From Lewinella cohaerens DSM 23179 (GTDB taxonomy: Bacteria > Bacteroidota > Bacteroidia > Chitinophagales > Saprospiraceae): 64,000 nt of DNA. The notes beneath the pieces were generated by a model, which searched no databases, was not told where the DNA came from, and saw only the letters and a list, made by a program, of their open reading frames with translations. The translations under genes and the position numbers were made by a program. This document shows positions 1 to 64,000 of this stretch, piece by piece. The stretch is taken from contig NZ_KB903534.1 in NCBI RefSeq assembly GCF_000379805.1, forward strand, positions 20,043-84,042, read 5' to 3'. The stretch's first letter is position 1, and each line of letters starts with the position of its first letter.

Positions 1-1
1 C

Positions 2-1147
2 TGGGCGTGGAGCAGCGGCCTGCGTGTGCCGGAAGATGAATGGTCGTTTGTGGTGATGGTGATCACCCCCGAGCAAGTGACCTTTTACCTGAATGAAGAG
101 GAGGTGACGCGTGTTTTTGACGACCCGATAGAACCTGCTTTTTGGGGTAACTTCCGGATAGGAAGCTATCAGGGATGGGGCTCACGCAACTTCCGTGGCC
201 AGCTTGACGAAGCAGTGATCTGGAACCGGGCACTGGATAGGGACGAGATCCGCACCTGGCGGCACCTGACCAAACAGCGACAGGTGGACCCCGCGCATGA
301 ACTGTACGATGAAACATTGTTGGGGTATTACCAATTCAATGAGTTTAGCGGAGCGGTATATGATCGTGCCAACAATAACCACGGAATTTTATCAGGTATT
401 GCAGAAAGGACACCTTCGAGTGCACCTATTGGCGACGGTAGCAGCAGTAAGCAAACGGTGAATACTGGTGGTAGTTACGCTTTTACGGCAGAGCAATTGA
501 TGCTTGATTTCCCTTCGGCAGGAAGCTATCCTGGAGAAGAAGTGGTGGTGACGAGATTGGAAAATGCACCGAGCTTATTGCCAGAAAATAGCCTGCCTAC
601 AGAACAGTATTGGATTGTAAATAACTATGGTGAAACACCATTTAGTGCACTGGAAAGCTTGGTATTTGCAGGGATTTCAGAAGTAGATGCTACCACGGCG
701 GCAGCGCCAGAGCAGTTTATTCTGTACCAACGCTGGGCCAATGCCGACGTTACGGCGTGGGGCTCTTTTGTCGACCAGGCCGATATGGCTGATGAAGCAA
801 CCAGTGGCTTGGTATTTAGTACGGATAGTGAGATAGAGGAACTGGGTCAGTTTGCGCTGGGTGGCGACGAGACGTTGATCATAGTGGGTACGGAAGAAGC
901 ACCGTTGGCAGATGCCTGGGCACGTGTGTTTCCCAACCCAATTGGTGTGAATGGCCAATTGCGAATAGAGAGCCAGTTGGTAGGACAAAATGTGTTTCAG
1001 TTGTTCAATCAGGAAGGCCGCCTGCTACGTACTACTCGCTTTGAGGGCGGTGTATATCTACGCTTGACAAGCTTGCCAGCGGGGACGTACACTTACCGGA
1101 TCGTAAATGGAGAGGAAGTGACTAGTGGGCGGTTGGTGAAGGGGTAG
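2..1147 (+). CDS. C-terminal part of a secreted LamG-like T9SS protein (5' end outside window)
   Basis: The reading frame is open from the first bases of the window, so the start lies upstream. Its first ~75 visible residues look like a concanavalin-A/LamG jellyroll (FYLNEEEV, FRIGSYQGWGSRNFRGQLDE, then a VIWNRALDRDEI strand), a fold that usually binds glycans or mediates adhesion. The last ~75 residues form a type A T9SS sorting tail: VFPNPI, a QLFNQEGRLL strand, then LPAGTYTYRI and a final basic LVKG. The protein is therefore probably exported across the outer membrane and anchored or released by PorU-type processing. The middle (~residues 140-290) matches nothing I recognise. Catalytic modules, if any, would be in the missing 5' part. 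The T9SS tail is clear; the ligand is unknown. Confidence 0.85.
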   Translation, partial: WAWSSGLRVPEDEWSFVVMVITPEQVTFYLNEEEVTRVFDDPIEPAFWGNFRIGSYQGWGSRNFRGQLDEAVIWNRALDRDEIRTWRHLTKQRQVDPAHELYDETLLGYYQFNEFSGAVYDRANNNHGILSGIAERTPSSAPIGDGSSSKQTVNTGGSYAFTAEQLMLDFPSAGSYPGEEVVVTRLENAPSLLPENSLPTEQYWIVNNYGETPFSALESLVFAGISEVDATTAAAPEQFILYQRWANADVTAWGSFVDQADMADEATSGLVFSTDSEIEELGQFALGGDETLIIVGTEEAPLADAWARVFPNPIGVNGQLRIESQLVGQNVFQLFNQEGRLLRTTRFEGGVYLRLTSLPAGTYTYRIVNGEEVTSGRLVKG

Positions 1148-1199
1148 TGGTCTAAATTAAAATTGCGGGTTACCTATTGGTGTTTTTTTACTAATTATA

Positions 1200-1355
1200 G
1201 GTCGTGCTACGCTGCGCTTGCGGTAGAGCCGACGCAGCTGGCGGTAGCCGCGCTACGCGCGAGCGAAGCGAGCACAACCCACTCGCGAAGCGAGTACCCT
1301 CACGAATCCCGAGCATTCGGGATGAGTACCACCATGACCCCGGCAAAAGACCGGG
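1200..1355. repeat. Cluster of short perfect hairpins between convergent genes
   Basis: The gap between the T9SS gene and radC holds several small palindromes: ACTCGCGAAGCGAGT at 1281-1295, ATCCCGA-gcat-TCGGGAT at 1306-1323 and CCCGG-caaaaga-CCGGG at 1338-1355, with further GAGCGAAGCGAGC-type words at 1260-1272. They could end transcription from both sides or be REP-like units; no U-run follows them on the + strand. The 243-base ORF through this region is not supported. Confidence 0.5.
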
Positions 1356-1368
1356 AGAACACTAACCC

Positions 1369-2094
1369 TTACCCTTCCATCTCCCCTTCGTCAGCAAAGC
1401 TATAGAAGCCCTTTTCACTGATAATGAGATGATCGAGTAGCGGCAGGTCGAGCTGTTTGCCGGCCAGGAATAGTTTGTGAGTGAGCATACAGTCGGCCTG
1501 ACTAGGTTGGAGGTTGGTGCTGGGGTGATTGTGGGCCAGAATGATGGAGGAAGCTTTGAGCGCTAGCGCGCGGCCGAAGACGAGCTTGGCATCGACGACG
1601 GTACCGGCACGGCCGCCGGAGCTGATCTTTACCCGGTGGATGATATAATTGGCCCGATTGAGGCAGAGCATCCAGCATTCTTCGTGTTCGAGGTCGGCGA
1701 TCAAGGGGGCAAGGCAATGGTAAGCATCGGCGCTTTTACGCACCTGCGGACGATCACTTAATGGCGTGAGTTGGCGGCGGCGACCCAGCTCTAAGGCAGC
1801 GATGATGGTCACCGCTTTGGCTTCTCCGATGCCGGGGAACTTTAGGAGATCAGCACAGGTTTGTTTGCCCAGCAGGTGCAGGTTGTTGTCTACTGCTTTT
1901 AATATACGTTGGGCGAGGCTGAGCGCACTTTCCTGACGGCTACCGGAACCTAGCAGAATGGCTACCAACTCGGCATCACTAAGTTGTTGACGGCCTTTGA
2001 GGAGGAGCTTTTCTCGGGGGCGGTCTTCTTCTGCCCAGGCAGTAATCGCTAAAGAATTGGAGGAGTAGTTGTTGAATGTTGGAATAACGGACAT
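1369..2094 (-). CDS. radC: RadC family JAB/MPN-domain protein
   Basis: The protein has 241 residues, the usual RadC length. The N-terminal third carries the helical UPF0758 region (RPREKLLLKGRQQLSDAELV, AILLGSGS, then the helix-hairpin-helix FPGIGEAKA). The C-terminal half has the JAB1/MPN metal site, AHNHPS followed by a downstream Asp (QPSQAD), so the zinc-binding His-x-His...Asp set is intact. RadC was once linked to DNA repair, but its cellular role is still unclear and no enzymatic activity is firmly assigned. It is transcribed towards the T9SS gene and separated from it by hairpins. The start MSVIPTF is the first in frame. Confidence 0.93.
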   Translation of the reverse strand: MSVIPTFNNYSSNSLAITAWAEEDRPREKLLLKGRQQLSDAELVAILLGSGSRQESALSLAQRILKAVDNNLHLLGKQTCADLLKFPGIGEAKAVTIIAALELGRRRQLTPLSDRPQVRKSADAYHCLAPLIADLEHEECWMLCLNRANYIIHRVKISSGGRAGTVVDAKLVFGRALALKASSIILAHNHPSTNLQPSQADCMLTHKLFLAGKQLDLPLLDHLIISEKGFYSFADEGEMEG

Positions 2095-2312
2095 GGTATA
2101 GCATTAGGTTTGCCTGCACGCTAGCTGGTCGCAGACAAAAGAGGTTGAAGGAAATAAATGCTTACCCGGAATTTAAGAGGGAGGAAGGAGACTAGAGAAT
2201 AAGTCGTGTTCCGTTTCCGTGCGTTGATGTACGCGTATTTCCGACCCATCCTGGATCGGTGTTTCTCAAAGATAAAGATAAAATTAAAAACAGGTTACCT
2301 ATCTTCGCTTTT

Positions 2313-2720
2313 ATGAATAATTTTCGTTTTCAACGCGGTGAGCGGTTAAAGAGCAGAAAGGAGCTGGAACGGCTTTTTGAGCCGGGAGGCAGTGCGCTGA
2401 TGCAGTACCCTTTGCGCCTGGTGTGGCGCCCTGTGGAGGAGGCACGTAGTAGTTTTCCGATACAGTTTACGGTGAGCGTTTCCAAGCGTCGCTTTAAGCA
2501 TGCGGTAGACCGCAACCGAGTAAAACGCTTGGTGCGGGAAGCTTACCGTTTGCGGAAGCACGAATTATACGATGCCTTGCCTGAAGAAGGCCCTCAGCTA
2601 GCTTGGATGATCATTTTTATAGGTAAAGAATTGCCTGAATACGCCAAAGTGGATAAGGCGATGCGTAAATTGATCGCCAAGTTTATAAAACAATATTCCT
2701 TATCACAGACCAACGGTTAG
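2313..2720 (+). CDS. rnpA: Ribonuclease P protein component
   Basis: The small basic subunit of RNase P helps the RNA subunit bind and process the 5' leader of pre-tRNA. The family signature RNRVKRLVREAYRL is present, with the preceding FTVSVSKRRFKHAV strand and helix and the N-terminal RLKSRKELERLF helix. I chose the ATG giving MNNFRFQRGERL (135 aa); the frame stays open 18 codons further upstream, but that stretch looks non-coding. In many bacteria rnpA follows rpmH; here no rpmH is visible upstream, and a hairpin-rich spacer follows. Identification is by motif and length and is confident. Confidence 0.95.
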   Translation: MNNFRFQRGERLKSRKELERLFEPGGSALMQYPLRLVWRPVEEARSSFPIQFTVSVSKRRFKHAVDRNRVKRLVREAYRLRKHELYDALPEEGPQLAWMIIFIGKELPEYAKVDKAMRKLIAKFIKQYSLSQTNG

Positions 2721-2755
2721 GGTGAGAGAGGGGTCTTTGTTTAGTTGGACGTTGG

Positions 2756-2815
2756 GCAAAAGTCCGTAGAAAGATGCGGGCTGCTTCGCGCCTTTAGCGT
2801 ATAGGGTAGAGGGAT
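2756..2815 (+). repeat. REP-like repeat family 2, copy 1
   Basis: This copy reads AAAGTCCGTAGAAAGATGCG, a GC-rich centre, then AGGGTAGAGGGA. It matches the reverse complement of the copy at 2933-2992 and the copies at 17437-17497 (reverse) and 19483-19550 (forward). Here the centre is GGCTGCTTCGCGCC; in two other copies it is the palindrome GCGATNAAATCGC. Confidence 0.7.
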
Positions 2816-2932
2816 AACAAACCATTAGGAATTAATATCCAACTTGGGCAAGAAAATCTGATGGTGAAAATTTTTCAATAGGTTGCTACTAGCGTTATCA
2901 ACTCCGAGAACCGCAGGGACGATCACCAAAGG

Positions 2933-2992
2933 TAAAGTCCCTCTACCTTTTACCCAAAGTGGCGATAAAATCGCCACGCATCCCTCTACGGT
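2933..2992 (-). repeat. REP-like repeat family 2, copy 2
   Basis: On the + strand this copy reads AAAGTCCCTCTACCTTTTAC, then GGCGATAAAATCGCC, then ACGCATCCCTCTACGGTC. It lies in inverted orientation to the copy at 2756-2815. Together they occupy most of the 326-base gap between rnpA and the next gene; the ~115 bases between them show no gene. Confidence 0.7.
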
Positions 2993-3046
2993 CTTAAAGA
3001 ACTGCTATGCGGAATGCCGAAAGTGTGATACATAAACCCCCAAATT

Positions 3047-3541
3047 ATGCGCTACCTATACCTGTTTGTTTGCTTTCTTACGGTGAGTACCCTTTCAGCT
3101 CAGCGTGTCTTACTTATTGAGAAACTCAACAGTGCTCATACGACAAAATTATACGTTGGTGATTATATTCAATACCAGCTCGTAGGGGAGAAGGATTGGT
3201 ACGGTGAGCGAATCTATGACCTCCGTGATGATACCCAGGCCTTGGTTTTTCCTGATCGTTATGTGGCTATTGAGGATATTGCGATGCTGCGCCAGGGAAA
3301 ACCTTGGGCACGTAACATAGGTATGATGTTGATCACTTTTGGGGTGTCTTGGTCGGGGTTTGCACTATTAGGAACAGCTACCGATGGCGATCCTGAGACA
3401 GGATACCGAAGCAGTGATGCCATTGTGACGGGGGTGGCTGCTGGCACAGGCTTGTTGTTGCCTGTTTTGTTTGGAACGAGGCGGTTGCGATTTGGCGAAG
3501 GCCACCGCTTGCGTCTGAGGATTCTTGATATTAGTTTTTAG
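3047..3541 (+). CDS. Hypothetical exported/membrane protein (164 aa)
   Basis: I do not recognise a family. Residues 1-18 form a signal peptide ending at LSAQ, which is typical of Bacteroidota exported proteins. After a ~70-residue soluble part (KLYVGDYIQYQLVGEKDWY, suggestive of a small beta domain) come two hydrophobic segments, IGMMLITFGVSWSGFALLG and IVTGVAAGTGLLLPVLFG, and a basic tail GTRRLRFGEGHRLRLRILD. That layout resembles small Bacteroidota proteins annotated only as hypothetical. It is on the same strand as the next two genes, but a 60-base gap with a promoter-like box separates it from its neighbour. Confidence 0.75.
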   Translation: MRYLYLFVCFLTVSTLSAQRVLLIEKLNSAHTTKLYVGDYIQYQLVGEKDWYGERIYDLRDDTQALVFPDRYVAIEDIAMLRQGKPWARNIGMMLITFGVSWSGFALLGTATDGDPETGYRSSDAIVTGVAAGTGLLLPVLFGTRRLRFGEGHRLRLRILDISF

Positions 3542-3572
3542 TTAGGTTATCCCAAAGTCTAGCTTACTATTT

Positions 3573-3580
3573 TATCTTTG
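3573..3580 (+). promoter_or_regulatory. Candidate Bacteroidota -7 box (TATCTTTG)
   Basis: This is a perfect match to the Bacteroidota TAnnTTTG -7 consensus, 21 bases before the ATG of the next gene. I see no TTG at the expected -33 spacing, so the call rests on the -7 box only. Confidence 0.4.
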
Positions 3581-3601
3581 CGCTGATCAAAACCTATCAG
3601 G

Positions 3602-4108
3602 ATGACGCTGCGCGATTTTTTCGATGCCACTTCGGCTCAACCCATTTACATTGTATTTTATTTTACCATGATTGTCTTGGTGGCACTTCTTACTGGCTGG
3701 TTGGCCAAAGGCGAAGGCGAAGACAGTCCTTGGAAATACCTTTATAGTGCGTTGTTGTACCTGGTGTGTGTGCCCGGTATTTTTGCGATAAGCCTCCAGA
3801 TTTACCTCTTCCTTTTTGAACGACGGAGTATTTTTGATATGAATATTCTATTGGAAGTACTGCCAGTGATTAGTATGATCGCTACGATACTTATTGTGCG
3901 GAAAAACGTGAACATGGATCGGATTCCCGGCTTTGATAAGCTATCGGGTTTGGTGATGATGATCTGCGCTGCACTGGCTATTATGTGGTTTATTGACCGG
4001 ACCAGAATTGTGGTCTTCAGCTATATGCCGTTTCAGACGGTACTCCTTATTTTTGCGGGGTTAATGCTGGTCATTCGTTTGGGATGGTCAAGAATGATTA
4101 AAGGATAG
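3602..4108 (+). CDS. Hypothetical integral membrane protein, four transmembrane segments
   Basis: This 168-aa protein has four hydrophobic helices, at roughly residues 14-35 (PIYIVFYFTMIVLVALLTGW), 45-70, 82-98 and 112-160 (two closely spaced helices). A short polar loop, LAKGEGEDSPWK, lies between helices 1 and 2. No catalytic or transport motif is visible and no family was recognised. The gene sits between another small membrane protein and rpiA, separated from rpiA by a long-hairpin repeat, so a common operon with rpiA is unlikely. Confidence 0.75.
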   Translation: MTLRDFFDATSAQPIYIVFYFTMIVLVALLTGWLAKGEGEDSPWKYLYSALLYLVCVPGIFAISLQIYLFLFERRSIFDMNILLEVLPVISMIATILIVRKNVNMDRIPGFDKLSGLVMMICAALAIMWFIDRTRIVVFSYMPFQTVLLIFAGLMLVIRLGWSRMIKG

Positions 4109-4139
4109 GGTTGAATTTCTTTTTGCGCAATAATAAAAA

Positions 4140-4258
4140 AACAGCACGAAAATAAAACACGATTTTGGCTTTCATAATAGTTGGCCAAGCGTTTCATTTT
4201 AAGCGGGTTAACTATTTGAAAGCCTTGTGAAAAATCGTGTTTTATTTTCTGCGCAATA
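4140..4258 (+). repeat. Long-hairpin repeat element, copy 1 (upstream of rpiA)
   Basis: The element begins AACAGCACGAAAATA and ends TATTTTCTGCGCAATA. Its arms pair over ~30 bases: AAAATAAAACACGATTTT on the left pairs with AAAATCGTGTTTTATTTT on the right, then GGCTTTC with GAAAGCC. The centre is TAGTTGGCCAAGCGTTTCA followed by AAGCGGGTTAACTATTT. Related copies lie at 33124-33262 and 50136-50258 with different but still complementary stems. It ends 8 bases before the rpiA ATG, so in the rpiA mRNA it would be a leader structure. Confidence 0.75.
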
Positions 4259-4266
4259 AAAGGACT

Positions 4267-4950
4267 ATGGACAGTAAGACACAAGAAAAGAAAAACGCGG
4301 CTCTTAAAGCTGTTGAGCAGGTGCAGTCTGGTATGACGCTGGGGCTAGGAACAGGCAGTACCGCCTATTTCGCTATCGAAGCAATTGGTGAGCAATGGCA
4401 AGCGGGCACGCTTACGGATATCCGTGCGATACCCACCTCAGAAGCTACAGCTACCCAGGCACGGAGTTATGGTATTCCGCTGGTGGAGCTGGCCGATGTT
4501 GACCGTATTGACCTCACCATTGATGGTGCCGATGAGTTTGACCCTCACCTGCGGTTAATCAAAGGTGGCGGTGGTGCTCTCTTTCGGGAAAAACTGGTGG
4601 CTTTTGCTTCAGACATTATGCTGGTGATCTCGGATGCCTCCAAAGAGGTAGAGCACTTGGGCGCGTTTCCGCTACCGGTGGAAGTATTACCAAAGGCAAT
4701 CCGCTTGGTAGAGCGCGTGCTGACGGAGAAAGGTTGCCGCCCAACGCTACGAACCCAAAAGGATGGTACGCCTTACCTGACCGATAATCAGAATTATATC
4801 CTCGATTGTCAATTGGGAAAAATCGCCGATCCAGAACGGCTAGACCTGGAGTTCCACTTGGTGCCTGGTATCGTAGAGACGGGCCTTTTCTTAGGCTTGG
4901 CTACCCAGGTTATTGTTGGGCAGGGAGATGAAATTAAAGTGTTTGGATAG
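4267..4950 (+). CDS. rpiA: Ribose-5-phosphate isomerase A
   Basis: This enzyme interconverts ribose 5-phosphate and ribulose 5-phosphate in the non-oxidative pentose phosphate pathway. Family motifs are in order: the substrate loop GLGTGSTAYFAIE (~residues 27-39), IPTSEATATQA, the catalytic region DLTIDGADEFDP with the acidic residues, and LIKGGGGALFREKL with the catalytic Glu/Lys. Length (227 aa) is typical. I chose the ATG giving MDSKTQEKKN. The frame also runs back to a GTG at 4237, but those ten codons lie inside the hairpin repeat. AAAGGA just before the ATG can serve as a ribosome site, and its position right after the hairpin could make translation structure-dependent. Confidence 0.96.
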   Translation: MDSKTQEKKNAALKAVEQVQSGMTLGLGTGSTAYFAIEAIGEQWQAGTLTDIRAIPTSEATATQARSYGIPLVELADVDRIDLTIDGADEFDPHLRLIKGGGGALFREKLVAFASDIMLVISDASKEVEHLGAFPLPVEVLPKAIRLVERVLTEKGCRPTLRTQKDGTPYLTDNQNYILDCQLGKIADPERLDLEFHLVPGIVETGLFLGLATQVIVGQGDEIKVFG

Positions 4951-4967
4951 TAGAATAAGTCTAGTAA

Positions 4968-5903
4968 CTACGCGGGCCTTCTACTCACCAGATAAGCATG
5001 GCTAATGGCCACTTCTTCTTCGGGCATTTGAGCATAGGGAGCCGCAAGAGGAATCTGCCGGACCTCGGCGAGATTGCCTGCACGATTTTTCTCTTCGGAA
5101 TATGGGATAGCCAATTGCTGGTAAAGCTCGCGGTAAGTTTGTAGCCGCCATCTATTTTGTGGTTGGATAGGATTGTCGATCCACTGCCATTGTGTTTCCG
5201 AAAAACGAAGGAAGTTGTAGATCGTAATGCTTTTGTCCATGTGGGCAAAATGATCCGACATGTCAATGAAATGGCTCATCACGCCGCCAGGGGCTGTCAG
5301 GCTCCAAAGTTTTTCGACAATACCACCGAGTACTTGCGGATAAATGTGCTCGTAGGTATTATTGGAGGAAAGGAGAAGGATTTTTTCTTCGGGCAACTCA
5401 AGCGCACGAATATCTTTTACAATCGGGATAAAGTTCAACCGTTCGCACAGGCTGTTTAGTGGGGTGGTGAGGGTAGCTTGCTCCCGAATATCCTGGAGAG
5501 TTTGCCAACGTTCCTGATCAATAGCTCCCAGGCCAGCGAGAAAACGCTCCTGGTGGCGATCAATTTCTTCGAGGCAACGCAAGAGGGTAGCTGTAGTCAG
5601 GTGAGCAGAAATATCAACACTATAAATTTTATCGGCCCCTTTAAGAAAGTAACCAATCGGAATGATAGGATACCAGCCGGTACCCAATTCCAGGCAGGTA
5701 ACGCCTTTTAATTGATCTTTTCCATTGGTGGCAGAAAAATGCTCCAAGTGATCCAGTAAATGCTGGAACTTGTTGAAAAAATGTTCCTCATGTAGATCAA
5801 CACCCTTGGTGACGTACTTCTGAAAGAAAAAATTAATCCGGTTCCGAAAAGGGAGAAAAGAAATAATTTTTTGGACAATGGCCTTAAGGTACCACTTCTT
5901 CAT
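4968..5903 (-). CDS. Putative class I SAM-dependent methyltransferase
   Basis: The 311-aa protein has a Rossmann methyltransferase motif I, TCLELGTGWYPIIPIG (~residues 88-103), followed by an acidic motif II, IYSVDISAHL, the usual SAM ribose contact. A later LLLSSNNTYEHIYP and LTAPGGVMSHFIDMSDHFAH correspond to motifs IV-V. The N-terminal ~80 residues are basic and helical. The substrate cannot be read from the sequence; similar proteins are often annotated only as methyltransferases. It is convergent with rpiA, with 17 bases between the stops, so the two are not co-transcribed. Confidence 0.8.
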   Translation of the reverse strand: MKKWYLKAIVQKIISFLPFRNRINFFFQKYVTKGVDLHEEHFFNKFQHLLDHLEHFSATNGKDQLKGVTCLELGTGWYPIIPIGYFLKGADKIYSVDISAHLTTATLLRCLEEIDRHQERFLAGLGAIDQERWQTLQDIREQATLTTPLNSLCERLNFIPIVKDIRALELPEEKILLLSSNNTYEHIYPQVLGGIVEKLWSLTAPGGVMSHFIDMSDHFAHMDKSITIYNFLRFSETQWQWIDNPIQPQNRWRLQTYRELYQQLAIPYSEEKNRAGNLAEVRQIPLAAPYAQMPEEEVAISHAYLVSRRPA

Positions 5904-6019
5904 GCTTGTTGGTTGCTATTAGAGGTCGCAAAAATAGCACCTTCTAGGAGAAATTACGTTCTTATCCTGACTTTCGGTAAAATGTCTGTAGAGAGATGTG
6001 GTCCATTCTAATCCCCTCC

Positions 6020-6619
6020 TTACGCCTCCGTAAGGAAAATGGGCAATACCAATTTATCCCACTGCATTACTATTTTTCCTGGTGCCAAACGGAATTCGAG
6101 GGTAGCACTGCTGGAATCTACACCAACGGGCTTGACAGGAACACGGAGGGCATCCTGAGCTGCATCATATTCGTAAGCCCCCCACTGATCAACAACTTTA
6201 TTGAAAATGACTTGCCATTCTTTTTCGGCAGGAATTGTAAAAAGACTGTAGGTACCAGCGGCCAGGATATCTTCTCCGACTAGAATGGATTCGTCGAATG
6301 TAATACGCGTCGCTTCGTTGGCACCTGTCCGCCAAACTTCTCCGTAAGGGACGAGTGAGCCCCAAATAGCCCGCCCTTTGGTAGAGGGGCTGCCGTAATC
6401 GATAGTGATATCCACGCCATTGAGTTCTCCTTTCAATTCTTTGCGAGGGCTAGCCAATTCTGCTTCTGTAACAGTGACAGTAAACTCAGGCTGAGGTGCA
6501 CTAAAAGCCAGTGGTTCTTTTTCCTCCGGAGCTGTCGGGGGTGCTGGTGGGGAATCGCAAGAAATGAGTAGCAGAGAAATAAGAACCAATGAAGTGAAAA
6601 GGGAAAGAACGGTCTTCAT
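6020..6619 (-). CDS. DUF2911 family lipoprotein
   Basis: The start giving MKTVLSLFTSLVLISLLLIS followed by the lipobox cysteine (LISCDS) fits a lipoprotein signal peptide; 13 extra upstream codons in frame are unlikely. After a Pro/Glu-rich linker (residues ~21-45) comes the DUF2911 domain: VDITIDYGSPSTKGRAIWG, SLVPYGEVWRTGANEATRI, AAGTYSLFTIP and EWQVIFN, all typical of this Bacteroidota periplasmic family of unknown function. Length is 199 aa. The family is sometimes linked to TPR proteins, but no biochemical role is established. It is transcribed alone, divergent from the giant adhesin gene. Confidence 0.88.
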   Translation of the reverse strand: MKTVLSLFTSLVLISLLLISCDSPPAPPTAPEEKEPLAFSAPQPEFTVTVTEAELASPRKELKGELNGVDITIDYGSPSTKGRAIWGSLVPYGEVWRTGANEATRITFDESILVGEDILAAGTYSLFTIPAEKEWQVIFNKVVDQWGAYEYDAAQDALRVPVKPVGVDSSSATLEFRLAPGKIVMQWDKLVLPIFLTEA

Positions 6620-7009
6620 AGAAAAATGATTGCGTGAATTTTTTACATCAATTAACATCCAATAATCTGAACGTTATCGTATATCAATTGGTTGCCCGGA
6701 AATAATAAAATACTAATTGCAGGGTAGTCAATTGATTATGATAAAAAAAATATGAGCTAAGACCAACTAAAGAGATGGTTTTGCAAGGCAATTTTAGTAG
6801 TTTTACGCTACATCCCTTAACTACCTACCTGTGGCATGCGCACTTACTTACTGCGTTATGCATGTATCCTTAGTAACATCTACTGGTCTGTTGGATTTTT
6901 TGTTGCACCGAGTGATTGGTGACTAGCGTTCGTTTTGATAGTAAAGCTCAGAAGTAAGGGTTACTTCCTGAACTTTCTGTCGTCTACAAGCCAGTAAAAT
7001 TTATACACT
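6620..7009. other. 390-base intergenic region between divergent genes
   Basis: This AT-rich spacer must hold the promoters of the DUF2911 lipoprotein gene (leftward) and of the giant adhesin gene (rightward). I see no ORF, strong hairpin or repeat in it. A weak TTG...TAgcgTTCG pair lies at about 6902-6932, but it does not fit the consensus well. Confidence 0.5.
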
Positions 7010-10000
7010 ATGAACAAGACGACTACACAGGTCTTCAGTCTTACTACACTAGCTTTTTTGTTTCCTCTTTGGCTATCCGCCCAAATGATTTGGCCAGGTG
7101 ATATCAATAATAATGGTATTGTCAACGGCATGGATTACCTCTATTGGGGGGTAGTTAATCAGAATAATGGACCTGCACGCCCCGATGCTACTACCGAATG
7201 GGAAGAACAACCTATGGGTGCTGCCTGGAGCAACCAGTTTCCCATAGGAGGAATGAATCACGCTTATGCTGATGTCAATGGTGATGGGCAGATTACTGCG
7301 GCGGATGCAGATGCATTGGGTAGTAATTTTAATCGTAATCACGGTACACTTATACCTGATGCTTTTCAAACAGGACCACTTTCCAACCAAGAGCCTGCTA
7401 TATCTTTTGAGCGACTATCTGAGGAGGAAGTCGCCTCAGATGAAGCGGGTGGAGTCATTTTAGTACTTGCTCCAGAACAGCCTTTTAGTGCTTTTTATGG
7501 CATCACTTTTACCCTAAATTACCACCCAGGGATACTGGCTACTGATGATGGTGTGCTCATAGGCCTAATTGCCGATACCTTTTTTAATCCAGACAATAGT
7601 GATGTAGCTGCGTTTGTGAATAATAATTCCGCTACAGGAAAAGCGGTCATTACCCTTGTTCGTACCGACCAAAATAATGTAGACGGTGGCGGAAAGGTCG
7701 CTCGAATTCTGTTGAATTTTGCAGACCTTACTGTCCCCGGTACACCAGATCAGCTAAATTTTACGATCAGTGATGTACTGGCTATTGATCATGATATGAA
7801 TATGATCATGATGCAGCCGGGAAGCTTTAGCTTTTCTACCCAGGGAGTTACTGCTGGTTGCCCCAACACGGTAAGCCCGGTTTGTGGCAGTGATGGTCAA
7901 ACTTATTTGAACTCTTGTTATGCAGAAGCAGCGGGTGTTTTTGATTACACTCCCGGTGCTTGCTTTGATGATAGTTGTATTGATCCGACACAGATTAACC
8001 CAGATGCCGTTTGCCCGGCAGTGTACGAGCCTGTTTGTGGTTGTAATGATATTACTTACCCCAACGAATGTGCTGCGGATGCAGCTGGTGTACAAAGCAC
8101 TACCCCTGGGCCATGTGCACCTAGTAGTTGTTATGACCCTCAATATATCGTTGCCAGTCAGGCGACAACCTTGAACACTACGACCGGTGTGATTACGGCC
8201 AACTGCCCCACTGCGGGGATTCCTGTGTGTGGTTGTAATGGTGTTACTTATGCCAATGCCTGCCTTGCGGAAGCTTCAGGGATTACGGTATACACCCAGG
8301 GAAGTTGCGAAAGTGCCTGTGTTGATCCTTCTCAGATGGACTTGAATGCGGTTTGCCCAACGGTATACGACCCCGTTTGTGGTTGTAATGATGTTACTTA
8401 TTCTAATGCCTGTATTGCGGATGCAGCTGGGGTAACCAGCTACACCAATGGCCCGTGTAATGGTGGGTCAGCCTGGTGTAGTGAGGCTATACCGGTGCAA
8501 TGTGGTGACTTCCTTCCTTACGAAACGACCGTAGGTGCAGGTAACAATATCCTCCAATACCCAGGATGTACCAGTACTTCTTTTTACGGCCCGGATCGTG
8601 TTTATGTGATCAACAAACAATCGGCAGGTGATCTCCAGATTGGTTTGGAAATCCTGACGCCGGGAATGGATCTTGATCTTTTCCTATTGGCTGACAACTG
8701 TAGCCAACTGACTTGTTTGGCAAAAAGTACAACAAGTAATACCAATACAAATAACGAAGGAATTATCCTTGAAGATGCGCCTATTGGCACTTACTACATC
8801 GTTGTAGATGGCCAGTACGCACAGTCAGAAGGAACTTTCCGCTTGGAGGTAAGCTGTGGCTATCTTTTCTGCGGAAACTCCGTGCCTCTTCAGTGTGGCC
8901 AGCCCTACCAGGGGACCAACCTTAATGGGCATGATGACGTATCTCTTTATACTTGTGGCAATGTGCTCAATGTAGAAAACAACGGACCGGAGATCGTTCA
9001 TACCTTTACTACGACGCAGGCAGGGCCGGTAAGCATTAGCTTGACAGGGCTTTCTGCTAACCTGGAACTCTTCTTGCTCCGTTCTTGTGATCGCGGTGAC
9101 TGTATGGAATACAGCCAAAATTCGGGAAACAATAGTGAATATATCAACGAATACCTCCCCGCAGGCACCTACTATGTGGTCGTTGATGGCTACAACGGTG
9201 CAGTGAGCGATTACACCTTGCTGGTAGACTGTAGCAGTAGCAGCAGCTGTAATTTTAACTTTACAGATCTTTCCGCTACCTCCAGCGGCTGTGGCCAAAA
9301 CAGTGGCTCTATTCACATCGCTTCCAGTGGAGGTACCCCAAATTATCTGGTGACTTACAGCGGGCCCCTCAGCGGCAGTTTTACGACGAGTAGCAATTCT
9401 TGCACGATCTACTACCTGCCTCCGGGCACTTATACCATTACGAAGACAGATGCCCAGGGATGTAGCATAAGCGGCACTGTCACCATTCTAGGCGGTGGCA
9501 ATCTATCGGCAACGCTAACGCCTAATGATGCCGTTTGTATGGATCAGGGTTCTATCGGTGTCTATGTCAGCAACGGCCAGGCTCCTTATCAGGTTTATAT
9601 TACCGGGCCTACTTCTGGTAACGTCACTTCCAATAGCAATAATTTTACCATCAATAACCTGGATGCAGGAACCTACACCATCCATATCACGGATGCCCTG
9701 GGGTGCTCAATTTCTCAGCAGGTAACCATCGACCATACCAGCGGTAATTTTATTTGGAACTATACCGTTACGCCAGCAGCGTGTGGCGGCTATGGAGCTA
9801 TTCATGTAGATACTTACAATGGGGAGGCACCTTACAATATTCTCGTCAGTGGGCCGATTAGCGGTAGCGCAACAGTATATGCCAACAGCTTCAACCTCAT
9901 CAATCTACCTGGAGGAACTTATCAAGTGACGGTGGAAGACAACAATTGGTGTTCTTACACCCGTACCATCGTAATTCCTAATGGTAACCTTACAGTAGAC

Positions 10001-13000
10001 GCCAACCCCAATTCCGGTGTCTGTGGGCAGGAAGGAAGCATTACGGTCGACGTAGATAACGGTAGCCCTGCATATACGATTAGTTGGACGGGGCCCGAAA
10101 ATGGTTCTACCATCACCAATAGTGCTACTTACGTTATTCCTAACCTTACGGCAGGTACTTATACCATCAATGTCGTAGATAGTAATGGTTGTAGCGATTC
10201 ACAATTAGTAACACTTTCAAATAGTGAAGGTGGCGGACTAACCTTTAATGTTATTCCATTGCCGGGCAGCTGTAGCCAAAATGGTGCCTTATGGATTGAT
10301 ATTTATAACGGATCTCCTCTTTACACCATCAGTTATACAGGCCCACAAAATGGCGTTCTGACGACTAGCAATGATGGCCTTGATATCCCTAACCTGCCTT
10401 GTGGTACCTACACCCTCGTTATCACAGATATGAATGGTTGTAGTGGGATACAAACCGTAGAGTTAGGTGGTTGTGAAGAAATTGACCTCGACCTGACGCC
10501 GCAGAATGGTATTTGCGGGCAACCAGGCTCTCTCTTGGTCACCCTCAATGGCGGTTCTCCGGTATATACGGTCACTTGGACAGGCCCCGTAAGTGGTACC
10601 ACTACCACTGCTACCAATATTCTCAACATACCAGGGTTACCGGCAGGCACCTATACCGTGCAAGTAGTGGATGCCAATGGTTGTACCGATTACGCAGTAG
10701 CACAGGTGAGTACGGCAGAGTCTAATTTGGTAATTAATACCAGTGTTACAGAAGCGCAGTGTGGTACAGAAGGTGCTATTTTTGTGAACCTTGCTGGTGG
10801 TGTTCCTCCTTATCAGTTGAGTTGGAGTGGCCCGGAAACGGGTTCCCAGATTTTTAGCACCAATTTTACTACAATTGGTGACTTGACCGCAGGAAACTAT
10901 ACCCTCTATGTAACAGATGGTAATGGCTGTTCTGCATCGACGACAGAAGAAATTCTCAACGTAGGCAGTGACTTGGATATTAGCCTTTTAGGCAACGATG
11001 GTATCTGTTCTCAGTTTGGAAATATTGGTGTTTACATTGCCAATGGTACTGCACCTTATCAGGTGAGTTGGAGCGGGCCGGTTAGCGGTTCTGGCGTTTC
11101 ACCAACGACGGTTTATCAAATCCCGAATACACCTGCGGGCACTTACAATGTAGTTGTTACAGATGCCAATGGTTGTTCTACTTCTGGCACAGTGCAGGTG
11201 ATGGTGCAGAATACACTATTAGCAAATTTGCAAATTTACAATGGCATTTGTGGTAGTAATGGCAGTATTCTGGTCAACGTGACGCAAGGTAACCCGAGTT
11301 ATACCATCACCTGGTCTGGCCCAGAAAGCGGATCAATTGTAGTAGCGGGTAACCAATATGCTATTACAGGCTTGCCTTCAGGCACCTACACGGTGGTGAT
11401 TACCGACAGCAACGGTTGTTCGCGCACTCTGACAGGGACCGTGACCAATACCAATGGTGGCCTTGAAGTAAATACTGCACTGATCTATAATATTTGTGGA
11501 CAGTACAATACCATTTGGACTGATATTATCGGGGGCACCCCTCCGTATACGGTCACTTGGCAAGGGACAGAGAACGGCTCTGGTATGACTAATACCCAAG
11601 GTTTCGAAATCATGGACCTACCTCCGGGTACCTACAAAGTGATTGTCGTAGATGTCAACGGCTGTATGGATATGGAGCAGGATATTATCATTTACCCTGC
11701 GCCGATGGACCTCTTTACGGTCACGCCTAATGACGGTATTTGTGGTGAAACAGGCAGCATTCAAGTGGATATAGATGGCGGTACAGCACCTTATGTGCTT
11801 AACTACAATGGCCCCGTGAGTGGCACCCAAAACTATAATAGTTCAGGTGTTAGTGTGTTGAATAACCTCCCTGGCGGTACTTATACCTTTACGCTAACGG
11901 ATGCCAATGGCTGTACCCAAACCCAAACCGTGGTCTTGGATACAGGTACACCCGTACAGATAATAACGGCACTGATCTACAACGAATGTGGTCAGTACAA
12001 CACCATATGGGTAGATATCATAGGAGGTACTCCTCCCTATACAGTCACCTGGATAGGCCCTGAAAGTGGCTCGGGTACAACGACGACGCAAGGTTTTGAG
12101 ATCGAAGACTTGCCTCCGGGCTCTTACAAAGTAATTGTTGTAGATGCCAACGGCTGTATGGTGATGCAGCCGGATATCATCGTTTATCCTGCTCCGGTTG
12201 ATATATTCACCGTTACTGCTGACCCTGGTCTTTGTGGAGACGATGGAAAAATTAATATCAATGTTACAGGTGGTACAGGCCCTTATACCCTTACCTACAC
12301 CGGCCCGCTTTCTGGGACGATCAATGTGGTTATGGGGCTTCAGGTGCTTACGGATGTACCCAATGGCACTTATACACTGACGCTGACGGATGCGAATGGC
12401 TGTACCGAGACCGAGACAGTCACCGTAATCAACACGGGGACTCCGGTAGAAATTGTTACGGCCTTGATCTACAATGAATGTGGTCAATACAATACCATCT
12501 GGGTAGATATCATAGGAGGTACTCCTCCCTATACAGTCACCTGGATAGGCCCTGGAAATGGTTCTGGTACAACCACTACGCAAGGTTTTGAAATAGAGGA
12601 TCTACCTCCGGGCTCTTACAAGGTAATTGTTGTAGATGCCAACGGCTGTATGGACATGGAGCAGGACATCATCGTTTATCCAGCCCCTGTAAACCTCTTC
12701 TCTGCAACCTCGATCAGTGGAATATGTAGCGGCCCAGGTAGTATTATTGTTGATATATTAGAAGGTACACCGGTGTTTAACCTCAGTTGGACAGGCCCTG
12801 AAAATGGCTCGACTACTTTCTCGGGTAATACTTTCACAATCGAAAACCTTCCTGCTGGCACCTACACGCTTACGCTCACAGACATGAATGGCTGTACGGA
12901 AACAGAAGTTGTTATTGTCAGTACGGGAGAAGATGATGTAGACCTTACAGCGAGCGGCAACAACGGTAACTGTATCACCAATGGATCAATCACCGCGCAG

Positions 13001-16000
13001 GCAGCTGGTGGTGATGGAACTTATTTGCTGACCTGGACGGGGCCAGAAAGTGGTAGTGCCAACATAGGTAACACGCCTTTCCAAATTTCCGATCTACCTG
13101 CCGGTACGTATACCCTTTCGGTCAACGATGGCAATGGTTGTGATGATGTAGAAAGCGTGACGCTGTCGACACCGGAAGATGACCTGCAAGTCAATCTTAC
13201 ACCTACCCCCGGTGATTGTGATAGCGATGGACAGATTGCTGTAACCATTGTGGGCGGCACACCTGGCTACACCGTTAGCTGGTCAGGCCCAAGCAGTGGA
13301 AGTGCAAATATCGCAGGACAGTTTTTGGTGATTCCTAACCTTCCAGCAGGTGCTTACAATGTGACGGTAGTGAGCAATGATGGTTGTTCTGAAACAACAA
13401 GCACTGTACTCACGAACCCAGGAGGAGCGCTAACCATAGCAGCGAGCCCAATCGCTGGTGTTTGTGGACAAACGGGGTATATCTTCCTGAATATCTTTGG
13501 CGGTAACGCTCCTTATCAGGTTTCATGGACGGGACCTAGCTCTGGAACGCTCACGGCTAATAGCGCAAACGTACAAATACCAGGGCTGTTGCCAGGTGGT
13601 TATACCATCACGGTTGTCAGCGGTAACTGTAATGGTGCAGTCAGTAGTATTTTGCCTGCTTCTGCGCCTGATCTGGAAGTGACGGCGACCTCCACAGCTG
13701 CAATTTGTGGAGCTGGTGGTAGTATTAATGTAAGCCTTGCCAACTTTGTGGGAAGTACGACCATCAACTGGTCTGGCCCGCAGAGTGGTAACCAAGTCAT
13801 TAACGGAGGTTCTTTGGTGATTCCTAACCTTCCTAATGGCAGCTACACCATCACCGCTAATAATGGCAGTTGTTCAGACATCACCCAGGTGACGGTCAAT
13901 AACTCCAATAGCAATATTGTGGTTTACGCCACACCTGTACACGCGGTTTGTAACCAGAATGGTAGCATCAACGTCGGATTTTCTGGCGGACAAGCGCCTT
14001 ACACTGTTAGCTGGACAGGCCCAAGCAGTGGTAGTACGACAACAAGCAGTACCGGTTTCCAGATTCCAAACCTCAACCCTGGTACTTATACGGTCACGGT
14101 GAGCAGCGGCAACTGTAATGGTAGTGCTACAACGACTATTAATAATACAAGTAATAACATCAGTATTACAGCGGCCCCTCAAAATGGCACCTGTCTGTCT
14201 GATCCTGGTTTTGTACTGACCTTCAGTGGCGGTACAGCGCCATATATACTTACCTGGCAAGGGCCTGAAAATGGTTTTACCAATGTTAATGCTACGACTT
14301 ACACCTTGAGCGATGTGCCAACAGGCTTGTACAGCTTCATGCTTACAGATGCCAATGGCTGTACAATTTCTACGATTGCAACGGTAGGAAGTAATAACAT
14401 TGACCTTAGCCTTACAGCCCAAAACGGAATCTGTGGTGATAACACCGCTATTTTTGTCGACATATCGAACGGCACGGGGCCTTACCAGATTAGTTGGGTA
14501 GGTGAAGTGGAAGGTTTTGCGACGTCTAACAGTCCTAACTATACCATCTCTAATTTGCCAGGTAGCCCTTATATCGTTACGGTGCAGGATGCCAATGGTT
14601 GTATTACTTCTGGTAATATCACTGTGGTAAGTGGTCCGACGGATTTTGAAGTCGTTCACACTGTCAGCAATAATGGTTGTGGTGCTCTGAACAACATCTG
14701 GATGGACTTCTTCAACGGAGAAGGACCTTATACCATTGAATGGATAGGCCCAAGCAGCGGTACAGATACCACACCACATGATTATTACGATATTCAAAAC
14801 GCGCCTACAGGTATCTACATCATTATCATCACAGATGCTAATGGTTGTGTGGATGTGCAGCAGGTAGAGGTTTATAATATTTTGAATACACTTGATGTGT
14901 CAGTCGTTCCACATGATGGTTCTTGTGGAGAACTGGCCACCATTGATGTATATGTCGAAGGGGGAGAACCCTGGTATACCATCGCTTGGTACCTTGACCA
15001 ATCTCCAGAAGGAGAGATCGACATCAACTCTAATCACTATACGATTGATGGCTTGGAAGCAGGCACCTACTACGTACGAGTGACGGATGACAATGGTTGT
15101 GAACGTACTGCTACCGTTTCTGTGGAAACACCGGCAAACCTCCTACAGCTGGAAACATCAGTCGTAGGCCCGGGTTGTACCAGCTTAGGTTCTATTGGCT
15201 TGATCATGGGAGGAGGAAATGCTCCTTATACGATAGATTGGAGCGGCCAGCAAAATGGCACCGCTGTTTCTAATACCAATAGTTATCTACTGAGTGCCCT
15301 CAACGGCGGTGATTATCAGGTGACGGTAACGGATGCCAATGGTTGTACAAATACCTTGGATATTACGGTGCCTGGAACAACAACAGGCAGCCTGGTAGCC
15401 GGGTTTGATTACGAAGTTGATGGATTGAATGTCAGCTTTACCAATATGTCCAGCAATGGATTTTACAGCTGGACGTTTGGTGATGGAAATGTTGACGGTG
15501 TTCGTCACCCTGATCATTCTTATACCAACTCTGGTACGTATGAGGTATGTCTGACGGTGAGCGGTAATTGCGGTTCAGCTACGCACTGTGAAACGATTAC
15601 GATAACCGCTCAGAGCAATCTGGCAATTTTGGATATCGGCGAATCAGAAGGTGGTCCCAATGCAACAATACAGGTGCCAGTGACAATTGAAAACGTTCAA
15701 AACATTATCTCTCTTGCGGGTAGCATTGAAGTGATGAACGAATCAGTTGCTGTCATTACTGGCGTGACCAATAGTATCATTGCTCCTCAATACAATGTGT
15801 CTAATAATACCTTTAGCTATTTCAATAATACTGGCGATGGCCTTGATGTAAATAGCGGAGATGTACTGTTTTATCTCAATGTATTGCTTGTCGGTGATAT
15901 AGGGGAATCAACCGTTATCAAGTTTGTACAAACGCCACTACCGATTGAAGTAGGAGTAGTGACTGATGGCGCACCGATGGTCGTTCCTTACACTTTGTCG

Positions 16001-17296
16001 ATGGGATCAGCAACGATCACAGCGATGGCTGCATTGAATGGTCATATCTCGACTTATTGGGGCGACGGTATTATAAATACCGATGTGACCATTACCGGCC
16101 CAGGTATGGAAGAAACCATGACTACAGGGGAAAGTGGCAGTTACAATTTGCCGAACCTGAATCCAGGAATGGAATACACCGTAAGTGCACAAAAAGACCT
16201 GGAGCATAGCAACGGACTTTCAACTTATGCACTGTTCATAGGCCAGCGTTTTCTTTTGGGAATGAATCCGCCACAGATCACATCTCCTTACCAGGTAATT
16301 GCTGGTGATGCTAACTGTAATGATGCCTTCACTACACTTGACCTCTTCCTCATCCAACGTCTGATTATCGGCGCGCAGGAGGAATTTGATAACTGCCCGT
16401 CATGGGTGTTTGTCACCGAAGGGCAGCAGATGCCTACCGACTTTGATGCTTACAATGTATTCCCATACGCTTCTACCAGTACGATGATGCTTATGGAACC
16501 GGAAACGGCCAACTTTGTAGGGGTGAAAGTGGGAGATATCCTTGGTCAGGCCAATCCGGATAACTTCGGAGGACTTGATGATGATCGTACCACAGGGCAG
16601 TTACCATTTACGGCAGAAAACCTTTCGGTAGCTGCTGGTGAAGAAGTAACGCTTTACTTCCGTAGTGCTGAATTTGCAGATATTGTAAGTTATCAGTTTG
16701 GCTTGCAGTTCCCGGTTGGGGAGGTCGAGTACCTGGAGTTTTTCCCTGCTGAAGAGCAGCCATTCCAGACAGTGGTGATTGGTGATGATGGTGCCGATGA
16801 AGGCAAGTTGCGCCTTAGCTGGTTCAGTCTTGATGGGCAAGGCCATAGCTCCAGCGCTGATCAAGCCCTGTTTGCAATCAAATTCCGCGCTTTGACGGAT
16901 ATTGAAGATTGGAATACTGTTCTGCGTCTTGATCCCGGATCAATGCTGCCAGAGGCTTACAATAACAATGACGAAGCACTGGACCCAGAGGTCAATTTTG
17001 GAGAAGTTGTAACAGGTACCGATGCACCGACGGAAAGCAAATTCCGCCTGGATCAGAATACACCGAACCCATTCAATGGCGCTACGGTGATTAACTTCCG
17101 TTTGCCAGTAGCTTCTGATGTCGCCTTTGTGATTCACGATGCCTTTGGCAAAGAGGTTTACCGTGAACTAAACAGTTACGGTGCAGGTGAAAACCGTTTA
17201 CTATTGAATCAATTGAACCTACCAGCTGGTGTGTACTATTATACACTGAGGGCAGGTGCAGACATGGCTACCCGGACGATGGTAGTTGTGAAATAA
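7010..17296 (+). CDS. Giant multidomain T9SS surface protein with Kazal-like domains and 25 SprB-type repeats
   Basis: This 3428-aa secreted protein is probably a surface adhesin related to the SprB gliding adhesin. Order: signal peptide (MNKTTTQVF...WLSAQ); a dockerin/EF-hand-like part (GDINNNGIVNGMDYLYWG, DVNGDGQITAADAD); a cohesin-like domain; four Kazal-like domains at ~residues 284-485 (CPAVYEPVCGCNDITYPNEC type, six cysteines each); two PPC-like beta domains to ~740; 25 SprB-type repeats of ~81 aa (nt ~9250-15390), each with CGxxGxI, GGxxPYxxxWxGP, LPAGTYTV and DANGC; a PKD domain (FGDGNVDGVRHPDHSY); a second cohesin-like domain; dockerin-like GDANCNDAFTTLDLFLIQRL; a third cohesin-like domain; and a type A T9SS tail (NTPNPFNGATVINFRL...). 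Paired cysteines in most repeats suggest a disulfide per unit. A terminator follows; the next two genes are probably functionally linked. Confidence 0.92.
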   Translation: MNKTTTQVFSLTTLAFLFPLWLSAQMIWPGDINNNGIVNGMDYLYWGVVNQNNGPARPDATTEWEEQPMGAAWSNQFPIGGMNHAYADVNGDGQITAADADALGSNFNRNHGTLIPDAFQTGPLSNQEPAISFERLSEEEVASDEAGGVILVLAPEQPFSAFYGITFTLNYHPGILATDDGVLIGLIADTFFNPDNSDVAAFVNNNSATGKAVITLVRTDQNNVDGGGKVARILLNFADLTVPGTPDQLNFTISDVLAIDHDMNMIMMQPGSFSFSTQGVTAGCPNTVSPVCGSDGQTYLNSCYAEAAGVFDYTPGACFDDSCIDPTQINPDAVCPAVYEPVCGCNDITYPNECAADAAGVQSTTPGPCAPSSCYDPQYIVASQATTLNTTTGVITANCPTAGIPVCGCNGVTYANACLAEASGITVYTQGSCESACVDPSQMDLNAVCPTVYDPVCGCNDVTYSNACIADAAGVTSYTNGPCNGGSAWCSEAIPVQCGDFLPYETTVGAGNNILQYPGCTSTSFYGPDRVYVINKQSAGDLQIGLEILTPGMDLDLFLLADNCSQLTCLAKSTTSNTNTNNEGIILEDAPIGTYYIVVDGQYAQSEGTFRLEVSCGYLFCGNSVPLQCGQPYQGTNLNGHDDVSLYTCGNVLNVENNGPEIVHTFTTTQAGPVSISLTGLSANLELFLLRSCDRGDCMEYSQNSGNNSEYINEYLPAGTYYVVVDGYNGAVSDYTLLVDCSSSSSCNFNFTDLSATSSGCGQNSGSIHIASSGGTPNYLVTYSGPLSGSFTTSSNSCTIYYLPPGTYTITKTDAQGCSISGTVTILGGGNLSATLTPNDAVCMDQGSIGVYVSNGQAPYQVYITGPTSGNVTSNSNNFTINNLDAGTYTIHITDALGCSISQQVTIDHTSGNFIWNYTVTPAACGGYGAIHVDTYNGEAPYNILVSGPISGSATVYANSFNLINLPGGTYQVTVEDNNWCSYTRTIVIPNGNLTVDANPNSGVCGQEGSITVDVDNGSPAYTISWTGPENGSTITNSATYVIPNLTAGTYTINVVDSNGCSDSQLVTLSNSEGGGLTFNVIPLPGSCSQNGALWIDIYNGSPLYTISYTGPQNGVLTTSNDGLDIPNLPCGTYTLVITDMNGCSGIQTVELGGCEEIDLDLTPQNGICGQPGSLLVTLNGGSPVYTVTWTGPVSGTTTTATNILNIPGLPAGTYTVQVVDANGCTDYAVAQVSTAESNLVINTSVTEAQCGTEGAIFVNLAGGVPPYQLSWSGPETGSQIFSTNFTTIGDLTAGNYTLYVTDGNGCSASTTEEILNVGSDLDISLLGNDGICSQFGNIGVYIANGTAPYQVSWSGPVSGSGVSPTTVYQIPNTPAGTYNVVVTDANGCSTSGTVQVMVQNTLLANLQIYNGICGSNGSILVNVTQGNPSYTITWSGPESGSIVVAGNQYAITGLPSGTYTVVITDSNGCSRTLTGTVTNTNGGLEVNTALIYNICGQYNTIWTDIIGGTPPYTVTWQGTENGSGMTNTQGFEIMDLPPGTYKVIVVDVNGCMDMEQDIIIYPAPMDLFTVTPNDGICGETGSIQVDIDGGTAPYVLNYNGPVSGTQNYNSSGVSVLNNLPGGTYTFTLTDANGCTQTQTVVLDTGTPVQIITALIYNECGQYNTIWVDIIGGTPPYTVTWIGPESGSGTTTTQGFEIEDLPPGSYKVIVVDANGCMVMQPDIIVYPAPVDIFTVTADPGLCGDDGKININVTGGTGPYTLTYTGPLSGTINVVMGLQVLTDVPNGTYTLTLTDANGCTETETVTVINTGTPVEIVTALIYNECGQYNTIWVDIIGGTPPYTVTWIGPGNGSGTTTTQGFEIEDLPPGSYKVIVVDANGCMDMEQDIIVYPAPVNLFSATSISGICSGPGSIIVDILEGTPVFNLSWTGPENGSTTFSGNTFTIENLPAGTYTLTLTDMNGCTETEVVIVSTGEDDVDLTASGNNGNCITNGSITAQAAGGDGTYLLTWTGPESGSANIGNTPFQISDLPAGTYTLSVNDGNGCDDVESVTLSTPEDDLQVNLTPTPGDCDSDGQIAVTIVGGTPGYTVSWSGPSSGSANIAGQFLVIPNLPAGAYNVTVVSNDGCSETTSTVLTNPGGALTIAASPIAGVCGQTGYIFLNIFGGNAPYQVSWTGPSSGTLTANSANVQIPGLLPGGYTITVVSGNCNGAVSSILPASAPDLEVTATSTAAICGAGGSINVSLANFVGSTTINWSGPQSGNQVINGGSLVIPNLPNGSYTITANNGSCSDITQVTVNNSNSNIVVYATPVHAVCNQNGSINVGFSGGQAPYTVSWTGPSSGSTTTSSTGFQIPNLNPGTYTVTVSSGNCNGSATTTINNTSNNISITAAPQNGTCLSDPGFVLTFSGGTAPYILTWQGPENGFTNVNATTYTLSDVPTGLYSFMLTDANGCTISTIATVGSNNIDLSLTAQNGICGDNTAIFVDISNGTGPYQISWVGEVEGFATSNSPNYTISNLPGSPYIVTVQDANGCITSGNITVVSGPTDFEVVHTVSNNGCGALNNIWMDFFNGEGPYTIEWIGPSSGTDTTPHDYYDIQNAPTGIYIIIITDANGCVDVQQVEVYNILNTLDVSVVPHDGSCGELATIDVYVEGGEPWYTIAWYLDQSPEGEIDINSNHYTIDGLEAGTYYVRVTDDNGCERTATVSVETPANLLQLETSVVGPGCTSLGSIGLIMGGGNAPYTIDWSGQQNGTAVSNTNSYLLSALNGGDYQVTVTDANGCTNTLDITVPGTTTGSLVAGFDYEVDGLNVSFTNMSSNGFYSWTFGDGNVDGVRHPDHSYTNSGTYEVCLTVSGNCGSATHCETITITAQSNLAILDIGESEGGPNATIQVPVTIENVQNIISLAGSIEVMNESVAVITGVTNSIIAPQYNVSNNTFSYFNNTGDGLDVNSGDVLFYLNVLLVGDIGESTVIKFVQTPLPIEVGVVTDGAPMVVPYTLSMGSATITAMAALNGHISTYWGDGIINTDVTITGPGMEETMTTGESGSYNLPNLNPGMEYTVSAQKDLEHSNGLSTYALFIGQRFLLGMNPPQITSPYQVIAGDANCNDAFTTLDLFLIQRLIIGAQEEFDNCPSWVFVTEGQQMPTDFDAYNVFPYASTSTMMLMEPETANFVGVKVGDILGQANPDNFGGLDDDRTTGQLPFTAENLSVAAGEEVTLYFRSAEFADIVSYQFGLQFPVGEVEYLEFFPAEEQPFQTVVIGDDGADEGKLRLSWFSLDGQGHSSSADQALFAIKFRALTDIEDWNTVLRLDPGSMLPEAYNNNDEALDPEVNFGEVVTGTDAPTESKFRLDQNTPNPFNGATVINFRLPVASDVAFVIHDAFGKEVYRELNSYGAGENRLLLNQLNLPAGVYYYTLRAGADMATRTMVVVK
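11474..12700 (+). repeat. Higher-order 492-base tandem duplication inside the adhesin gene
   Basis: The ALIYNxCGQYNTIW-type repeat unit starts at nt 11474, 11966 and 12458, an exact spacing of 492 bases (164 codons, two 82-aa repeats). The copies at 11966 and 12458 are almost identical at DNA level, for example in the words GTAGATATCATAGGAGGTAC and TCCCTATACAGTCACCTGGA. The intervening unit (GICGETGSI or GLCGDDGKI type) is more diverged. This shows recent in-frame expansion by two-repeat blocks. Confidence 0.85.
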
Positions 17297-17318
17297 GATT
17301 TGTTTGTTATATGAAAGT

Positions 17319-17361
17319 AATCCCTCAGTCAGGCACTCGTTTGCCTTGCTGGGGGATTTTT
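17319..17361 (+). terminator. Rho-independent-type terminator after the adhesin gene
   Basis: AATCCCTCAG pairs with CTGGGGGATT (one G-U) around an inner GGCA/TGCC stem, and the run TTTTTA follows directly. It lies 22 bases after the stop of the 3428-aa gene. Confidence 0.75.
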
Positions 17362-17374
17362 ACTTTGTGGCCCC

Positions 17375-17382
17375 TATCTTTG
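17375..17382 (+). promoter_or_regulatory. Candidate Bacteroidota -7 box (TATCTTTG)
   Basis: A perfect TAnnTTTG word lies between the terminator of the adhesin gene and the ATG at 17409. No TTG is found at the usual -33 spacing. The position suggests the second surface gene has its own promoter. Confidence 0.45.
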
Positions 17383-17408
17383 GGGAGGATTAGTAACATC
17401 CCAAAACT

Positions 17409-19424
17409 ATGAAACTACACTTATGGCTAAGGCGGACTAAAGTCCCTCTATCCTTTACTTCAGGTAGCGATGAAATCGCTGCGCATCCCTCTACGCTTAT
17501 TGGTCAATTACCCAATATCAAACGAAGCACCTTCGTAGGGTTTATATTGGCCTTGCTCTGTTCCTTCCCCCTCACTGGGCAGAGTGTGCGCCTAAGCTTA
17601 CCGGAGGTGACAGTAGCAGATGGCGAAACCGTCACCTTGCCACTCACCGTTACGGATTTTGATAGTATTGCAAGTTTACAATTATCTATCAACTGGGATA
17701 CGGAGGTCGCTACTTATGTAGACTTTGAATTGGATGCCCTGCCTTTACTGGCGATTGGCGATTTTCAGGCAGACCAGGGTGAGCTTCGCCTCAGCTGGTT
17801 TGATAACGGAGGCGATGGAGAATCACTGCCAGACGGGACGGTCATTGCTCGTCTAACTTTCACAGCGATGGGCGACCCCGGTGATTTTACGACTTTACCC
17901 TTTACGGGTGACCCTTTAGCGATCCAAATTTTTAAATCCACCATGAGTCCAGGGGTATTTGAGCCGGTAGCGTTGGAACAAGACCCAGGGAGAATTGCAA
18001 TTGCTTCACCTTTGGGCTTCAGTATAAATAGCAGTGACGTTTCTTGTTTTGGATTGGCAGATGGCAATGCTACCGTAAGTTTAGCAGTGGACCCCGCTGA
18101 TTACTCCTTCCTTTGGACGGGACCAGACAACTTTTCGGCAACCAGCCTAAACCTCACCAACCTTAACGGAGGAACCTATCTATTGACGATCACAGATCAG
18201 GATGGTACGGACGTTTTTTCTTATGAATTAATCATTGAAGAAGCTACCGCTCCACTTTCTATTGAAAACCTGGAGGTAACGGAAGCCGATTGTGATGCGC
18301 CCAATGGTAGCTTGAACGTGTTAGCTACGGGAGGTACGTCACCCTTTACTTACCAACTCAATGGGATTAGTAACAGCTCCGGCTCGTTTATGGGCTTGGC
18401 GGCCGGAAATTATAGTTTGATAATCGAGGACGCCAATGATTGCACCATCAGTCTGGATACGATGGTTACAGCACCGGGAGCACCAGTGTTGGGCCTGCCG
18501 TCTTCGGTAATGCTTTGCGGGGAGAGTACCGCACTTGTACCTGGAGGGGTGGGGGATTACAATTGGTCGACAGGAGAAACGACGGATAGTATTGTGGTAA
18601 CGATGCCCGGTAGTTACGCGGTGACCGTCACCAATATTGCTGGTTGTAGCGCCGAGGCGACCATCGAAGTGTTGCCGGGAATGATACCGATTGGTGTTTT
18701 AGAAACGGACTTTCCGGAAATTTGCCCCGGCGATAGCTTGCAGCTCAATGTAAGCGGAGGAAGCAATTATCGCTGGTTAGCAGACACCAGTAGCCTGAGC
18801 GCGATGGATATCTTCAACCCGCTGGCTTTTCCTGATACGACCACCAATTACCAAGTAGAAGTAGGCAATGACTGTGGTTTGGATACCCTGGCGTTTTCCT
18901 TATTGGTGTACGACGTTCTGGCAACAGCAGGGGCCGATACCTGTATTGCACCTGGTGATGAAGCACGACTGATGGCCCAAGGCGGCATCTTTTACACTTG
19001 GGAAGACAATCCTTTTCCTGTCAGTGACCCCTCTGTGCCCAACCCCACGGTGAGCCCGGAAGATAGCACGACTTATCGCGTTGCTATCACCGATATCAAT
19101 GGCTGTGAAACCCTGGATGAGGTGACGGTATTGGTGGCCAATAACCCGGTGGAGAGTATTGTTCCTTATAATCTGATTACCCCCAATGGCGATGGCTTAA
19201 ACGATGAGCTGGACTTTGGGCCAATTACAAAATTTGGTAGCAATTCCCTGAAAGTATATAACCGTTGGGGCGATTTGGTCTATCAAAAGCTCAATTACCA
19301 GAGCGATGAAGATCGTTTTGTGGGGCTTTACAAAGACGCTCGCTTACCTGCGGGGAATTATTTCTACGTGTTGGCTTTCCGCCAGGGCGAAATCAAGCAA
19401 ACCTTAACCATCGTATGGGAATGA
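17409..19424 (+). CDS. Surface protein with cohesin-like and SprB-type domains and type B (CHU_C) T9SS tail
   Basis: The 671-aa protein has a hydrophobic export signal at ~residues 40-58 (FVGFILALLCSFPLTGQS), unusually far from the first ATG because repeat family 2 occupies codons ~10-30. Then: a cohesin-like beta domain (VRLSLPEVTVADGETVTLPL, GELRLSWFDNGG), resembling the last cohesin-like domain of the upstream giant protein (GKLRLSWFSLDG); two SprB-type repeats (NLNGGTYLLTITD, GLAAGNYSLIIEDANDC); Ig-like strands; and a CHU_C/gliding-type C-terminal domain (NLITPNGDGLNDELDFG, LKVYNRWGDLVYQ, PAGNYFYVLAF). Type B tails are typically secreted with a partner PorP/SprF protein, which is exactly the next gene. 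The true start is uncertain; no better ATG precedes the signal peptide. Confidence 0.87.
   Translation: MKLHLWLRRTKVPLSFTSGSDEIAAHPSTLIGQLPNIKRSTFVGFILALLCSFPLTGQSVRLSLPEVTVADGETVTLPLTVTDFDSIASLQLSINWDTEVATYVDFELDALPLLAIGDFQADQGELRLSWFDNGGDGESLPDGTVIARLTFTAMGDPGDFTTLPFTGDPLAIQIFKSTMSPGVFEPVALEQDPGRIAIASPLGFSINSSDVSCFGLADGNATVSLAVDPADYSFLWTGPDNFSATSLNLTNLNGGTYLLTITDQDGTDVFSYELIIEEATAPLSIENLEVTEADCDAPNGSLNVLATGGTSPFTYQLNGISNSSGSFMGLAAGNYSLIIEDANDCTISLDTMVTAPGAPVLGLPSSVMLCGESTALVPGGVGDYNWSTGETTDSIVVTMPGSYAVTVTNIAGCSAEATIEVLPGMIPIGVLETDFPEICPGDSLQLNVSGGSNYRWLADTSSLSAMDIFNPLAFPDTTTNYQVEVGNDCGLDTLAFSLLVYDVLATAGADTCIAPGDEARLMAQGGIFYTWEDNPFPVSDPSVPNPTVSPEDSTTYRVAITDINGCETLDEVTVLVANNPVESIVPYNLITPNGDGLNDELDFGPITKFGSNSLKVYNRWGDLVYQKLNYQSDEDRFVGLYKDARLPAGNYFYVLAFRQGEIKQTLTIVWE
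17437..17497 (-). repeat. REP-like repeat family 2, copy 3 (inside a coding 5' end)
   Basis: On the + strand it reads TAAAGTCCCTCTATCCTTTA, then GTAGCGATGAAATCGCTGC, then GCATCCCTCTACG, closely matching the copy at 2933-2992. Here it is read as codons ~10-30 of the type B surface protein, ahead of the signal peptide. Confidence 0.7.
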
Positions 19425-20509
19425 TAAAGTATAAAACACAGCTGTCTTGGGTTTTAGACCTTTTAGCTAAGCGTATCTTTCGGCAAAAGTCCGTAGTTGG
19501 ATGCGGGCTGCTTCTGCTTCGCGCCCTTGAAGTAGAGGGTAGAGGGAATAAGTTGGGACTGGGTCTGCTAGTAGCGATAGCGCTGTTGACTGTTACAAAC
19601 ATGAGTGCGCAGCAATTACCTGCGCGCAGCCCCTTTGCCTCCAATAACTTCATTTGGAACCCAGCGATGACGGCCGTCGAAGATTACTGGGAAGTGGGCG
19701 TGACCCACCAACAAGAATGGGTCGGCTTTGAAGACGCACCTGAAACCACTACCATTTATGGCCAATACCCGGTGTTGAAGCAAAACTTTAGCTTAGGAGG
19801 GTTCCTGGTACTGGATGAGATCAAGCCGATCCGTAACAATACCTTGGCGCTGACCTACGCTTATAAGCTGAAATTTGGAGGAAGGAAACGACGTAGTTCA
19901 GGCCCAAGAACGCAGGCTCAACTGTCGTTGGGATTAATGCTGGCCATGCAGCAGGTATTCATTGACGGTGGCGAGTACATTATCCGCGATGCTGGTGATC
20001 CCTTGCAGCCAGTTGGAGAATTGAATGAATTTATGCCGAATATAGGCGTAGGCGTGTTTTTCGCTTCCCGGCCCAGTGGCCCTAATGACAAAAGCTTCTT
20101 CTATGTTGGAGCGGGAACCAACCAGATACTGCCTCAGGACATTACCTTTCGAGAAGCCCTGCCCACAGGCAACTTGGAACGTGCCTTTCATGCCAATGCC
20201 ACCATCGGTTACCGCTCGGCGGGTACTAACTTCGTGATAGAGCCCTCCTTTTGGTTGAATACTGCCGGAAAGAACATCAGCAATAGCCAGTTTAATCTGA
20301 ATATAGAATACCCCAAAGCTTTTTGGGGCGGCTTGAGCTATAGCCTCAATCAGACGTTGGCGCTACAAGTAGGCTACCTTTTGCAGGGAGGATTTACGGA
20401 TACAGATACCATCCGTTTGGGCTTGTTGGGCTCGTTCAATATGGGCAGTTTTGGTGCTTCGCGAGGCTTGGGCTATGGTTTTTATGTGGCTTATCGTACG
20501 GGAGCTTAG
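19415..20509 (+). CDS. PorP/SprF family type IX secretion outer membrane protein
   Basis: PorP/SprF proteins are outer membrane beta-barrels that accompany type B-tailed cargo in the T9SS. The mature part shows the usual features: NNFIWNPAMTAVEDYWEVG near the N-terminus, LKQNFSLGGFLVLDEI, LALTYAYKLKF, PNIGVGVFFAS, FWGGLSYSLNQTLALQVGY and a C-terminal aromatic strand (GYGFYVAYR). The ORF overlaps the preceding gene by 10 bases. The first ~46 codons include repeat family 2 (19483-19550) before the true signal peptide LGLLVAIALLTVTNMSAQ. A TTG start at 19553 would give a normal signal peptide directly, so the annotated ATG may be too far upstream. Co-transcription with the type B protein is likely. 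Confidence 0.88.
   Translation: MGMIKYKTQLSWVLDLLAKRIFRQKSVVGCGLLLLRALEVEGRGNKLGLGLLVAIALLTVTNMSAQQLPARSPFASNNFIWNPAMTAVEDYWEVGVTHQQEWVGFEDAPETTTIYGQYPVLKQNFSLGGFLVLDEIKPIRNNTLALTYAYKLKFGGRKRRSSGPRTQAQLSLGLMLAMQQVFIDGGEYIIRDAGDPLQPVGELNEFMPNIGVGVFFASRPSGPNDKSFFYVGAGTNQILPQDITFREALPTGNLERAFHANATIGYRSAGTNFVIEPSFWLNTAGKNISNSQFNLNIEYPKAFWGGLSYSLNQTLALQVGYLLQGGFTDTDTIRLGLLGSFNMGSFGASRGLGYGFYVAYRTGA
19483..19550 (+). repeat. REP-like repeat family 2, copy 4 (inside a coding 5' end)
   Basis: It reads AAAAGTCCGTAGTTGGATGC, then GGGCTGCTTCTGCTTCGCGCC, then GAGGGTAGAGGGA, matching the copy at 2756-2815 with a small internal CTGCTT duplication. It occupies codons ~23-46 of the PorP/SprF ORF. Confidence 0.7.
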
Positions 20510-20687
20510 GGGGCGGGTTTGATAGTTTGGTTGTTGGATGGTTTGATTGTGGGGCCAGGGGCATTCGTATAAATACATTCATGCAGCTACACTGATAAGC
20601 AGATTCCGTCGGATTTGATTTCCGATTTCGATTTTAGGGAAGGTCACTCAACCCTTACACCCTTCCACTTTTCCACCCTTACACCTC

Positions 20688-22271
20688 CTAAGGAATCGTA
20701 ATAACAAACCTTCGGTTGAGTTTGTTGTTCGCTTTTACAATCAAGCTGTATTCTCCAGAAGGAGCGTTACTGAGATCGAGCGATTTCTTGTAAGGGCCAG
20801 GGATTTGGCTTGGGTATTCGAGGCGAGCCATTTCCTGCATTCTGCTATTGATCAGAATAATTTGTACTTGTGCGGTTTCGCCTAAGCTATAATCAATGTG
20901 AACATTACCATTGATATCAGGACTGATATTGGCAACGTTACTGTTACTGTTGTTGGTGTTAAGAGTGATGTCATTACCGACTGATGTTTGAGGGCGTGAA
21001 TTGGGGTTCATGATTCTAACGACATCTCCCTCCTTGGGGCTCCAGATCACTAGGCCGTAGGGTGGTTCAAAAATGTTGTTGGGGTTTACTTCTGCTACCC
21101 GGTTCGAACCTTCGGTTTTTATGGTTCGAATTTCGATTTTATCTTGATCTACAAAAATCCATTTGAACTGATTGAAGCGGCCATAGCTGCGTGTCCAGGG
21201 CTTGGGGTCGTCGGCTGCTCGGAGGGGAGCGCCCCAGCCACCTTCGCCAGTATATACGGTACCGTTGGCATCGTCTCTAATGAAACCTTCATGGCTGCCG
21301 GGTTCTTTGCTTGGGCGAATGGGCCAAGTGCTTTTTACAACGTGGGCATCCGACTCCATCACTAGCTGTACCTTGTATTTGTGGAAAAGAGTGGCCCATT
21401 GTGGGATCAAATCTTCGCGCTCGCGCTTTGCAGCCGTATGTGGGCGCATAGCTTGGTGGTATTGTGCCATCCGCCAGGTGACTCCTTGATTGGCCTGAAG
21501 GTCACGACCCAACCAGTCGCGTTGTTCGCCAGCACCGGGGATTTGTGTATTCAGGGTATACAGTCGGAATAAATTTCCGCCCATGGTAAGTGCATAGTAC
21601 ACATCAGGGCTGGGGACATCAAAACAATTGATCAATGGATCGTTACTAGATTCGTGATTGCCACGAGCGGGAATGATTGGGAAGATGCGGCCATCGCTGC
21701 CAATGGTCAATTGCCAGTCATCAAACCATTCGCGCCATTCGGTATCAGAGTCATCATCGGTCATGTCTCCACCGAAGACTACACAGTGAGGCCGTAATTT
21801 ACTGACCAACCGATTGGCATCGCAGCGGGCAAGCCGATGATTACGAGAATCGCTTCCTGCAATAATAGAAATACGTTCACCTGGAGAATCAGGAGCAGTT
21901 TTAAAAGAATAACGCTTACTCACCCCATCGGTGTCTTGAATGACAAAATAGTAAACCGTATTGGGTTGGAGGTTTTCCAATCGGGCAAAAACATTGTTCA
22001 TCGCTTTGGCGCGTGCCGCTCGGGAAGGAGGAGATTGAAACCGGTAAGCCGCTGTATTTTGGCCGTGATCGGTTTTGTCATAAAAAATGACCGGTCGCCC
22101 GCCTGATACCTGATCCCAACCAATGACCATGCTGGTTGCAGGGTTGCTGCGCCAGGTTGCTCGTAGTCTTTCTACGCGACTAAAAGCACATAAGGGGAGT
22201 AATAAGCCAAGGACTACTAGCCACAGGCCGGTAGTGTGTAAAAAGGAACGTAGGAGTGCCGATTGCGGCAT
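20688..22271 (-). CDS. Secreted purple-acid-phosphatase-like metallophosphoesterase
   Basis: This 527-aa protein has an N-terminal hydrophobic signal (~residues 10-31), a fibronectin-III-like domain (TWRSNPATSMVIGWDQ, NLQPNTVYYFVIQDTDG) as in purple acid phosphatases, and a calcineurin-like metal site: GSDSR (block I; the usual GDxx is changed), VVFGGDMTDDD (block II), ARGNHES (block III), YHQAMRPH (block IV) and ESDAHV (block V, normally GHxH). The final ~85 residues (PSGEYSLIVKANNKLNRRF) resemble a T9SS-type tail. It probably hydrolyses phosphate esters outside the cytoplasm. The altered block I and V residues make activity less certain. A TAGCTTTG word lies 34 bases upstream of the ATG. 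Confidence 0.85.
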   Translation of the reverse strand: MPQSALLRSFLHTTGLWLVVLGLLLPLCAFSRVERLRATWRSNPATSMVIGWDQVSGGRPVIFYDKTDHGQNTAAYRFQSPPSRAARAKAMNNVFARLENLQPNTVYYFVIQDTDGVSKRYSFKTAPDSPGERISIIAGSDSRNHRLARCDANRLVSKLRPHCVVFGGDMTDDDSDTEWREWFDDWQLTIGSDGRIFPIIPARGNHESSNDPLINCFDVPSPDVYYALTMGGNLFRLYTLNTQIPGAGEQRDWLGRDLQANQGVTWRMAQYHQAMRPHTAAKREREDLIPQWATLFHKYKVQLVMESDAHVVKSTWPIRPSKEPGSHEGFIRDDANGTVYTGEGGWGAPLRAADDPKPWTRSYGRFNQFKWIFVDQDKIEIRTIKTEGSNRVAEVNPNNIFEPPYGLVIWSPKEGDVVRIMNPNSRPQTSVGNDITLNTNNSNSNVANISPDINGNVHIDYSLGETAQVQIILINSRMQEMARLEYPSQIPGPYKKSLDLSNAPSGEYSLIVKANNKLNRRFVITIP

Positions 22272-22304
22272 AGGCTTCAGTGATTTTTGGCGTTAACGAG
22301 AAGA

Positions 22305-22312
22305 CAAAGCTA
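22305..22312 (-). promoter_or_regulatory. Candidate -7 box for the phosphoesterase gene (TAGCTTTG)
   Basis: A perfect TAnnTTTG word on the minus strand lies 34 bases before the start codon. No matching -33 TTG at normal spacing was found. Confidence 0.35.
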
Positions 22313-22496
22313 ATAACTAAGTTTGCAATTTGTAAAAAACGGCACTTCTGGCTTTGGGTAGACACCCTTATAAAGGTAAACCAAAGGTAAATTATTGTAC
22401 CTTCGGCCCGGAATTCAGCTTTTTTAAATTTAAGAGCTTGTTGGGAAATTTTGCAAACTGATTTTCAACAAACTCTAATCTAACAGCGTAAGCAAA

Positions 22497-23786
22497 ATGG
22501 CTACCGATACCCAACTTTTCGACCTTATTCAAAGGGAAAAAGAACGCCAATTACACGGCATCGAACTGATTGCCTCGGAAAACTTTACCAGTGCCGCTAC
22601 CATGAAGGCGATGGGAAGTGTACTGACAAATAAATATGCCGAAGGCTATCCTGGCCGCAGATACTATGGTGGATGTGAGGTAGTCGATGAAGTAGAACGC
22701 CTGGCTATCAGCCGCCTGAAGGAGCTTTTTGGCGCAGAATACGCAAATGTACAGCCACACTCGGGCGCTCAGGCCAATGCTGCTGTATTCCTGGCAGTAC
22801 TTCAGCCAGGGGATAATATCCTTGGTTTTGACCTTGCTCACGGTGGCCACTTGTCACACGGCTCTCCTGTCAATTTTAGCGGAAAAGTCTATAAGCCTCA
22901 TTTCTATGGTGTAGAGCAAGACTCTGGCCTGATTGATATGGATAAGGTAGCAGCTAAAGCCCGAGAGGTAAAGCCTAAGCTGATTATCTGTGGTGCTTCT
23001 GCTTATTCTCGTGATTGGGATTATGCTCGTTTCCGTGCGATTGCTGATGAAGTAGGCGCTTTGCTGCTTGCAGATATTGCTCACCCGGCTGGATTGATTG
23101 CCACCGGGTTGCTGAATGACCCGATGCAACATTGCCATATCGTAACTTCTACGACTCATAAGACGTTACGTGGCCCACGCGGTGGTATCATTATGATGGG
23201 TAAGAATTTTGATAACCCTTGGGGACGTACGACCCGCAAAGGCACGCCACTAAAAATGTCGGCGGTACTGAATAGTGGTGTTTTTCCTGGTATGCAAGGT
23301 GGCCCTCTGGAGCACGTCATTGCAGCGAAAGCGGTAGCTTTTGGCGAATGTCTGCAACCCAGCTATAAAACTTATGGAGAGCAGGTTATCAAGAATGCTC
23401 AGGTAATGGCCCAGGCTTTTGTTGAAAGAGGTTACAAAATAATCAGTGGTGGCACGAGCAACCACCTTATGTTGATTGATTTACGCTCTAAAGGCGTAAC
23501 CGGGAAAGTAGCTGAAGCAGCTTTAGGCCTGGCGGATATCACCGTGAATAAAAACATGGTGCCATTCGATACAGAATCTCCGATGGTGACCAGTGGTATC
23601 CGGATAGGTACAGCAGCTGTAACTACACGCGGATTTACCGAAGAAGACTGCCTGCAAACGGTAGCATGGATTGATACGGTGCTTAGCGCACCGGAAGATG
23701 AGCAGCAACTTGCAAAAGTTAAACAGGCGATCAACGCTCACATGGCTAAGTTTCCGCTTTTTGCTGGCGAAGCTGTGGAGGCGTAG
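22497..23786 (+). CDS. glyA: Serine hydroxymethyltransferase
   Basis: This PLP enzyme converts serine and tetrahydrofolate into glycine and 5,10-methylene-tetrahydrofolate, the main one-carbon source. Motifs: [66 protein letters not shown], the active-site [15 protein letters not shown] (the Lys binds PLP), [20 protein letters not shown] and [14 protein letters not shown]. Length of 429 aa is standard for bacterial GlyA. A 225-base gap upstream is shared with the divergent phosphoesterase gene. A clear terminator follows. Certain identification. Confidence 0.98.
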
Positions 23787-23810
23787 GTTAAGCTTAGTAT
23801 TACAAATAAA

Positions 23811-23849
23811 AACTCCGAACGGTACTTGTGATCGTTCGGAGTTTTTGTT
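23811..23849 (+). terminator. Rho-independent terminator after glyA
   Basis: AACTCCGAACG pairs with CGTTCGGAGTT, followed by TTTGTTTT. It lies between the convergent glyA and lipoprotein genes and could end transcription from both sides; on the minus strand the outer bases supply a shorter U-run. Confidence 0.85.
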
Positions 23850-23868
23850 TTACGGAACAAACGGGCGT

Positions 23869-24663
23869 TTACCCTTCAATAAAATTCGCAGGCGGCGTAA
23901 AGAACCCTTCCGCCGGTGTCACAAACGAAATATTGCGTAACGTTGCTTCTCCCAATTGCTCCGTCAATCCTTGGTCGGGTTGCCAGCCCCAGAATTTCCA
24001 TTCAGTGGCAATTGGTATACCGTCTACTTTCTGGTAGTTGAGGTATTGGATAGCGTGAGGGTCTTCCTCCGCTTCTTCCTGACTTTTTCCAGCAGTGACA
24101 ATGTAGGCGGCCACTTGTGTTAGTAGTGTTTCCGTATCGGCATAGACAACATACCAATCATCGGGAGCATCACCTGTGCCGGGTGCAAAACTCAATTTAC
24201 CGGTAGCGTAAGTATCACCATTTAGATTGGTGTTGGGGTAATCGTTCCAGACCGTACCACTATCGTTGAGTTTATAGGGAAGCATAAAGAAGTACGACCA
24301 GGTATATGCTGCAAAGCGGGTGCTTTTGAGGTTTTCGGTTTCGGGAGCAACAAACATTTTATCATCTTGAACATAGATTTTCTTACCGTCTTTGTAGGCA
24401 ATCAGCGCTTGTCGCGAATCAGTACTTAAAGTTAAGGTGCCATTCAGACGTTCATTGCCACCAAAGAAAAGCTGGAGGTCAAACTGAATAGCCTCGTGCG
24501 ACCGGAAGCTTTCTTTCTGGTGAGCTGTTTCTACCTTTTCGGCGAAAGTGAGGGGCGCTGGAGTTTCTACTTCGGGCGTAGTTTCTGCCGGAGCCGTTGC
24601 TGTTGGGCCACAAGCCAAGAGAGTAAAGAGGAATGTTGAAAAAATAAGGGTACGTAAGATCAT
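23869..24663 (-). CDS. Hypothetical lipoprotein (264 aa), DUF6503-like
   Basis: A lipoprotein signal with lipobox (FLFTLLACGP) is followed by a Thr/Pro/Glu linker (residues ~20-40) and a ~220-residue beta-rich domain: AIQFDLQLFFGGNERLNGTL, LSTDSRQALIAYKDGKKIYV, YTWSYFFMLPYKLNDSGTVW, DWYVVYADTETLLTQVAAYI and GIPIATEWKFWGW. This pattern, an outer-membrane-lipoprotein-sorting-like fold with a threonine/tryptophan-rich sheet, resembles Bacteroidota proteins labelled DUF6503, but the family call is tentative. No enzymatic residues are visible. It is transcribed alone, convergent with glyA. Confidence 0.75.
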   Translation of the reverse strand: MILRTLIFSTFLFTLLACGPTATAPAETTPEVETPAPLTFAEKVETAHQKESFRSHEAIQFDLQLFFGGNERLNGTLTLSTDSRQALIAYKDGKKIYVQDDKMFVAPETENLKSTRFAAYTWSYFFMLPYKLNDSGTVWNDYPNTNLNGDTYATGKLSFAPGTGDAPDDWYVVYADTETLLTQVAAYIVTAGKSQEEAEEDPHAIQYLNYQKVDGIPIATEWKFWGWQPDQGLTEQLGEATLRNISFVTPAEGFFTPPANFIEG

Positions 24664-24764
24664 TGTTAGTTGGTTTTGTTTCTAAAACACACGTATATAA
24701 AAAGAGGTTCTCCCTCACTCAATGTTGAGGAAGAACCATCGACTATTTCAATCACACTTTATAT

Positions 24765-25313
24765 TTAAGCATTAGCGGTTTCCAGCGCTACGGCTGCAGG
24801 GAAATCCACAGGGAATTGGCCGATGCCGTGCAAGAAGTTGCTAATGATTTTGTCACCGATCACGATGAGGGCATCTACCAGGTTTGCTTTGGTGTAGCCA
24901 GCGTTGAGAAACGCATCAACATTGGCTTGAGCTGGTTTGCCACGCTGTATGGTAGTATCTTTTACGAACCTAGCAAGTGCATCCAACTTTGCGTCGAAAG
25001 AAGCAGAGCCGCCTCGTAGCTCTAAAATTTGATCGTCGTTGAAGCCGTTCATTTTCCCTAGCGTAGTATGTGCTGCCAGGCAGTAGTCACAATCGTTGAC
25101 TTGGCTTACGACCAGATTAATAACCTCGCGTTCTTTGGCCTTAAGGCTGCTTTTTCTGTTTTGCAAAGCCAGGTAGTCTGCTAGTGCCGTATCGCTGTAT
25201 GCAAAGGTAGCGTAGAGGTTAGGGACAAAACCCAGGCCTTTTTCCAGGTTGTCAAAAATGGCTTGGTTGCCAGTAGAAACTTGATCGCGGGTTGGAACTT
25301 GTAATACACTCAT
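24765..25313 (-). CDS. AhpD-like / carboxymuconolactone decarboxylase family protein
   Basis: The start giving MSVLQVPTRDQV (182 aa) is preferred; 50 further in-frame codons upstream cover a repeat-rich spacer. The core motif CDYCLAAHTTLG has the CxxCxxxH arrangement of AhpD-type alkylhydroperoxidases, where the cysteine pair relays reducing power to peroxiredoxins. LKAKEREVINLVVSQVN before it and ALIVIGDKIISNFLHGI near the C-terminus fit the all-helical CMD fold. It is probably a cytoplasmic peroxidase-related enzyme. The AraC-type gene just upstream on the same strand could regulate it, which is inference from position only. Confidence 0.88.
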   Translation of the reverse strand: MSVLQVPTRDQVSTGNQAIFDNLEKGLGFVPNLYATFAYSDTALADYLALQNRKSSLKAKEREVINLVVSQVNDCDYCLAAHTTLGKMNGFNDDQILELRGGSASFDAKLDALARFVKDTTIQRGKPAQANVDAFLNAGYTKANLVDALIVIGDKIISNFLHGIGQFPVDFPAAVALETANA

Positions 25314-25440
25314 GATATACTGTTTTGAATTATTAATATCTTGTTTCGTTGAACAGTACAAAGATGAGGGGAGGGGAGCGGGAAAGGTTAGGATGCATTT
25401 CCCGGCAGCTGGTACAATTTTCCTTTTGGTGAAAAAATAA

Positions 25441-25465
25441 TAGCCACAGAGACGCAGAAACACGG
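25441..25465 (+). repeat. Anonymous intergenic repeat TAGCCACAGAGRCRCMGAAACAC
   Basis: TAGCCACAGAGACGCAGAAA followed by CACGG here matches 28271-28295 (TAGCCACAGAGGCACCGAAA) with few differences. Neither copy shows coding potential. The rest of the 351-base gap (25314-25664) holds the inverted repeat listed separately and no gene. Confidence 0.5.
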
Positions 25466-25522
25466 AGTTTTATTTTCGCTTGAATACTTTGGTGCCTTGG
25501 TGGTTCAAAAAAAATCACCCCA

Positions 25523-25683
25523 AGGGGGCGACGAAGAATAAGTTTCCCATTTCAGACTAGAGATTTTGGTGTTGAACGAGGCGCGAAGAACGCGCATAGC
25601 CAAAGCTACGCAAGTGATGAGCAAAGAAGTTCAGCGGCAGAAGATCAGTATTAAAGGGAGGAAGTTATTCTTCGCCGCCCCCT
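25523..25683. repeat. Inverted-repeat-bounded segment overlapping the 3' end of the AraC gene
   Basis: AGGGGGCGACGAAGAATAAG on the left pairs with the reverse complement of a right arm ending GTTATTCTTCGCCGCCCCCT (25664-25683), with one internal mismatch over the first 19 bases. About 115 bases lie between the arms. The right arm supplies the last codons (GGGEE-stop) of the AraC-family gene. It may be a MITE-like insertion or a bidirectional hairpin. Confidence 0.5.
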
Positions 25684-26522
25684 AAGACATGCTGCTCCCG
25701 AAAAGCCGAAGGCGTTAGCCCCGCCTGCTTTTTGAAAAAACGGCTGAAATAGGCAGGGTCATCAAAGCCCAAGTCGTAAGCGATTTCTTGGGTTTGTTTA
25801 TCAGTGAAAAGGATAAGGCGTTTGGCTTCCAAGACGACCCTTTCCTGAATAATTTGTTGGGGAGACTGTTGGTTGTAGGTAGAGAATAGATTGGATAAGG
25901 TCTTGGGTGACTTGTGCAAGAGATCGGCATAGTCTTTTACTTTACGCAGGGTGCGAAAGTGCATATCTACCAAAACATTGAACTGGCGAATGGTATCAAT
26001 TTGTCCATCATTTAGTTCTTGGACGATGAGCTGCTCTTTGGCCAGTCGGGTACAGATAATAATGAGCCGCTTGAGCAGCATTTGCAACATGTCTCCCTGG
26101 ATGTTGTCAACGGTGCGGAATTCTTCCAGAATGACTTCCAGTAGCAACTCAAACTTGCGCTCCTGTTTCTCTGGAATGGTGATGATAGGTAAATCCTGGG
26201 TGCCAAAAAAGAGAATACCGTTGCAGGAAACCTCCTCGTCGTGATCAGCAATACAATAAAACTCGCGGTTGAATAGCAGAGCGGTTAACGGAGGGGCGGT
26301 GGTAGGGAAACCAAGGTGTTGAAAATAGGTCGTAGTGAGTAACTGCCCAGGTTGTAGTTGGATTTGTAGATCATCAAGATGAAGGGAAACAGCTTCGTCA
26401 TTACGATTCCACAGAAATTGAATGACGCTCTCCTGGATGGAGAAGCTACTGGCATCTTTTTGTAAATGATCTGTATAGCCAAAAATAGCGCCGAGCTTAC
26501 GATCCGTAAATTCCTGTTTCAT
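25665..26522 (-). CDS. AraC family transcriptional regulator
   Basis: The 285-aa protein has an N-terminal cupin-like ligand domain (LDDLQIQLQPGQLLTTTYFQ) and a C-terminal AraC/XylS double helix-turn-helix (residues ~195-278): HKSPKTLSNLFSTYNQQSP as the first HTH and QTQEIAYDLGFDDPAYFSRF with KKQAGLTPSAFRE as the second, the classical signature. The ligand and target genes are not evident. The AhpD-like gene lies downstream on the same strand, 350 bases away across an inverted repeat, so co-transcription is doubtful. The last residues come from the inverted repeat. Confidence 0.9.
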   Translation of the reverse strand: MKQEFTDRKLGAIFGYTDHLQKDASSFSIQESVIQFLWNRNDEAVSLHLDDLQIQLQPGQLLTTTYFQHLGFPTTAPPLTALLFNREFYCIADHDEEVSCNGILFFGTQDLPIITIPEKQERKFELLLEVILEEFRTVDNIQGDMLQMLLKRLIIICTRLAKEQLIVQELNDGQIDTIRQFNVLVDMHFRTLRKVKDYADLLHKSPKTLSNLFSTYNQQSPQQIIQERVVLEAKRLILFTDKQTQEIAYDLGFDDPAYFSRFFKKQAGLTPSAFREQHVLGGGEE

Positions 26523-26617
26523 GATACGAGATTAGTCTGATATAGAAACGTAAGCACGAAAATTTTGGTTGCACAGGGCTTTGATACATTGGGCGTGTTT
26601 GTCCGTCAGCGGTCGCT

Positions 26618-26986
26618 TCATTTTATTTTTATGATGCCATTTTTATATAGGTCCAGTGCATCGTTAATAATGAGTTTGATGGTTGCAATGGGCAAATCCT
26701 CATCAGGATTTATATTAAGCACCTTCATTCGGGTTCGCGTCCCTTGATCCAATTCGGGATGATCAAGGTGTTTACCTTCTACCATAAGTAGATAGGGCTG
26801 CCTCGTTTTCTTATCAGTCGAAAGAAAGCAAAACATCTTTTTGCGGTAGCAGAAGCAGGGCATGCCCCACTTCTGCGTTTCCGAAATATTTTCATTTTGC
26901 TCAAGAATGATACTTCGCAAGGCCAAGAGACAGCTTTGATTCGGTTCTGTCTGGTTCGAGTAGAAATGTTCTATATCTAAGTTCAT
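26618..26986 (-). CDS. DUF1801/YdhG-like small protein
   Basis: This 122-aa protein matches the DUF1801 fold: LRSIILEQNENISETQKWGM, then the aromatic-rich PCFCYRKKMFCFLSTDKKTR, LLMVEGKHLDHPEL and a C-terminal ATIKLIINDALDLYK helix. The family is common in Bacteroidota, sometimes with iron-related annotations, but has no proven function. It starts 8 bases after the stop of the WYL-type regulator on the same strand, so the two probably form an operon under that regulator's control. Confidence 0.8.
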   Translation of the reverse strand: MNLDIEHFYSNQTEPNQSCLLALRSIILEQNENISETQKWGMPCFCYRKKMFCFLSTDKKTRQPYLLMVEGKHLDHPELDQGTRTRMKVLNINPDEDLPIATIKLIINDALDLYKNGIIKIK

Positions 26987-26994
26987 CAGCTGTA

Positions 26995-28218
26995 CTATTT
27001 GACCCCAACCAGAAATTCAATTTCTGCATCTAAGGGGTTTTGGGCTTTCTCTCCAAAAACCTCAAAGTCGGCATCATAAGCGCGATCGATGTCCATCTCC
27101 CAAATTTTTGTCCATTGCTTGACGATGATGCCATCATTCAGGTTTCCCTTCGTAGTCGTTTTTATATAATTACCTCCGGAAAGGGATTTTCCGACCATGC
27201 TTGCTGGAATATCCTCCAACGTTACCACCTTACAGCCAATCATAGCGGTGTATGGCTTGTTGTGGTCGCCTTCGTAATCGGTGTAAAGCGAATAAACGGT
27301 GTTGTCTACCTTGTTGGGAATTTTGCCAAGGATTTGTTCGCCCATAAATTTGCCCCAAAGTTCGCCGATATCCTGAGCGGCTTGCCCATGCTCATTGGTT
27401 GTTCTGATGGCGATTCCGATAAACTTAAAAGGCTCAATTTTTACTGTTTGCACGTCGTTGTTTTTTTGATGTAGTGCAAATGTAGCGGCATCAGGTGACA
27501 GCCTTGTGTCAGGGGTAGTTTCCCATTTTTTTCGGCAGTCCTCCAGGTATTCATCAAGCGTAAGCGAATGAGGGGTGAAGTTTTTGCCAGTGAAGGCTAA
27601 ACCTTGGATGCGATCCAACCGGAAAGCCCTAAAATCCTCCTTTTGCAAACAGAAGGCGATTAATATCCAGTTGCCTTTGGTGGTGTATACCGCAAAGGGT
27701 TCCACCTTGCGTTCCGTACGAGAATTATTTAGCGACAGATAATTGATGGTGACGATCTTAAAATCAGCGATAGCCGATTGGAGCTGGATTAAATGGTCAC
27801 TGGTTTTTTCCTGGGTAGGGTTATCGCGTATTTGAATGCGATCAGCCAGAAATTCCGTCTTGATCTGGTGATTAATCTTTAAGACAGACTTGATTTTGGT
27901 AAGCGCACTTTGGTAATGCTTTGCCAGCGATTGATCCTTGTTTTTAAGGAGGAGGAGTTCTGCGGTGATCAAGGCTTGGGTCTCCTCTTCGGAAAACATG
28001 ACGGGCGGCAGCTTGTAACCTTCCATAATGGAATAGCCTTTTCCCTCCTCTGTAAGAATAGGAATCCCCGAGCTTTCGAGGGTTCTGATATCCCGGTATA
28101 CCGTCCTGATACTAACCTTGTGTTTTTCGGCAATATCCCTGGCGGTAACAATCCGCTTGGATTGTAATTGGGTAATAATTGCGGTCAATCTTGCCAGGCG
28201 GGGTTTATCTGATGCCAT
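26995..28218 (-). CDS. YafY-type HTH-WYL transcriptional regulator fused to a GyrI-like effector-binding domain
   Basis: The N-terminal HTH_11 (RLARLTAIITQLQSKRIVTA, VSIRTVYRDIRTLESSGIPI, EGKGYSIMEGYKLPPVMFSE) is followed by a WYL domain at ~residues 150-230 (VTINYLSLNNSRTERKVEPF, GNWILIAFCLQKEDFRAFRL). The last ~150 residues (VKIEPFKFIGIAIRTTNEHG, YSLYTDYEGDHNKPYTAMIG, WTKIWEMDIDRAYDADFEVF) look like a GyrI/AraC effector-binding-like domain, which binds small hydrophobic or cationic molecules. That makes it a three-part one-component sensor of 407 aa; usual YafY-type proteins stop near 320 aa or end in a WCX domain. It is upstream of, and probably co-transcribed with, the DUF1801 gene. Ligand unknown. 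Confidence 0.88.
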   Translation of the reverse strand: MASDKPRLARLTAIITQLQSKRIVTARDIAEKHKVSIRTVYRDIRTLESSGIPILTEEGKGYSIMEGYKLPPVMFSEEETQALITAELLLLKNKDQSLAKHYQSALTKIKSVLKINHQIKTEFLADRIQIRDNPTQEKTSDHLIQLQSAIADFKIVTINYLSLNNSRTERKVEPFAVYTTKGNWILIAFCLQKEDFRAFRLDRIQGLAFTGKNFTPHSLTLDEYLEDCRKKWETTPDTRLSPDAATFALHQKNNDVQTVKIEPFKFIGIAIRTTNEHGQAAQDIGELWGKFMGEQILGKIPNKVDNTVYSLYTDYEGDHNKPYTAMIGCKVVTLEDIPASMVGKSLSGGNYIKTTTKGNLNDGIIVKQWTKIWEMDIDRAYDADFEVFGEKAQNPLDAEIEFLVGVK

Positions 28219-28320
28219 TATCTAGGAGCTTGCCCGGTAAAGATAGTTAGTTCTCGTTTTATAGGGGAATTAGCCACAGAGGCACCGAAACACTAAAATG
28301 CACAAAAAAGTACTAGGCTC

Positions 28321-28371
28321 ATCTTAGTTTCCGAACTAAGATGTCATATCAAGCTGGTCCCCCGACCAGCT
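28321..28371. repeat. Two perfect short hairpins in an intergenic region
   Basis: ATCTTAGTT-TCCG-AACTAAGAT lies at 28321-28342 and AGCTGGTC-CCCC-GACCAGCT at 28352-28371. Both belong to the short-hairpin set also seen at 43149-43196 and within 47303-47506. The surrounding 28219-28495 gap has no gene. Confidence 0.6.
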
Positions 28372-28495
28372 CACAGGACACTAGACGACTTGGCAATAAG
28401 ATAAACGCTGCTGTTTTGTGTTTTCATGTCTTCGCGTCTAAAAACCTCCGTGTCTCGGTACCTCCGTGACGAATAGAATTAGGCCTTCGGGGCGG

Positions 28496-28954
28496 TTACA
28501 GCTTTCTCAACCTGAAGGTATACACGCCGTCACGGGTGTGTGCCTTCAAGTTCAACTTGTTTTTTGTGATTAGGTTGATGGAGGTGAAGTAGGCGAAAGA
28601 CTCGCGATTGTCCGCGTCGTAGAAATACATGTCGAGATAAAATTCTACTTCTTCCTCATCGTCGACAAAATCCCATTCACATTCGTAGAACATTTCCCAT
28701 GCGCCATCAAAGAAGGTATTTTCAGAAGCGTCTTCATAGACGGCGGCGTAGTCGCCGTAGAATTCAATCACATCGCCACGGAAATCATCAATAACATTGT
28801 CTCGGAAGAGATCCCAATCGCTGCGGTAGAAGGCTTTGTCAAATTCCCAGGCGCCCTCGAGTTTGTCTTCGCGGCGTTCCAGCCGCGCATCGGGCGTACA
28901 AGAAAAAGTGGTTGTGATAATACTTAGGATTACTAAAATTGCTAGGTGTTTCAT
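28496..28954 (-). CDS. Hypothetical acidic lipoprotein (152 aa)
   Basis: It has a short lipoprotein signal peptide (MKHLAILVILSIITTTFSC; Cys 19 would be acylated). The mature part is very acidic and aromatic (WDLFRDNVIDDFRGDVIEFY, MFYECEWDFVDDEEEVEFYL) and ends TRDGVYTFRLRKL. The pattern of a W-F-D-rich beta sandwich is like small Bacteroidota lipocalin-type lipoproteins, but no family is certain. It is transcribed alone, away from the peptide-export genes. Confidence 0.75.
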   Translation of the reverse strand: MKHLAILVILSIITTTFSCTPDARLERREDKLEGAWEFDKAFYRSDWDLFRDNVIDDFRGDVIEFYGDYAAVYEDASENTFFDGAWEMFYECEWDFVDDEEEVEFYLDMYFYDADNRESFAYFTSINLITKNKLNLKAHTRDGVYTFRLRKL

Positions 28955-29140
28955 GATCGTCGGGGTTTTATTTGGATACTAAAACAGTACTAAAAATACA
29001 CCTTGTGAGGGTAAGAGTTGTCGCGCAAGTGCTGCTTTAACGAGGGTTTAACGGTTTGGGGCTGTTACCGTATTCTTGGAAAAGTTAAATTGAGGCTTTT
29101 GTTAACTAACGCGCATCACGATGAAAAATTCACACTCACC

Positions 29141-29296
29141 ACTGATCGACTATTGATGAATAACGATTATCTCCAAGTCTACGGCTCACAATTATTGAAT
29201 GGAGAACTGTACCCCATCGAAAATGCAAAGACGGTTGATCAACGCCGAGACTCTTTGGGTTTGGAGTCGTTGGAGGAGTATTTGGAGTATTTTTAG
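29141..29296 (+). pseudogene. Truncated DUF6624 remnant upstream of the peptide exporter
   Basis: The last ~51 codons of a small ORF (TDRLLMNNDYLQVYGSQLLN, GELYPIEN, VDQRRDSLGLESLEEYLEYF) line up with the C-terminal part of the two full DUF6624 proteins in this window (DRIRLYQGRYQIYGTQVIKD, FPIEDPDQVDARRAKLNFEP and LVEYLNFF in the gene at 33873). The N-terminal TPR-like region and the HGW/QHxxLxxQEKYLP part are missing upstream, and what precedes it in frame is unrelated. I read it as a 5'-deleted third paralogue. A reduced functional protein is possible but less likely. Confidence 0.7.
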
Positions 29297-29413
29297 GGGG
29301 GGGATGTGATGGCGAGATGAATATTAAGATTCAGTGGAAGGGGTTGACAGGAGTAATTATTTTATCTACCTTAAGCCCGAATTTGTTTTGACTCTCTGAA
29401 ACATACGCGCTTA

Positions 29414-31609
29414 ATGACTCTGAATAGTTTTCCTTTCTATCCGCAAATGGATAGCATGGACTGCGGTCCTGCTTGTTTGCAAATGATTGCTAAATTCCAT
29501 GGTAAGTCGTATCGACTTGCTGATTTACGTGCTTGGTGCCACCTAGATCGAGAAGAGGTAAGCCTGAAGGGTATCGCTACTGGTGCAGAGCGCATCGGTT
29601 ACCGGACGCTGGCGGTTAAAATACCCTACCAAGCTCCTTCCAATCTTCCAAGTTTACAAACTGCTCCTTTGCCACTTGTACTACATTGGAACCAAAACCA
29701 TTTTGTTGTAGCTTATAAATTAGATAAAAAACATGTGTGGGTAGCTGACCCTGCTCAAGGCAAGTTTAAAGTAGATAAGACAACTTTTTTAAACGCCTGG
29801 GCACAGGATGGCAATCAGGGCATCGCACTACTGATTGAAAAAAGCGGCTCTTTTGAAGAATTAGAAGCACCCGAATACCCGAAAATAGGCTTCTCCTTTT
29901 TGTTATCTTACATCAAGCCTTATACTAAGCTGCTTGGTCAGGTAGGTATTGGTTTGTTGTTAGGTTCCTTGCTTTCTTTGATCTTTCCTTTTCTTACCCA
30001 GGCTATTGTTGATGTCGGGATTCAGAATCAAAATGTAGGGTTCATTTACCTGATTCTTATTGGTCAGCTTTTTCTCTTTACGTCACAACTGAGTGTACAG
30101 TTTATTCAAAACTGGATATTGTTACACATTGGTACCCGTATGAACGTGGCACTGATCAGTGATTTTTTAGCTAAGTTGATGCGCTTACCCCTAGGTTTTT
30201 TTGATGCCAAGATGACCGGAGACCTGCTACAGCGAATTGGTGACCACCGAAGGATAGAGAGCTTTTTGACACAATCGACCATGTCGGTGCTGTTCTCTGT
30301 ATTCAATCTGGTCATTTTCAGTATCGTCTTGCTGATCTATTCCCTTCCCATCTTTTTGGTCTTCCTCGCGGCGGCAGTGCTGTATTTTGGTTGGATTATT
30401 TTCTTTCTGCGAAAGCGTAAGGAGATTGATTACCGGGCATTTCAACAACTCTCGAGAAACCAGGAGACTCAGATAGAGCTCATCCAGGGGATGCAGGAAA
30501 TCAAACTACAAGGCAGTCAATTCAAGCGACGCTGGAAATGGACAGAAATACAAGCTCGTTTATTTCGCGTACAAATAAGTGGCTTGGCATTGGCTCAATA
30601 CCAGGAAGCGGGAGCCTCGTTTATCAATCAATTAAAAGATATTTTAATTACGGTACTCGCCGCTACCGCTGTGATTAAAGGAGAACTGACTTTGGGGATG
30701 ATGCTGGCGATACAATACATTATTGGCCAATTGAATGCTCCGCTACAACAGTTGGTCACGTTTATTCGGGCGGCACAAGATGCTCAGATCAGCTTGGAAA
30801 GGCTAGGAGAGATTCATACAGAAGCGGAAGAGGTTACCGATCATCACATTTCACTGGGGCAGTCTTCCTTTCAAGGAGATTTGGTGTTGGATAAGGTTTC
30901 CTTCCGGTACAATGAATTGCATGATTGGGTATTGGAAGACTTGTCACTTACTATTCCAGATAGTAAAGTAACCGCTATTGTTGGAGCCAGTGGCAGCGGA
31001 AAGACCACCCTGTTAAAGCTATTGTTGGGCTTTTATCCCGTAGAAAAAGGCCAGCTCAAAGTCAACGGGTTTAACCTGAAACAATTGAACATGGATCACT
31101 GGCGAGAGCAGTGTGGGGTCGTCATGCAGGATGGTTTTATCTTTTCTGACTCTATCGCGAATAATATTGCCGAAAGCGATGACCAGGTTGATTACGAAAA
31201 ACTGTCGGGAGCAGTCCACGCGGCCAGCATTGATACTTTTATTGAAGGGCTACCGCTTGGGTATCAAACAATGATTGGTGCCAGAGGGAATGGCCTCAGT
31301 CAGGGGCAAAAACAGCGCCTATTGATTGCGAGGGCCGTATATAAAAATCCTCAGTTTTTGTTTTTTGATGAAGCCACGAATGCTTTAGATGCCAATAACG
31401 AAAAAGTAATTGTCGAACGCCTGAATTCCTTCTTTGGTGGGCGAACGGTGGTGATCGTTGCCCACCGGTTGAGTACTGTCCGAAATGCGGACCAAATAGT
31501 AGTGTTGGATGAGGGCCGAATTACAGAGCAGGGTACGCACGAGGAGCTCACAAAAAAGAAAGGGGCTTACTACACCTTGGTGAAAAATCAACTTGAATTA
31601 GGGAATTAA
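29414..31609 (+). CDS. C39-peptidase-containing ABC transporter (bacteriocin/RiPP exporter)
   Basis: This 731-aa protein has the full peptidase-containing ABC transporter layout. Residues 1-~140: C39 cysteine protease with catalytic Cys17 (QMDSMDCGPACLQMIAKFHG), His in LVLHWNQNHFVVAY and Asp in VWVADPAQGKF. Then six transmembrane helices (~165-440). Then an ATPase domain: Walker A VGASGSGKTTLLK, Q-loop VVMQDGFIFS, signature NGLSQGQKQRLLIARA, Walker B QFLFFDEATNALD and switch His VAHRLST. The C39 domain cuts leader peptides after Gly-Gly as the cargo is pumped out. Precursors with GG leaders lie 3.5-12 kb downstream and HlyD follows, so this is very likely their exporter. The 220-base gap to HlyD holds a MITE-like element. 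Confidence 0.95.
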   Translation: MTLNSFPFYPQMDSMDCGPACLQMIAKFHGKSYRLADLRAWCHLDREEVSLKGIATGAERIGYRTLAVKIPYQAPSNLPSLQTAPLPLVLHWNQNHFVVAYKLDKKHVWVADPAQGKFKVDKTTFLNAWAQDGNQGIALLIEKSGSFEELEAPEYPKIGFSFLLSYIKPYTKLLGQVGIGLLLGSLLSLIFPFLTQAIVDVGIQNQNVGFIYLILIGQLFLFTSQLSVQFIQNWILLHIGTRMNVALISDFLAKLMRLPLGFFDAKMTGDLLQRIGDHRRIESFLTQSTMSVLFSVFNLVIFSIVLLIYSLPIFLVFLAAAVLYFGWIIFFLRKRKEIDYRAFQQLSRNQETQIELIQGMQEIKLQGSQFKRRWKWTEIQARLFRVQISGLALAQYQEAGASFINQLKDILITVLAATAVIKGELTLGMMLAIQYIIGQLNAPLQQLVTFIRAAQDAQISLERLGEIHTEAEEVTDHHISLGQSSFQGDLVLDKVSFRYNELHDWVLEDLSLTIPDSKVTAIVGASGSGKTTLLKLLLGFYPVEKGQLKVNGFNLKQLNMDHWREQCGVVMQDGFIFSDSIANNIAESDDQVDYEKLSGAVHAASIDTFIEGLPLGYQTMIGARGNGLSQGQKQRLLIARAVYKNPQFLFFDEATNALDANNEKVIVERLNSFFGGRTVVIVAHRLSTVRNADQIVVLDEGRITEQGTHEELTKKKGAYYTLVKNQLELGN

Positions 31610-31804
31610 CGTGAGGTTTGCTTTTGTGTATTCCCAGAGGATACTTTACGCAAGCTAAACCTCACTGTACTAGGTACTTAGTATAGGGTAGAGGGATTTT
31701 GACTACCCCAGATTCGAGATTATACCAAGTACCATGTACGTTGGGGTTTGATGCAACTCAGTTCACTAATAATGAGAACCTTACATTCAAACCTCACGTG
31801 AATT
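31604..31804. mobile_element. MITE-like inverted-repeat element between exporter genes
   Basis: AATTAACGTGAGGTTTG (31604-31620) and its near-perfect reverse complement CAAACCTCACGTGAATT (31788-31804) bound ~200 bases with no ORF. The left arm includes the stop codon of the ABC transporter gene. The element also carries a partial copy of repeat family 2 (GGGTAGAGGGA, ~31685-31695). It could be a non-autonomous mobile element or a long-range RNA structure affecting the downstream HlyD gene. Confidence 0.55.
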
Positions 31805-31827
31805 AATAAACTGAAAAGAATATACTT

Positions 31828-33105
31828 ATGCCACATCATCCAGAACATATTGCGGTCAATGACCTGCTGGGAAAACCACCGGGTTGGCTTTTACGCTCCG
31901 GTATTAGCCTTGTCTTTGTCATTGTTCTTTCGGGCTTGCTGCTTTCCGCATTTATCCATTATCCTGATCGGTTGAATGGACAGGTCGTTATCCAGCGAGA
32001 AAGAACGCCAGTAGCTTTGGTTCCTACTATCAATACCTTTATTGATTCCCTGTTTGTGAAAGATGGAGACGAGGTGAAGAAGGGGGATATCGTGGCAATA
32101 TTGCACAGCGATGCAAATTGGCAGGAAATGATGGCACTTAGCCTGGTTTTGGAAAGCAATTCGGAGGAAGAAGGTTTGGAAGCGTTTACGGAACTGGGAA
32201 CCTTGCAATCGCTCTATGGCCGTTGGATAGCCATCAAGAGAGAATATGCGTATTACGCCAAAAATAACCCCACCGCCCAGAACAAAGAAAATATTCGTCG
32301 GGACATCAAATACAATGGCGATTTGATGCAAACCACCAGGGATGAATTGGATTTGTTGGATCGACAAATAGCATTAGAAAAAAACGATTATGAAAGACAG
32401 CGGGGGCTAGCCAAGGAAGGGGTGATCAGTATCCAGGAGCTGGAAGAAAAAGAAAAACGGTGGTTAGGCTTCCAACAACAAAGAGAAACGCTCCATGCAC
32501 GATTGATCGAATACCAGCTGAGAATTAATAATTTGAATCAGCAAATCGAAAAGCTGGTATTGGACAATAAGGACCGGTTTTTTGAACTAGAACAATCCTA
32601 TCGCCAGCTTACCGAAGAATTGAGCGGCCGGATGCAAGAGTGGAAAGACACCTATTTACTCCGCGCAACAATTGCTGGACAGATCATTTTTTCAGAAGCT
32701 GTTGATACCAAGCAGCAAGTCTCTTCTTCGGCTCCTTTGTTGTATGTAGAACCCACAGGAGCAGATCAGACCACTTTGTTGGCCAAGATTAGTATTCCAG
32801 CCACCGGGCTAGGTAAAATTACCACTGGCGATAGATTAATCATCCAATTAGATGCCTACCCCGAGAAGGAGTATGGTACCATTAGCACACAGGTGGATGA
32901 AATAAGGGCCATGCCTTCCGTCGATAAAGAAGGGGGCGCTACTTACCAGCTTATCGCCGCCCTGCGGGAACCAGTGGAAACGACCTACAAAAAACACCTA
33001 CCACTTAGCCTTCAGATGACGGGCACTGCGACCATCATCACCAAAGACCGAAGTATACTCTCCAGAGTTTTTGAACAACTACTCTCTTTGATTAACCAAA
33101 ATTAA
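31828..33105 (+). CDS. HlyD family periplasmic adaptor (membrane fusion protein)
   Basis: This 425-aa protein links an inner membrane ABC exporter to an outer membrane channel. It has one N-terminal transmembrane helix (SGISLVFVIVLSGLLLSAFI, ~residues 22-41), a lipoyl half-motif (VPTINTFIDSLFVKDGDEVK, KGDIVAILHS), a long coiled coil (~120-275; IALEKNDYERQRGLAKEGVI, NLNQQIEKLVLDNKDRFFEL), the second lipoyl half (LRATIAGQIIFSEAVDTKQQ) and a beta-barrel domain (GDRLIIQLDAYPEKEYGTIS). It follows the C39 transporter in the same orientation and almost certainly works with it. No TolC gene is visible in the window, so the outer membrane component must be elsewhere. Confidence 0.93.
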   Translation: MPHHPEHIAVNDLLGKPPGWLLRSGISLVFVIVLSGLLLSAFIHYPDRLNGQVVIQRERTPVALVPTINTFIDSLFVKDGDEVKKGDIVAILHSDANWQEMMALSLVLESNSEEEGLEAFTELGTLQSLYGRWIAIKREYAYYAKNNPTAQNKENIRRDIKYNGDLMQTTRDELDLLDRQIALEKNDYERQRGLAKEGVISIQELEEKEKRWLGFQQQRETLHARLIEYQLRINNLNQQIEKLVLDNKDRFFELEQSYRQLTEELSGRMQEWKDTYLLRATIAGQIIFSEAVDTKQQVSSSAPLLYVEPTGADQTTLLAKISIPATGLGKITTGDRLIIQLDAYPEKEYGTISTQVDEIRAMPSVDKEGGATYQLIAALREPVETTYKKHLPLSLQMTGTATIITKDRSILSRVFEQLLSLINQN

Positions 33106-33123
33106 CGCGCTTCTCAAAATCAA

Positions 33124-33262
33124 TACAGCACAAAAATAAATTGAGACTTCGTTTTTTAAATAGATGAGTAAGCGGTTCATTTCAAGCGTGTCAGCTATTA
33201 AAAAACCTCAGAGACCTCGAAGAAGCAGCGAAGCTAAGACTCAATTTGTTTTTTGCGCAATA
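33124..33262 (+). repeat. Long-hairpin repeat element, copy 2 (upstream of HTH gene)
   Basis: It starts ATACAGCACAAAAATA and ends TTTTTTGCGCAATA. The centre TAGATGAGTAAGCGGTTCAT with AAGCGTGTCAGCTATT matches copies 1 and 3. The arms pair as AAATTGAGAC/GACTCAATTT (spaced) and TTTTTTAAATAG/CTATTAAAAAA; the right arm carries ~20 extra bases (CTCGAAGAAGCAGCGAAG). It ends 9 bases before the ATG at 33272, the same relation to a start codon as copy 1. Confidence 0.7.
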
Positions 33263-33271
33263 CAAAGGCCT

Positions 33272-33601
33272 ATGACACAGATCGAAAAAATTTACTTACT
33301 GGATCGCCTCCATCACCTCATTCGTAGAAAAGGCACGGGTAACCCCAAAGCATTAGCCGATCGCCTGGACGTTTCGGAACGTACGGTTTATAATTTGATT
33401 GATACCCTCCGGGGATTAGGCACAGAAATCACCTACTGTAAGGACAAGGAGAGTTATTGTTATGAGGAGGAGGTGGTGTTGAATTTTTTGCCGGTTTTTG
33501 ATGGGGATAGGGTGAAGGGGGGAGGTGTTGGTAACTACTTAGCTAAAAAAATATTTAAAAATGTTGATGGGAAATTTTATGCTGCAAGATTGATTCAGTG
33601 A
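33272..33601 (+). CDS. Small helix-turn-helix DNA-binding protein
   Basis: I start the gene at MTQIEKIYLLDRL (109 aa); the frame stays open 36 codons further upstream, but that stretch is the long-hairpin repeat. Residues ~1-60 are an HTH_11/DeoR-like winged helix: LDRLHHLIRRKGTGNPKALA, DRLDVSERTVYNLIDTLRGL and GTEITYCKDKESYCYE. The remaining ~45 residues have no ligand-binding domain. Similar small HTH proteins are found next to Bacteroidota peptide-maturation clusters. Its place between the exporter pair and the first maturation cassette makes it a candidate local regulator, but this is inference. The upstream repeat may control its translation. Confidence 0.8.
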   Translation: MTQIEKIYLLDRLHHLIRRKGTGNPKALADRLDVSERTVYNLIDTLRGLGTEITYCKDKESYCYEEEVVLNFLPVFDGDRVKGGGVGNYLAKKIFKNVDGKFYAARLIQ

Positions 33602-33787
33602 TTGGTAATATTTTTGTATTGTACTGTTTTGGTGATGTACTCTTATACGTAATTAAAACAGAAGTACAAGGGGATGCCGAAAACTGATATTTCCTCAGAC
33701 CTGTGTCAATGAATCCACTGTTGATAAAAAGTGGAAAGAAGTATTACTTTTTTGAAGACGATGCAGGTATGGTGTATTGAGGGGAGA

Positions 33788-33795
33788 TAACTTTG
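33788..33795 (+). promoter_or_regulatory. Candidate -7 box (TAACTTTG) before the first DUF6624 gene
   Basis: A perfect TAnnTTTG word lies 77 bases upstream of the ATG at 33873. No -33 TTG at the canonical distance was found. It could drive the first maturation cassette. Confidence 0.35.
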
Positions 33796-33872
33796 TTTTG
33801 TAAAGAATAGGAGAAATCACCAGCAATAGGGTTGATGAACGCTATTAGGCTTAACAAAAAACAAAGAGGAAT

Positions 33873-34850
33873 ATGCGATATAAATGGATGCTTTTGATTG
33901 TACCTTCTATGGTGTTTATCGTACCATCTTCCTATGCCCAATTGCGGTATGTTTACGGCGAGCCGTTTGATAGTCTTTACAAGCAGGCGGTAGCCGCCGA
34001 AGAAGCCGAAGACTACAGCCTTGCGTTAGCAAGGTATGATGCGGCATTTGGAGCGTTCGGGGATGACTTTCCCACAGCACCTATCTACACATCGGCTTTT
34101 TATGTGGCTTACAATTCCAGTGAATGGGATAAAGCAATATTCTATTTAGGTAAATATACAAACGATTGCATAGTTAATGAAAAGGAGTATAGATTGTTGA
34201 TGGGAGCCGAAAAGTTTACTCCTCTCCGCAACCATCCCCAGTGGCCTGCTATATTGTCGAAAATTGATAGCAAACGTAAGGCGTACGGCGAGGTCTATGA
34301 AGAACTCCTACACATAGGTGCGCGCGACCAAGCATTGCGGCAGATGATGAAGTGCGCGGAGGGAAAACTCAAAGATTCGCTCCAAATTCGCTACTTCTAC
34401 CAACTGATGAACCAAGAAGATAGCCTCAACCTACTGGCTGTGGAGGCCATTATCGAAAAGCACGGCTGGTTGGGCAATTATCAGGTTGGCGAGGATGGCA
34501 ACCGCATACTGATGCAAGTCATTCAGCACAACGATTTGGCTACGCAGGAAAAATACCTCCCTCTGATACGCGCATCTGTGGAGCAGGGACAGACAGATGC
34601 GACGTCACTCGCCTTTTTGGAAGACCGCATCCGACTGTACCAAGGACGCTACCAAATATACGGTACCCAAGTCATCAAGGATGGCGAAATCTACCGGGTA
34701 TTCCCCATCGAAGACCCCGATCAAGTGGATGCCCGCCGTGCCAAGCTCAACTTCGAGCCATTGGTTGAATATTTGAATTTTTTCGACATTAAAATCAATA
34801 GCCCCGATGAGCTACAGTTGGACTACCTGCTGGAGCGGTGGACTGAATAG
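33873..34850 (+). CDS. Exported DUF6624 protein, paralogue 1
   Basis: This 325-aa protein starts with a signal peptide (MRYKWMLLIVPSMVFIVPSS, cut near SYAQ). Residues ~30-130 look like two TPR-type helical hairpins (AVAAEEAEDYSLALARYDAA, NSSEWDKAIFYLGKYTND). The C-terminal ~180 residues match DUF6624: DQALRQMMKC, IIEKHGWLGNYQVGEDGNRI, QVIQHNDLATQEKYLPLIRA, FLEDRIRLYQGRYQIYGTQV, FPIEDPDQVDARRAKLNFEP. DUF6624 has no established function. A paralogue at 42021-43061 sits at the mirror position on the other side of the two maturation cassettes, suggesting a role tied to them, such as processing, immunity or sensing in the periplasm; this is inference. It precedes the first precursor gene by 243 bases. 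Confidence 0.85.
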   Translation: MRYKWMLLIVPSMVFIVPSSYAQLRYVYGEPFDSLYKQAVAAEEAEDYSLALARYDAAFGAFGDDFPTAPIYTSAFYVAYNSSEWDKAIFYLGKYTNDCIVNEKEYRLLMGAEKFTPLRNHPQWPAILSKIDSKRKAYGEVYEELLHIGARDQALRQMMKCAEGKLKDSLQIRYFYQLMNQEDSLNLLAVEAIIEKHGWLGNYQVGEDGNRILMQVIQHNDLATQEKYLPLIRASVEQGQTDATSLAFLEDRIRLYQGRYQIYGTQVIKDGEIYRVFPIEDPDQVDARRAKLNFEPLVEYLNFFDIKINSPDELQLDYLLERWTE

Positions 34851-35093
34851 TATGGTTCTTTGACAATTTGTGTGGTGGGCCTCCCTACGGGTGCTACGTT
34901 CCAAGACTTGCTTCGCTCGGCTGCCTTCTACGTCGGCATCTGGCTTCTCCCTATTTAATCGGAAGAAGCCATCCTTGCACATCACTAGGCCGAGCATTTC
35001 ATCTCTTTTCTCAAAGAACCAATAATATAAAGGCATAGGGAATCGCCGAACCCCTTCAATAAGTAGGCATTACATTTTTAAATCAGTTTATTT

Positions 35094-35261
35094 ATGAAAT
35101 TCGAGAAACTTAATTTGGTTAAGTTTGACTCAGTGGAGTTGAATGAAGAAAGTAAAACGATTGTAAAAGGCGGTACTGATACATACATGGTTTCTGCTAA
35201 AAAGGATGGAGATGGTACCATTAGTGACGCAGGAATAAAACACGATGGTAATGTTAATTAG
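35094..35261 (+). CDS. Double-glycine precursor peptide, cassette 1
   Basis: This 55-codon gene starts at ATGAAATTCGAG. The leader (residues 1-27) begins MKFEKLNLVKF and ends ESKTIVKGG, the amphipathic leader with Gly-Gly cleavage site typical of Bacteroidota natural-product precursors exported by C39 transporters. The predicted core (28-55) has TDTYMVSAKKDGDGTISDAG and then IKHDGNVN: rich in Thr/Ser/Lys donors and Asp acceptors, the residues that ATP-grasp peptide ligases join by ester or amide bonds. No Cys is present. It lies 135 bases before the ATP-grasp gene with a long inverted repeat in between. It is identified by leader pattern and context, not by a database match. Confidence 0.8.
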   Translation: MKFEKLNLVKFDSVELNEESKTIVKGGTDTYMVSAKKDGDGTISDAGIKHDGNVN

Positions 35262-35311
35262 TAGTAGTGCTTACTATTTCTGCTAGTCAGGTACAAGTAC
35301 CCAAACTGAAA

Positions 35312-35390
35312 GGGATTGCACAAAAGAAAACAATCAGCCAATATTGGATATAACTGAAATTGGTTCTTTGTAAGTCTTTTGGGCAATCCC
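35312..35390 (+). promoter_or_regulatory. Long inverted repeat between precursor and ATP-grasp gene, cassette 1
   Basis: GGGATTGCACAAAAGA (35312-35327) pairs with TCTTTTGGGCAATCCC (35375-35390) with one mismatch in 16. It ends 6 bases before the ATG of the ATP-grasp gene and has no U-run after it. It may act as a transcript-stabilising or attenuating structure that lets the precursor be made in excess, and could also mask the ATP-grasp start. Confidence 0.6.
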
Positions 35391-35396
35391 TGAATA

Positions 35397-36437
35397 ATGG
35401 ATATGGGGAAGAAGCGGAATAATTTTTCACAATTTGAAGTTGCCTATGCGATGGTACTAATTCTCAGTATGGAATCTGATGTGTCAACCATCAGTGTGAT
35501 AGACTGGTTGGACTATTTGGGTAGTCGGTGGAAACGCGTAAATGGGGAGGATATTGATGAAACAAAGGATGAACTGTTTCTGAAAATAGCAAACGATGAG
35601 TTTTCTTTTTGTACGCTATTGGAGGGAGTAGACCACCACCAAGTAACGGCCGTTTGGGATCGAAGATTTCATGGCCTTAACCGGATTAGGCACTGGATAT
35701 ATTCTGATACATCAGACATCGGTATTAATAATGCTCGGCTGGAGAAGTTATTGATTGCCGAGGTGGGCAAAGTACATGCCTATACGTATGCTTTTTTCAG
35801 TGATTGCTTCTGGTTGGATACTCCAGGAGCAACAAATGTTAATAAATTGAGCGTTTTGGATTGCGCCAGTAAAGTTGGATTGAAGATACCAAGGACAGTT
35901 GTAACCAATAAAAAAGATAGTCTGATAGCCGCTTTCTCGGGTTGCGAAATAATCACCAAACACATTAGTGAAGCACATGGGCTGTTTTTTGATGCTACGC
36001 TTTTTATGAACTATACGGCTGTGGTCACAAAAGAGTTTGTTGATACGCTTCCTGAAACGTTCTTCCCATCACTGTTCCAAGAAAAAATAGAAAAAAAATA
36101 TGAAATACGTGCCTTCTATCTGATGGGGATAATCTATGCGATGGCTATTTTCTCACAATCGTCAGAACAAACCAAGGTTGATTTTCGCCAGTATGATTTT
36201 TCGAATAGCAACCGAATGGTGCCTTTCGAGTTGCCGCTGTCTATACAAGCGAAAATCAATGACCTTATGGAAAGGCTAAATCTAAAACACGGTTCCATCG
36301 ATTTGATAAAATCGGTGAATGATGAGTATGTATTTCTTGAGGTCAATCCTGTTGGTCAGTTTGGAATGGTCTCTTATCCTTGCAACTACTACCTTGAAGA
36401 AAAGGTAGCTCAAACATTGTCAGAATATGGAAAATAA
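35397..36437 (+). CDS. gwsG: ATP-grasp peptide maturase (grasp-with-spasm type), cassette 1
   Basis: This 346-aa enzyme belongs to the ATP-grasp peptide ligases that activate Asp/Glu side chains as acyl-phosphates and join them to Ser/Thr/Lys in a precursor (graspetides). Visible parts: an N-terminal pre-ATP-grasp region (~1-150); VNKLSVLDCASKVGLKIPRT (residues ~148-167), the usual entry to the ATP-grasp domain; Lys188 in EIITKHI for phosphate binding; the hinge PSLFQEKIEKKYEIRAFYLM; and the metal-binding C-terminus KHGSIDLIKS (Asp302) plus FLEVNPVGQFGM (Glu315, Asn317). The next small gene overlaps its 3' end by 11 bases, so translation is coupled. The paralogue at 39941-40906 shares the same ending, but the two are clearly diverged. 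Confidence 0.9.
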   Translation: MDMGKKRNNFSQFEVAYAMVLILSMESDVSTISVIDWLDYLGSRWKRVNGEDIDETKDELFLKIANDEFSFCTLLEGVDHHQVTAVWDRRFHGLNRIRHWIYSDTSDIGINNARLEKLLIAEVGKVHAYTYAFFSDCFWLDTPGATNVNKLSVLDCASKVGLKIPRTVVTNKKDSLIAAFSGCEIITKHISEAHGLFFDATLFMNYTAVVTKEFVDTLPETFFPSLFQEKIEKKYEIRAFYLMGIIYAMAIFSQSSEQTKVDFRQYDFSNSNRMVPFELPLSIQAKINDLMERLNLKHGSIDLIKSVNDEYVFLEVNPVGQFGMVSYPCNYYLEEKVAQTLSEYGK

Positions 36438-36621
36438 CACGGCTCCAACATTAAAAGAGGCACTCATGTCGAAGGGAATCAAACCTCATTTCCCAGTTGG
36501 CTTTGGTTTGTCGGAGGGTAAGCCATCTTTACCTGCTGAATACAATTTAGTCAAATTGCCCTACTACAAAGCCTTTCTTGACCATAGCCTTCCCTATCAT
36601 AAACCCATCACTAAGATTTAG
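36427..36621 (+). CDS. Small conserved-position protein between ATP-grasp and SPASM genes, cassette 1
   Basis: This 64-aa protein starts MENNTAPTLKEALMSKGIKP and ends HKPITKI. It overlaps the ATP-grasp gene by 11 bases and ends 6 bases before the SPASM gene, which marks it as a genuine operon member. It has no signal peptide, membrane segment or Gly-Gly site. The middle (PVGFGLSEGKPSLPAEYNLV) is glycine- and proline-rich. I do not recognise the family. It could be a partner subunit, a leader-binding accessory or a second substrate without a leader. The 77-aa gene at 39663-39896 takes the same place in cassette 2, but the two share at most a KPI-x-x-I ending. Confidence 0.7.
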   Translation: MENNTAPTLKEALMSKGIKPHFPVGFGLSEGKPSLPAEYNLVKLPYYKAFLDHSLPYHKPITKI

Positions 36622-36627
36622 ACAGAC

Positions 36628-37734
36628 ATGAATATGGGCAACCTGAATGATGATTGCTTGATGCTCTTCCAATGCTGTATGCTTGTGAAGGGACATTCCC
36701 GCGCATTAATTTGTGATGTTCAGAGGGGACAATTGTATTTCATTCCGAATACACTCTACTTTATCCTCACGAGCTATGACGACTTTAGTATAAACGAAAT
36801 CAAGGACAGCTTTGATGAGGTGTATCATGAATATATTGACGAATACTTTGCATTTTTAGTAGAAAATGAACTTGCAATTCGATTACCAAAGGAAGAAAAG
36901 AAGATGTTTCCTAAAATATCTACAGAATGGCGAACGCCTCTACCTTTGACGAATGCGGTGATTGACATCGGGAAACAATTTGATAAAGGCCTAGTTTCGA
37001 AAGGAATACAACAACTGAGTGCATTAAAATGCTATGCGATACAGATTCGCTTTTTTGATGAAACCGATTTGGCAAATATCCAATATGTCTTGGATTTGTG
37101 TGCAGAAACCTCTATACGGGCACTAAGTATACTCATAAAAGACAGCCCTGGCCTATCGAACGACATCCTCACTGAATGGACTGACAAATATCAAAAGGTA
37201 CAAGATATTACGTTACATACGTTACTCAATCGTAGCAAATATAGCCCGAATCAAACCATTTTACTAAATGAACGCTCGGTTACATCAAGTTTATGTTGTG
37301 GGAATATTACGCAAGCTTATTTTACCACAAGCATAGATCTCTTCACCGAATCCCTCCACCACAACACTTGTCTCAACCGCAAGATAGCGATAGACGTGGA
37401 CGGCAATATCAAAAACTGCCCCTCAATGGCGGAATCCTTCGGTAACATACGGGAAACTACACTGGATGAAGCACTGTTAAAGCCTGGCTTTAAGAAATAT
37501 TGGGATATTACCAAAGATAAAATCCACGTCTGCAAAGATTGTGAATTTCGGCATATCTGTACGGATTGCCGTGCGTACGTCGAAGACCCCGAGGATATAT
37601 TCAGTAAACCGCTTAAATGTGGATACAACCCTTACACTGGGGATTGGTCAGAATGGAGTACCAACCCCCTGAAACAAAAAAACATAGACCACTATGGCCT
37701 CCGGGAAATAGTAGATATAGCGGGGGAGATGTAA
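36628..37734 (+). CDS. gwsS: SPASM-domain peptide maturase (grasp-with-spasm type), cassette 1, full cysteine set
   Basis: This 368-aa protein has an N-terminal PqqD-like recognition region (~1-85; LICDVQRGQLYFIPNTLYFI), a middle alpha/beta region (~100-235) like a degraded radical-SAM barrel, and a C-terminal SPASM domain. All seven SPASM cysteines are present: C248-x10-G-x4-C264, C302-x2-C305-x5-C311-x2-C314 and C331 before GYNPYTGDW. By analogy with anSMEcpe, C248, C264 and C314 would hold auxiliary cluster I and C302, C305, C311 and C331 cluster II. No CxxxCxxC SAM-cluster motif exists anywhere; VIDIG sits where it would be. It probably assists the ATP-grasp enzyme by binding precursor or an iron-sulfur cluster rather than by radical chemistry. 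Confidence 0.88.
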   Translation: MNMGNLNDDCLMLFQCCMLVKGHSRALICDVQRGQLYFIPNTLYFILTSYDDFSINEIKDSFDEVYHEYIDEYFAFLVENELAIRLPKEEKKMFPKISTEWRTPLPLTNAVIDIGKQFDKGLVSKGIQQLSALKCYAIQIRFFDETDLANIQYVLDLCAETSIRALSILIKDSPGLSNDILTEWTDKYQKVQDITLHTLLNRSKYSPNQTILLNERSVTSSLCCGNITQAYFTTSIDLFTESLHHNTCLNRKIAIDVDGNIKNCPSMAESFGNIRETTLDEALLKPGFKKYWDITKDKIHVCKDCEFRHICTDCRAYVEDPEDIFSKPLKCGYNPYTGDWSEWSTNPLKQKNIDHYGLREIVDIAGEM

Positions 37735-37814
37735 ACGTCCGATCAGCCCAGTTGTGCATAATTTTTTTGCTAGTTGTTAATGAGGAGAAGGTGAACATCA
37801 TCCATCATAAATGA

Positions 37815-38834
37815 TCACCATTTATTTGTGTAGGGATTGAACGAGCATTGTTTATTCTTCCTGTATCCGCCTTCCGATTTGATGATTTCTGTATTGTCGA
37901 CACACATATACCTGTATTGACAATCTTTACATACAAGGATGATATCATTGTGTAGAAACCAACACTTTTGAAAAGAAGAGGTTGAAATTACATCTTTAAT
38001 TGATTCACTACAAACATTACCATGAAAAGTCTCATGTGATAAATAATTTTTTATAAACCCATTTCTATCAATTGAAACTTTTCTGTTTAGACCTATATTA
38101 TGCTGTTGACTTTCCAGGAAAGTATCTAGAGAAAGAAAAAAGTTTTCAGCACTAACCACATCATGAGTTGAACATGTAATCTTTTGCGGTATAAAGAAAC
38201 CTCGAGTGGAACTTTGATCGTAATACTTTGACAAATCTTCTTGTTCTGGCGCTTCAAAAATATGCAATCGTGCAATTCTTTTACACGTAGATGTGAAATC
38301 AATTATCTGAGTACTGCTTACATCTTTGTAATAAGGAATAAACACTTCAAATCCTTTAATGCAACTACTATCGAAATTGTCCAGAATTTTTTTAAGCTCC
38401 TCAATATGAGTAAAACTAAGAAAGCGAAGTTGTATAAATTGACAATTCAAGCCTTCTAGCTGTCTTAATACATCTAAAAGATCGTAAGGTGATGATTCAT
38501 CTACCTCAATTACTGCGTTTTGAATGCGTAGAGGAGAATGCCAAGACATGTTTATTTCGGGGAAAAACTGAGGATTGTCTGTAAAAAAACCTATCTCTTC
38601 ATCTACAAAGAACTGAAAATAGGCATCAATACCTCTATCATATTGATTTAAGAACATTTTTTTCAGTTCACCAATGCTAAGAACATTTTTTTTATTTTCA
38701 TTAATAATTTCAAAAAGTAAAGGGTCAATGACATGGTAAAGCCCTCTATCTGTGTCATAGATTAAGCACTCAACACTTCCTTTAACAGGAATGCAAGAGG
38801 CAAATAATTTAAAATATAACGCGTCATTTAGCAT
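37815..38834 (-). CDS. gwsS: SPASM-domain peptide maturase, cassette 2, missing auxiliary cluster I ligands
   Basis: This 339-aa paralogue of the protein encoded at 36628-37734 shows near position-for-position alignment (HNxxLNRKxxIDxxGxIKN; VCKDCxYRxxC; FNPYTxxW). In place of C248, C264 and C314 it has Gly248, Tyr264 and Asn314. C302, C305, C311 and the last cysteine (C330) are kept. The three lost residues are those expected to bind auxiliary iron-sulfur cluster I; the four kept match cluster II. Like its partner it lacks CxxxCxxC. It ends 80 bases from the stop of the convergent paralogue, and its start overlaps the upstream lipoprotein gene by 11 bases. The frame is intact and tight, so it is probably functional though altered. 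Confidence 0.85.
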   Translation of the reverse strand: MLNDALYFKLFASCIPVKGSVECLIYDTDRGLYHVIDPLLFEIINENKKNVLSIGELKKMFLNQYDRGIDAYFQFFVDEEIGFFTDNPQFFPEINMSWHSPLRIQNAVIEVDESSPYDLLDVLRQLEGLNCQFIQLRFLSFTHIEELKKILDNFDSSCIKGFEVFIPYYKDVSSTQIIDFTSTCKRIARLHIFEAPEQEDLSKYYDQSSTRGFFIPQKITCSTHDVVSAENFFLSLDTFLESQQHNIGLNRKVSIDRNGFIKNYLSHETFHGNVCSESIKDVISTSSFQKCWFLHNDIILVCKDCQYRYMCVDNTEIIKSEGGYRKNKQCSFNPYTNKW

Positions 38835-39666
38835 CTTCTACAGCAATTAAATTCATAGTGAAACGGGAACTATCAATGTTGACGTAGTCTAACTTAACAA
38901 AACCGTAAGTTTCGTTAAAATAGGAAGTTAAACTACTGGTACCAAGCGAACTTTCTCCCTTAGCGAACACAACATGACAATCCAATATTCCTAGAAAGCC
39001 TGTGTCAACCTTAATCTGACCGAGAATTTCATAAGAGTGAGATATATCAACAGTTCCTTTCCATATAGCCCATTCTTTATCACTCCACTGGTCTCCTACT
39101 TTAAAAGACCAATTCCATTTTCGTCCTACCTTACAAGGCATTTTAATGTATGGGTAGGGATTTATCTGAAGATAATGGAAATACCTTGGCCTACGCCAGG
39201 GGTGCATCCATATGTTTTTCGCGTTTTCAACTACTCCCGAAAATTCAATAGGATAAGACAGGCTGTCTCCGATCAAATAGTACTTATAAAAAAGCTCTGT
39301 TTGTTTGTAGTCCGGAAAGTATTCAATAAATGTAGCCTCTTCTTGAGCTGTTACAGAGATTTTCGTAATAGTTTTTGTAGTTAGTTTGTCAACTGGCGTT
39401 AATGAATAACCTTCCCGAGAAATTTTATATTCTTCATTATCGGTATTGAAAAAAGAGCAACTATAAATATACTCTCTTCCTGGAATATAGATGCGATTAT
39501 CATCATTATATGAATTGTGTTTGGAAGTGGGTAAGGAATCGACTATTTCAATTTCCATACCATCTTCATCTGTAAAATATTCTGCACCACTGTTAATGCT
39601 TTGACAAGAGAATATCAGAGTTAAGACAAATACATTTAAAAAAATAGCAAGAGTTGAATTTTTCAT
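38824..39666 (-). CDS. Lipoprotein embedded in maturation cassette 2
   Basis: The signal peptide with lipobox LIFSC (Cys 21) shows a lipoprotein. The mature 260 residues are beta-rich with many aromatic residues: NRIYIPGREYIYSCSFFNTD, WMHPWRRPRYFHYLQINPYP and KWNWSFKVGDQWSDKEWAIW. I do not recognise the family. It overlaps the SPASM gene downstream by 11 bases and the 77-aa gene upstream by 4, so it is translated as part of the cassette. Cassette 1 has no counterpart at this position. A role in self-protection or in handling the exported peptide at the outer membrane would fit, but that is inference from context only. Confidence 0.8.
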   Translation of the reverse strand: MKNSTLAIFLNVFVLTLIFSCQSINSGAEYFTDEDGMEIEIVDSLPTSKHNSYNDDNRIYIPGREYIYSCSFFNTDNEEYKISREGYSLTPVDKLTTKTITKISVTAQEEATFIEYFPDYKQTELFYKYYLIGDSLSYPIEFSGVVENAKNIWMHPWRRPRYFHYLQINPYPYIKMPCKVGRKWNWSFKVGDQWSDKEWAIWKGTVDISHSYEILGQIKVDTGFLGILDCHVVFAKGESSLGTSSLTSYFNETYGFVKLDYVNIDSSRFTMNLIAVEDAK

Positions 39667-39896
39667 TTTTTAACAATATTTGCAATTGGTTTAGCTAGGA
39701 AACCAACCTGATAGCTAGAGGAGTGGTGAAGGTCACTTTTTCCAATCCTTTTAGAAGACTTAAAAACATCTACTTTTCTAGTCAATTGCATACATATTGG
39801 TAGCTGACTTGTTGGTCTACTAAATAATAAAAGCACTTCTTTTATGTTTTCTGAATCAGTAATATTTTTACTGTTTTTTTTAGACTGTTTTATCAT
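39663..39896 (-). CDS. Small protein at the ATP-grasp/SPASM junction, cassette 2
   Basis: This 77-aa basic protein (MIKQSKKNSKNITDSENIKE at the start, AKPIANIVKK at the end) lies between the ATP-grasp gene (44 bases upstream) and the lipoprotein gene (4-base overlap). No signal peptide or membrane helix is seen, and only one Cys. It takes the same relative place as the 64-aa protein of cassette 1, and both end in a KPI-x-x-I-like sequence, but similarity is too weak to claim homology. Function not recognised. The tight overlap supports it being real. Confidence 0.6.
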   Translation of the reverse strand: MIKQSKKNSKNITDSENIKEVLLLFSRPTSQLPICMQLTRKVDVFKSSKRIGKSDLHHSSSYQVGFLAKPIANIVKK

Positions 39897-39940
39897 TTCT
39901 TAATTATTAATTTTAAAAGTGTTTTTTTAACGATTTAAAA

Positions 39941-40906
39941 CTATATCCCCTTCGCTAATTTATCTGCAATAACCTTGTCAAGGTTGTAATTGCAGGGATG
40001 GGAGGTCATTCCGTATTGCCCGACTGGATTAATCTCAAGGAAGATGAATTTTTTATTCTTGCTGTAAATTAAATCTATAGAGCCGCAGTTGAGGTCAATT
40101 TCTTGCATTAGTGTTTTAATTTTTTCTTCCACATCACGTGGAAGCTGAAATGGAATATTTCGATTCCGCCTTTTAGTGTTGTATCTTCTGAAGTCTATAT
40201 TCGTTTGAGAATCTAGTTGTGAAAATATTGCCATTGAATAGCATTCTCCATCCAAATAAAAAGTTCTTATTTCAATTTCTTTTTCTATCAGTTCTTGAAA
40301 ACAAGATAATGCAAACTCTTCAGGGAAATCATCTATGTGCTCACGGGTAATTTCCTCCGTATAACCCATGTGCGGTATATTATCAATATTAAAGCCGATC
40401 CCTTCATAAGAGGGTTTGGTGACAATCCTCTTTTTTTTCATCAAAAAACGCAGAACCTCCTTTTTCTTTTCCGTAACTAAAGTGCTGGGGATTGTAAAGC
40501 CACATTTTGTTGCTAATATCAAAGTTTCTAATTTGTTGATATTGTGAACCTTAGGGTTGCCTATGCAGAAGCAGTTATTTCTTATCATAGATATTATTCC
40601 ACTACGAGCAGATTCTATTTCCTTATGGAAATACCTATTGAAACGATCTTGATCACCCAGGTTTACTTGCCCCCTAGCCTCCGAAAATGAAATTTTAGGC
40701 AAAGATTGAGGTAACCGACGAAACCATACCTGGCCGATATTTAAAGAACTATCTTCTTCTTTACTCGAATTGATAGACATTGTAAATGAATTCCATGACT
40801 TATTAATATCACCATTTATTCTTGTATAAGGATGACAGTTTAAATAAAGCCAGTCAATTACGTTGTTAGTAGAATTATCGGAATTTGATGAAAAAATTGT
40901 AATCAT
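39941..40906 (-). CDS. gwsG: ATP-grasp peptide maturase (grasp-with-spasm type), cassette 2
   Basis: This 321-aa protein is homologous to the cassette 1 ATP-grasp enzyme. Shared parts: an N-terminal SNNVIDWLYLN-like start (VIDWL also in the partner), HNINKLETLILATKCGFTIP (~residues 121-140), Lys164 in RIVTKPSYEGIGFN, FQELIEKEIEIRTFYLDGEC, MAIFSQLDSQTNIDFRRYN and the metal site GSIDLIYS plus FLEINPVGQYGMTSHPCNYN. All ATP-grasp catalytic residues appear intact. It probably forms side-chain ester or amide links in one or both of the precursors encoded immediately upstream. The 195-base gap to those precursors holds a hairpin. The local DNA is visibly AT-richer than flanking genes. Confidence 0.9.
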   Translation of the reverse strand: MITIFSSNSDNSTNNVIDWLYLNCHPYTRINGDINKSWNSFTMSINSSKEEDSSLNIGQVWFRRLPQSLPKISFSEARGQVNLGDQDRFNRYFHKEIESARSGIISMIRNNCFCIGNPKVHNINKLETLILATKCGFTIPSTLVTEKKKEVLRFLMKKKRIVTKPSYEGIGFNIDNIPHMGYTEEITREHIDDFPEEFALSCFQELIEKEIEIRTFYLDGECYSMAIFSQLDSQTNIDFRRYNTKRRNRNIPFQLPRDVEEKIKTLMQEIDLNCGSIDLIYSKNKKFIFLEINPVGQYGMTSHPCNYNLDKVIADKLAKGI

Positions 40907-41038
40907 TGACTGTTTACAAGTTAAGAAAGGCCTTAAGCCTTAATTTTTTTAAAAAAATATTTAAACACTCATCAATATTCAATCTTGTCCATGAATCAGT
41001 ATCTTCAATGAATAGCGTTGAGCAGTAATAATGACTAT

Positions 41039-41076
41039 GTAGCCTCTCTTGTTATTTGATTAACTAAAGAGGCTAC
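41039..41076 (-). promoter_or_regulatory. Hairpin between precursors and ATP-grasp gene, cassette 2
   Basis: GTAGCCTCT (41039-41047) pairs perfectly with AGAGGCTAC (41068-41076) around a 20-base loop, 26 bases after the last precursor stop. This is the same place as the 35312-35390 inverted repeat of cassette 1, with unrelated sequence. It likely protects or limits read-through of the precursor mRNA. Confidence 0.6.
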
Positions 41077-41101
41077 TGCAATAGTTGGCGTAAATAATTC
41101 T

Positions 41102-41293
41102 CTATGCAACTACAGGGGTATCTGGAGCAGAGTAGTCGGAGGTTGCTATAACCTCTGAGCCGTTATCTGTTGTATAATGAGTTCCATCATCACAACGTTC
41201 AAGATAATAACTTGACTCTCCTCCCTTGGTGTTGAAAACTTCATTGGGGGTGATTTTCGCTGCATTAAATTTTTTTAATAATACATCTTTCAT
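41102..41293 (-). CDS. Double-glycine precursor peptide 2a, cassette 2
   Basis: This 63-aa peptide has a leader of 25 residues (MKDVLLKKFNAAKITPNEVF, then NTKGG) and a 38-residue core with ESSYYLERCDDGTHYTTDNG, SEVIATSDYSAP and a DTPVVA end. The core has many Ser/Thr next to Asp/Glu, as expected for a graspetide substrate, and one Cys. The pattern D-x-x-G...I...[TS]-x-D-Y is shared with precursor 2b. The order 2b-2a-ATP-grasp and the TKGG site support substrate status. Confidence 0.82.
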   Translation of the reverse strand: MKDVLLKKFNAAKITPNEVFNTKGGESSYYLERCDDGTHYTTDNGSEVIATSDYSAPDTPVVA

Positions 41294-41336
41294 TGTATAG
41301 GTTTTTTATTGTTAAAAATGTTAAAAGATAAGCCTT

Positions 41337-41531
41337 TTAGTCATTGGAGGAGCCATAATCCTCGGTATGAGAAATTGTTTCCCCATCTCTATCTATCCAA
41401 TGTTGTGTACAACCATCATCATCAAAGGTTCCACCTTTGGTATGGCATCCACCAAAAGTAGAACTTACCAGAATGGTGTCAAGTTTCTTCCCCTCAAACT
41501 GTTTAAACAGTTTGTCATTAGAATTTTTCAT
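41337..41531 (-). CDS. Double-glycine precursor peptide 2b, cassette 2
   Basis: This 64-aa peptide starts MKNSNDKLFKQFEGKKLDTI, a common leader type in Bacteroidota peptide cassettes. Two GG sites are present: G27-G28 (STFGG) and G33-G34 (HTKGG). The second aligns with the NTKGG of precursor 2a and is the more likely cleavage point, leaving a 30-residue core: TFDDDGCTQHWIDRDGETIS then HTEDYGSSND. Asp/Glu and Thr/Ser alternate, with one core Cys and one leader Cys. It is the first gene of the cassette after the small lipoprotein, 43 bases before precursor 2a. Confidence 0.82.
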   Translation of the reverse strand: MKNSNDKLFKQFEGKKLDTILVSSTFGGCHTKGGTFDDDGCTQHWIDRDGETISHTEDYGSSND

Positions 41532-41621
41532 GAAAATTAATTTTATCGATTTAGAAGACTAATTATTGTGACTAAAACAACAGATGCTTTTCACAATACT
41601 ACATTTCAAATATACTCCCTA

Positions 41622-42008
41622 CTACTGCACCATTCTTTCAGTTGCCATAAATTGATGGTTTTTATAAACATACCTGTAAAAGCCCTGCTCGGCCAGATAC
41701 CTTACGTCAAAGATTTTAGTGCAGGCTGATGAATCATGTTTCACCGCTTTTCTGAGATTATCATAAATTGCTTCAGAGGGAGATTGAAGCGTCGCCAGAT
41801 AAAAAGATATTGAAAAATAATTTTTTGCTTCGTAAGCTTCTACAAGCTTTTTTCGACGAGTTTCATATTGATCTTCCCTGATCGACTCCTGTCTTTCTGG
41901 AATAAATGGTTCTGTCTGTTCACGGCAACTTTGAAAAAGGGTAAATAATAAGAAGCATAGCGCTATGAGGTGGGAAATAGCCTTGGTAGTGGTGTTATTT
42001 TGATGCAT
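41622..42008 (-). CDS. Small lipoprotein next to the second DUF6624 gene
   Basis: This 128-aa protein has a signal peptide ending at lipobox TLFQSC. The mature part is helical (RRKKLVEAYEAKNYFSISFY, LATLQSPSEAIYDNLRKAVK) and resembles the N-terminal TPR-like region of the DUF6624 proteins (compare AKNYFSISFYLATLQ with SEWDKAIFYLGKY), but it ends before any DUF6624 domain. It begins 12 bases after the stop of the DUF6624 gene and is likely co-transcribed with it. A derived partial duplicate of the DUF6624 N-terminus is a reasonable guess; function unknown. Confidence 0.7.
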   Translation of the reverse strand: MHQNNTTTKAISHLIALCFLLFTLFQSCREQTEPFIPERQESIREDQYETRRKKLVEAYEAKNYFSISFYLATLQSPSEAIYDNLRKAVKHDSSACTKIFDVRYLAEQGFYRYVYKNHQFMATERMVQ

Positions 42009-42020
42009 AAAAGTAAGGTG

Positions 42021-43061
42021 TTAATTGTTATTCTTCTTCTTCCGCCTCTCCCACCAATCCTCCAGCACCCGCTCATCATCCAAGTCTGCGGGCGAAGTAA
42101 TCTCAATATCAAAAAAGGCAGCGTATTCTTTGATGGGCTCGAAACCGACACTCGCTCTGATGCTGTCAATGTTGAGAGGGTCTTCGACGGGGTAAACGGC
42201 AGACTTGCCCGTTACCGGATGTTTGGCAATTTGGGTGCCGTAACGCTGCCTTTGGCCTCTTCTCATCAGCACGCGATCTTGAAGGAAGGCGTAACTGGAC
42301 ATTCTGCTTTCCCCCTTTTCGGCAGATGCTCGGAGGAGCGGCAAGTATTTTTCCTGCACTTCAAGCGGGGAATGCTGAACCACCTGCCAGAGTGCCCGAT
42401 TTGCCGGTTCTCCTATTTTGTTGATGGCCAGCCAGCCGTGCTGGTCTAGTACAGATGCGACATAGATGAGGTTAAAACTATCCTGCATTTCCATCAGGTC
42501 GTAGTAAGCATTCAACTGGAGCGAATCATCCGCAAATTTTTCGCGGGCGCAGCTGAGGAGTTGCCTTAGGGTTTGGTCTTTGACCTTAATTTGATGTAAG
42601 GTGTCGGCTATCCCGCTGTACTTTTCTCTTCTTGCGTAGTTGGTGTCCATTATTTCCCGAAAGCGTTTGTGCTGCCGGAGGAACTCATATTCCGGATCGT
42701 TTTCTAAGCTCTCCAAAATTTTCTGGGGTTGCCAGCGCAGTAGTAAGGCTCTTTCGAGATAAAAAATAGAGCGTTCCTGGTTGCCCGCTTCGGTCCAATA
42801 GGAAAAACCATACGTATAAAAACCACTATCAGGAAACTGCCCTCCCTTCATTTTCAGTGCTTGATCGCACCGCTCACCTGCGGCGGCATATTGCCCCAAG
42901 TCAAATAAACTATCGGCCTGGTGGAACAGGTAATGAAATTCCTTGCCATGAGAATTTTGGGCAATCGTTGAATTGGGGAGTATCCCAAATAGAATAAGCG
43001 CACTCGCACAAAGAGCGATTTTTGTTGAGTTAGTAGAGAGCATAGTAAAATATTTGGACAC
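42021..43061 (-). CDS. Exported DUF6624 protein, paralogue 2
   Basis: This 346-aa protein begins with a hydrophobic signal (STKIALCASALILFGILPNS, cut near IAQN). A TPR-like N-terminal half (ADSLFDLGQYAAAGERCDQA, NQERSIFYLERALLLRWQPQ) is followed by a DUF6624 domain: KVKDQTLRQLLSCAREKF, VLDQHGWLAINKIGEPANRA, QVVQHSPLEVQEKYLPLLRA, AFLQDRVLMRRGQRQRYGTQ and VYPVEDPLNIDSIRASVGFE. Overall it is clearly homologous to the 33873-34850 protein, including the HGW...QEKYLPL...YGTQ core. It lies at the outer end of cassette 2, mirroring its paralogue at cassette 1. The function of DUF6624 is not established; the repeated neighbourhood is the best clue. Confidence 0.85.
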   Translation of the reverse strand: MSKYFTMLSTNSTKIALCASALILFGILPNSTIAQNSHGKEFHYLFHQADSLFDLGQYAAAGERCDQALKMKGGQFPDSGFYTYGFSYWTEAGNQERSIFYLERALLLRWQPQKILESLENDPEYEFLRQHKRFREIMDTNYARREKYSGIADTLHQIKVKDQTLRQLLSCAREKFADDSLQLNAYYDLMEMQDSFNLIYVASVLDQHGWLAINKIGEPANRALWQVVQHSPLEVQEKYLPLLRASAEKGESRMSSYAFLQDRVLMRRGQRQRYGTQIAKHPVTGKSAVYPVEDPLNIDSIRASVGFEPIKEYAAFFDIEITSPADLDDERVLEDWWERRKKKNNN

Positions 43062-43148
43062 ACATTTTTGAACAGTCTCCCAAAAAGATCACTATGACAA
43101 GAGATCGAGATGGAAAAATAAAGAAGGCTCCTTGTAGTCCCCAGACTA

Positions 43149-43409
43149 TCCCGACCTTCTTGGTCGGGAATATATCCTGCTGGTCTCCGGACCAGCGAGT
43201 CATGAATAATACATCTCTAAAAGTGTCACGCTCCTTTACCAGCTAGACACGCTACTCCTGTACCTCCCCCCGCGCAAGCTGCCTGGAGGGTGCGACCGCA
43301 GGGAAGCAGTGGCCCTTCTCCCGACTGTCGCAGTCGGGAGAAGGGCCACGGAGCGAATAGCGAACCCCGGAAGGGAGCGACCCTGCCCCGACCAGCGGAA
43401 GGGGCAGGG
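43149..43409. repeat. Series of perfect hairpins in a 366-base gene-free gap
   Basis: Four palindromes fill the gap between the DUF6624 gene and the BNR-repeat gene: 43149-43169 (TCCCGACC-ttctt-GGTCGGGA), 43179-43196 (GCTGGTC-TCCG-GACCAGC), 43311-43347 (a perfect 17-bp stem with a 3-base loop, arms GGCCCTTCTCCCGACTG) and 43381-43409 (CCCTGCCCC/GGGGCAGGG). No U-run follows them in either direction. They may be REP-type units or processing sites; no gene is seen. Confidence 0.65.
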
Positions 43410-43428
43410 ATGCGCCCAAATGATTGTC

Positions 43429-46400
43429 TTACTCCATTTTCACAGCTTCCATCTCCCTAAAGAGCTTCACTGTAATGGCTTGCACTTTGGTGCGGTAATC
43501 GACAAAGTCTTCCGTTACCAACTTGTTTACGCTTTCCAGAACTTCGGCTGTGTGTTGGCGGGCTTTCTCCATCGTGAAACCTACCATCTGGCTCGGTTCG
43601 CCGTTGATGTCGCCAATGTAACGGCGTACGCCCCAGAGGCTGTTCATTAAAGTATTGGGGTCGCGCTTAATGCCTTTTACGTCTTCGGGCTCCATGAAGA
43701 GCTCTTCTACTTGGGCGATGCTGTCGCGCAGGGCTTTGCCCCATTTTTTGACTTCTTGCTGGGTAGAATCTGGAGCGTGTACGAGGGCTTGCTCTACCAG
43801 TTTCATGTCTTTTTGCATTTCTTGCAGGCGGTTGAAAGCTTCGGTAGCAGCCGTTACAATTTTTTCCAGTTCGGCATTGGCAGCATCACGATTGGCCCAG
43901 GTGCTGGCAGCATATTCAATGCGTGGGTCAGCGTGTACGTTTACCGTGGTCTCACCACTTTCTTCGCCATAGGTCATCAGTAGCGTGTAGGTGCCGGGGG
44001 CAACACTCGCGCCGGTTGGAGGGTCTGCATCGGGCCTGCGCTCGCGGCGACTCGGGAATGAAAAACCATCACCGCGCAGGTTCCAGGTGAAGCGGTTAAA
44101 CCCTGGCTCCACTTTCCTCGTAAAGGTGCGAATGGTATCACCAGCACTGTCGATAACCTGAATTTTCACCTTGTCGCTGCCACCTTTTTTCTTGCGTTTA
44201 GGTTGTCCTTCCGCTTCTTCGTCCCCTTCTTCCTGATCTTTCATCTCCTCTTTGGGAGCTTCTTCTGCTTTTTTGTCTTTAGGTTTTACCCATACCGTGA
44301 GCAGCGCGCCACGTGGGCGATCCTCTCCCACAAATTCAGCATCTGCAATAAAGCGAATTCCCTGATAGCTACGGCGTTCTGCCAAGTAGGCATCAGGAGA
44401 AGGGAAAGTGGCGAATGGTTTTTCCAAAATGGCACCTTCCGTGCGAGCGGCTTCCCTCATCGGGCGCAAATCGTCCAAAATCCAGGCGGCGCGGCCAAAA
44501 GTGCCGATAATCAAATCTTGCTCACGCGGGTGGATTTTCATATCCGCCACCGGCACACCGGGGAATCCTTCTGTCCACTTGGTCCAGTTTTTACCATAGT
44601 CGATACTGAAGTACAGGCCGTGGTCGGTGCCCAGCCATAGGTGACCAGGTTCCTGAGGGTCTTGCACTATGCTGAGGGTGTATCCGCTCACATCATCGGC
44701 GTCTACTATTCGGTCCCAATTTTGGCCGTAGCTGCGGGTGTGGTACACCATTGGCTCAAAATTATTACGGCGGTAATCATTCACCACCACAAAAGCTTCG
44801 CCCTGGTTTTTTTGCGATACTTCAATGTAAGGAATCCAGCTTCCGGCTGGCGCACCTGGTAGTTTGGCTGCAAGGTTGGTCCACGAATCACCACCGTCAT
44901 GCGTCAGTTGCAGGTTGCCATCATCGGTGCCTACCCACAGGGTTTGCGCGTCAAAAGGGTCAGGAGCAATGGCCAGAATAGTGGTATAGTTTTCGGCTTG
45001 CGTGGCATCATAGGTCAGTCCACCACTGATATCGGCCTTTTGCTTCTCGGGGTCATTGGTCGTTAGGTCTGGGCTTATGATAGTCCAGTTTTGGCCACAG
45101 TCTGTACTTTTATGTACGTATTGGCTACCAAAGTAGATGGTGTTTTCTTCGTGTGGGTCTTGCGCCATGGCAGCATTCCAGTTGAAGCGTAACCGTTCTC
45201 CCTTTGGGTGAACAGGTTTAATGAAGGTTGTCGCGCCAGTCTTGCGGTCTACCAAGCCTACGTTACCACCTTGGCTCATAGCATATACGTAGCGGTTGTC
45301 GCTAGGCTTGAAAAACAGGTCAAAACCATCGCCGAAAAATACTTCTTGCCAATCGTGGTTAGTAATTCCTCCACTCTTCCAGGCTTGGCTGGGGCCTACC
45401 CACGAGCCATTGTCCTGCATACCACCGCCCACATTGTAGGGGATGTCCATGTCGTGATTGATATGGTAAAACTGTGCTGCCGGGATATTGGTCACAAAAC
45501 GCCAGGTCTTGCCCCGGTCGCGGCTTATGTTTAGACCACCATCGTTGCCCTCAATCAAGTAGTTGGGGTCATTGGGGTGTACCCAAAAAGCATGGTGATC
45601 GGGGTGAACGTTGGTACCATAATCCAGAATCACCTTAAAGGTTTTACCTCCATCTTCACTCAAGCTTACATAGGTGTAGAGGTTGTAGATCCGGTTTTCG
45701 TTGATGGGGTCTACGTATAGTTCAGCATAGTAAAACGGCCGGTTGCCGATGTTCTTTTCGCTGACGAGGTTCCATTTTTTGCCGCCATCAGTACTTTTGT
45801 ACAAACCGTTTACTTTGGCTTCCACCAGTGCGTAAATGATGTTCGGTTCGCTAGGTGCAATCGCCAAACCAATGCGGCCAAGGTCACCTTTAGGAAGGCC
45901 GTCTTCGGCAGTGCGTTGCACCCAGGTGTCGCCACCATCGTAGGTCATGTACAGACCAGATTGTGGGCCGCCAGAGTTGAAGTACCAAGGGTCGCGGTCA
46001 AATTCCCACATAGCAGCCAGCAGTTTGTCCGGGTTGGTAGGGTCCACCACCAGGTCGGCGATACCTACACCGTCGGCTACTTTGAGTACATGCTCCCAGG
46101 TGTTGCCACCATCTTCGGTACGAAAGACGCCCCGCTCGGGGTTAGGCCCCCAAATGGAGCCCATGGCCCCTACGTATACGATGTCGGGATTGTCACGATG
46201 GACGATGATGCGGTGAATGTTTCGTGTGTTCTCCAGGCCTACGAGTTCCCAGGTGTCGCCACCATCGCGGCTGCGGTAGAGGCCCTGCCCGGTATTGTGG
46301 CTATTTCTTGGGTTCCCTTCACCGGTGCCTACCCATATTTCGTCGGGATTGCGCTGGTTGATCTTGATAGCGCCAATGGCTTGTAGTGGTTGCTTGTCGA

Positions 46401-46674
46401 AGATCGCTTTCCAGGCAATACCGCCGTCGGTACTCTTCCAGACACCACCAGAGGCATTACCCGCGTAGATGATTTCCGGGTTACTGAGGTCAACATCAAT
46501 GGCGGTGACACGACCGCTCATACCGGCGGGGCCGATGTTGCGAGGCGCCAGGTCGCCGAAGTATTTCTGTTCGGGTAGTTCCTGGGCTACCAGGCTGAAA
46601 GCGAGCAGCTGTAAAATGATAAGGGCAAAGACGTTGCGATGCAATGTCTGTACAAGGTTTGTAAATTGTCGCAT
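43429..46674 (-). CDS. Exported BNR/sortilin-like beta-propeller protein
   Basis: This ~1081-aa protein starts at MRQFTNLV with signal peptide ...ALIILQLLAFSLVAQ; an in-frame ATG 7 codons upstream is also possible. Residues ~20-700 carry at least ten Asp-box/BNR units (SxDxGxxW): STDGGIAWKAIFDK, SRDGGDTWELVGLE, TEDGGNTWEHVLK, STDGGKKWNLVSE, SRDRGKTWRFVTN, THDGGDSWTNLAA, as in VPS10/sortilin-like and glycosidase-related propellers. A highly charged Lys/Glu linker (~795-835) precedes a C-terminal helical and beta part. No T9SS tail is evident. Such proteins are abundant in Bacteroidota envelopes, without a defined activity. Long intergenic DNA on both sides suggests a single-gene unit. Confidence 0.88.
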   Translation of the reverse strand: MRQFTNLVQTLHRNVFALIILQLLAFSLVAQELPEQKYFGDLAPRNIGPAGMSGRVTAIDVDLSNPEIIYAGNASGGVWKSTDGGIAWKAIFDKQPLQAIGAIKINQRNPDEIWVGTGEGNPRNSHNTGQGLYRSRDGGDTWELVGLENTRNIHRIIVHRDNPDIVYVGAMGSIWGPNPERGVFRTEDGGNTWEHVLKVADGVGIADLVVDPTNPDKLLAAMWEFDRDPWYFNSGGPQSGLYMTYDGGDTWVQRTAEDGLPKGDLGRIGLAIAPSEPNIIYALVEAKVNGLYKSTDGGKKWNLVSEKNIGNRPFYYAELYVDPINENRIYNLYTYVSLSEDGGKTFKVILDYGTNVHPDHHAFWVHPNDPNYLIEGNDGGLNISRDRGKTWRFVTNIPAAQFYHINHDMDIPYNVGGGMQDNGSWVGPSQAWKSGGITNHDWQEVFFGDGFDLFFKPSDNRYVYAMSQGGNVGLVDRKTGATTFIKPVHPKGERLRFNWNAAMAQDPHEENTIYFGSQYVHKSTDCGQNWTIISPDLTTNDPEKQKADISGGLTYDATQAENYTTILAIAPDPFDAQTLWVGTDDGNLQLTHDGGDSWTNLAAKLPGAPAGSWIPYIEVSQKNQGEAFVVVNDYRRNNFEPMVYHTRSYGQNWDRIVDADDVSGYTLSIVQDPQEPGHLWLGTDHGLYFSIDYGKNWTKWTEGFPGVPVADMKIHPREQDLIIGTFGRAAWILDDLRPMREAARTEGAILEKPFATFPSPDAYLAERRSYQGIRFIADAEFVGEDRPRGALLTVWVKPKDKKAEEAPKEEMKDQEEGDEEAEGQPKRKKKGGSDKVKIQVIDSAGDTIRTFTRKVEPGFNRFTWNLRGDGFSFPSRRERRPDADPPTGASVAPGTYTLLMTYGEESGETTVNVHADPRIEYAASTWANRDAANAELEKIVTAATEAFNRLQEMQKDMKLVEQALVHAPDSTQQEVKKWGKALRDSIAQVEELFMEPEDVKGIKRDPNTLMNSLWGVRRYIGDINGEPSQMVGFTMEKARQHTAEVLESVNKLVTEDFVDYRTKVQAITVKLFREMEAVKME

Positions 46675-46695
46675 ACTAGTGTAGATAAAAGACAT

Positions 46696-47274
46696 TATAT
46701 CGCAACATTTTTGTTGCTATAAGGCCTATTCATTAAAGGTTTACAAGAGGGATTCTTCCCGTTGGTAAAGAAAAGCAAAACAGGCAGTTCTGCAAAATGT
46801 TTCACTGCATCAGGGGAGTTAGACGCTGCTTTATGATAGTTTGTTTTCGTATTTGGGCACTTCCCCTCCGCAAAGCTACGGGGCCGGGTCGTCCGCCACG
46901 CGCTATTCGCTTGGCCCTGCGGGCTGCCCGGTGCCCGGGCCTGACTCCCACCCCTAGTGCGGTGAACCTGGCAGAGGGGAGGGCTGATCGTAGATCGTAC
47001 TGGTACGATTGGGTGCGGAGTGCGAGGTGCGGAGTGCGCTGAACGCTTCCGACTTCTGGCTTCCCATTTCCGACTTTTTGTGCGGGGTGCGGTGCGAGAA
47101 ACAACCAACGTTTACACTCTTACACCTTTTTAACTTTTACACTAATGAGGGGCTCCCACCCCTAGTGCGAGGTGATTACCTGAATTCGGTGGCCTAACTT
47201 TTACACGCTTCCAACACTTATATCTTTACACCAGATTACTTCCTCCGACTTCGACTCGAAACGTATGATCGCAC
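46696..47274. other. Gene-poor intergenic region with direct repeats
   Basis: About 580 bases without a convincing gene. CTCCCACCCCTAGTGCG occurs twice, at about 46948 and 47155, and TTTACAC(T/C)CTTACACC-type words recur near 47109-47141, as they do at 20651-20690. Overlapping ORFs on both strands have low-complexity, Arg/Pro-rich translations and are not supported. The region looks like decayed or repeat-derived DNA. Confidence 0.5.
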
Positions 47275-47556
47275 TCTACGGTTGGGACACATTTATGTGT
47301 TTTGACCTCAGTAGAGGTCATCTATTGGTAGAACGATGTTTATTAGGATTAAAAACGACCTCGGATGAGGTCGAATATCAATTCCTATTGGATGAGAGGG
47401 CCGAACGAATCAAAGCGGAGGGCTATATTTCCCATTATGCGACCTCATCCGAGGTCGTTTCTCATTTATTTATTGGTTTCTACCAATATTCCACCTCTCC
47501 GAGGTGTTTTTTCTTGATCCTGTTCTTTATTTTGTTGAAGATGTGTCCCAACGGTA
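47275..47556. mobile_element. MITE-like element with TACGGTTGGGACACAT ends and internal hairpins
   Basis: The left end TACGGTTGGGACACAT (47277-47292) and right end ATGTGTCCCAACGGTA (47541-47556) are inverted copies with one mismatch. Inside are four short perfect hairpins: 47303-47320 (TGACCTC-agta-GAGGTCA), 47356-47373 (CGACCTC-GGAT-GAGGTCG), 47440-47457 (CGACCTC-ATCC-GAGGTCG, the inverse of the previous one) and 47492-47506 (CACCTC-TCC-GAGGTG). A 100-codon ORF runs through it but encodes mainly the hairpins; I do not recognise a transposase. This looks like a non-autonomous element mobilised by an IS elsewhere. Confidence 0.6.
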
Positions 47557-47602
47557 GGCCGCACTAGTACGATGGCCGTCGTCTTCCCCGGAAAGAGCAA
47601 AT

Positions 47603-48013
47603 TCAAAAATCAGGATCGTCAAGAATATCGGAGTTTGTACGCTTGGTTTTCGCTTTAGCGTACTGATTACCATAATACATGATAAAAGCAAATAGCGGCC
47701 AAACTATGAAAAACCAAAATTTTGCCATAGGTACGTGGTACATGGCTAATAAAAAGAATCCTTGTATAGCAATAGGTCCCCATAGAAGTTGGCCACCCTT
47801 TTTATGAAGACGATAATAACTAAAGCTGCAAATGATAATCCATATTCCTGGTGATTCGAGGAGGAAGGGAAGCAAGTTTTCCATTCCTTTATACCGTTCA
47901 ATATATCCCCTTGATTGCCAAGTACCTAATCCGAATACCTCTCTTGTCAGTTGGAAGGCTCCAAAAAGGATAGCTAACCATAAAAAGAGCTGAGGAGTGG
48001 TAGGCTTTTTCAT
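47603..48013 (-). CDS. Hypothetical membrane protein downstream of tdk
   Basis: The start giving MKKPTTPQLFLWLAILFGAF (136 aa) lies 2 bases after the tdk stop, so the two genes are almost certainly co-transcribed. Longer in-frame starts would run inside tdk and are rejected. There are probably three or four hydrophobic segments: residues ~8-26, ~52-68 (ESPGIWIIICSFSYYRL), ~80-97 (WGPIAIQGFFLLAMYHV) and ~100-117 (FWFFIVWPLFAFIMYYG). The C-terminal tail NQYAKAKTKRTNSDILDDPD is soluble. No family recognised. Confidence 0.75.
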   Translation of the reverse strand: MKKPTTPQLFLWLAILFGAFQLTREVFGLGTWQSRGYIERYKGMENLLPFLLESPGIWIIICSFSYYRLHKKGGQLLWGPIAIQGFFLLAMYHVPMAKFWFFIVWPLFAFIMYYGNQYAKAKTKRTNSDILDDPDF

Positions 48014-48015
48014 TG

Positions 48016-48600
48016 TTATTTCAAATCCAGAATATTCCCCATGTTGTAACAAGAGCGGCAGCGCGGTTCGTATTTGTCTTTCTCTCCCAATACTACGGTT
48101 GAATCTTCGGTCGAGAGACGGTAAGAGTGAGTGGCAAGGTTGCCGCAGTGAGAGCAAATGGCGTGTACTTTGGTGATATATTCAGCTACAGCTAGCAGTC
48201 CGGGGATGGGACCGAAGGGCAAGCCTCTGAAATCCATATCCAGCCCGGCGACGATCACTCTTTTACCCGAAAGGGCGAGTTTTTGAACGTTTTGAATCAA
48301 ATCCTGATCAAAAAATTGGGCTTCATCAATACCTACAACGGTAACGTCGTCCCCTACTTTTAGGATTTTTTCGGAATGATCGATTGGGCTTGCCAGAATG
48401 AAATTTTCATCATGTGAAACGACTTTGACATTGTCGTAACGGGTATCAACGCGGGGTTTGTAGATTTCTACTTTTTGGTTAGCAAATTTGGCGCGTTTGA
48501 GGCGGCGTAAGAGTTCTTCGGTTTTTCCCGAAAACATGGAGCCGCAAATTACTTCAATCCAGCCACTGCGCTGCCCACGAAAGAAAGGTTCTAGAAACAT
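48016..48600 (-). CDS. tdk: Thymidine kinase (type II)
   Basis: This enzyme phosphorylates thymidine to dTMP with ATP in nucleotide salvage. Motifs: Walker [21 protein letters not shown] (GSMFSGKT), the [10 protein letters not shown] substrate region, [20 protein letters not shown] with the catalytic Glu of [25 protein letters not shown] and the zinc site CSHCGN...CRSCYN. Length of 194 aa is standard. It is transcribed with a small membrane protein gene downstream. A near-consensus TATCTTTC word lies about 18 bases before the ATG. Confidence 0.97.
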
Positions 48601-48748
48601 AAGGTAAGCTTTAGCCCGAAAGATAGGGTAGCTTCACAATTTTACCCAAGAAAAACGGGTTATCCTTAGCACAATAACAGATAAGCCTTTATTTTTGGGC
48701 TCGTTCTGAAAATTATCCCGTCAAATTACTAAGACGTTAGCCAACTAC

Positions 48749-49432
48749 ATGGACTTACAACAAGCGAAAATTCTACTAGAAAAAATCAATGCCCTTCACA
48801 AATCCGTTAGTCTGGATAAGGGAGATGTTTCCAATATTGAGCGCGATTTGATGCTCAGCTATATTCGCCAATTCTATGAGGCTTACCTCAATACGGATAC
48901 CAGTGCTGCACCACAGCCAGTGATAAAGGCGATGCCACCGCCTGCACCTGTGGCACCGGTAGAAAAAACAGTTTCGGAGCCATTGCCTCCTAAAGTGGAA
49001 GTGGAGCCAGCTCCTGCGCCACCACCACCTCCTCCTCCAGCACCAAAGCCTGCGCCGGTTGTTGAAACACCTCCTCCAGCGCCAGCCCCTGCGCCACCTC
49101 CTCCAGCGCCTGCAAAAAAGGTAGCTAGTAATGGTGTTGAAGCACTTTTTAAGCATAAAGCAGCCAAAGAACTTTCTGAGAAATTAAGTCAGCAGGCGAT
49201 TGTTGACCTCACTCGTGCGATGTCTATCAACGATAAGTTGCTTTATTCCAATGAACTATTTGGCCGTGATATGGCTGCGATGAACGAAACACTCCAACAG
49301 CTCAATAAATTGGGAAGTATGGAGGAAGCTCGCGAGCTGCTCATTGATATTGCCGAAAAGAATGACTGGACAGAGGATGAGCGCACCGATGTAGCGGAGA
49401 GTTTCATCAAGCTAATAAGAAGGAAATACTAG
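48749..49432 (+). CDS. Hypothetical cytoplasmic protein with central proline-rich linker
   Basis: This 227-aa protein has three parts: an N-terminal helical region (~1-48, AKILLEKINALHKSVSLDKG, ERDLMLSYIRQFYEAYLN), a Pro/Ala-rich linker (~50-130, many APAPPPPP runs) and a C-terminal helical domain (~135-227) with LSQQAIVDLTRAMSINDKLL, YSNELFGRDMAAMNETLQQL and NDWTEDERTDVAESFIKLIR. The C-terminal pattern (KxLYxNELFGxD...L) is widely conserved in Bacteroidota and often annotated only as hypothetical. No signal peptide. It is convergent with def, with 4 bases between stops, and divergent from tdk. Role not known. Confidence 0.82.
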   Translation: MDLQQAKILLEKINALHKSVSLDKGDVSNIERDLMLSYIRQFYEAYLNTDTSAAPQPVIKAMPPPAPVAPVEKTVSEPLPPKVEVEPAPAPPPPPPPAPKPAPVVETPPPAPAPAPPPPAPAKKVASNGVEALFKHKAAKELSEKLSQQAIVDLTRAMSINDKLLYSNELFGRDMAAMNETLQQLNKLGSMEEARELLIDIAEKNDWTEDERTDVAESFIKLIRRKY

Positions 49433-49436
49433 CCGA

Positions 49437-49988
49437 TTAGACGAACTTCATTCTGTAATCGGCGCTCACTTTGCCTTTCTTGATGTTTTCAAGTTTCCGC
49501 TTGATGAGGCGTTTTTTGATGGGTTTGAGATACTCTGTGAAGAGTATACCATCGGTATGGTCATATTCGTGTTGGATAACACGGGCGTTGAGGCCAGTGA
49601 ACGTCGCTTCTTGTTCCTCAAAGTTTTCATCTACCCAGCGTAAGCGAATATTAGCGGGGCGTTCAACATCACCGCGCACGTCGGGAATACTGAGACAGCC
49701 TTCTTCATAAGGCCATTCTTCGCCTGATTCTTCTACCTTTTCGGCATTGATGAAGGTCATCTTTATACCTTCGGCTTCTTTGCCTTCTTCCATCATCTGG
49801 ACCGTGTCGACGACAAAAAGCCGGATGGCTTTACCAATTTGTGGTGCAGCCAGTCCTACGCCATTGGCGTGGTACATGGTTTCCCACATGTCTGCAATGA
49901 GTTTTTCCAGCTTAGGATACTCAGGAGTAATGGGTTGACCCATTTTTTTTAAAACCGGTTGCCCGTAGGCGTAAACTGACAATAACAT
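49437..49988 (-). CDS. def: Peptide deformylase
   Basis: This metalloenzyme removes the formyl group from the N-terminal methionine of new proteins. The three family motifs are intact: GVGLAAPQIG (residues ~43-52), EEGCLSIP with the metal-binding Cys (~95-102) and HEYDH with two metal-binding His and the catalytic Glu (~139-143). Length of 183 aa fits. The N-terminus MLLSVYAYGQPVLKKMGQPI is normal. The next gene on the strand (ruvX) is 250 bases upstream, separated by a long-hairpin repeat, so the classic operon seen in some Bacteroidota is interrupted here. Confidence 0.97.
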   Translation of the reverse strand: MLLSVYAYGQPVLKKMGQPITPEYPKLEKLIADMWETMYHANGVGLAAPQIGKAIRLFVVDTVQMMEEGKEAEGIKMTFINAEKVEESGEEWPYEEGCLSIPDVRGDVERPANIRLRWVDENFEEQEATFTGLNARVIQHEYDHTDGILFTEYLKPIKKRLIKRKLENIKKGKVSADYRMKFV

Positions 49989-50135
49989 AAAACCATATTA
50001 ATAAGATTCTCTAATATTTCTTGTGTTTGAAGTCAATCGAAAACAAAAATCACGCTTCTTATCAGTCGCTTAATATTTTTGCTTTAGCTTGCCTACGAAA
50101 AATATCAGAGAAGGATTAATAATTATTCGCTTGAG

Positions 50136-50258
50136 AACAGCACGAAAATAGATTGCGTTTTTATTTTCCATAATAGATGACTAAGCGGTTCACTTTATTT
50201 AAGTGTGTTATCTATTTGGGAAATCTGAAAAAAAACGCAATCTATTTTCTGCGCAATA
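50136..50258. repeat. Long-hairpin repeat element, copy 3 (overlaps ruvX 3' end)
   Basis: It starts AACAGCACGAAAATA and ends TATTTTCTGCGCAATA. The left arm GAAAATAGATTGCGTTTTTA pairs with the right arm AAAAAACGCAATCTATTTTC. The centre TAGATGACTAAGCGGTTCAC with AAGTGTGTTATCTATT matches the other copies. The outer stem differs from copy 1 (AGATTGCGT instead of AAACACGA), with matching changes in the opposite arm. The right end encodes the last codons of ruvX (...RRK-stop). Between ruvX and def it may serve as a terminator-like structure. Confidence 0.75.
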
Positions 50259-50661
50259 TTTCGAGGTATTCCTGCAAAATGATAGTGGCTGCGATTTTAT
50301 CCACCAGCCCTTTTTCTTGCCTTTTTTTGCGTTTGAGGCCACTTTGCATGATGGCTTCTTTGGCCATCACAGAAGTATAACCTTCATCTTGCAAGACGAG
50401 TTTAAGCTGAGGGTATAATTTTTCCAATTTTCGTTTTAGCCCTATAACATGGGGTGTAACTTTGGTTGGATTACCATCCGCATGACGAGGCTCTCCTATA
50501 ACGACGGTTTCAACTTCTTCTTCTGAAAAGTACTTTTCCAGATAAGAAAGTAGATCCTGCGTTGCCACAGTATCCAACCCATTAGCGATGATCTGGAGTG
50601 GATCTGTCACTGCCAGGCCGGTGCGTTTGGTGCCGTAGTCGATTGCTAAAATTCTTGCCAC
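50242..50661 (-). CDS. ruvX: YqgF/RuvX putative pre-16S rRNA nuclease
   Basis: This 139-aa RNase H-fold protein is involved in processing of the 16S rRNA 5' end; it was formerly called a Holliday junction resolvase. Motifs: LAIDYGTKRTGLAVTDPL at the start (catalytic Asp in IDYG), VVIGEPRHADGNPT in the middle and LVLQDEGYTSVMAKEAIMQS (catalytic Glu/Asp region), then KGLVDKIAATIILQEYLE with the last conserved Asp. The start codon is GTG. The final three to five codons come from the long-hairpin repeat, which may have replaced the original 3' end. A TATCTTTG word lies 5 bases upstream on the minus strand. Confidence 0.95.
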   Translation of the reverse strand: MARILAIDYGTKRTGLAVTDPLQIIANGLDTVATQDLLSYLEKYFSEEEVETVVIGEPRHADGNPTKVTPHVIGLKRKLEKLYPQLKLVLQDEGYTSVMAKEAIMQSGLKRKKRQEKGLVDKIAATIILQEYLEILRRK

Positions 50662-50804
50662 GGCGCAAAGATAGGCACAATAACTGACGGATAATTAATA
50701 AATGGGTGGGGAGTTTTGAGTGAAGGCCTTTACTAGCTATTGATTTTTGAGTTATGTGTATGGTTTAAAACTCTTTTTAAGAAAAATACGTGCGGATGCG
50801 TTTG

Positions 50805-51341
50805 CTATTTATTTTTATCATAACCCTGACCAAAGCCCAAGAGAGGATAAGGCAAAAAAACACCTACTCCTAGGAATTGAAACCTCGCTACTTTTAGGAA
50901 TTGGCTGGATAGTCCTCCTTCTTCTGCTGGGAAATTAGGAAGGATGCTTAGTAGTTGATGTTGATAATTTTTGCTACTGTAGAAAAGGAAAAAAAGCAGC
51001 AATACGAGCAGGATTCCAACGGTAATGGTAAATAATATCCGCCCCGATTTACGCCGCCTTAATAAATTCAATGCAGTAAGGATAAGTAAAAACGAACCAA
51101 TGGTAGTGCTTGTGAAAATAATGGTAAAGAGTGCTTCCGTTTTTTGTTTTATGTCCATAAAATCATGCTCAAAGGCTTCAGTGCCTTGAAACATCATTTC
51201 TTGAGTGGCTGTGACCTGCTGAAAAGAAATCCATTGGAAACAGGAAAAATACAGAGCGATAAAAGAAAAAACAATGATCACCCAGGCACTTGTCGAAATG
51301 AAGACTTGATCCTTAATTTCTTGAGAGGTGGCGTTTTCCAC
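50805..51341 (-). CDS. Hypothetical membrane protein, three transmembrane segments
   Basis: This 178-aa protein has hydrophobic helices at ~residues 18-36 (AWVIIVFSFIALYFSCFQWI), ~70-88 (ALFTIIFTSTTIGSFLLILT) and ~97-115 (GRILFTITVGILLVLLLFFL). A polar segment between helices 1 and 2 (~40-68) would face one side. The C-terminal ~50 residues are soluble. No family recognised. It follows the DJ-1/PfpI lipoprotein gene on the same strand after 17 bases, so they may be co-transcribed. A 63-codon ORF on the opposite strand overlaps its 3' end and is rejected. Confidence 0.7.
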   Translation of the reverse strand: MENATSQEIKDQVFISTSAWVIIVFSFIALYFSCFQWISFQQVTATQEMMFQGTEAFEHDFMDIKQKTEALFTIIFTSTTIGSFLLILTALNLLRRRKSGRILFTITVGILLVLLLFFLFYSSKNYQHQLLSILPNFPAEEGGLSSQFLKVARFQFLGVGVFLPYPLLGFGQGYDKNK

Positions 51342-51358
51342 AGTGTTAATTTTGACTA

Positions 51359-52117
51359 TTATTCAATAATTAGATGAGGGATTTCTTCTAACTCCCAGTC
51401 AATAACCAAGCCTTTTGCTAGTCTTTGGGCTACTTCTGCACCATAGAGGTATTCGCAGAGGTACAGGGCAGCCTCAAAAGATTTAGCACCACCAGCAGAA
51501 GTGATGTATTTACCATCATGAACAAAGAGCACGTTCTCTTGGATGTCATGGTCAGGATAGCGCTCTCGCATAGCTGGGATGTCACTAGGGAAAGTGGTAC
51601 TTACTTTGTTTTGGAGTAATCCAGCCTCGGCAAGTACAAATGCACCATCACAATGACTGGTAATAAACTGGGCCTCATTGGCGACCTGACGAACAAAATC
51701 AAGCATTGTTTTATCTTCTAAATTACTGTCAAGGTGGTGTTCAGCACTGGGGATAACAAGGATATCGATAGAGGGAAGACTGTCGCTGAGGTAATCGAAA
51801 TGAGGGAGGATTTGCAAGCCTTCAAAGGTCGTTATGGGTTCAAGGGTATTGGCTACTAGGAAAGTGTTCATAGCCTTGATACTGTCACGAAAAATAGTGT
51901 GCTGGAAGATGTCGTAAGGAGCAGTAAGTTCTGTGTTGTATACACCATCCATAATGAGGAAAGCAACGTTATAGCGATTGGGCTCAAGGGTTAGGCTTGG
52001 TCTAGATAGAGGAGTCTCTGTAGATGTACTAGTGGGAAGATCCGAATCCAGAGTAGAAGTACAGGCTGTGAAGAGCAAGAAAATACTGCTAAATAATAAG
52101 ACGGTATAGTGTTTCAT
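51359..52117 (-). CDS. DJ-1/PfpI family lipoprotein
   Basis: It has a lipobox signal (IFLLFTACTS, Cys 19) and a Ser/Thr-rich linker, then a glutamine-amidotransferase-like DJ-1/PfpI domain: NVAFLIMDGVYNTELTAPYD, TFEGLQILPHFDYLSDSLPS, DILVIPSAEHH and the nucleophile elbow FITSHCDGAFVLAEAGLL with Cys in the usual place. AGGAKSFEAALYLCEYLYG near the end fits the ThiJ/AraC-amidase branch. The position of a DJ-1 domain on a lipoprotein is unusual but known in Bacteroidota. Substrate unknown; deglycase, protease and amidase functions have all been suggested in the superfamily. 252 aa. Confidence 0.88.
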   Translation of the reverse strand: MKHYTVLLFSSIFLLFTACTSTLDSDLPTSTSTETPLSRPSLTLEPNRYNVAFLIMDGVYNTELTAPYDIFQHTIFRDSIKAMNTFLVANTLEPITTFEGLQILPHFDYLSDSLPSIDILVIPSAEHHLDSNLEDKTMLDFVRQVANEAQFITSHCDGAFVLAEAGLLQNKVSTTFPSDIPAMRERYPDHDIQENVLFVHDGKYITSAGGAKSFEAALYLCEYLYGAEVAQRLAKGLVIDWELEEIPHLIIE

Positions 52118-52644
52118 ACTGTTGTTTTAGGAATTTTAACGGATTAAATAGAGAGAGGTAGTGGAGTATGTTTTGTGGGTGTAAACTGGAGACTTGGCAT
52201 AGAAGCCCCAAGTGGAGGGCCCACCCTCAGCCAGATCGCCGAAACCGCCCCTTGGCCAATCGACCATAACGGGCGTGCGCCTATATCTGCTGCTAAGTTA
52301 GCAACAGCCAAGCAATACGCTAAAAAAAACCGTTGAAATTCCCACATGACAAAGTGGGGGTAGTACCGCTGATTATCTTGGTGTGATGTCAGTACACTAG
52401 AATTTTGTAAAGATATATGTTTTTTGATTTAAAAACAAAATAATTGTAAGTTTTTAACTTTAGCTATTTTTGTTTGCCGACTATAGCTGTAACCAAAGCC
52501 CGTAGGCTGGGTACAAGACAAACTGCTTTGCACATTGGTAAGTATAGCGTGTAATAGCATAAGTTTATACCAAGTACTTTCTATCAGAACCATGATACGT
52601 AAAGTTTTCAGGTTGAATAGCAAGATACTTACATCTAGGCCTCA
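52118..52644. other. 527-base intergenic region
   Basis: I see no gene here. A 67-codon minus-strand ORF at 52144-52347 has no recognisable features. The stretch around 52196-52300 is GC-richer (GTGGAGGGCCCACC, ATCGCCGAAACCGCC) than the AT-rich rest, so it may be a decayed insert. It should contain the promoter of the DJ-1 lipoprotein gene. Confidence 0.45.
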
Positions 52645-53685
52645 TTAAGGTGCCGGATTTGGAATTTGGGCATGCACTTCATTAATGGCTTTGATCACTT
52701 CTTCAGAAAGTTGTATGTCAATGCTATCAATGTTTTCGGCAAGTTGCTGTAGGTTGGTTGCACCGATGATGTTACTGGTAACAAATGGCTGGTCATTCAC
52801 AAAAGCCAGGGCCATTTGTGTGAGGGTTAGGTCATTTGCTTGAGCAATTTCGAGATAGCGGCGAGTGGCTTCCCAGGATTGTTCCGAGCTGTAGCGTTTT
52901 ACATGCTTATATTTATTCAGCCGGTTTTCTGGTTCATCGGTTTTTAGATGATATTTACCGCTTAGCATACCGGCTCCCAAAGGAGAGTAGGGGAGAAGCG
53001 TAACCTCTTCGCGGATGCTCATTTCCGATAAGCCAACCTCAAAAGTTCGATTTAGCAAACTGTAAGGGTTTTGAATACTTACACATCGAGGTAAACCATG
53101 AGTTTCGGCAAGGTGCAAATACCGCATCATTCCCCAAGGTGTTTCGTTACTCAACCCAAAGTACCGGACTCTTCCACTTTTGATGATACTGTCTAGATTG
53201 GTAAGTATTTCTAAAAAATTATCTTCCCATTCGTCGGTTTTATCATGCTTGTAATCACGTTGGCCGAAAAAGTTGGTCTGGCGGCTTGGCCAATGCAACT
53301 GGTAAAGGTCAAGGTGGTCCACTTGTAACCGCTTTAGGCTGAGATCCAATGCTTCCTCAAGACTAGTTTTACTAAAGCCGAGCTGGGGACGAATATGCTG
53401 GGCAAATGGGCGATCACCAGCAATTTTGGAAGCCAGGATCAAATCCTTACGCTTGCCTGTTTTTTGTAACCAGTTACCAATAAAGGTTTCCGTATCACCC
53501 TGAGTGCGGGGTTTTACAGGAGAAGGGTAGAGTTCAGCTGTGTCAAAAAAATTGACACCCCGGTCAACAGCAAGGTCCATCTGAGCATACCCTTCAGCTT
53601 CAGTGTTTTGCTCACCCCAGGTCATTGTACCGAGGCATATTTTACTTACGTTAAGATCGGTGCGGGGTATAGTTTGGTATCTCAT
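52645..53685 (-). CDS. tas: Tas-like NADP(H)-dependent aldo/keto reductase
   Basis: This 346-aa AKR has the Tas pattern: KICLGTMTWGEQNTEAEGYA, QMDLAVDRGVNFFDTAELYP, then PxKPRTQGDTETFIGNWLQK, LILASKIAGD, LKRLQVDHLDLYQLHWPSRQ and IKSGRVRYFGLSNETPWGMM. The catalytic tetrad is present (Asp in FFDTAELY, Tyr in AELY, Lys in ASK, His in LHWP). It reduces carbonyls with NADPH; the natural substrate is not known. It ends a three-gene same-strand run with the PLP decarboxylase 6 bases upstream and an MBL hydrolase, so co-transcription is likely. Confidence 0.92.
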   Translation of the reverse strand: MRYQTIPRTDLNVSKICLGTMTWGEQNTEAEGYAQMDLAVDRGVNFFDTAELYPSPVKPRTQGDTETFIGNWLQKTGKRKDLILASKIAGDRPFAQHIRPQLGFSKTSLEEALDLSLKRLQVDHLDLYQLHWPSRQTNFFGQRDYKHDKTDEWEDNFLEILTNLDSIIKSGRVRYFGLSNETPWGMMRYLHLAETHGLPRCVSIQNPYSLLNRTFEVGLSEMSIREEVTLLPYSPLGAGMLSGKYHLKTDEPENRLNKYKHVKRYSSEQSWEATRRYLEIAQANDLTLTQMALAFVNDQPFVTSNIIGATNLQQLAENIDSIDIQLSEEVIKAINEVHAQIPNPAP

Positions 53686-53691
53686 GTTTTG

Positions 53692-55125
53692 CTAAATGGT
53701 ACGGATGATCGCTAATAATTTTTGAAAATGCTGGCCGTCTGTAAATGGGTTCATGACCGTAGCTCGAAGCCAGCGTTCGTTATTGATGACGGTTTGCACA
53801 ATGTAGAAACTGCCGAGCTCTACTAATCGTTGTCGAATTTGGCCGTTTTTTATGTCCCATTCTTCACGCGGTATTCCGGTGTACCGGAAATTAAGGATAT
53901 TGGCCTCTGGTTGAACAGCCAGCTCAAAGTCTGGGGCCTCGCTTAGTATTTGAGCAAAACTTCGTGCCTGATCATAAAGCCGATTGACGTTGTCACTAAA
54001 AATACCAGGCCCATGGCACCTTAGCGTAGCATATACTTTTATGGAAAGCATGAGTTTGGTACACTCGAAAGTACGCTTGCCAGAGTGATACCACTCGGGC
54101 GATTGTTCTGTCTCCCAAAGGTATTGTGCCCGTTGGATAAAGGTGTCGTAAGAGCGATGGCCTTCTTTGAACAAGAGAGCTGTATTGAGCGCAGGTGTCA
54201 TCAGCATCTTGTGATAATCAAGCACAATCGTATCAGCCCGATCCATCCCTGCTGCCAAGTATTTGTATTTCTCAGAAAAGGCCACTGCACCTCCATGAGC
54301 TCCGTCAACATGAAACCAAAGTTGATGCTGCTCACAAAAGTCTGCCAGTGTATTCAGGTTATCGTAAGAGCCCGTAGCGGTAGAGCCGGCGCAACCGATC
54401 AATGCAATGGGAATACGCCCTTCAGCAATAGCCTCCTGATAGTAACCTTCGAGTAATTCTGTACGGATTTTAAACTGTTCATCTACTGGGATTTTAATAA
54501 TTCCCTCACTGCCCATTCCTAATATTCGGGCGGCTCGATCGACGCAGTAATGCGCTTCCTCAGAAACCATGATGGCCAGTTTTTCCTCATGGCCTTTCGT
54601 CCATACTTGTTGAGGTGCTTTAGCAGCACGAGCAGCAAGCAAAGCAGTGAGATTAGCAAGTGTTCCACCAGAGGTAATAAAGCCGCTAGCAGTCGTGGTG
54701 TATCCAATCTGTTGGGCAGTAAAATCGGTAACTACTCGTTCTAAGGCATTGGAGGCCATGCCCATTTCATAAACACCTGTACCGTTGCTGAGGATATCCG
54801 AGACCATCCCTGCTAAGGCATTTACCGGCGCAGGTACCGACACCTGATGCCCAATATAATGAGGGTGATGCAAGTGAATGGAATGTTCGAGTATATCCTC
54901 AAAAAAAGTTAAAGAAGCTCCTTCTTGTCCGGCTTTAGTAAAGTCATTTTGCCAAAATTTCAACTCCTCTTCTGGCTCTCGGTAATTAATCAATTGCTGA
55001 TTTTCTGGATCTTGGGCCTTTTTCAAATGGTCGGCTAATAAGTCGATGAGTTGGTGGCCCAGTGCCCGAAAATTGGCGGGGTTGTAAGCTTCTGAGAGGC
55101 GATCGGTTATTGTATCTTGTGTCAT
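53692..55125 (-). CDS. PLP-dependent group II amino acid decarboxylase
   Basis: This 477-aa protein belongs to the aromatic-L-amino-acid / diaminobutyrate / glutamate decarboxylase group. HHPHYIGHQVSVPAPVNALA and GVYEMGMASNALERVVTDF match the N-terminal substrate region; GFITSGGTLANLTALLAARA binds the PLP phosphate; SEEAHYCVDRAARILGMG, LIGCAGSTATGSYDNL and WFHVDGAHGGAVAFSEKYK hold the cofactor (Asp of HVDGAH); DTIVLDYHKMLMTPALNTAL carries the Schiff-base Lys. The substrate amino acid cannot be told; Bacteroidota members are often annotated as aspartate or diaminobutyrate decarboxylase. The gene lies 6 bases before the aldo/keto reductase, which could reduce an aldehyde arising from the amine, though that is speculation. 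Confidence 0.92.
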   Translation of the reverse strand: MTQDTITDRLSEAYNPANFRALGHQLIDLLADHLKKAQDPENQQLINYREPEEELKFWQNDFTKAGQEGASLTFFEDILEHSIHLHHPHYIGHQVSVPAPVNALAGMVSDILSNGTGVYEMGMASNALERVVTDFTAQQIGYTTTASGFITSGGTLANLTALLAARAAKAPQQVWTKGHEEKLAIMVSEEAHYCVDRAARILGMGSEGIIKIPVDEQFKIRTELLEGYYQEAIAEGRIPIALIGCAGSTATGSYDNLNTLADFCEQHQLWFHVDGAHGGAVAFSEKYKYLAAGMDRADTIVLDYHKMLMTPALNTALLFKEGHRSYDTFIQRAQYLWETEQSPEWYHSGKRTFECTKLMLSIKVYATLRCHGPGIFSDNVNRLYDQARSFAQILSEAPDFELAVQPEANILNFRYTGIPREEWDIKNGQIRQRLVELGSFYIVQTVINNERWLRATVMNPFTDGQHFQKLLAIIRTI

Positions 55126-55185
55126 TGGTAGGAGATTGAGTTGAGGACCTTTAACGGGGTGTTCGATAAAAATCCAGCTAAGCGC

Positions 55186-55827
55186 TTAGTTCAAAAACGG
55201 ATTGTTCTTGCGCTCATAGCCTATGCGGGTAGCTGGGCCATGCCCAGGGTGAACAGTGATGTCATCACCCAAAGGGAGTAACTGTGTTTTGATGGCATTG
55301 ATAAGCGTTGCATGGTCTCCTCCAGGTAGATCACTCCGGCCGACGCTTCCGTAGAAGAGGACGTCTCCTGCAATCACAAATTTATCTGCTGCACAGTAAA
55401 AACTCAAACTGCCAGGTGAATGACCCGGTGTAAACAACATTTCCAGACTAGTGTTTCCAAAAGTGATAGTCTCTCCTTCTTTAAGGAACTTTCCGGGCTC
55501 TGGACTTTCTTCGGGGATAGGTAGGCCGTACATCTGACAAACCATGGGCACAGCAGCCAAGACTTGAACTTCTAATGCGTGAATTTCCAAGGGAAGTTGG
55601 TAGGTCTCTGCAACAAACTTATTACCAAATACATGATCCAGGTGGCAATGAGTATTGATAAGACGAACAGGGCGCAATCCGAGTTCTTCAATTTTCGTGC
55701 GAAGTGCCTGCTTTTCGTGCGGTTCAAAGCAACCGGGATCAAATATGATACACTCTCCAGTTTCATCGTATACGATATAGGTGTTTTCCTGAAAAGCATT
55801 AAATGTCATTTGCACAACTTGTGCCAT
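55186..55827 (-). CDS. MBL-fold metallo-hydrolase (glyoxalase II-like)
   Basis: This 213-aa protein has all MBL metal motifs: NTHCHLDHVFGN (HxHxDH), TPGHSPGSLSFYCA with the next His, GDVLFYGSVGRSDLPGG with the bridging Asp, and HPGHGPATRIGYE with the last His. Placement of GDVLF and the FGRxDL-like GSVGRSDL puts it in the YcbL/hydroxyacylglutathione-hydrolase-like branch, which cleaves thioesters. It starts MAQVVQMTFNAFQENTYIVY, standard for the family. It is transcribed in the same direction as the decarboxylase, 60 bases upstream of it. Confidence 0.93.
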   Translation of the reverse strand: MAQVVQMTFNAFQENTYIVYDETGECIIFDPGCFEPHEKQALRTKIEELGLRPVRLINTHCHLDHVFGNKFVAETYQLPLEIHALEVQVLAAVPMVCQMYGLPIPEESPEPGKFLKEGETITFGNTSLEMLFTPGHSPGSLSFYCAADKFVIAGDVLFYGSVGRSDLPGGDHATLINAIKTQLLPLGDDITVHPGHGPATRIGYERKNNPFLN

Positions 55828-56014
55828 AGTTTTCCTGTTTTATAGTGGCTGATCTAAAGTTTTAGACTTCCTTTTTATTGAAAAAAGGAATATCTTAAGT
55901 CTTGTTTAAGACCAAGCCTCAGTTATATTCCTACAAAAGTAGCCAAATACTGTAGGTCACTAAACAAAATGCCTCGTTCAGGTATTGATTTTTTAGCATC
56001 TTCCGCTTTCCCCC

Positions 56015-56022
56015 TATTTTTG
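56015..56022 (+). promoter_or_regulatory. Candidate -7 box (TATTTTTG)
   Basis: A perfect TAnnTTTG word lies 13 bases before the ATG at 56036. Transcription would begin almost at the start codon. No -33 TTG at normal spacing was found. Confidence 0.35.
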
Positions 56023-56035
56023 TAAAAATACTGCT

Positions 56036-59000
56036 ATGCGCAAACTACGCTATCCTTTCCTCTCTTATTTAAGTATATTTTGCCTTTTGGCAACTAGCCA
56101 GCTGCTCATGGCGCAGACCTCTCAGGTGACCTTTGGGAAAAACAGGGTACAGCATCACCGCGATTTTGATGAGTGGATGGAGTACGAGAGTGATAACTTT
56201 ATTACTTATTGGTACGGAGAAGCACGGAACATTGGCCAGTCGGTAGTACAGATGGCAGAATACGATTTTGCGTATATCCAAAGTATTCTGGAACATAGGA
56301 TGAATGAAAAAATCCAGATCATCACTTACGTCGATCTGACGGATTTGAAGCAGAGCAATATCGGGAATGATGAGGCTTTTACCAATGTAGCGGGGCAAAC
56401 AAAAATAGCAGGTAATAAAATCTTTGTCTACTTCAATGGCGATCATAATGATCTGCGGCGGCAAATTCGGGAAGGTATTGCTTCGGTCTACCTGGAAGCC
56501 ATGCTTTTTGGTGCAAATTTGCAGGAGATCGTACAAAATGCAGTCCTGTTGAATCTCCCCGATTGGTTTAAAGAAGGTCTGGTAGGCTATATTGGCGAAG
56601 AATGGAATACCGAGCAAGATGATCAATTGAGGCAATTGCTAAGCTCAGGGCTTTACCCTGGATTTGAAGAAATGGCAGCAGACTACCCCAAGCTGGTAGG
56701 TCATGCTTTTTGGTATTATATCGCGGAATTGTATGGCAAGCCTACAGTCTCCAATTTGCTTTATCTGACCCGGATTAACCGCAGTGTCGAAAGTGGTTTT
56801 CTCTATGTTTTAGGGACACCCTATCAAATTACGCTCAATGATTGGCAAGTTTATTTTGAAAAAAGATATGCCATTGATTCCCAGAACAGAAATGCTCCAG
56901 AGGGACAAGAGGTAGTGATAAAGAACAAGAAAGAGCTTCCATTAACTCAATTGAAAATTAGTCCGGATGGGCAGCGAGTGGTTTATGTGATTAATGAGAT
57001 TGGCCGCTACAAGGTCTTTATGCAGGATGTGCAAACTGGTGAGCGGGAAATGATCTTCAAGAGTGGCTTCCGCAACGCGATCCAGGCAACGGATTACAAT
57101 TATCCGCTATTGGCATGGAACCCCAGCGGGCAAGAATTGGCCATTTTGTATGAAAACCGTGACCGTCCTCGCTTATTGCGCTATAATTTATTGGAAAAGA
57201 AAGAAATAACGGAAGAGCTAAGTACAGAGTACCACCGGGTGTATAGCGTTGAATACGTCAACCCTTCGACGATGGTATTCTCGGCAACAGTAAGGGGCTT
57301 TTCTGATATCTTTCTTTACTACCCAGCTACGCGCCAATCACAGCGGATTACCACTGATTTTTGGGATGACCTCGACGCTGTGCCAGTGAAAGTCAGGGAC
57401 CGTACCGGGATATTGTTTGCCTCCAACCGGGCAACGACTTCTCTAGAAGCCAGAGGCTTGGATACCATCCTGCCCATTACCACTTTTGATTTATTCTATT
57501 ATGACCTTACCAACCGGCCAGGTGAGTTGGTGCGAGTGACAGATACACCACTGGCCAATGAACGGCAGCCTATTGGTATTGATACGACCTATTTTGCTTA
57601 CCTCTCTGACCGAAGCGGGTTTTACAATCGTGAAGTTGGTTATCTGGAAGATTATATTGACCATTACGAGCAACGTATTGAGTTAGAAGATGGGACAGAA
57701 ATCGTTCTGCACGCTGATTCGAACCTCACCATGTTGGACACTACCTTGATTGATACAATTGTCGTTTACCCTATTGTCAAAGAACGAGCAGTAGTGGCAG
57801 CGTCCACGAACTATGATAAAAACATTTTTTACCAAAATGTAGCCCTGCGCACAGGGAGGGTACTCGAATATTTCCCCAGCCCAGGTACAGCCCCAGGGAC
57901 AATATTATTACGCCAGTTGGACGCTGCTACCACTCCTGCTGTTAATAACACGATTTTCCAAAATGACCGAAAAGTTGTTTTAGCAGAGCAGGAAATGACG
58001 CTTGTACCATCAGGCTTAGTCGATACACAGTTGGTGGAAGATTTGCCCCCTAGTGAGCAAGAACTAAACATTGAAACACTACCACCGCCAGAAGAATTTA
58101 TTCCAGAATTACCTCCAGCTCCAGCTGCGGTTGATAGTACCGAGATCATTGATATTGATAATTATCTGTTTCAGAGCGAATTTTCGGAACAAGAGACTTT
58201 TGCTGAGCCAAAACCAGAGACGGATACTGCGCCTGTAGCCCCAGCGTCTTCTTTGGAGGATATCAATAATTTTGACCCCATTCCACAAAAGATGGCTACC
58301 GTAAGGGACAAAACAAATAGTGATGTTTATCGCTTCCGGCCAGGGCGAATTACTCCTTATCGTACGACCTTTCGGACAGATTTTGTGACCTTTAATATGG
58401 ACAATGGTCTGCTGTTTGAAGGTTTGGATAGCTACGCTGCAAACCCTAACGGATTCAATACCCAGCCTCTAAGTTTATTACTAAAAGCCAACTTTAAAGA
58501 CCTTTTTGAGGATTATGTGGTAGAGGGAGGGGTGCGCTTACCCACCAGTTTTAATGGTACTGAATACTTTCTTACCATGCAGAGTCGTAAGCGCCGTTTA
58601 GACCATTATTATGCGGTTTATCGTCGTAATCAACGATTCTCAGAAGAAGGGGAATCTTTTGTTCCGTGGAGGAAGGAGAATAATGTGGTGCTAGGCCAGT
58701 ATGGTGTACGCTTTCCTTTGGATATTTTCCAAAGCTTGCGTGCAACAAGTACAATCCGCCGGGACAGAGTTCAATATTTAGCAACTGATCAAACGGCGCT
58801 GGAAGATGCTCCTGCCCCGGATCGGACCCAACGGATTGGTTTACGATTGGAATATGTATTCGATAATACACTTGACCTTGCACTTAACCTACGCCAGGGG
58901 ACACGAATGAAGTTCTATACCGAGTACTACAAGTCTTTTAGTGCTACCCTAGACCCTAAATTTGAATTTGATGTAGCGCGTGGCTTTATGGGCGTAGCTG

Positions 59001-59599
59001 GGATCGATGCTCGTCATTATCTTAAAATTGACAAACGCTCCATACTGGCCTTCCGTCTGGCAGGTGCTGTTTCTTTTGGACGAGACAAGGTGCTTTATTA
59101 TTTGGGAGGTACAGACAATTGGTTGTTGCCCTCGTTCAATAATAATATTCCAACACCATCAGACCCTGCCGGTTTTGTTACTTTAGCTAATAACCTGAGG
59201 GGTTTTGATATTAATATCCGTAATGGTAATGCTTATGTTTTGACCAATGCAGAGCTTAGGGTGCCGGTCTTTCGTTACTTCTCCGAACGCATTCGGTCTC
59301 CATTCTTCCGCAACTTCCAGGCTGTAGCTTTCTTTGACGCAGGTACTGCCTGGAGTGGACCAGACCCTTATAGTGACGAGAATCCGCTGAATACTACTAC
59401 TTTTCCGGAAGACCCAACGGTCTTTACACCGGTAACGGCTCGGGTTGTTTATTTCCGCGATCCATTGGTGTTTAGTTACGGAGTGGGAGCGCGAATGCTG
59501 CTCTTTGGGTACTTGATTCGTGTTGATTACGCCTGGGGCTTGGAAACCCGCCTCGTGCAAGATCCCAAGTTGCATATTTCTTTAGGCTTGGACTTTTAG
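56036..59599 (+). CDS. Large envelope protein: peptidase-MA-like domain, TolB-like propeller, outer-membrane barrel
   Basis: This 1187-aa protein has a signal peptide (LSYLSIFCLLATSQLLMAQ). Residues ~35-280 resemble a gluzincin (peptidase MA) domain: DEWMEYESDNFITYWYGEAR, IYVYFNG-like strands and LPDWFKEGLVGYIGEEW; the expected HExxH position reads REGIASV, so catalysis is probably lost. Residues ~295-600 are WD40/TolB-like (PD40) blades (LKISPDGQRVVYVINEIGRY, PLLAWNPSGQELAILYENRD, ILFASNRATT, YLSDRSGFYN). A Pro/Glu-rich linker (~690-770) leads to a C-terminal beta barrel (~800-1187) of Omp85/BamA-like character (FVTFNMDNGLLFEG, AVAFFDAGTAW, FSYGVGARMLLFGYLIRVDY), ending LHISLGLDF. It is probably an outer membrane protein with a periplasmic propeller. 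Function unknown; conserved in Bacteroidota. Confidence 0.87.
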   Translation: MRKLRYPFLSYLSIFCLLATSQLLMAQTSQVTFGKNRVQHHRDFDEWMEYESDNFITYWYGEARNIGQSVVQMAEYDFAYIQSILEHRMNEKIQIITYVDLTDLKQSNIGNDEAFTNVAGQTKIAGNKIFVYFNGDHNDLRRQIREGIASVYLEAMLFGANLQEIVQNAVLLNLPDWFKEGLVGYIGEEWNTEQDDQLRQLLSSGLYPGFEEMAADYPKLVGHAFWYYIAELYGKPTVSNLLYLTRINRSVESGFLYVLGTPYQITLNDWQVYFEKRYAIDSQNRNAPEGQEVVIKNKKELPLTQLKISPDGQRVVYVINEIGRYKVFMQDVQTGEREMIFKSGFRNAIQATDYNYPLLAWNPSGQELAILYENRDRPRLLRYNLLEKKEITEELSTEYHRVYSVEYVNPSTMVFSATVRGFSDIFLYYPATRQSQRITTDFWDDLDAVPVKVRDRTGILFASNRATTSLEARGLDTILPITTFDLFYYDLTNRPGELVRVTDTPLANERQPIGIDTTYFAYLSDRSGFYNREVGYLEDYIDHYEQRIELEDGTEIVLHADSNLTMLDTTLIDTIVVYPIVKERAVVAASTNYDKNIFYQNVALRTGRVLEYFPSPGTAPGTILLRQLDAATTPAVNNTIFQNDRKVVLAEQEMTLVPSGLVDTQLVEDLPPSEQELNIETLPPPEEFIPELPPAPAAVDSTEIIDIDNYLFQSEFSEQETFAEPKPETDTAPVAPASSLEDINNFDPIPQKMATVRDKTNSDVYRFRPGRITPYRTTFRTDFVTFNMDNGLLFEGLDSYAANPNGFNTQPLSLLLKANFKDLFEDYVVEGGVRLPTSFNGTEYFLTMQSRKRRLDHYYAVYRRNQRFSEEGESFVPWRKENNVVLGQYGVRFPLDIFQSLRATSTIRRDRVQYLATDQTALEDAPAPDRTQRIGLRLEYVFDNTLDLALNLRQGTRMKFYTEYYKSFSATLDPKFEFDVARGFMGVAGIDARHYLKIDKRSILAFRLAGAVSFGRDKVLYYLGGTDNWLLPSFNNNIPTPSDPAGFVTLANNLRGFDINIRNGNAYVLTNAELRVPVFRYFSERIRSPFFRNFQAVAFFDAGTAWSGPDPYSDENPLNTTTFPEDPTVFTPVTARVVYFRDPLVFSYGVGARMLLFGYLIRVDYAWGLETRLVQDPKLHISLGLDF

Positions 59600-59602
59600 T
59601 AT

Positions 59603-59649
59603 TTGACCACATCGTCAAATGTTTTTTGAACAATATGGCGATGTGGTCA
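59603..59649 (+). terminator. Hairpin after the large envelope gene
   Basis: TTGACCACATCG pairs with CGATGTGGTCAA around a ~23-base loop a few bases after the stop; AAACACTT follows rather than a U-run. It may be a terminator for the convergent prfA transcript or a stabiliser for the envelope gene. Confidence 0.5.
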
Positions 59650-59739
59650 AAACACTTACTCATTAAGCCCCAACGCTTACGCAAACGGGGTAGAAAAGAA
59701 GGACGATTCCCTGTAGGTTTGAATCAAAACGACCTACTT

Positions 59740-59829
59740 ATGGAAAACAAAAGCCGTATTATTCTCCTCTTTCCTTTGCTGTTTGTCTTACTTACGATTC
59801 ATGCCATGTGGCTTTACTGGGCGCATTAA
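59740..59829 (+). CDS. Possible 29-aa membrane miniprotein
   Basis: The last 29 codons of a 67-codon ORF read MENKSRIILLFPLLFVLLTI and then HAMWLYWAH, a single hydrophobic helix with a basic N-terminus. The upstream part of that ORF is basic, overlaps a hairpin and is less convincing. The stop overlaps the prfA stop on the other strand. Small membrane proteins of this type exist, but no homologue can be named. Confidence 0.3.
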   Translation: MENKSRIILLFPLLFVLLTIHAMWLYWAH

Positions 59830-60887
59830 ACCATGCCTTCTTCCATCTTGGCCGCATTTTCAGCAAGCTGAAGGGCTTCGATTACGGGGCCTACCTGCCC
59901 TTCTATAATCTGATCGAGGTTGTAAAGCGTAAGACCGATACGGTGATCCGTTACCCGGTTTTGAGGATAGTTGTAGGTTCTGACCTTGTCGGAACGGTCG
60001 CCGGTACCTACAAGGCTCTTACGTTTAGAAGCCAGTTTGTTTTCGTGTTCTTCCCGCTTTTGCTCCTGAATACGACGAAGCAGCTGAGTCATTGCGATCT
60101 CCTTGTTTTTGTGCTGAGAACGGCCGTCCTGGCTTTCAGAAACAGTACCTGTAGGTAAGTGGGTAATCCGAATGGCGGATTCTGTTTTGTTGACGTGCTG
60201 ACCACCCGCACCACTGGCCCGGAAGGTATCAATCTTGAGGTCCGATTTCTTGATGTCTACATCTTCCATCTCCAACTTGGGCATGACAACAACGGTAGCT
60301 GCCGAGGTATGTACCCGGCCCTGAGACTCTGTTCTAGGAACCCTTTGTACCCGATGTGCACCAGACTCAAACTTGAGGCGCCCGAATACATCTTCTCCAC
60401 TCACTTCTACCACTACTTTGTTGTAACCACCAGCACTTCCTTCGTTTTCGTAGAGTAACTCGTACTTCCAGCCCATCTCATCGAAATAACGAGAGTACAT
60501 CCGTAGCAAGTCCCCTGCAAAAATACTAGCTTCGTCACCACCCGTGCCGGAGCGTATTTCAAAGATAACATCGCGTTCATCCTCGGGGTCACGAGGAATG
60601 AGCATGACCTTGATCTCTTCCTCCAGTGTTTCTCTTTGGGGCCTGAGTTCCTCCAACTCCATCTCCGCCATCTCTTTCATCTCCGGGTCACGAAGCATCT
60701 CTTTGGCGGTTTCCATATTACCAAGCAACTCCTGGTATTGATGGTAAGCCTCTACAACGGGTTGTAGCTTCTTGTACTCCTTATTGACTTTCTGAAACCG
60801 ATCCATATCAGTGATGACGGAAGGGTCGGATAACTGTTCTTCCAAATTGCGGAAGCGATGGTGGATGGCAGCTAATTTATCTAGCAT
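59826..60887 (-). CDS. prfA: Peptide chain release factor 1
   Basis: This factor recognises UAA and UAG stop codons and triggers peptide release. The GGQ motif is in TFRASGAGGQHVNKTESAIR (catalytic peptidyl-tRNA contact). The anticodon-like PxT region (HLPTGTVSESQDGRSQHKNK) and EIRSGTGGDEASIFAGDLLR are also typical of RF1. The C-terminus is DQIIEGQVGPVIEALQLAEN. I start at MLDKLAAIHHRF (353 aa); an upstream in-frame ATG 13 codons earlier gives an unlikely hydrophobic extension. The gene lies with the HAD gene upstream on the same strand, separated by 185 bases. Confidence 0.97.
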   Translation of the reverse strand: MLDKLAAIHHRFRNLEEQLSDPSVITDMDRFQKVNKEYKKLQPVVEAYHQYQELLGNMETAKEMLRDPEMKEMAEMELEELRPQRETLEEEIKVMLIPRDPEDERDVIFEIRSGTGGDEASIFAGDLLRMYSRYFDEMGWKYELLYENEGSAGGYNKVVVEVSGEDVFGRLKFESGAHRVQRVPRTESQGRVHTSAATVVVMPKLEMEDVDIKKSDLKIDTFRASGAGGQHVNKTESAIRITHLPTGTVSESQDGRSQHKNKEIAMTQLLRRIQEQKREEHENKLASKRKSLVGTGDRSDKVRTYNYPQNRVTDHRIGLTLYNLDQIIEGQVGPVIEALQLAENAAKMEEGMV

Positions 60888-61072
60888 AATATTAAATTGG
60901 AGGGGTAAAGTAAAGTAGTGATTCAAAAAAGAGATAGGGTAACCATGGGGTTACAAGATAGGATGACTGTCAAAACAGCTAATAGAACCAAATGGCAGGA
61001 AACATCATACTTTACTTTTTTGCGACCGCAAAGATACGGAAAACTTTAGATAGCTTCAATAATAAAATAGGA

Positions 61073-61942
61073 TTACGCCACAATCGACTCACAAATAAAG
61101 TCGGGGATAATCCCGGTTGAGCGAACTCGAATATCTACTTCTTTTTCGCTGGTGTTACCAGAAAGTACGAGCATGGTCATTACCCCAAACTTATTGCCCC
61201 CCAAAATGTCGGTATGCAGGGTGTCGCCTACCATTAGGATGTCGCTTTTGTCAAAAGTCCCGTATTGATTGATGTTTTCAAAAGCATGATTAAACATCTG
61301 GGTGTCAGGTTTGCCAAAATGGATGAACTTCCGTTTGAGAATACTCTCTACCAACTTGGCAATACCACCGGTGGCAATCGAAACATCATTTTTAGCGACA
61401 GGGTAGAGCTTGTCCCCGTTGGCAACGATAGCCGGAATGTTTTGCTTGCGCAGAAGGTTAACCGTTGTATTTATGTCGTGGTTCCAGTCAAAGCCTTCGT
61501 CATCAAGAAAAACCATCGCAGTGACATCGTCACAGTTGTCGAGATCCAACGAACTTACTGGCACGGCACGGAGGTCGGCATCTAAAATATAATGAGCAGA
61601 GTTGGCAGTTCCAAGGTAAGCGACTCGACCGCTGCTGACTTTTTGGGCCAGAAACATCTTGGCCATCATGCCAGAGGTGATCACTTCTTCAGGCAGAATA
61701 CCTGGCAGCCCTTGATGGGCAAAACGTTCAGCTTGTTGCTCTGGGCTGCGGGAGGCATCGTTGGTCAGGATTCTGATGACCTTGCCCCGCCGACGTAATT
61801 CGTTGATGTTGGCTTCCACTCCAGGAATGAGGCCCCGATGGTTTTTGACCACCCCGTAAGAATCTAAAAAGATCGCTTTGAAGCCGTCTGCAATATCTAG
61901 AAAAGAAGCGTTATGCATTTTTGAGTTTTGGTTCTCTGACAA
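61073..61942 (-). CDS. HAD superfamily hydrolase, class IIA (NagD-like)
   Basis: This 289-aa protein has a HAD fold with a class IIA cap: nucleophile block IFLDSYGVVKNHRGLIPGVE (the second Asp of DxD is replaced by Tyr, a DxWG-like variant typical of one IIA subgroup), motif II ILTNDASRSPEQQAERF, motif III with Lys in FIHFGKPDTQMFNHAFENI and motif IV LMVGDTLHTDILGGNKFGVM with Asp. The substrate is not known; relatives act on sugar phosphates or nucleotides. A further in-frame Met at residue 9 could be the start. The APH-like gene lies 43 bases upstream on the same strand, so both could be co-transcribed. Confidence 0.88.
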   Translation of the reverse strand: MSENQNSKMHNASFLDIADGFKAIFLDSYGVVKNHRGLIPGVEANINELRRRGKVIRILTNDASRSPEQQAERFAHQGLPGILPEEVITSGMMAKMFLAQKVSSGRVAYLGTANSAHYILDADLRAVPVSSLDLDNCDDVTAMVFLDDEGFDWNHDINTTVNLLRKQNIPAIVANGDKLYPVAKNDVSIATGGIAKLVESILKRKFIHFGKPDTQMFNHAFENINQYGTFDKSDILMVGDTLHTDILGGNKFGVMTMLVLSGNTSEKEVDIRVRSTGIIPDFICESIVA

Positions 61943-61985
61943 GTTTTATGCTTAATGGCGAAAAACAATTAGAGAAGGTGATAAT

Positions 61986-63005
61986 TTATAGCGCGAGCGT
62001 TTGTAAGATTTTTTCGGCTGAAAATACCTGCTCGATATTCGGTAAATGGTGCTCAAAAACTTCTCGTTGAAGTTGAGTAGCAATCGATTTACGGAAGAAA
62101 TAATTGCCTTCGCGCACTACGTAATTCAATAGGAAAAAGCGATAAGCTTCCGGCAAAAATAAAACTTCAGATTTAGTGAGTGGGTAAATTTCATGGTAAT
62201 GCTTTAAAAATAATAAAAAGCGATCTTCCATCAGGGTGTCTACATTGTAGGTGAATAGTGTACGATCTCCTACATTGGAGACAATCCTGCTGATAAAATA
62301 AAAGTCAACGATTCGTGAACTCATCCTGAACCAATCGTAATCCCAGCGGGAATAAAATTTACCATTCGAAGACATGGAGAAATTTCCGATGTTCCAGTCA
62401 ACAAACACCGGGATTTTTTCAAACCCGTGTACATTGATCTTGTAGGTATTGTTTAAAAAAAGGTCACATTGCTTTTTGATGTAATCCGCGTGTTGAGGAA
62501 ACTCATCATCGACCTCTAGTAGCAGTTGGTTAATGTCTGTAGTCATGTTTTTGGAGGTAATCGGTAGCGTGTGCCGAATCAGGCTACAGCTTTTGTGAAA
62601 CTCCGCAAATTCTTTACCCAACTGGGCAATATCTTGGTCTTCCAGGCGGCGGGGCAGGCTCTTCTTAATCTTAATTGGGCGAAAGAAAACTACCCAGGCA
62701 TCAATGATGTCGTTCTGGAAACGATGGAAAAACAATTGATTACCTTTCATCAACGCCCGAGAGAGGAAATTCTCGTAGCGAACAGGCAGATTGTTAGATA
62801 GCGCATTAATGATCGTGTGGTCTTCCACGAAATGTTCATATTTTCCGAAATAGGAAAGCTTTGCGATGATATTATTGCCATCCTCCAACCTAATTTTGTA
62901 GACATGGTTGGTGGATACCATGGCGCTGATATCGGTAATGCGCCTGATGGGGCGGGTACTGTCGTAGGCCATCCAGGCGTAACGAATGATAGTAAGGAAA
63001 TCCAT
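61986..63005 (-). CDS. APH-fold (aminoglycoside phosphotransferase-like) protein
   Basis: This 339-aa protein has the kinase-like layout of the APH/choline-kinase clan: an N-lobe Lys in DGNNIIAKLSYFG, a helix FVEDHTIINALSNNLPVRYE, hinge AWVVFFRP, then a catalytic loop VFVDWNIGNFSM (Asp-x3-G-N, where HGDxxxxN is usual) and the metal Asp in SRWDYDWFRMSSRIVDFYFI. Substrates in this clan include aminoglycosides, choline, homoserine and sugars; which applies here cannot be told. Motif changes (no His before the catalytic Asp) make it a divergent member. Probably cytoplasmic; no signal peptide. Confidence 0.78.
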   Translation of the reverse strand: MDFLTIIRYAWMAYDSTRPIRRITDISAMVSTNHVYKIRLEDGNNIIAKLSYFGKYEHFVEDHTIINALSNNLPVRYENFLSRALMKGNQLFFHRFQNDIIDAWVVFFRPIKIKKSLPRRLEDQDIAQLGKEFAEFHKSCSLIRHTLPITSKNMTTDINQLLLEVDDEFPQHADYIKKQCDLFLNNTYKINVHGFEKIPVFVDWNIGNFSMSSNGKFYSRWDYDWFRMSSRIVDFYFISRIVSNVGDRTLFTYNVDTLMEDRFLLFLKHYHEIYPLTKSEVLFLPEAYRFFLLNYVVREGNYFFRKSIATQLQREVFEHHLPNIEQVFSAEKILQTLAL

Positions 63006-63114
63006 AATTGTGGTAAGGGCTAATTTTTGCGGAAGATAGAAAGAATAAGACTTCTTCGAAGGTCTTTAATAACAAAAAACGGACTCCGGCGTTTACCGAT
63101 AAAACATTCTTATT

Positions 63115-63540
63115 ATGAAGTACGGATTAAGTACGCTGCTATTATTGGTGACCTTTGTATGTGCACAGGCACAATCTCCAATTGGTGTTTGGAAGACAAT
63201 CGATGATAATTCGGGCGAAGCCAGATCCAAGATAGAAATCTACGAACGGAACGGTAAACTATTCGGAAAAATCACCGACCTGTTGCTAAAACCAAACGAT
63301 ACGCTCTGTGAGGCCTGCGAAGGTGACAAAAAGAATAAATTGATTGTAGGTATGGTCATTGTTGAAGACTTGGAGGTATACCGAGACTATTGGAAAAATG
63401 GAACGATCCTAGACCCGGAATCTGGCAGTACTTATGGCTGCAGTATCTGGTTTGAAGAGGGTAAGCCAAATGAGCTACAAGTTCGTGGAAAACATTGGAC
63501 AGGGCTTTATCGTACCCAAGTATGGTATCGAATAGAATAA
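63115..63540 (+). CDS. DUF2147 family exported protein
   Basis: This 141-aa protein has a clear signal peptide (MKYGLSTLLLLVTFVCAQAQ). The mature protein is the DUF2147 beta domain: SPIGVWKTIDDNSGEARSKI, EIYERNGKLFGKITDLLL, CEACEGDKKNKLIVGMVIVE, YWKNGTILDPESGSTYGCSI and LQVRGKHWTGLYRTQVWYRI. A lipocalin-like fold is known for the family, function not established. The pair of Cys in LCEACEG is conserved in many members. Transcribed alone; divergent from the APH-like gene. Confidence 0.9.
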   Translation: MKYGLSTLLLLVTFVCAQAQSPIGVWKTIDDNSGEARSKIEIYERNGKLFGKITDLLLKPNDTLCEACEGDKKNKLIVGMVIVEDLEVYRDYWKNGTILDPESGSTYGCSIWFEEGKPNELQVRGKHWTGLYRTQVWYRIE

Positions 63541-63665
63541 AAGGTTGTTTTCATAGTCAATAACTAGTAACCAGCCCTTTAACAAAAAAATATATACCTA
63601 ACAAACAATAAGACCTACCTTTTCCTTGTTTTAGTATAAATTTTTCAACGCCATAAATGCCTTTC

Positions 63666-63902
63666 ATGAAGCAAAATTTTACACCTGAAGATTTGATGGC
63701 TTATCTATATGCCGAAACCAGTCTTTCACTACGATTGGCCATCCAGGATGCGCTTCGTCGTGATCCGGTACTGGCCCAAGAACTAGAACAACTGCGCATG
63801 AGCAAACGTCAGTTTCCTAAAGTGAAATTTACAGCGCCCAAGCGTAGTCTCCAGCGCATTATGAACTACAGCTGTTCAACAGCACTGGAAGGACAAATTT
63901 AA
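63666..63902 (+). CDS. Small helical protein (78 aa), anti-sigma-like N-terminus
   Basis: Start at MKQNFTPEDLMAYLYAETSL (ATG at 63666) seems better than one three codons upstream. The pattern of DLMAYLYAET...LRLAIQDALRRDPVLAQELE resembles the short N-terminal helix of Bacteroidota anti-sigma-type or zf-HC2-like proteins, but no zinc ligands are present. The rest (FPKVKFTAPKRSLQRIMNYS) is basic. I cannot name a family with confidence. Confidence 0.6.
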   Translation: MKQNFTPEDLMAYLYAETSLSLRLAIQDALRRDPVLAQELEQLRMSKRQFPKVKFTAPKRSLQRIMNYSCSTALEGQI

Positions 63903-63942
63903 GCACCATCCAATTGATTAATGCTTGTAACGAAGCTTAGAT

Positions 63943-63984
63943 ATCCCGAGTCTCGCCCAGCGCGAGGTTCGGGATTCTTATTTT
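63943..63984 (+). terminator. Strong hairpin terminator at the window end
   Basis: ATCCCGA-GT-CTCG pairs with CGAG-GT-TCGGGAT around CCCAGCG, followed by TCTTATTTT. It lies 40 bases after the stop of the 78-aa gene. Confidence 0.75.
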
Positions 63985-64000
63985 AGGGTAAAAAGAAGGG

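Follow-up and report, generated by a model that had tools for sequence, protein, structure and literature searches.

Paired grasp-with-spasm cassettes with two SPASM ligand classes on a genomic island of Lewinella cohaerens

Introduction

The 64,000-nt stretch analyzed here, referred to as the window (Lewinella cohaerens DSM 23179, GCF_000379805.1, NZ_KB903534.1, forward strand 20,043-84,042), raises the question of how two sets of peptide maturation genes lying tail to tail are related, and what their SPASM proteins do. An initial annotation made from the sequence alone had described them as two grasp-with-spasm cassettes in near mirror image, possibly two substrate-specific branches with a common exporter.

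Results

Layout and family assignment of the cassettes

The window contains two convergent grasp-with-spasm cassettes (Table 1). The ORF layout on both sides agrees with the gene order described in the initial annotation, including the 80 bases between the ends of the two SPASM genes (37734 on the plus and 37815 on the minus strand). Both ATP-grasp proteins score above the NCBIfam cut-off of TIGR04192 (230 bits) and both SPASM proteins above that of TIGR04193 (175 bits), and whole-genome searches with TIGR04193 (E up to 1) and TIGR04192 (E up to 1e-5) returned just these two loci. Homologous loci were selected by ATP-grasp alone: the ATP-grasp alignment of the window gave at least 558 matches, of which the best 80 were used, a sample that is no census. 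Of these 80 loci, 78 encode a SPASM homologue. With both enzymes in the expected families and their genes co-occurring, the proposed peptide-maturase cassettes are borne out, and they are of a known kind, graspetide cassettes with a SPASM partner. The corresponding proteins had rightly been called homologous but well diverged, since the paralogues share 38% (ATP-grasp), 30% (SPASM) and 38% (DUF6624) identity.

Table 1. Features of the cassette region (positions within the window)
Feature	Position	Strand	Basis
Resident DUF6624 lipoprotein gene remnant	29018..29296	+	PF20329 28 bits; internal deletion, C-terminal part kept
Island	29302..41659	.	Absent in sister species G002, which has L208:8399-10138 instead (blastn, window vs L208)
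C39-peptidase ABC exporter	29414..31609	+	TIGR03796 E 1.9e-135, below equivalog cut-off; PF03412
HlyD-family adaptor	31828..33105	+	TIGR01843 E 1.2e-21, below cut-off
HTH_11 regulator	33164..33601	+	PF08279 30.4 bits
DUF6624 protein 1, exported by N-terminus (by eye)	33873..34850	+	PF20329 71 bits; TPR-like N-terminus
Cassette 1 precursor, Gly-Gly leader	35094..35261	+	Position, GG; TIGR04149 14.6 bits, below cut-off of 25 bits
Cassette 1 ATP-grasp graspetide synthetase	35397..36437	+	TIGR04192 301.8 bits
Cassette 1 LPL-type small protein	36427..36621	+	LPL profile rank 2 of 254 window ORFs
Cassette 1 SPASM protein, two-cluster class	36628..37734	+	TIGR04193 339.2 bits; 8 ligand Cys
Cassette 2 SPASM protein, one-cluster class	37815..38834	-	TIGR04193 225.5 bits; HGYN/CCCC
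280-aa lipoprotein (lipobox by eye)	38824..39666	-	phmmer relatives near grasp-with-spasm genes
Cassette 2 LPL-type small protein	39663..39896	-	LPL profile rank 1 of 254 window ORFs
Cassette 2 ATP-grasp graspetide synthetase	39941..40906	-	TIGR04192 291.0 bits
Cassette 2 precursor a, Gly-Gly leader	41102..41293	-	Position, GG; NCBIfam match: none
Cassette 2 precursor b, Gly-Gly leader	41337..41531	-	Position, GG; NCBIfam match: none
Resident lipoprotein gene, truncated N-terminus (128 aa)	41622..42008	-	91.4% identity over 116 aa to L208:9645-10487
DUF6624 protein 2, TPR-like + DUF6624, resident	42021..43061	-	PF20329 55 bits

The ATP-grasp profile matched the solved ligases 5ig9 (2.7e-56), AMdnB (7m4s) and CdnC (7mgv), which we take to be microviridin-type and chryseoviridin ligases. 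Most homologues of the cassette 1 enzyme start near its residue 19 (about 35451). The DFR motif, described for graspetide synthetases in the available text of PMC13097080, is intact in both enzymes (VDFRQY and IDFRRY, alignment A1). The leaders of all three precursors were judged fitting by eye, and the precursor of cassette 1 is free of Cys.

A small ORF lies between the ATP-grasp and SPASM genes in 91 of 109 pairs. The corresponding tiny proteins of the window had been regarded as unrecognized, but they fit the LPL family as described in the available text of PMC8939145. In a search of the 254 window ORFs with an LPL profile of our own, distinct from the published one and built from 79 proteins excluding the window, they took the first two ranks with E values of 2.1e-9 and 8.1e-4. 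An LPL-type protein is encoded upstream of SPASM in both cassettes, with a lipoprotein gene intervening in cassette 2.

SPASM proteins without a radical-SAM site

The assignment of both proteins to the SPASM family stands, but the initial annotation had missed that both lack the radical-SAM motif and that their cluster ligands differ. From 132 collected SPASM ORFs, 15 with fewer than 240 aligned residues were dropped (among them L105, with 343 aa and of the one-cluster kind by eye), leaving 117. The CxxxCxxC motif is present in none of these 117 homologues; Pfam Radical_SAM at E 0.01 matched none of 80 homologues, and Pfam SPASM matched 41 of 80. Judged by these sequence patterns, the SPASM proteins of both cassettes are not radical-SAM enzymes.

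The structural model of the cassette 1 protein, SPASM 1 (pLDDT 95), shows an RRE-like part (residues 8-97), a degenerate radical-SAM barrel (about 103-290) and then the SPASM domain. Residues 8-97 matched the N-terminus of the TruD heterocyclase (4bs9; rmsd 2.8, 86 aligned residues), which we take to be an RRE, with a Z score of 8.2 that is barely above the tool's level for models without a clear match; MccB, CteB and TigE also matched this part. The model predicts a PqqD-like winged-helix RRE at the N-terminus of SPASM 1, a prediction that concerns the fold only. From about residue 103 the model matches BtrN, PqqE, CteB, TigE and SuiB (Z 11.3-12.7), and the first barrel strand is followed after only five residues by the next helix. 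These five proteins are radical-SAM enzymes, which like the SPASM 1 model combine a radical-SAM-type barrel with a SPASM or Twitch domain, and CteB and TigE cover the RRE-like part as well, whereas the SPASM proteins of the window have no radical-SAM motif.

Two classes of auxiliary cluster ligands

Ligand order and spacing in the SPASM homologues follow AhbD, whose AuxI and AuxII ligands are assigned in the available text of PMC10452713. SPASM 1 (CCCC/CCCC) has the seven to eight Cys taken to mark two auxiliary clusters; SPASM 2 (HGYN/CCCC) falls short of this number, with the AuxI quartet replaced by H/G/Y/N and the AuxII quartet kept. On this ligand pattern, cassette 1 is assigned to a two-cluster class and cassette 2 to a one-cluster class. 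According to the same paper, the four AuxI Cys are likewise missing and AuxII kept in most non-methanogenic archaeal AhbD heme synthases; AhbD shares the ligand order of the SPASM proteins but has a radical-SAM site, which they lack. A search of the open-licence literature turned up no report of a graspetide SPASM protein with a single cluster.

Six of the 117 proteins lack a complete AuxII: L037, L038, L039, L119 and L114 end early or are split, and the full-length L163 has neither ligand quartet, being the only protein without AuxII among 112 homologues with an intact C-terminus. Because L163 has lost both ligand sets at full length, no cluster is indispensable. The remaining 111 proteins (110 unique, L051 and L158 being one contig) have all four AuxI Cys in 78 cases, none in 29 and an intermediate state in 4.

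In many other loci the one-cluster class is found by itself, together with an ATP-grasp of its own. Mixed classes are seen in 5 of 7 loci that carry two typed cassettes (L114, with its second SPASM split, was left out of this count), compared with 39% given by class frequencies (tail 0.088), an excess that is suggestive only. SPASM class is scattered on the ATP-grasp tree, with 14 changes versus a shuffled mean of 24.8. Distances of the two proteins correlate with r 0.375 over all pairs, and tight co-evolution is unsupported since r drops to 0.063 without close SPASM pairs. One-cluster proteins stand at more than one place in the free tree; since the AU test does not reject a single one-cluster clade (p 0.57; the constrained tree scores higher), repeated independent AuxI loss was dropped as an explanation and no number of losses is claimed. 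SPASM class gave no clear signal with respect to core Cys, which was found in 70 of 117 two-cluster and 20 of 28 one-cluster GG candidates, a crude list that includes chance ORFs.

Island, resident genes and exporter

The borders of the island lie at about 29301 and 41660, and it probably took the place of part of a resident array of DUF6624 genes. The remnant at the left border, a third DUF6624 piece in the window, has an intact 277-aa counterpart in the sister species (L208:7569-8402). Of the two lipoproteins credited to cassette 2, the 280-aa protein holds, with phmmer relatives in five other grasp-with-spasm regions (L049, L032 twice, L081, L117 and L075); the 128-aa one is by its sequence the N-terminus of a resident gene that the island truncated, its intact counterpart (L208:9645-10487) encoding 280 aa with a weakly DUF6624-like C-terminus (16.2 bits, below cut-off). 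A DUF6624 gene is indeed present on each outer side, but the right-hand one is not part of the cassette: it is resident, because it is found at the sister site without cassettes (91.8% identity over 342 aa). With these two resident genes on the right, and GC of 40.4% in the cassette 1 half versus 33.3% in the cassette 2 half, the mirror image is not a single unit and the symmetry is composite. A fresh inverted duplication, already doubted in the initial annotation, is rejected because of the 30-38% protein identity between the arms and the GC gap; the longest inverted repeat is 45 nt at 76%.

The model of DUF6624 protein 1 (pLDDT 90) has TPR matches at about residues 26-143. Foldseek returned no PDB match to the DUF6624 fold at E 0.001, a negative result that does not itself point to a new fold. 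Our own DUF6624 profile is broader than that of Pfam (30 of 60 members reach E 0.001). The family is reported in graspetide groups 18, 20, 23 and 42, the SPASM group 14 not being among those named in the available text of PMC13097080.

The ABC exporter is likely to remove leaders and export the products, and its position suggests that it serves both cassettes. It is the single C39 ABC/HlyD exporter of the locus, as claimed, but not of the genome, which encodes three C39-peptidase proteins including two other C39 exporters. Relatives of the HTH_11 regulator were found by phmmer in 9 of 118 other regions, two being the same contig.

Discussion

We consider it probable that the island carries two SPASM-associated graspetide cassettes, each with a dead radical-SAM-type partner, and one exporter common to both. 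Established by the analysis are the gene content and family scores, the ligand classes, the missing radical-SAM motif, the prediction of an RRE-like fold and the borders of the island. The two tail-to-tail gene sets probably give rise to two ring-locked secreted peptides, and in each cassette a dead radical-SAM relative probably keeps the peptide in place for the enzyme that forms the rings. The linkages, the function of the partner, the occupancy of the clusters, export by a common route and the products are inferred as follows. Within the Gly-Gly precursor or precursors of its own cassette, each ATP-grasp would link Ser/Thr/Lys side chains to those of Asp/Glu. The RRE-like N-terminal domain of the catalytically dead SPASM protein would bind the leader, and its barrel/SPASM part together with the LPL protein may hold the core or stabilize the synthetase, by analogy with MirC for rosaritide. 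The C39-ABC/HlyD exporter would then remove the leaders and secrete both products. The partner would be a two-cluster SPASM protein in cassette 1 and a one-cluster SPASM protein in cassette 2.

That the SPASM proteins are radical-SAM maturases which modify the peptide a second time in addition to the ATP-grasp, for instance with a thioether, has a very small chance of being right. The available text of PMC8939145 does name the family a SPASM radical SAM enzyme, with thioethers as the proposed linkage, the barrel of SPASM 1 is radical-SAM-like and Cys are frequent in precursor-like cores, but the absence of the motif and of Radical_SAM matches throughout the samples, the five-residue connection in the modelled barrel and the Cys-free precursor of cassette 1 argue against it. 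Nor is cassette 2 at all likely to be a decaying copy whose SPASM protein lost cluster Cys that were no longer needed, although four of eight ligands are gone, GC is low and L163 lacks both sets. The loss is nearly all-or-none and hits exactly the AuxI quartet, all 29 proteins of this class retain AuxII (complete AuxII being a condition of that count), which is absent from only one of the proteins with an intact C-terminus, the class occurs singly elsewhere, together with its own ATP-grasp, and the frames of ATP-grasp 2, LPL 2 and two precursors are open.

Less improbable, though still unlikely, is that the two cassettes act on shared precursors, one after the other or crosswise. Their adjacency, the one exporter and the recurrence of two-class pairs would fit, but each cassette has its own precursor or precursors beside its own ATP-grasp, and the SPASM classes are also found alone. 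Two branches beside one C39-ABC/HlyD exporter, as first proposed, is retained as the best reading, the sharing of the exporter being suggested by position.

More tentatively, and with somewhat more doubt than belief, the task of binding the leader for graspetide ligases might have been taken on by a dead radical-SAM/SPASM enzyme that carries an RRE-like domain. Its stable forms would have both clusters or AuxII only, with one relative having neither; the clusters might hold or redox-switch the peptide-binding site with no radical chemistry, and paired cassettes would bring both main forms, for different substrates, into one cell. A SPASM protein with AuxII ligands alone and no radical-SAM site would allow its cluster to be considered apart from radical chemistry. 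A further prediction is that ATP-grasp ligases of the grasp-with-spasm group depend on a partner protein, and this would be a guide for expressing their products. No assay of a SPASM partner from this group was found in the available parts of the papers examined.

As far as the available texts of PMC8939145 and PMC13097080 describe them, grasp-with-spasm systems, group 14 and 'branch 5' (the last two probably being the same) share with the window the ATP-grasp and SPASM proteins, an LPL protein directly before SPASM, Gly-Gly precursors (candidate ones in the window) and a C39 exporter. The window differs from grasp-with-spasm/group 14 in its two convergent cassettes with different SPASM classes, in a second SPASM protein without AuxI ligands and in the lipoprotein gene that separates LPL from SPASM in cassette 2. 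The rosaritide partner MirC, according to the available text of PMC13097080, resembles the SPASM proteins of the window as a non-ligase whose gene neighbours that of a graspetide synthetase and whose N-domain is weakly RRE-like, but its C-domain is SurA-like, in contrast to their radical-SAM/SPASM-derived part; the requirement for MirC was shown experimentally in that work, whereas the partner role of the SPASM proteins here is putative.

Organization and distribution of the two cassettes

On both sides of approximately 37.77 kb the genes run tail to tail in the order DUF6624, precursor(s), ATP-grasp, small protein and SPASM, and the two SPASM genes are separated by 80 bases, bearing out the convergent grasp-with-spasm cassettes proposed in the initial annotation. 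The two ATP-grasps (301.8 and 291.0 bits) exceed the NCBIfam cut-off for TIGR04192 (230 bits), and SPASM 1 and SPASM 2, from the left (+) cassette 1 and the right (-) cassette 2, exceed that for TIGR04193 (175 bits) with 339.2 and 225.5 bits. The system is of a known graspetide kind. Each family occurs in two places genome-wide (7.3 Mb, 89 contigs searched), all within this locus. Counterpart proteins share 30-38% identity, and the longest inverted repeat (45 nt at 76%) lies inside the two DUF6624 genes, in agreement with the earlier view of homologous but well diverged cassettes and no fresh inverted duplication.

At 1e-10, TIGR04193 was matched in 16 of 100 relatives, in none of the three genus mates searched, and in 113 of 148 genomes of one distant genus; at 1e-15, it was matched in 15 of the 395 genomes sampled from the phylum. 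Co-occurrence of the two genes elsewhere was also found: 78 of the 80 named loci, chosen on the ATP-grasp alone (the best 80 of at least 558 matches), contain a SPASM homologue, the remaining two being L100 and L115, a 3.6-kb contig. The cassettes in L047, L057 and L062 lie outside Bacteroidota, on metagenome-bin contigs whose titles name Thermoanaerobaculum and Gemmatimonadetes; either transfer or a binning error would account for this.

Coordinates of features in the window and in other regions
Feature	Window	Other region	Remark
Left flank	28496-29125	L208:6943-7573	blastn, 81%
Left flank	29135-29301	L208:8232-8398	blastn, 81%
DUF6624 remnant	29018-29296		intact 277-aa DUF6624 lipoprotein in the sister species
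Window segment	29302-41659		no blastn match in L208
Lipoprotein, 280 aa	38824-39666		relatives in five other grasp-with-spasm regions (L049, L032, L081, L117, L075)
Right flank	41660-43055	L208:10139-11528	blastn, 90%
L208 segment		L208:8403-10138	no blastn match in window
Large paralogue family member	43429-46695		13 matches at E 1e-50 or better in own genome, some being pieces of one gene; three genus mates have best copies of 77-93% identity
SPASM homologue		L163:9411-10403 (G195)	adjoins ATP-grasp and C39 ABC gene
One-cluster SPASM-like genes		L040:9525-10397; L041:8776-9213 (G098)	no ATP-grasp match in 19 kb around each
SPASM gene, apparently split		L114:8169-10220	DUF6624-like ORF between the two parts
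Third DUF6624 gene of the genome (E 1e-5)		G000:C34 (L167:5986-6990)	adjoins apparent BlaR1/M56-type membrane protease and BlaI-type regulator; no TIGR04192 match nearby (whole-genome search)

Origin of the locus

The sister species G002 (region L208) shares the flanks of the window locus but gave no TIGR04193 match at 1e-10. There the right-hand DUF6624 gene is complete (91.8% identical) and is followed by a 280-aa lipoprotein, of which 116 residues are retained in the window. Thus, the near mirror image described initially holds for gene order but not as a single unit, since the right DUF6624 gene exists where the cassettes are absent. From these alignments, the cassettes and exporter appear to be an island within a DUF6624 array, whose right border probably truncated a resident gene in the lineage of the window. 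The GC contents of the exporter (44.2%), cassette 1 (40.4%), cassette 2 (33.3%) and the right resident genes (45.6%) differ, which suggests that the two cassettes are separate in origin.

SPASM proteins without a radical-SAM site

In 119 regions (the window, 20 from relatives, the 80 named loci that are the best of at least 558, and 18 from a phylum search) we found 132 homologous SPASM ORFs, of which 117 align over 240 residues or more. In PMC8939145 the TIGR04193-type family is termed a radical SAM enzyme, a label unsupported by the sequences: CxxxCxxC is present within the first 220 residues in none of the 117, and Pfam Radical_SAM was matched at E 0.01 in none of the 80 proteins scanned. 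The Pfam SPASM domain was matched in 41 of these 80.

The AlphaFold model of SPASM 1 (80-row alignment; pLDDT 95, pTM 0.91) divides into three segments: residues 8-97, which match TruD (Z 8.2, rmsd 2.8 over 86) and MccB in parts that we take to be RiPP recognition elements (RRE) or RRE-like; residues ~103-290, which match radical-SAM barrels; and, after them, a SPASM domain. Nearly the full length of the model is covered by CteB (Foldseek E 1.2e-7) and by TigE.

Two classes of cluster ligands

The cysteines of SPASM 1 follow a pattern (C224-x23-C248-x15-C264-x37-C302-x2-C305-x5-C311-x2-C314-x16-C331) similar to the AhbD motif with assigned ligands of the auxiliary iron-sulphur clusters AuxI and AuxII (CX20-33CX17CX36-37CX2CX5CX2CX17-35C), as given in PMC10452713. 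By that mapping, residues 224, 248, 264 and 314 would be AuxI ligands, and 302, 305, 311 and 331 AuxII ligands. Of the 112 homologues whose C-terminus is intact, 111 keep the AuxII quartet. When 80 SPASM proteins were aligned separately with MAFFT, the four AuxII cysteines and one Gly were the only invariant columns. The exception among the 112, L163, is full length with both quartets lost; a homologue lacking both sets of ligands can therefore occur, and AuxII retention is not a strict rule. Among the 111 AuxII-complete proteins, four, three, two, one and no AuxI cysteines occur in 78, 0, 1, 3 and 29, against 28.8, 46.2, 27.8, 7.4 and 0.7 expected for independent columns, an expectation that ignores relatedness. 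SPASM 2 (HGYN/CCCC at the AuxI/AuxII positions) and L027 from another genus (PGYN/CCCC) belong to the one-cluster class. PMC10452713 also notes AhbDs that have the AuxII ligands alone, a precedent for AuxI loss within a radical-SAM family.

The window and the loci L027, L056, L118 and L153 each contain a mixed-class pair, and L084 and L125 each contain two two-cluster SPASMs. One-cluster SPASMs also occur alone beside their own ATP-grasp, and the class is therefore not merely a decaying companion. In the SPASM tree the one-cluster proteins cluster together and may form a single clade. The classes are more scattered over the ATP-grasp tree (14 changes versus a shuffled mean of 24.8 and minimum of 19), and excluding close SPASM pairs lowers the distance correlation from 0.375 to 0.063; either partner exchange or noise would explain both observations.

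Associated genes

An ATP-grasp profile of 18 sequences, both window proteins included, matches the solved ligases 5ig9, AMdnB (7m4s) and CdnC (7mgv), and the DFR motif, named in PMC13097080, is intact in both window proteins. In 91 of 109 pairs, the ATP-grasp and SPASM genes have a small ORF between them. The "tiny unrecognised protein" of the initial annotation is present on both sides but is recognisable: a profile of 79 small pre-SPASM proteins, all from other loci, ranks the window's two first and second among 254 window ORFs, and they fit the LPL family described in PMC8939145. That paper also describes a lipoprotein-like family, "cluster 23", whose His and Arg are conserved and which occurs in nearly every locus of the SPASM-associated branch. 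In DUF6624, His and Arg are nearly invariant, and we suspect on this ground that the two are the same family. In the available portion of PMC13097080, DUF6624 is listed for graspetide groups 18, 20, 23 and 42, with no mention of it for SPASM group 14; a same-strand DUF6624-like gene lies within 2.5 kb of 51 of 122 ATP-grasp genes. The genome encodes two more C39-peptidase ABC exporters (G000:C89, L210; G000:C9, L211), 45% and 55% identical to that of the window.

Comparison with known systems

In the open-licence literature searched, we have not seen the combination of RRE-like and dead-radical-SAM anatomy, the class split or the composite island reported for this family. In our model, the exporter would cut off leaders at Gly-Gly, LPL might assist, and the clusters, at a guess, could hold the peptide site, structurally or in a redox-dependent way. 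By analogy, the SPASM protein may bind the leader via its RRE-like domain and stabilise or guide the ATP-grasp ligase. It is likened here to MirC, whose N-domain is weakly RRE-like and without which the rosaritide ligase MirB co-expressed with the precursor gave no product, according to PMC13097080. Both would be ligase partners with an RRE-like N-domain, the need for MirC being experimental, whereas we infer the role of the SPASM protein.
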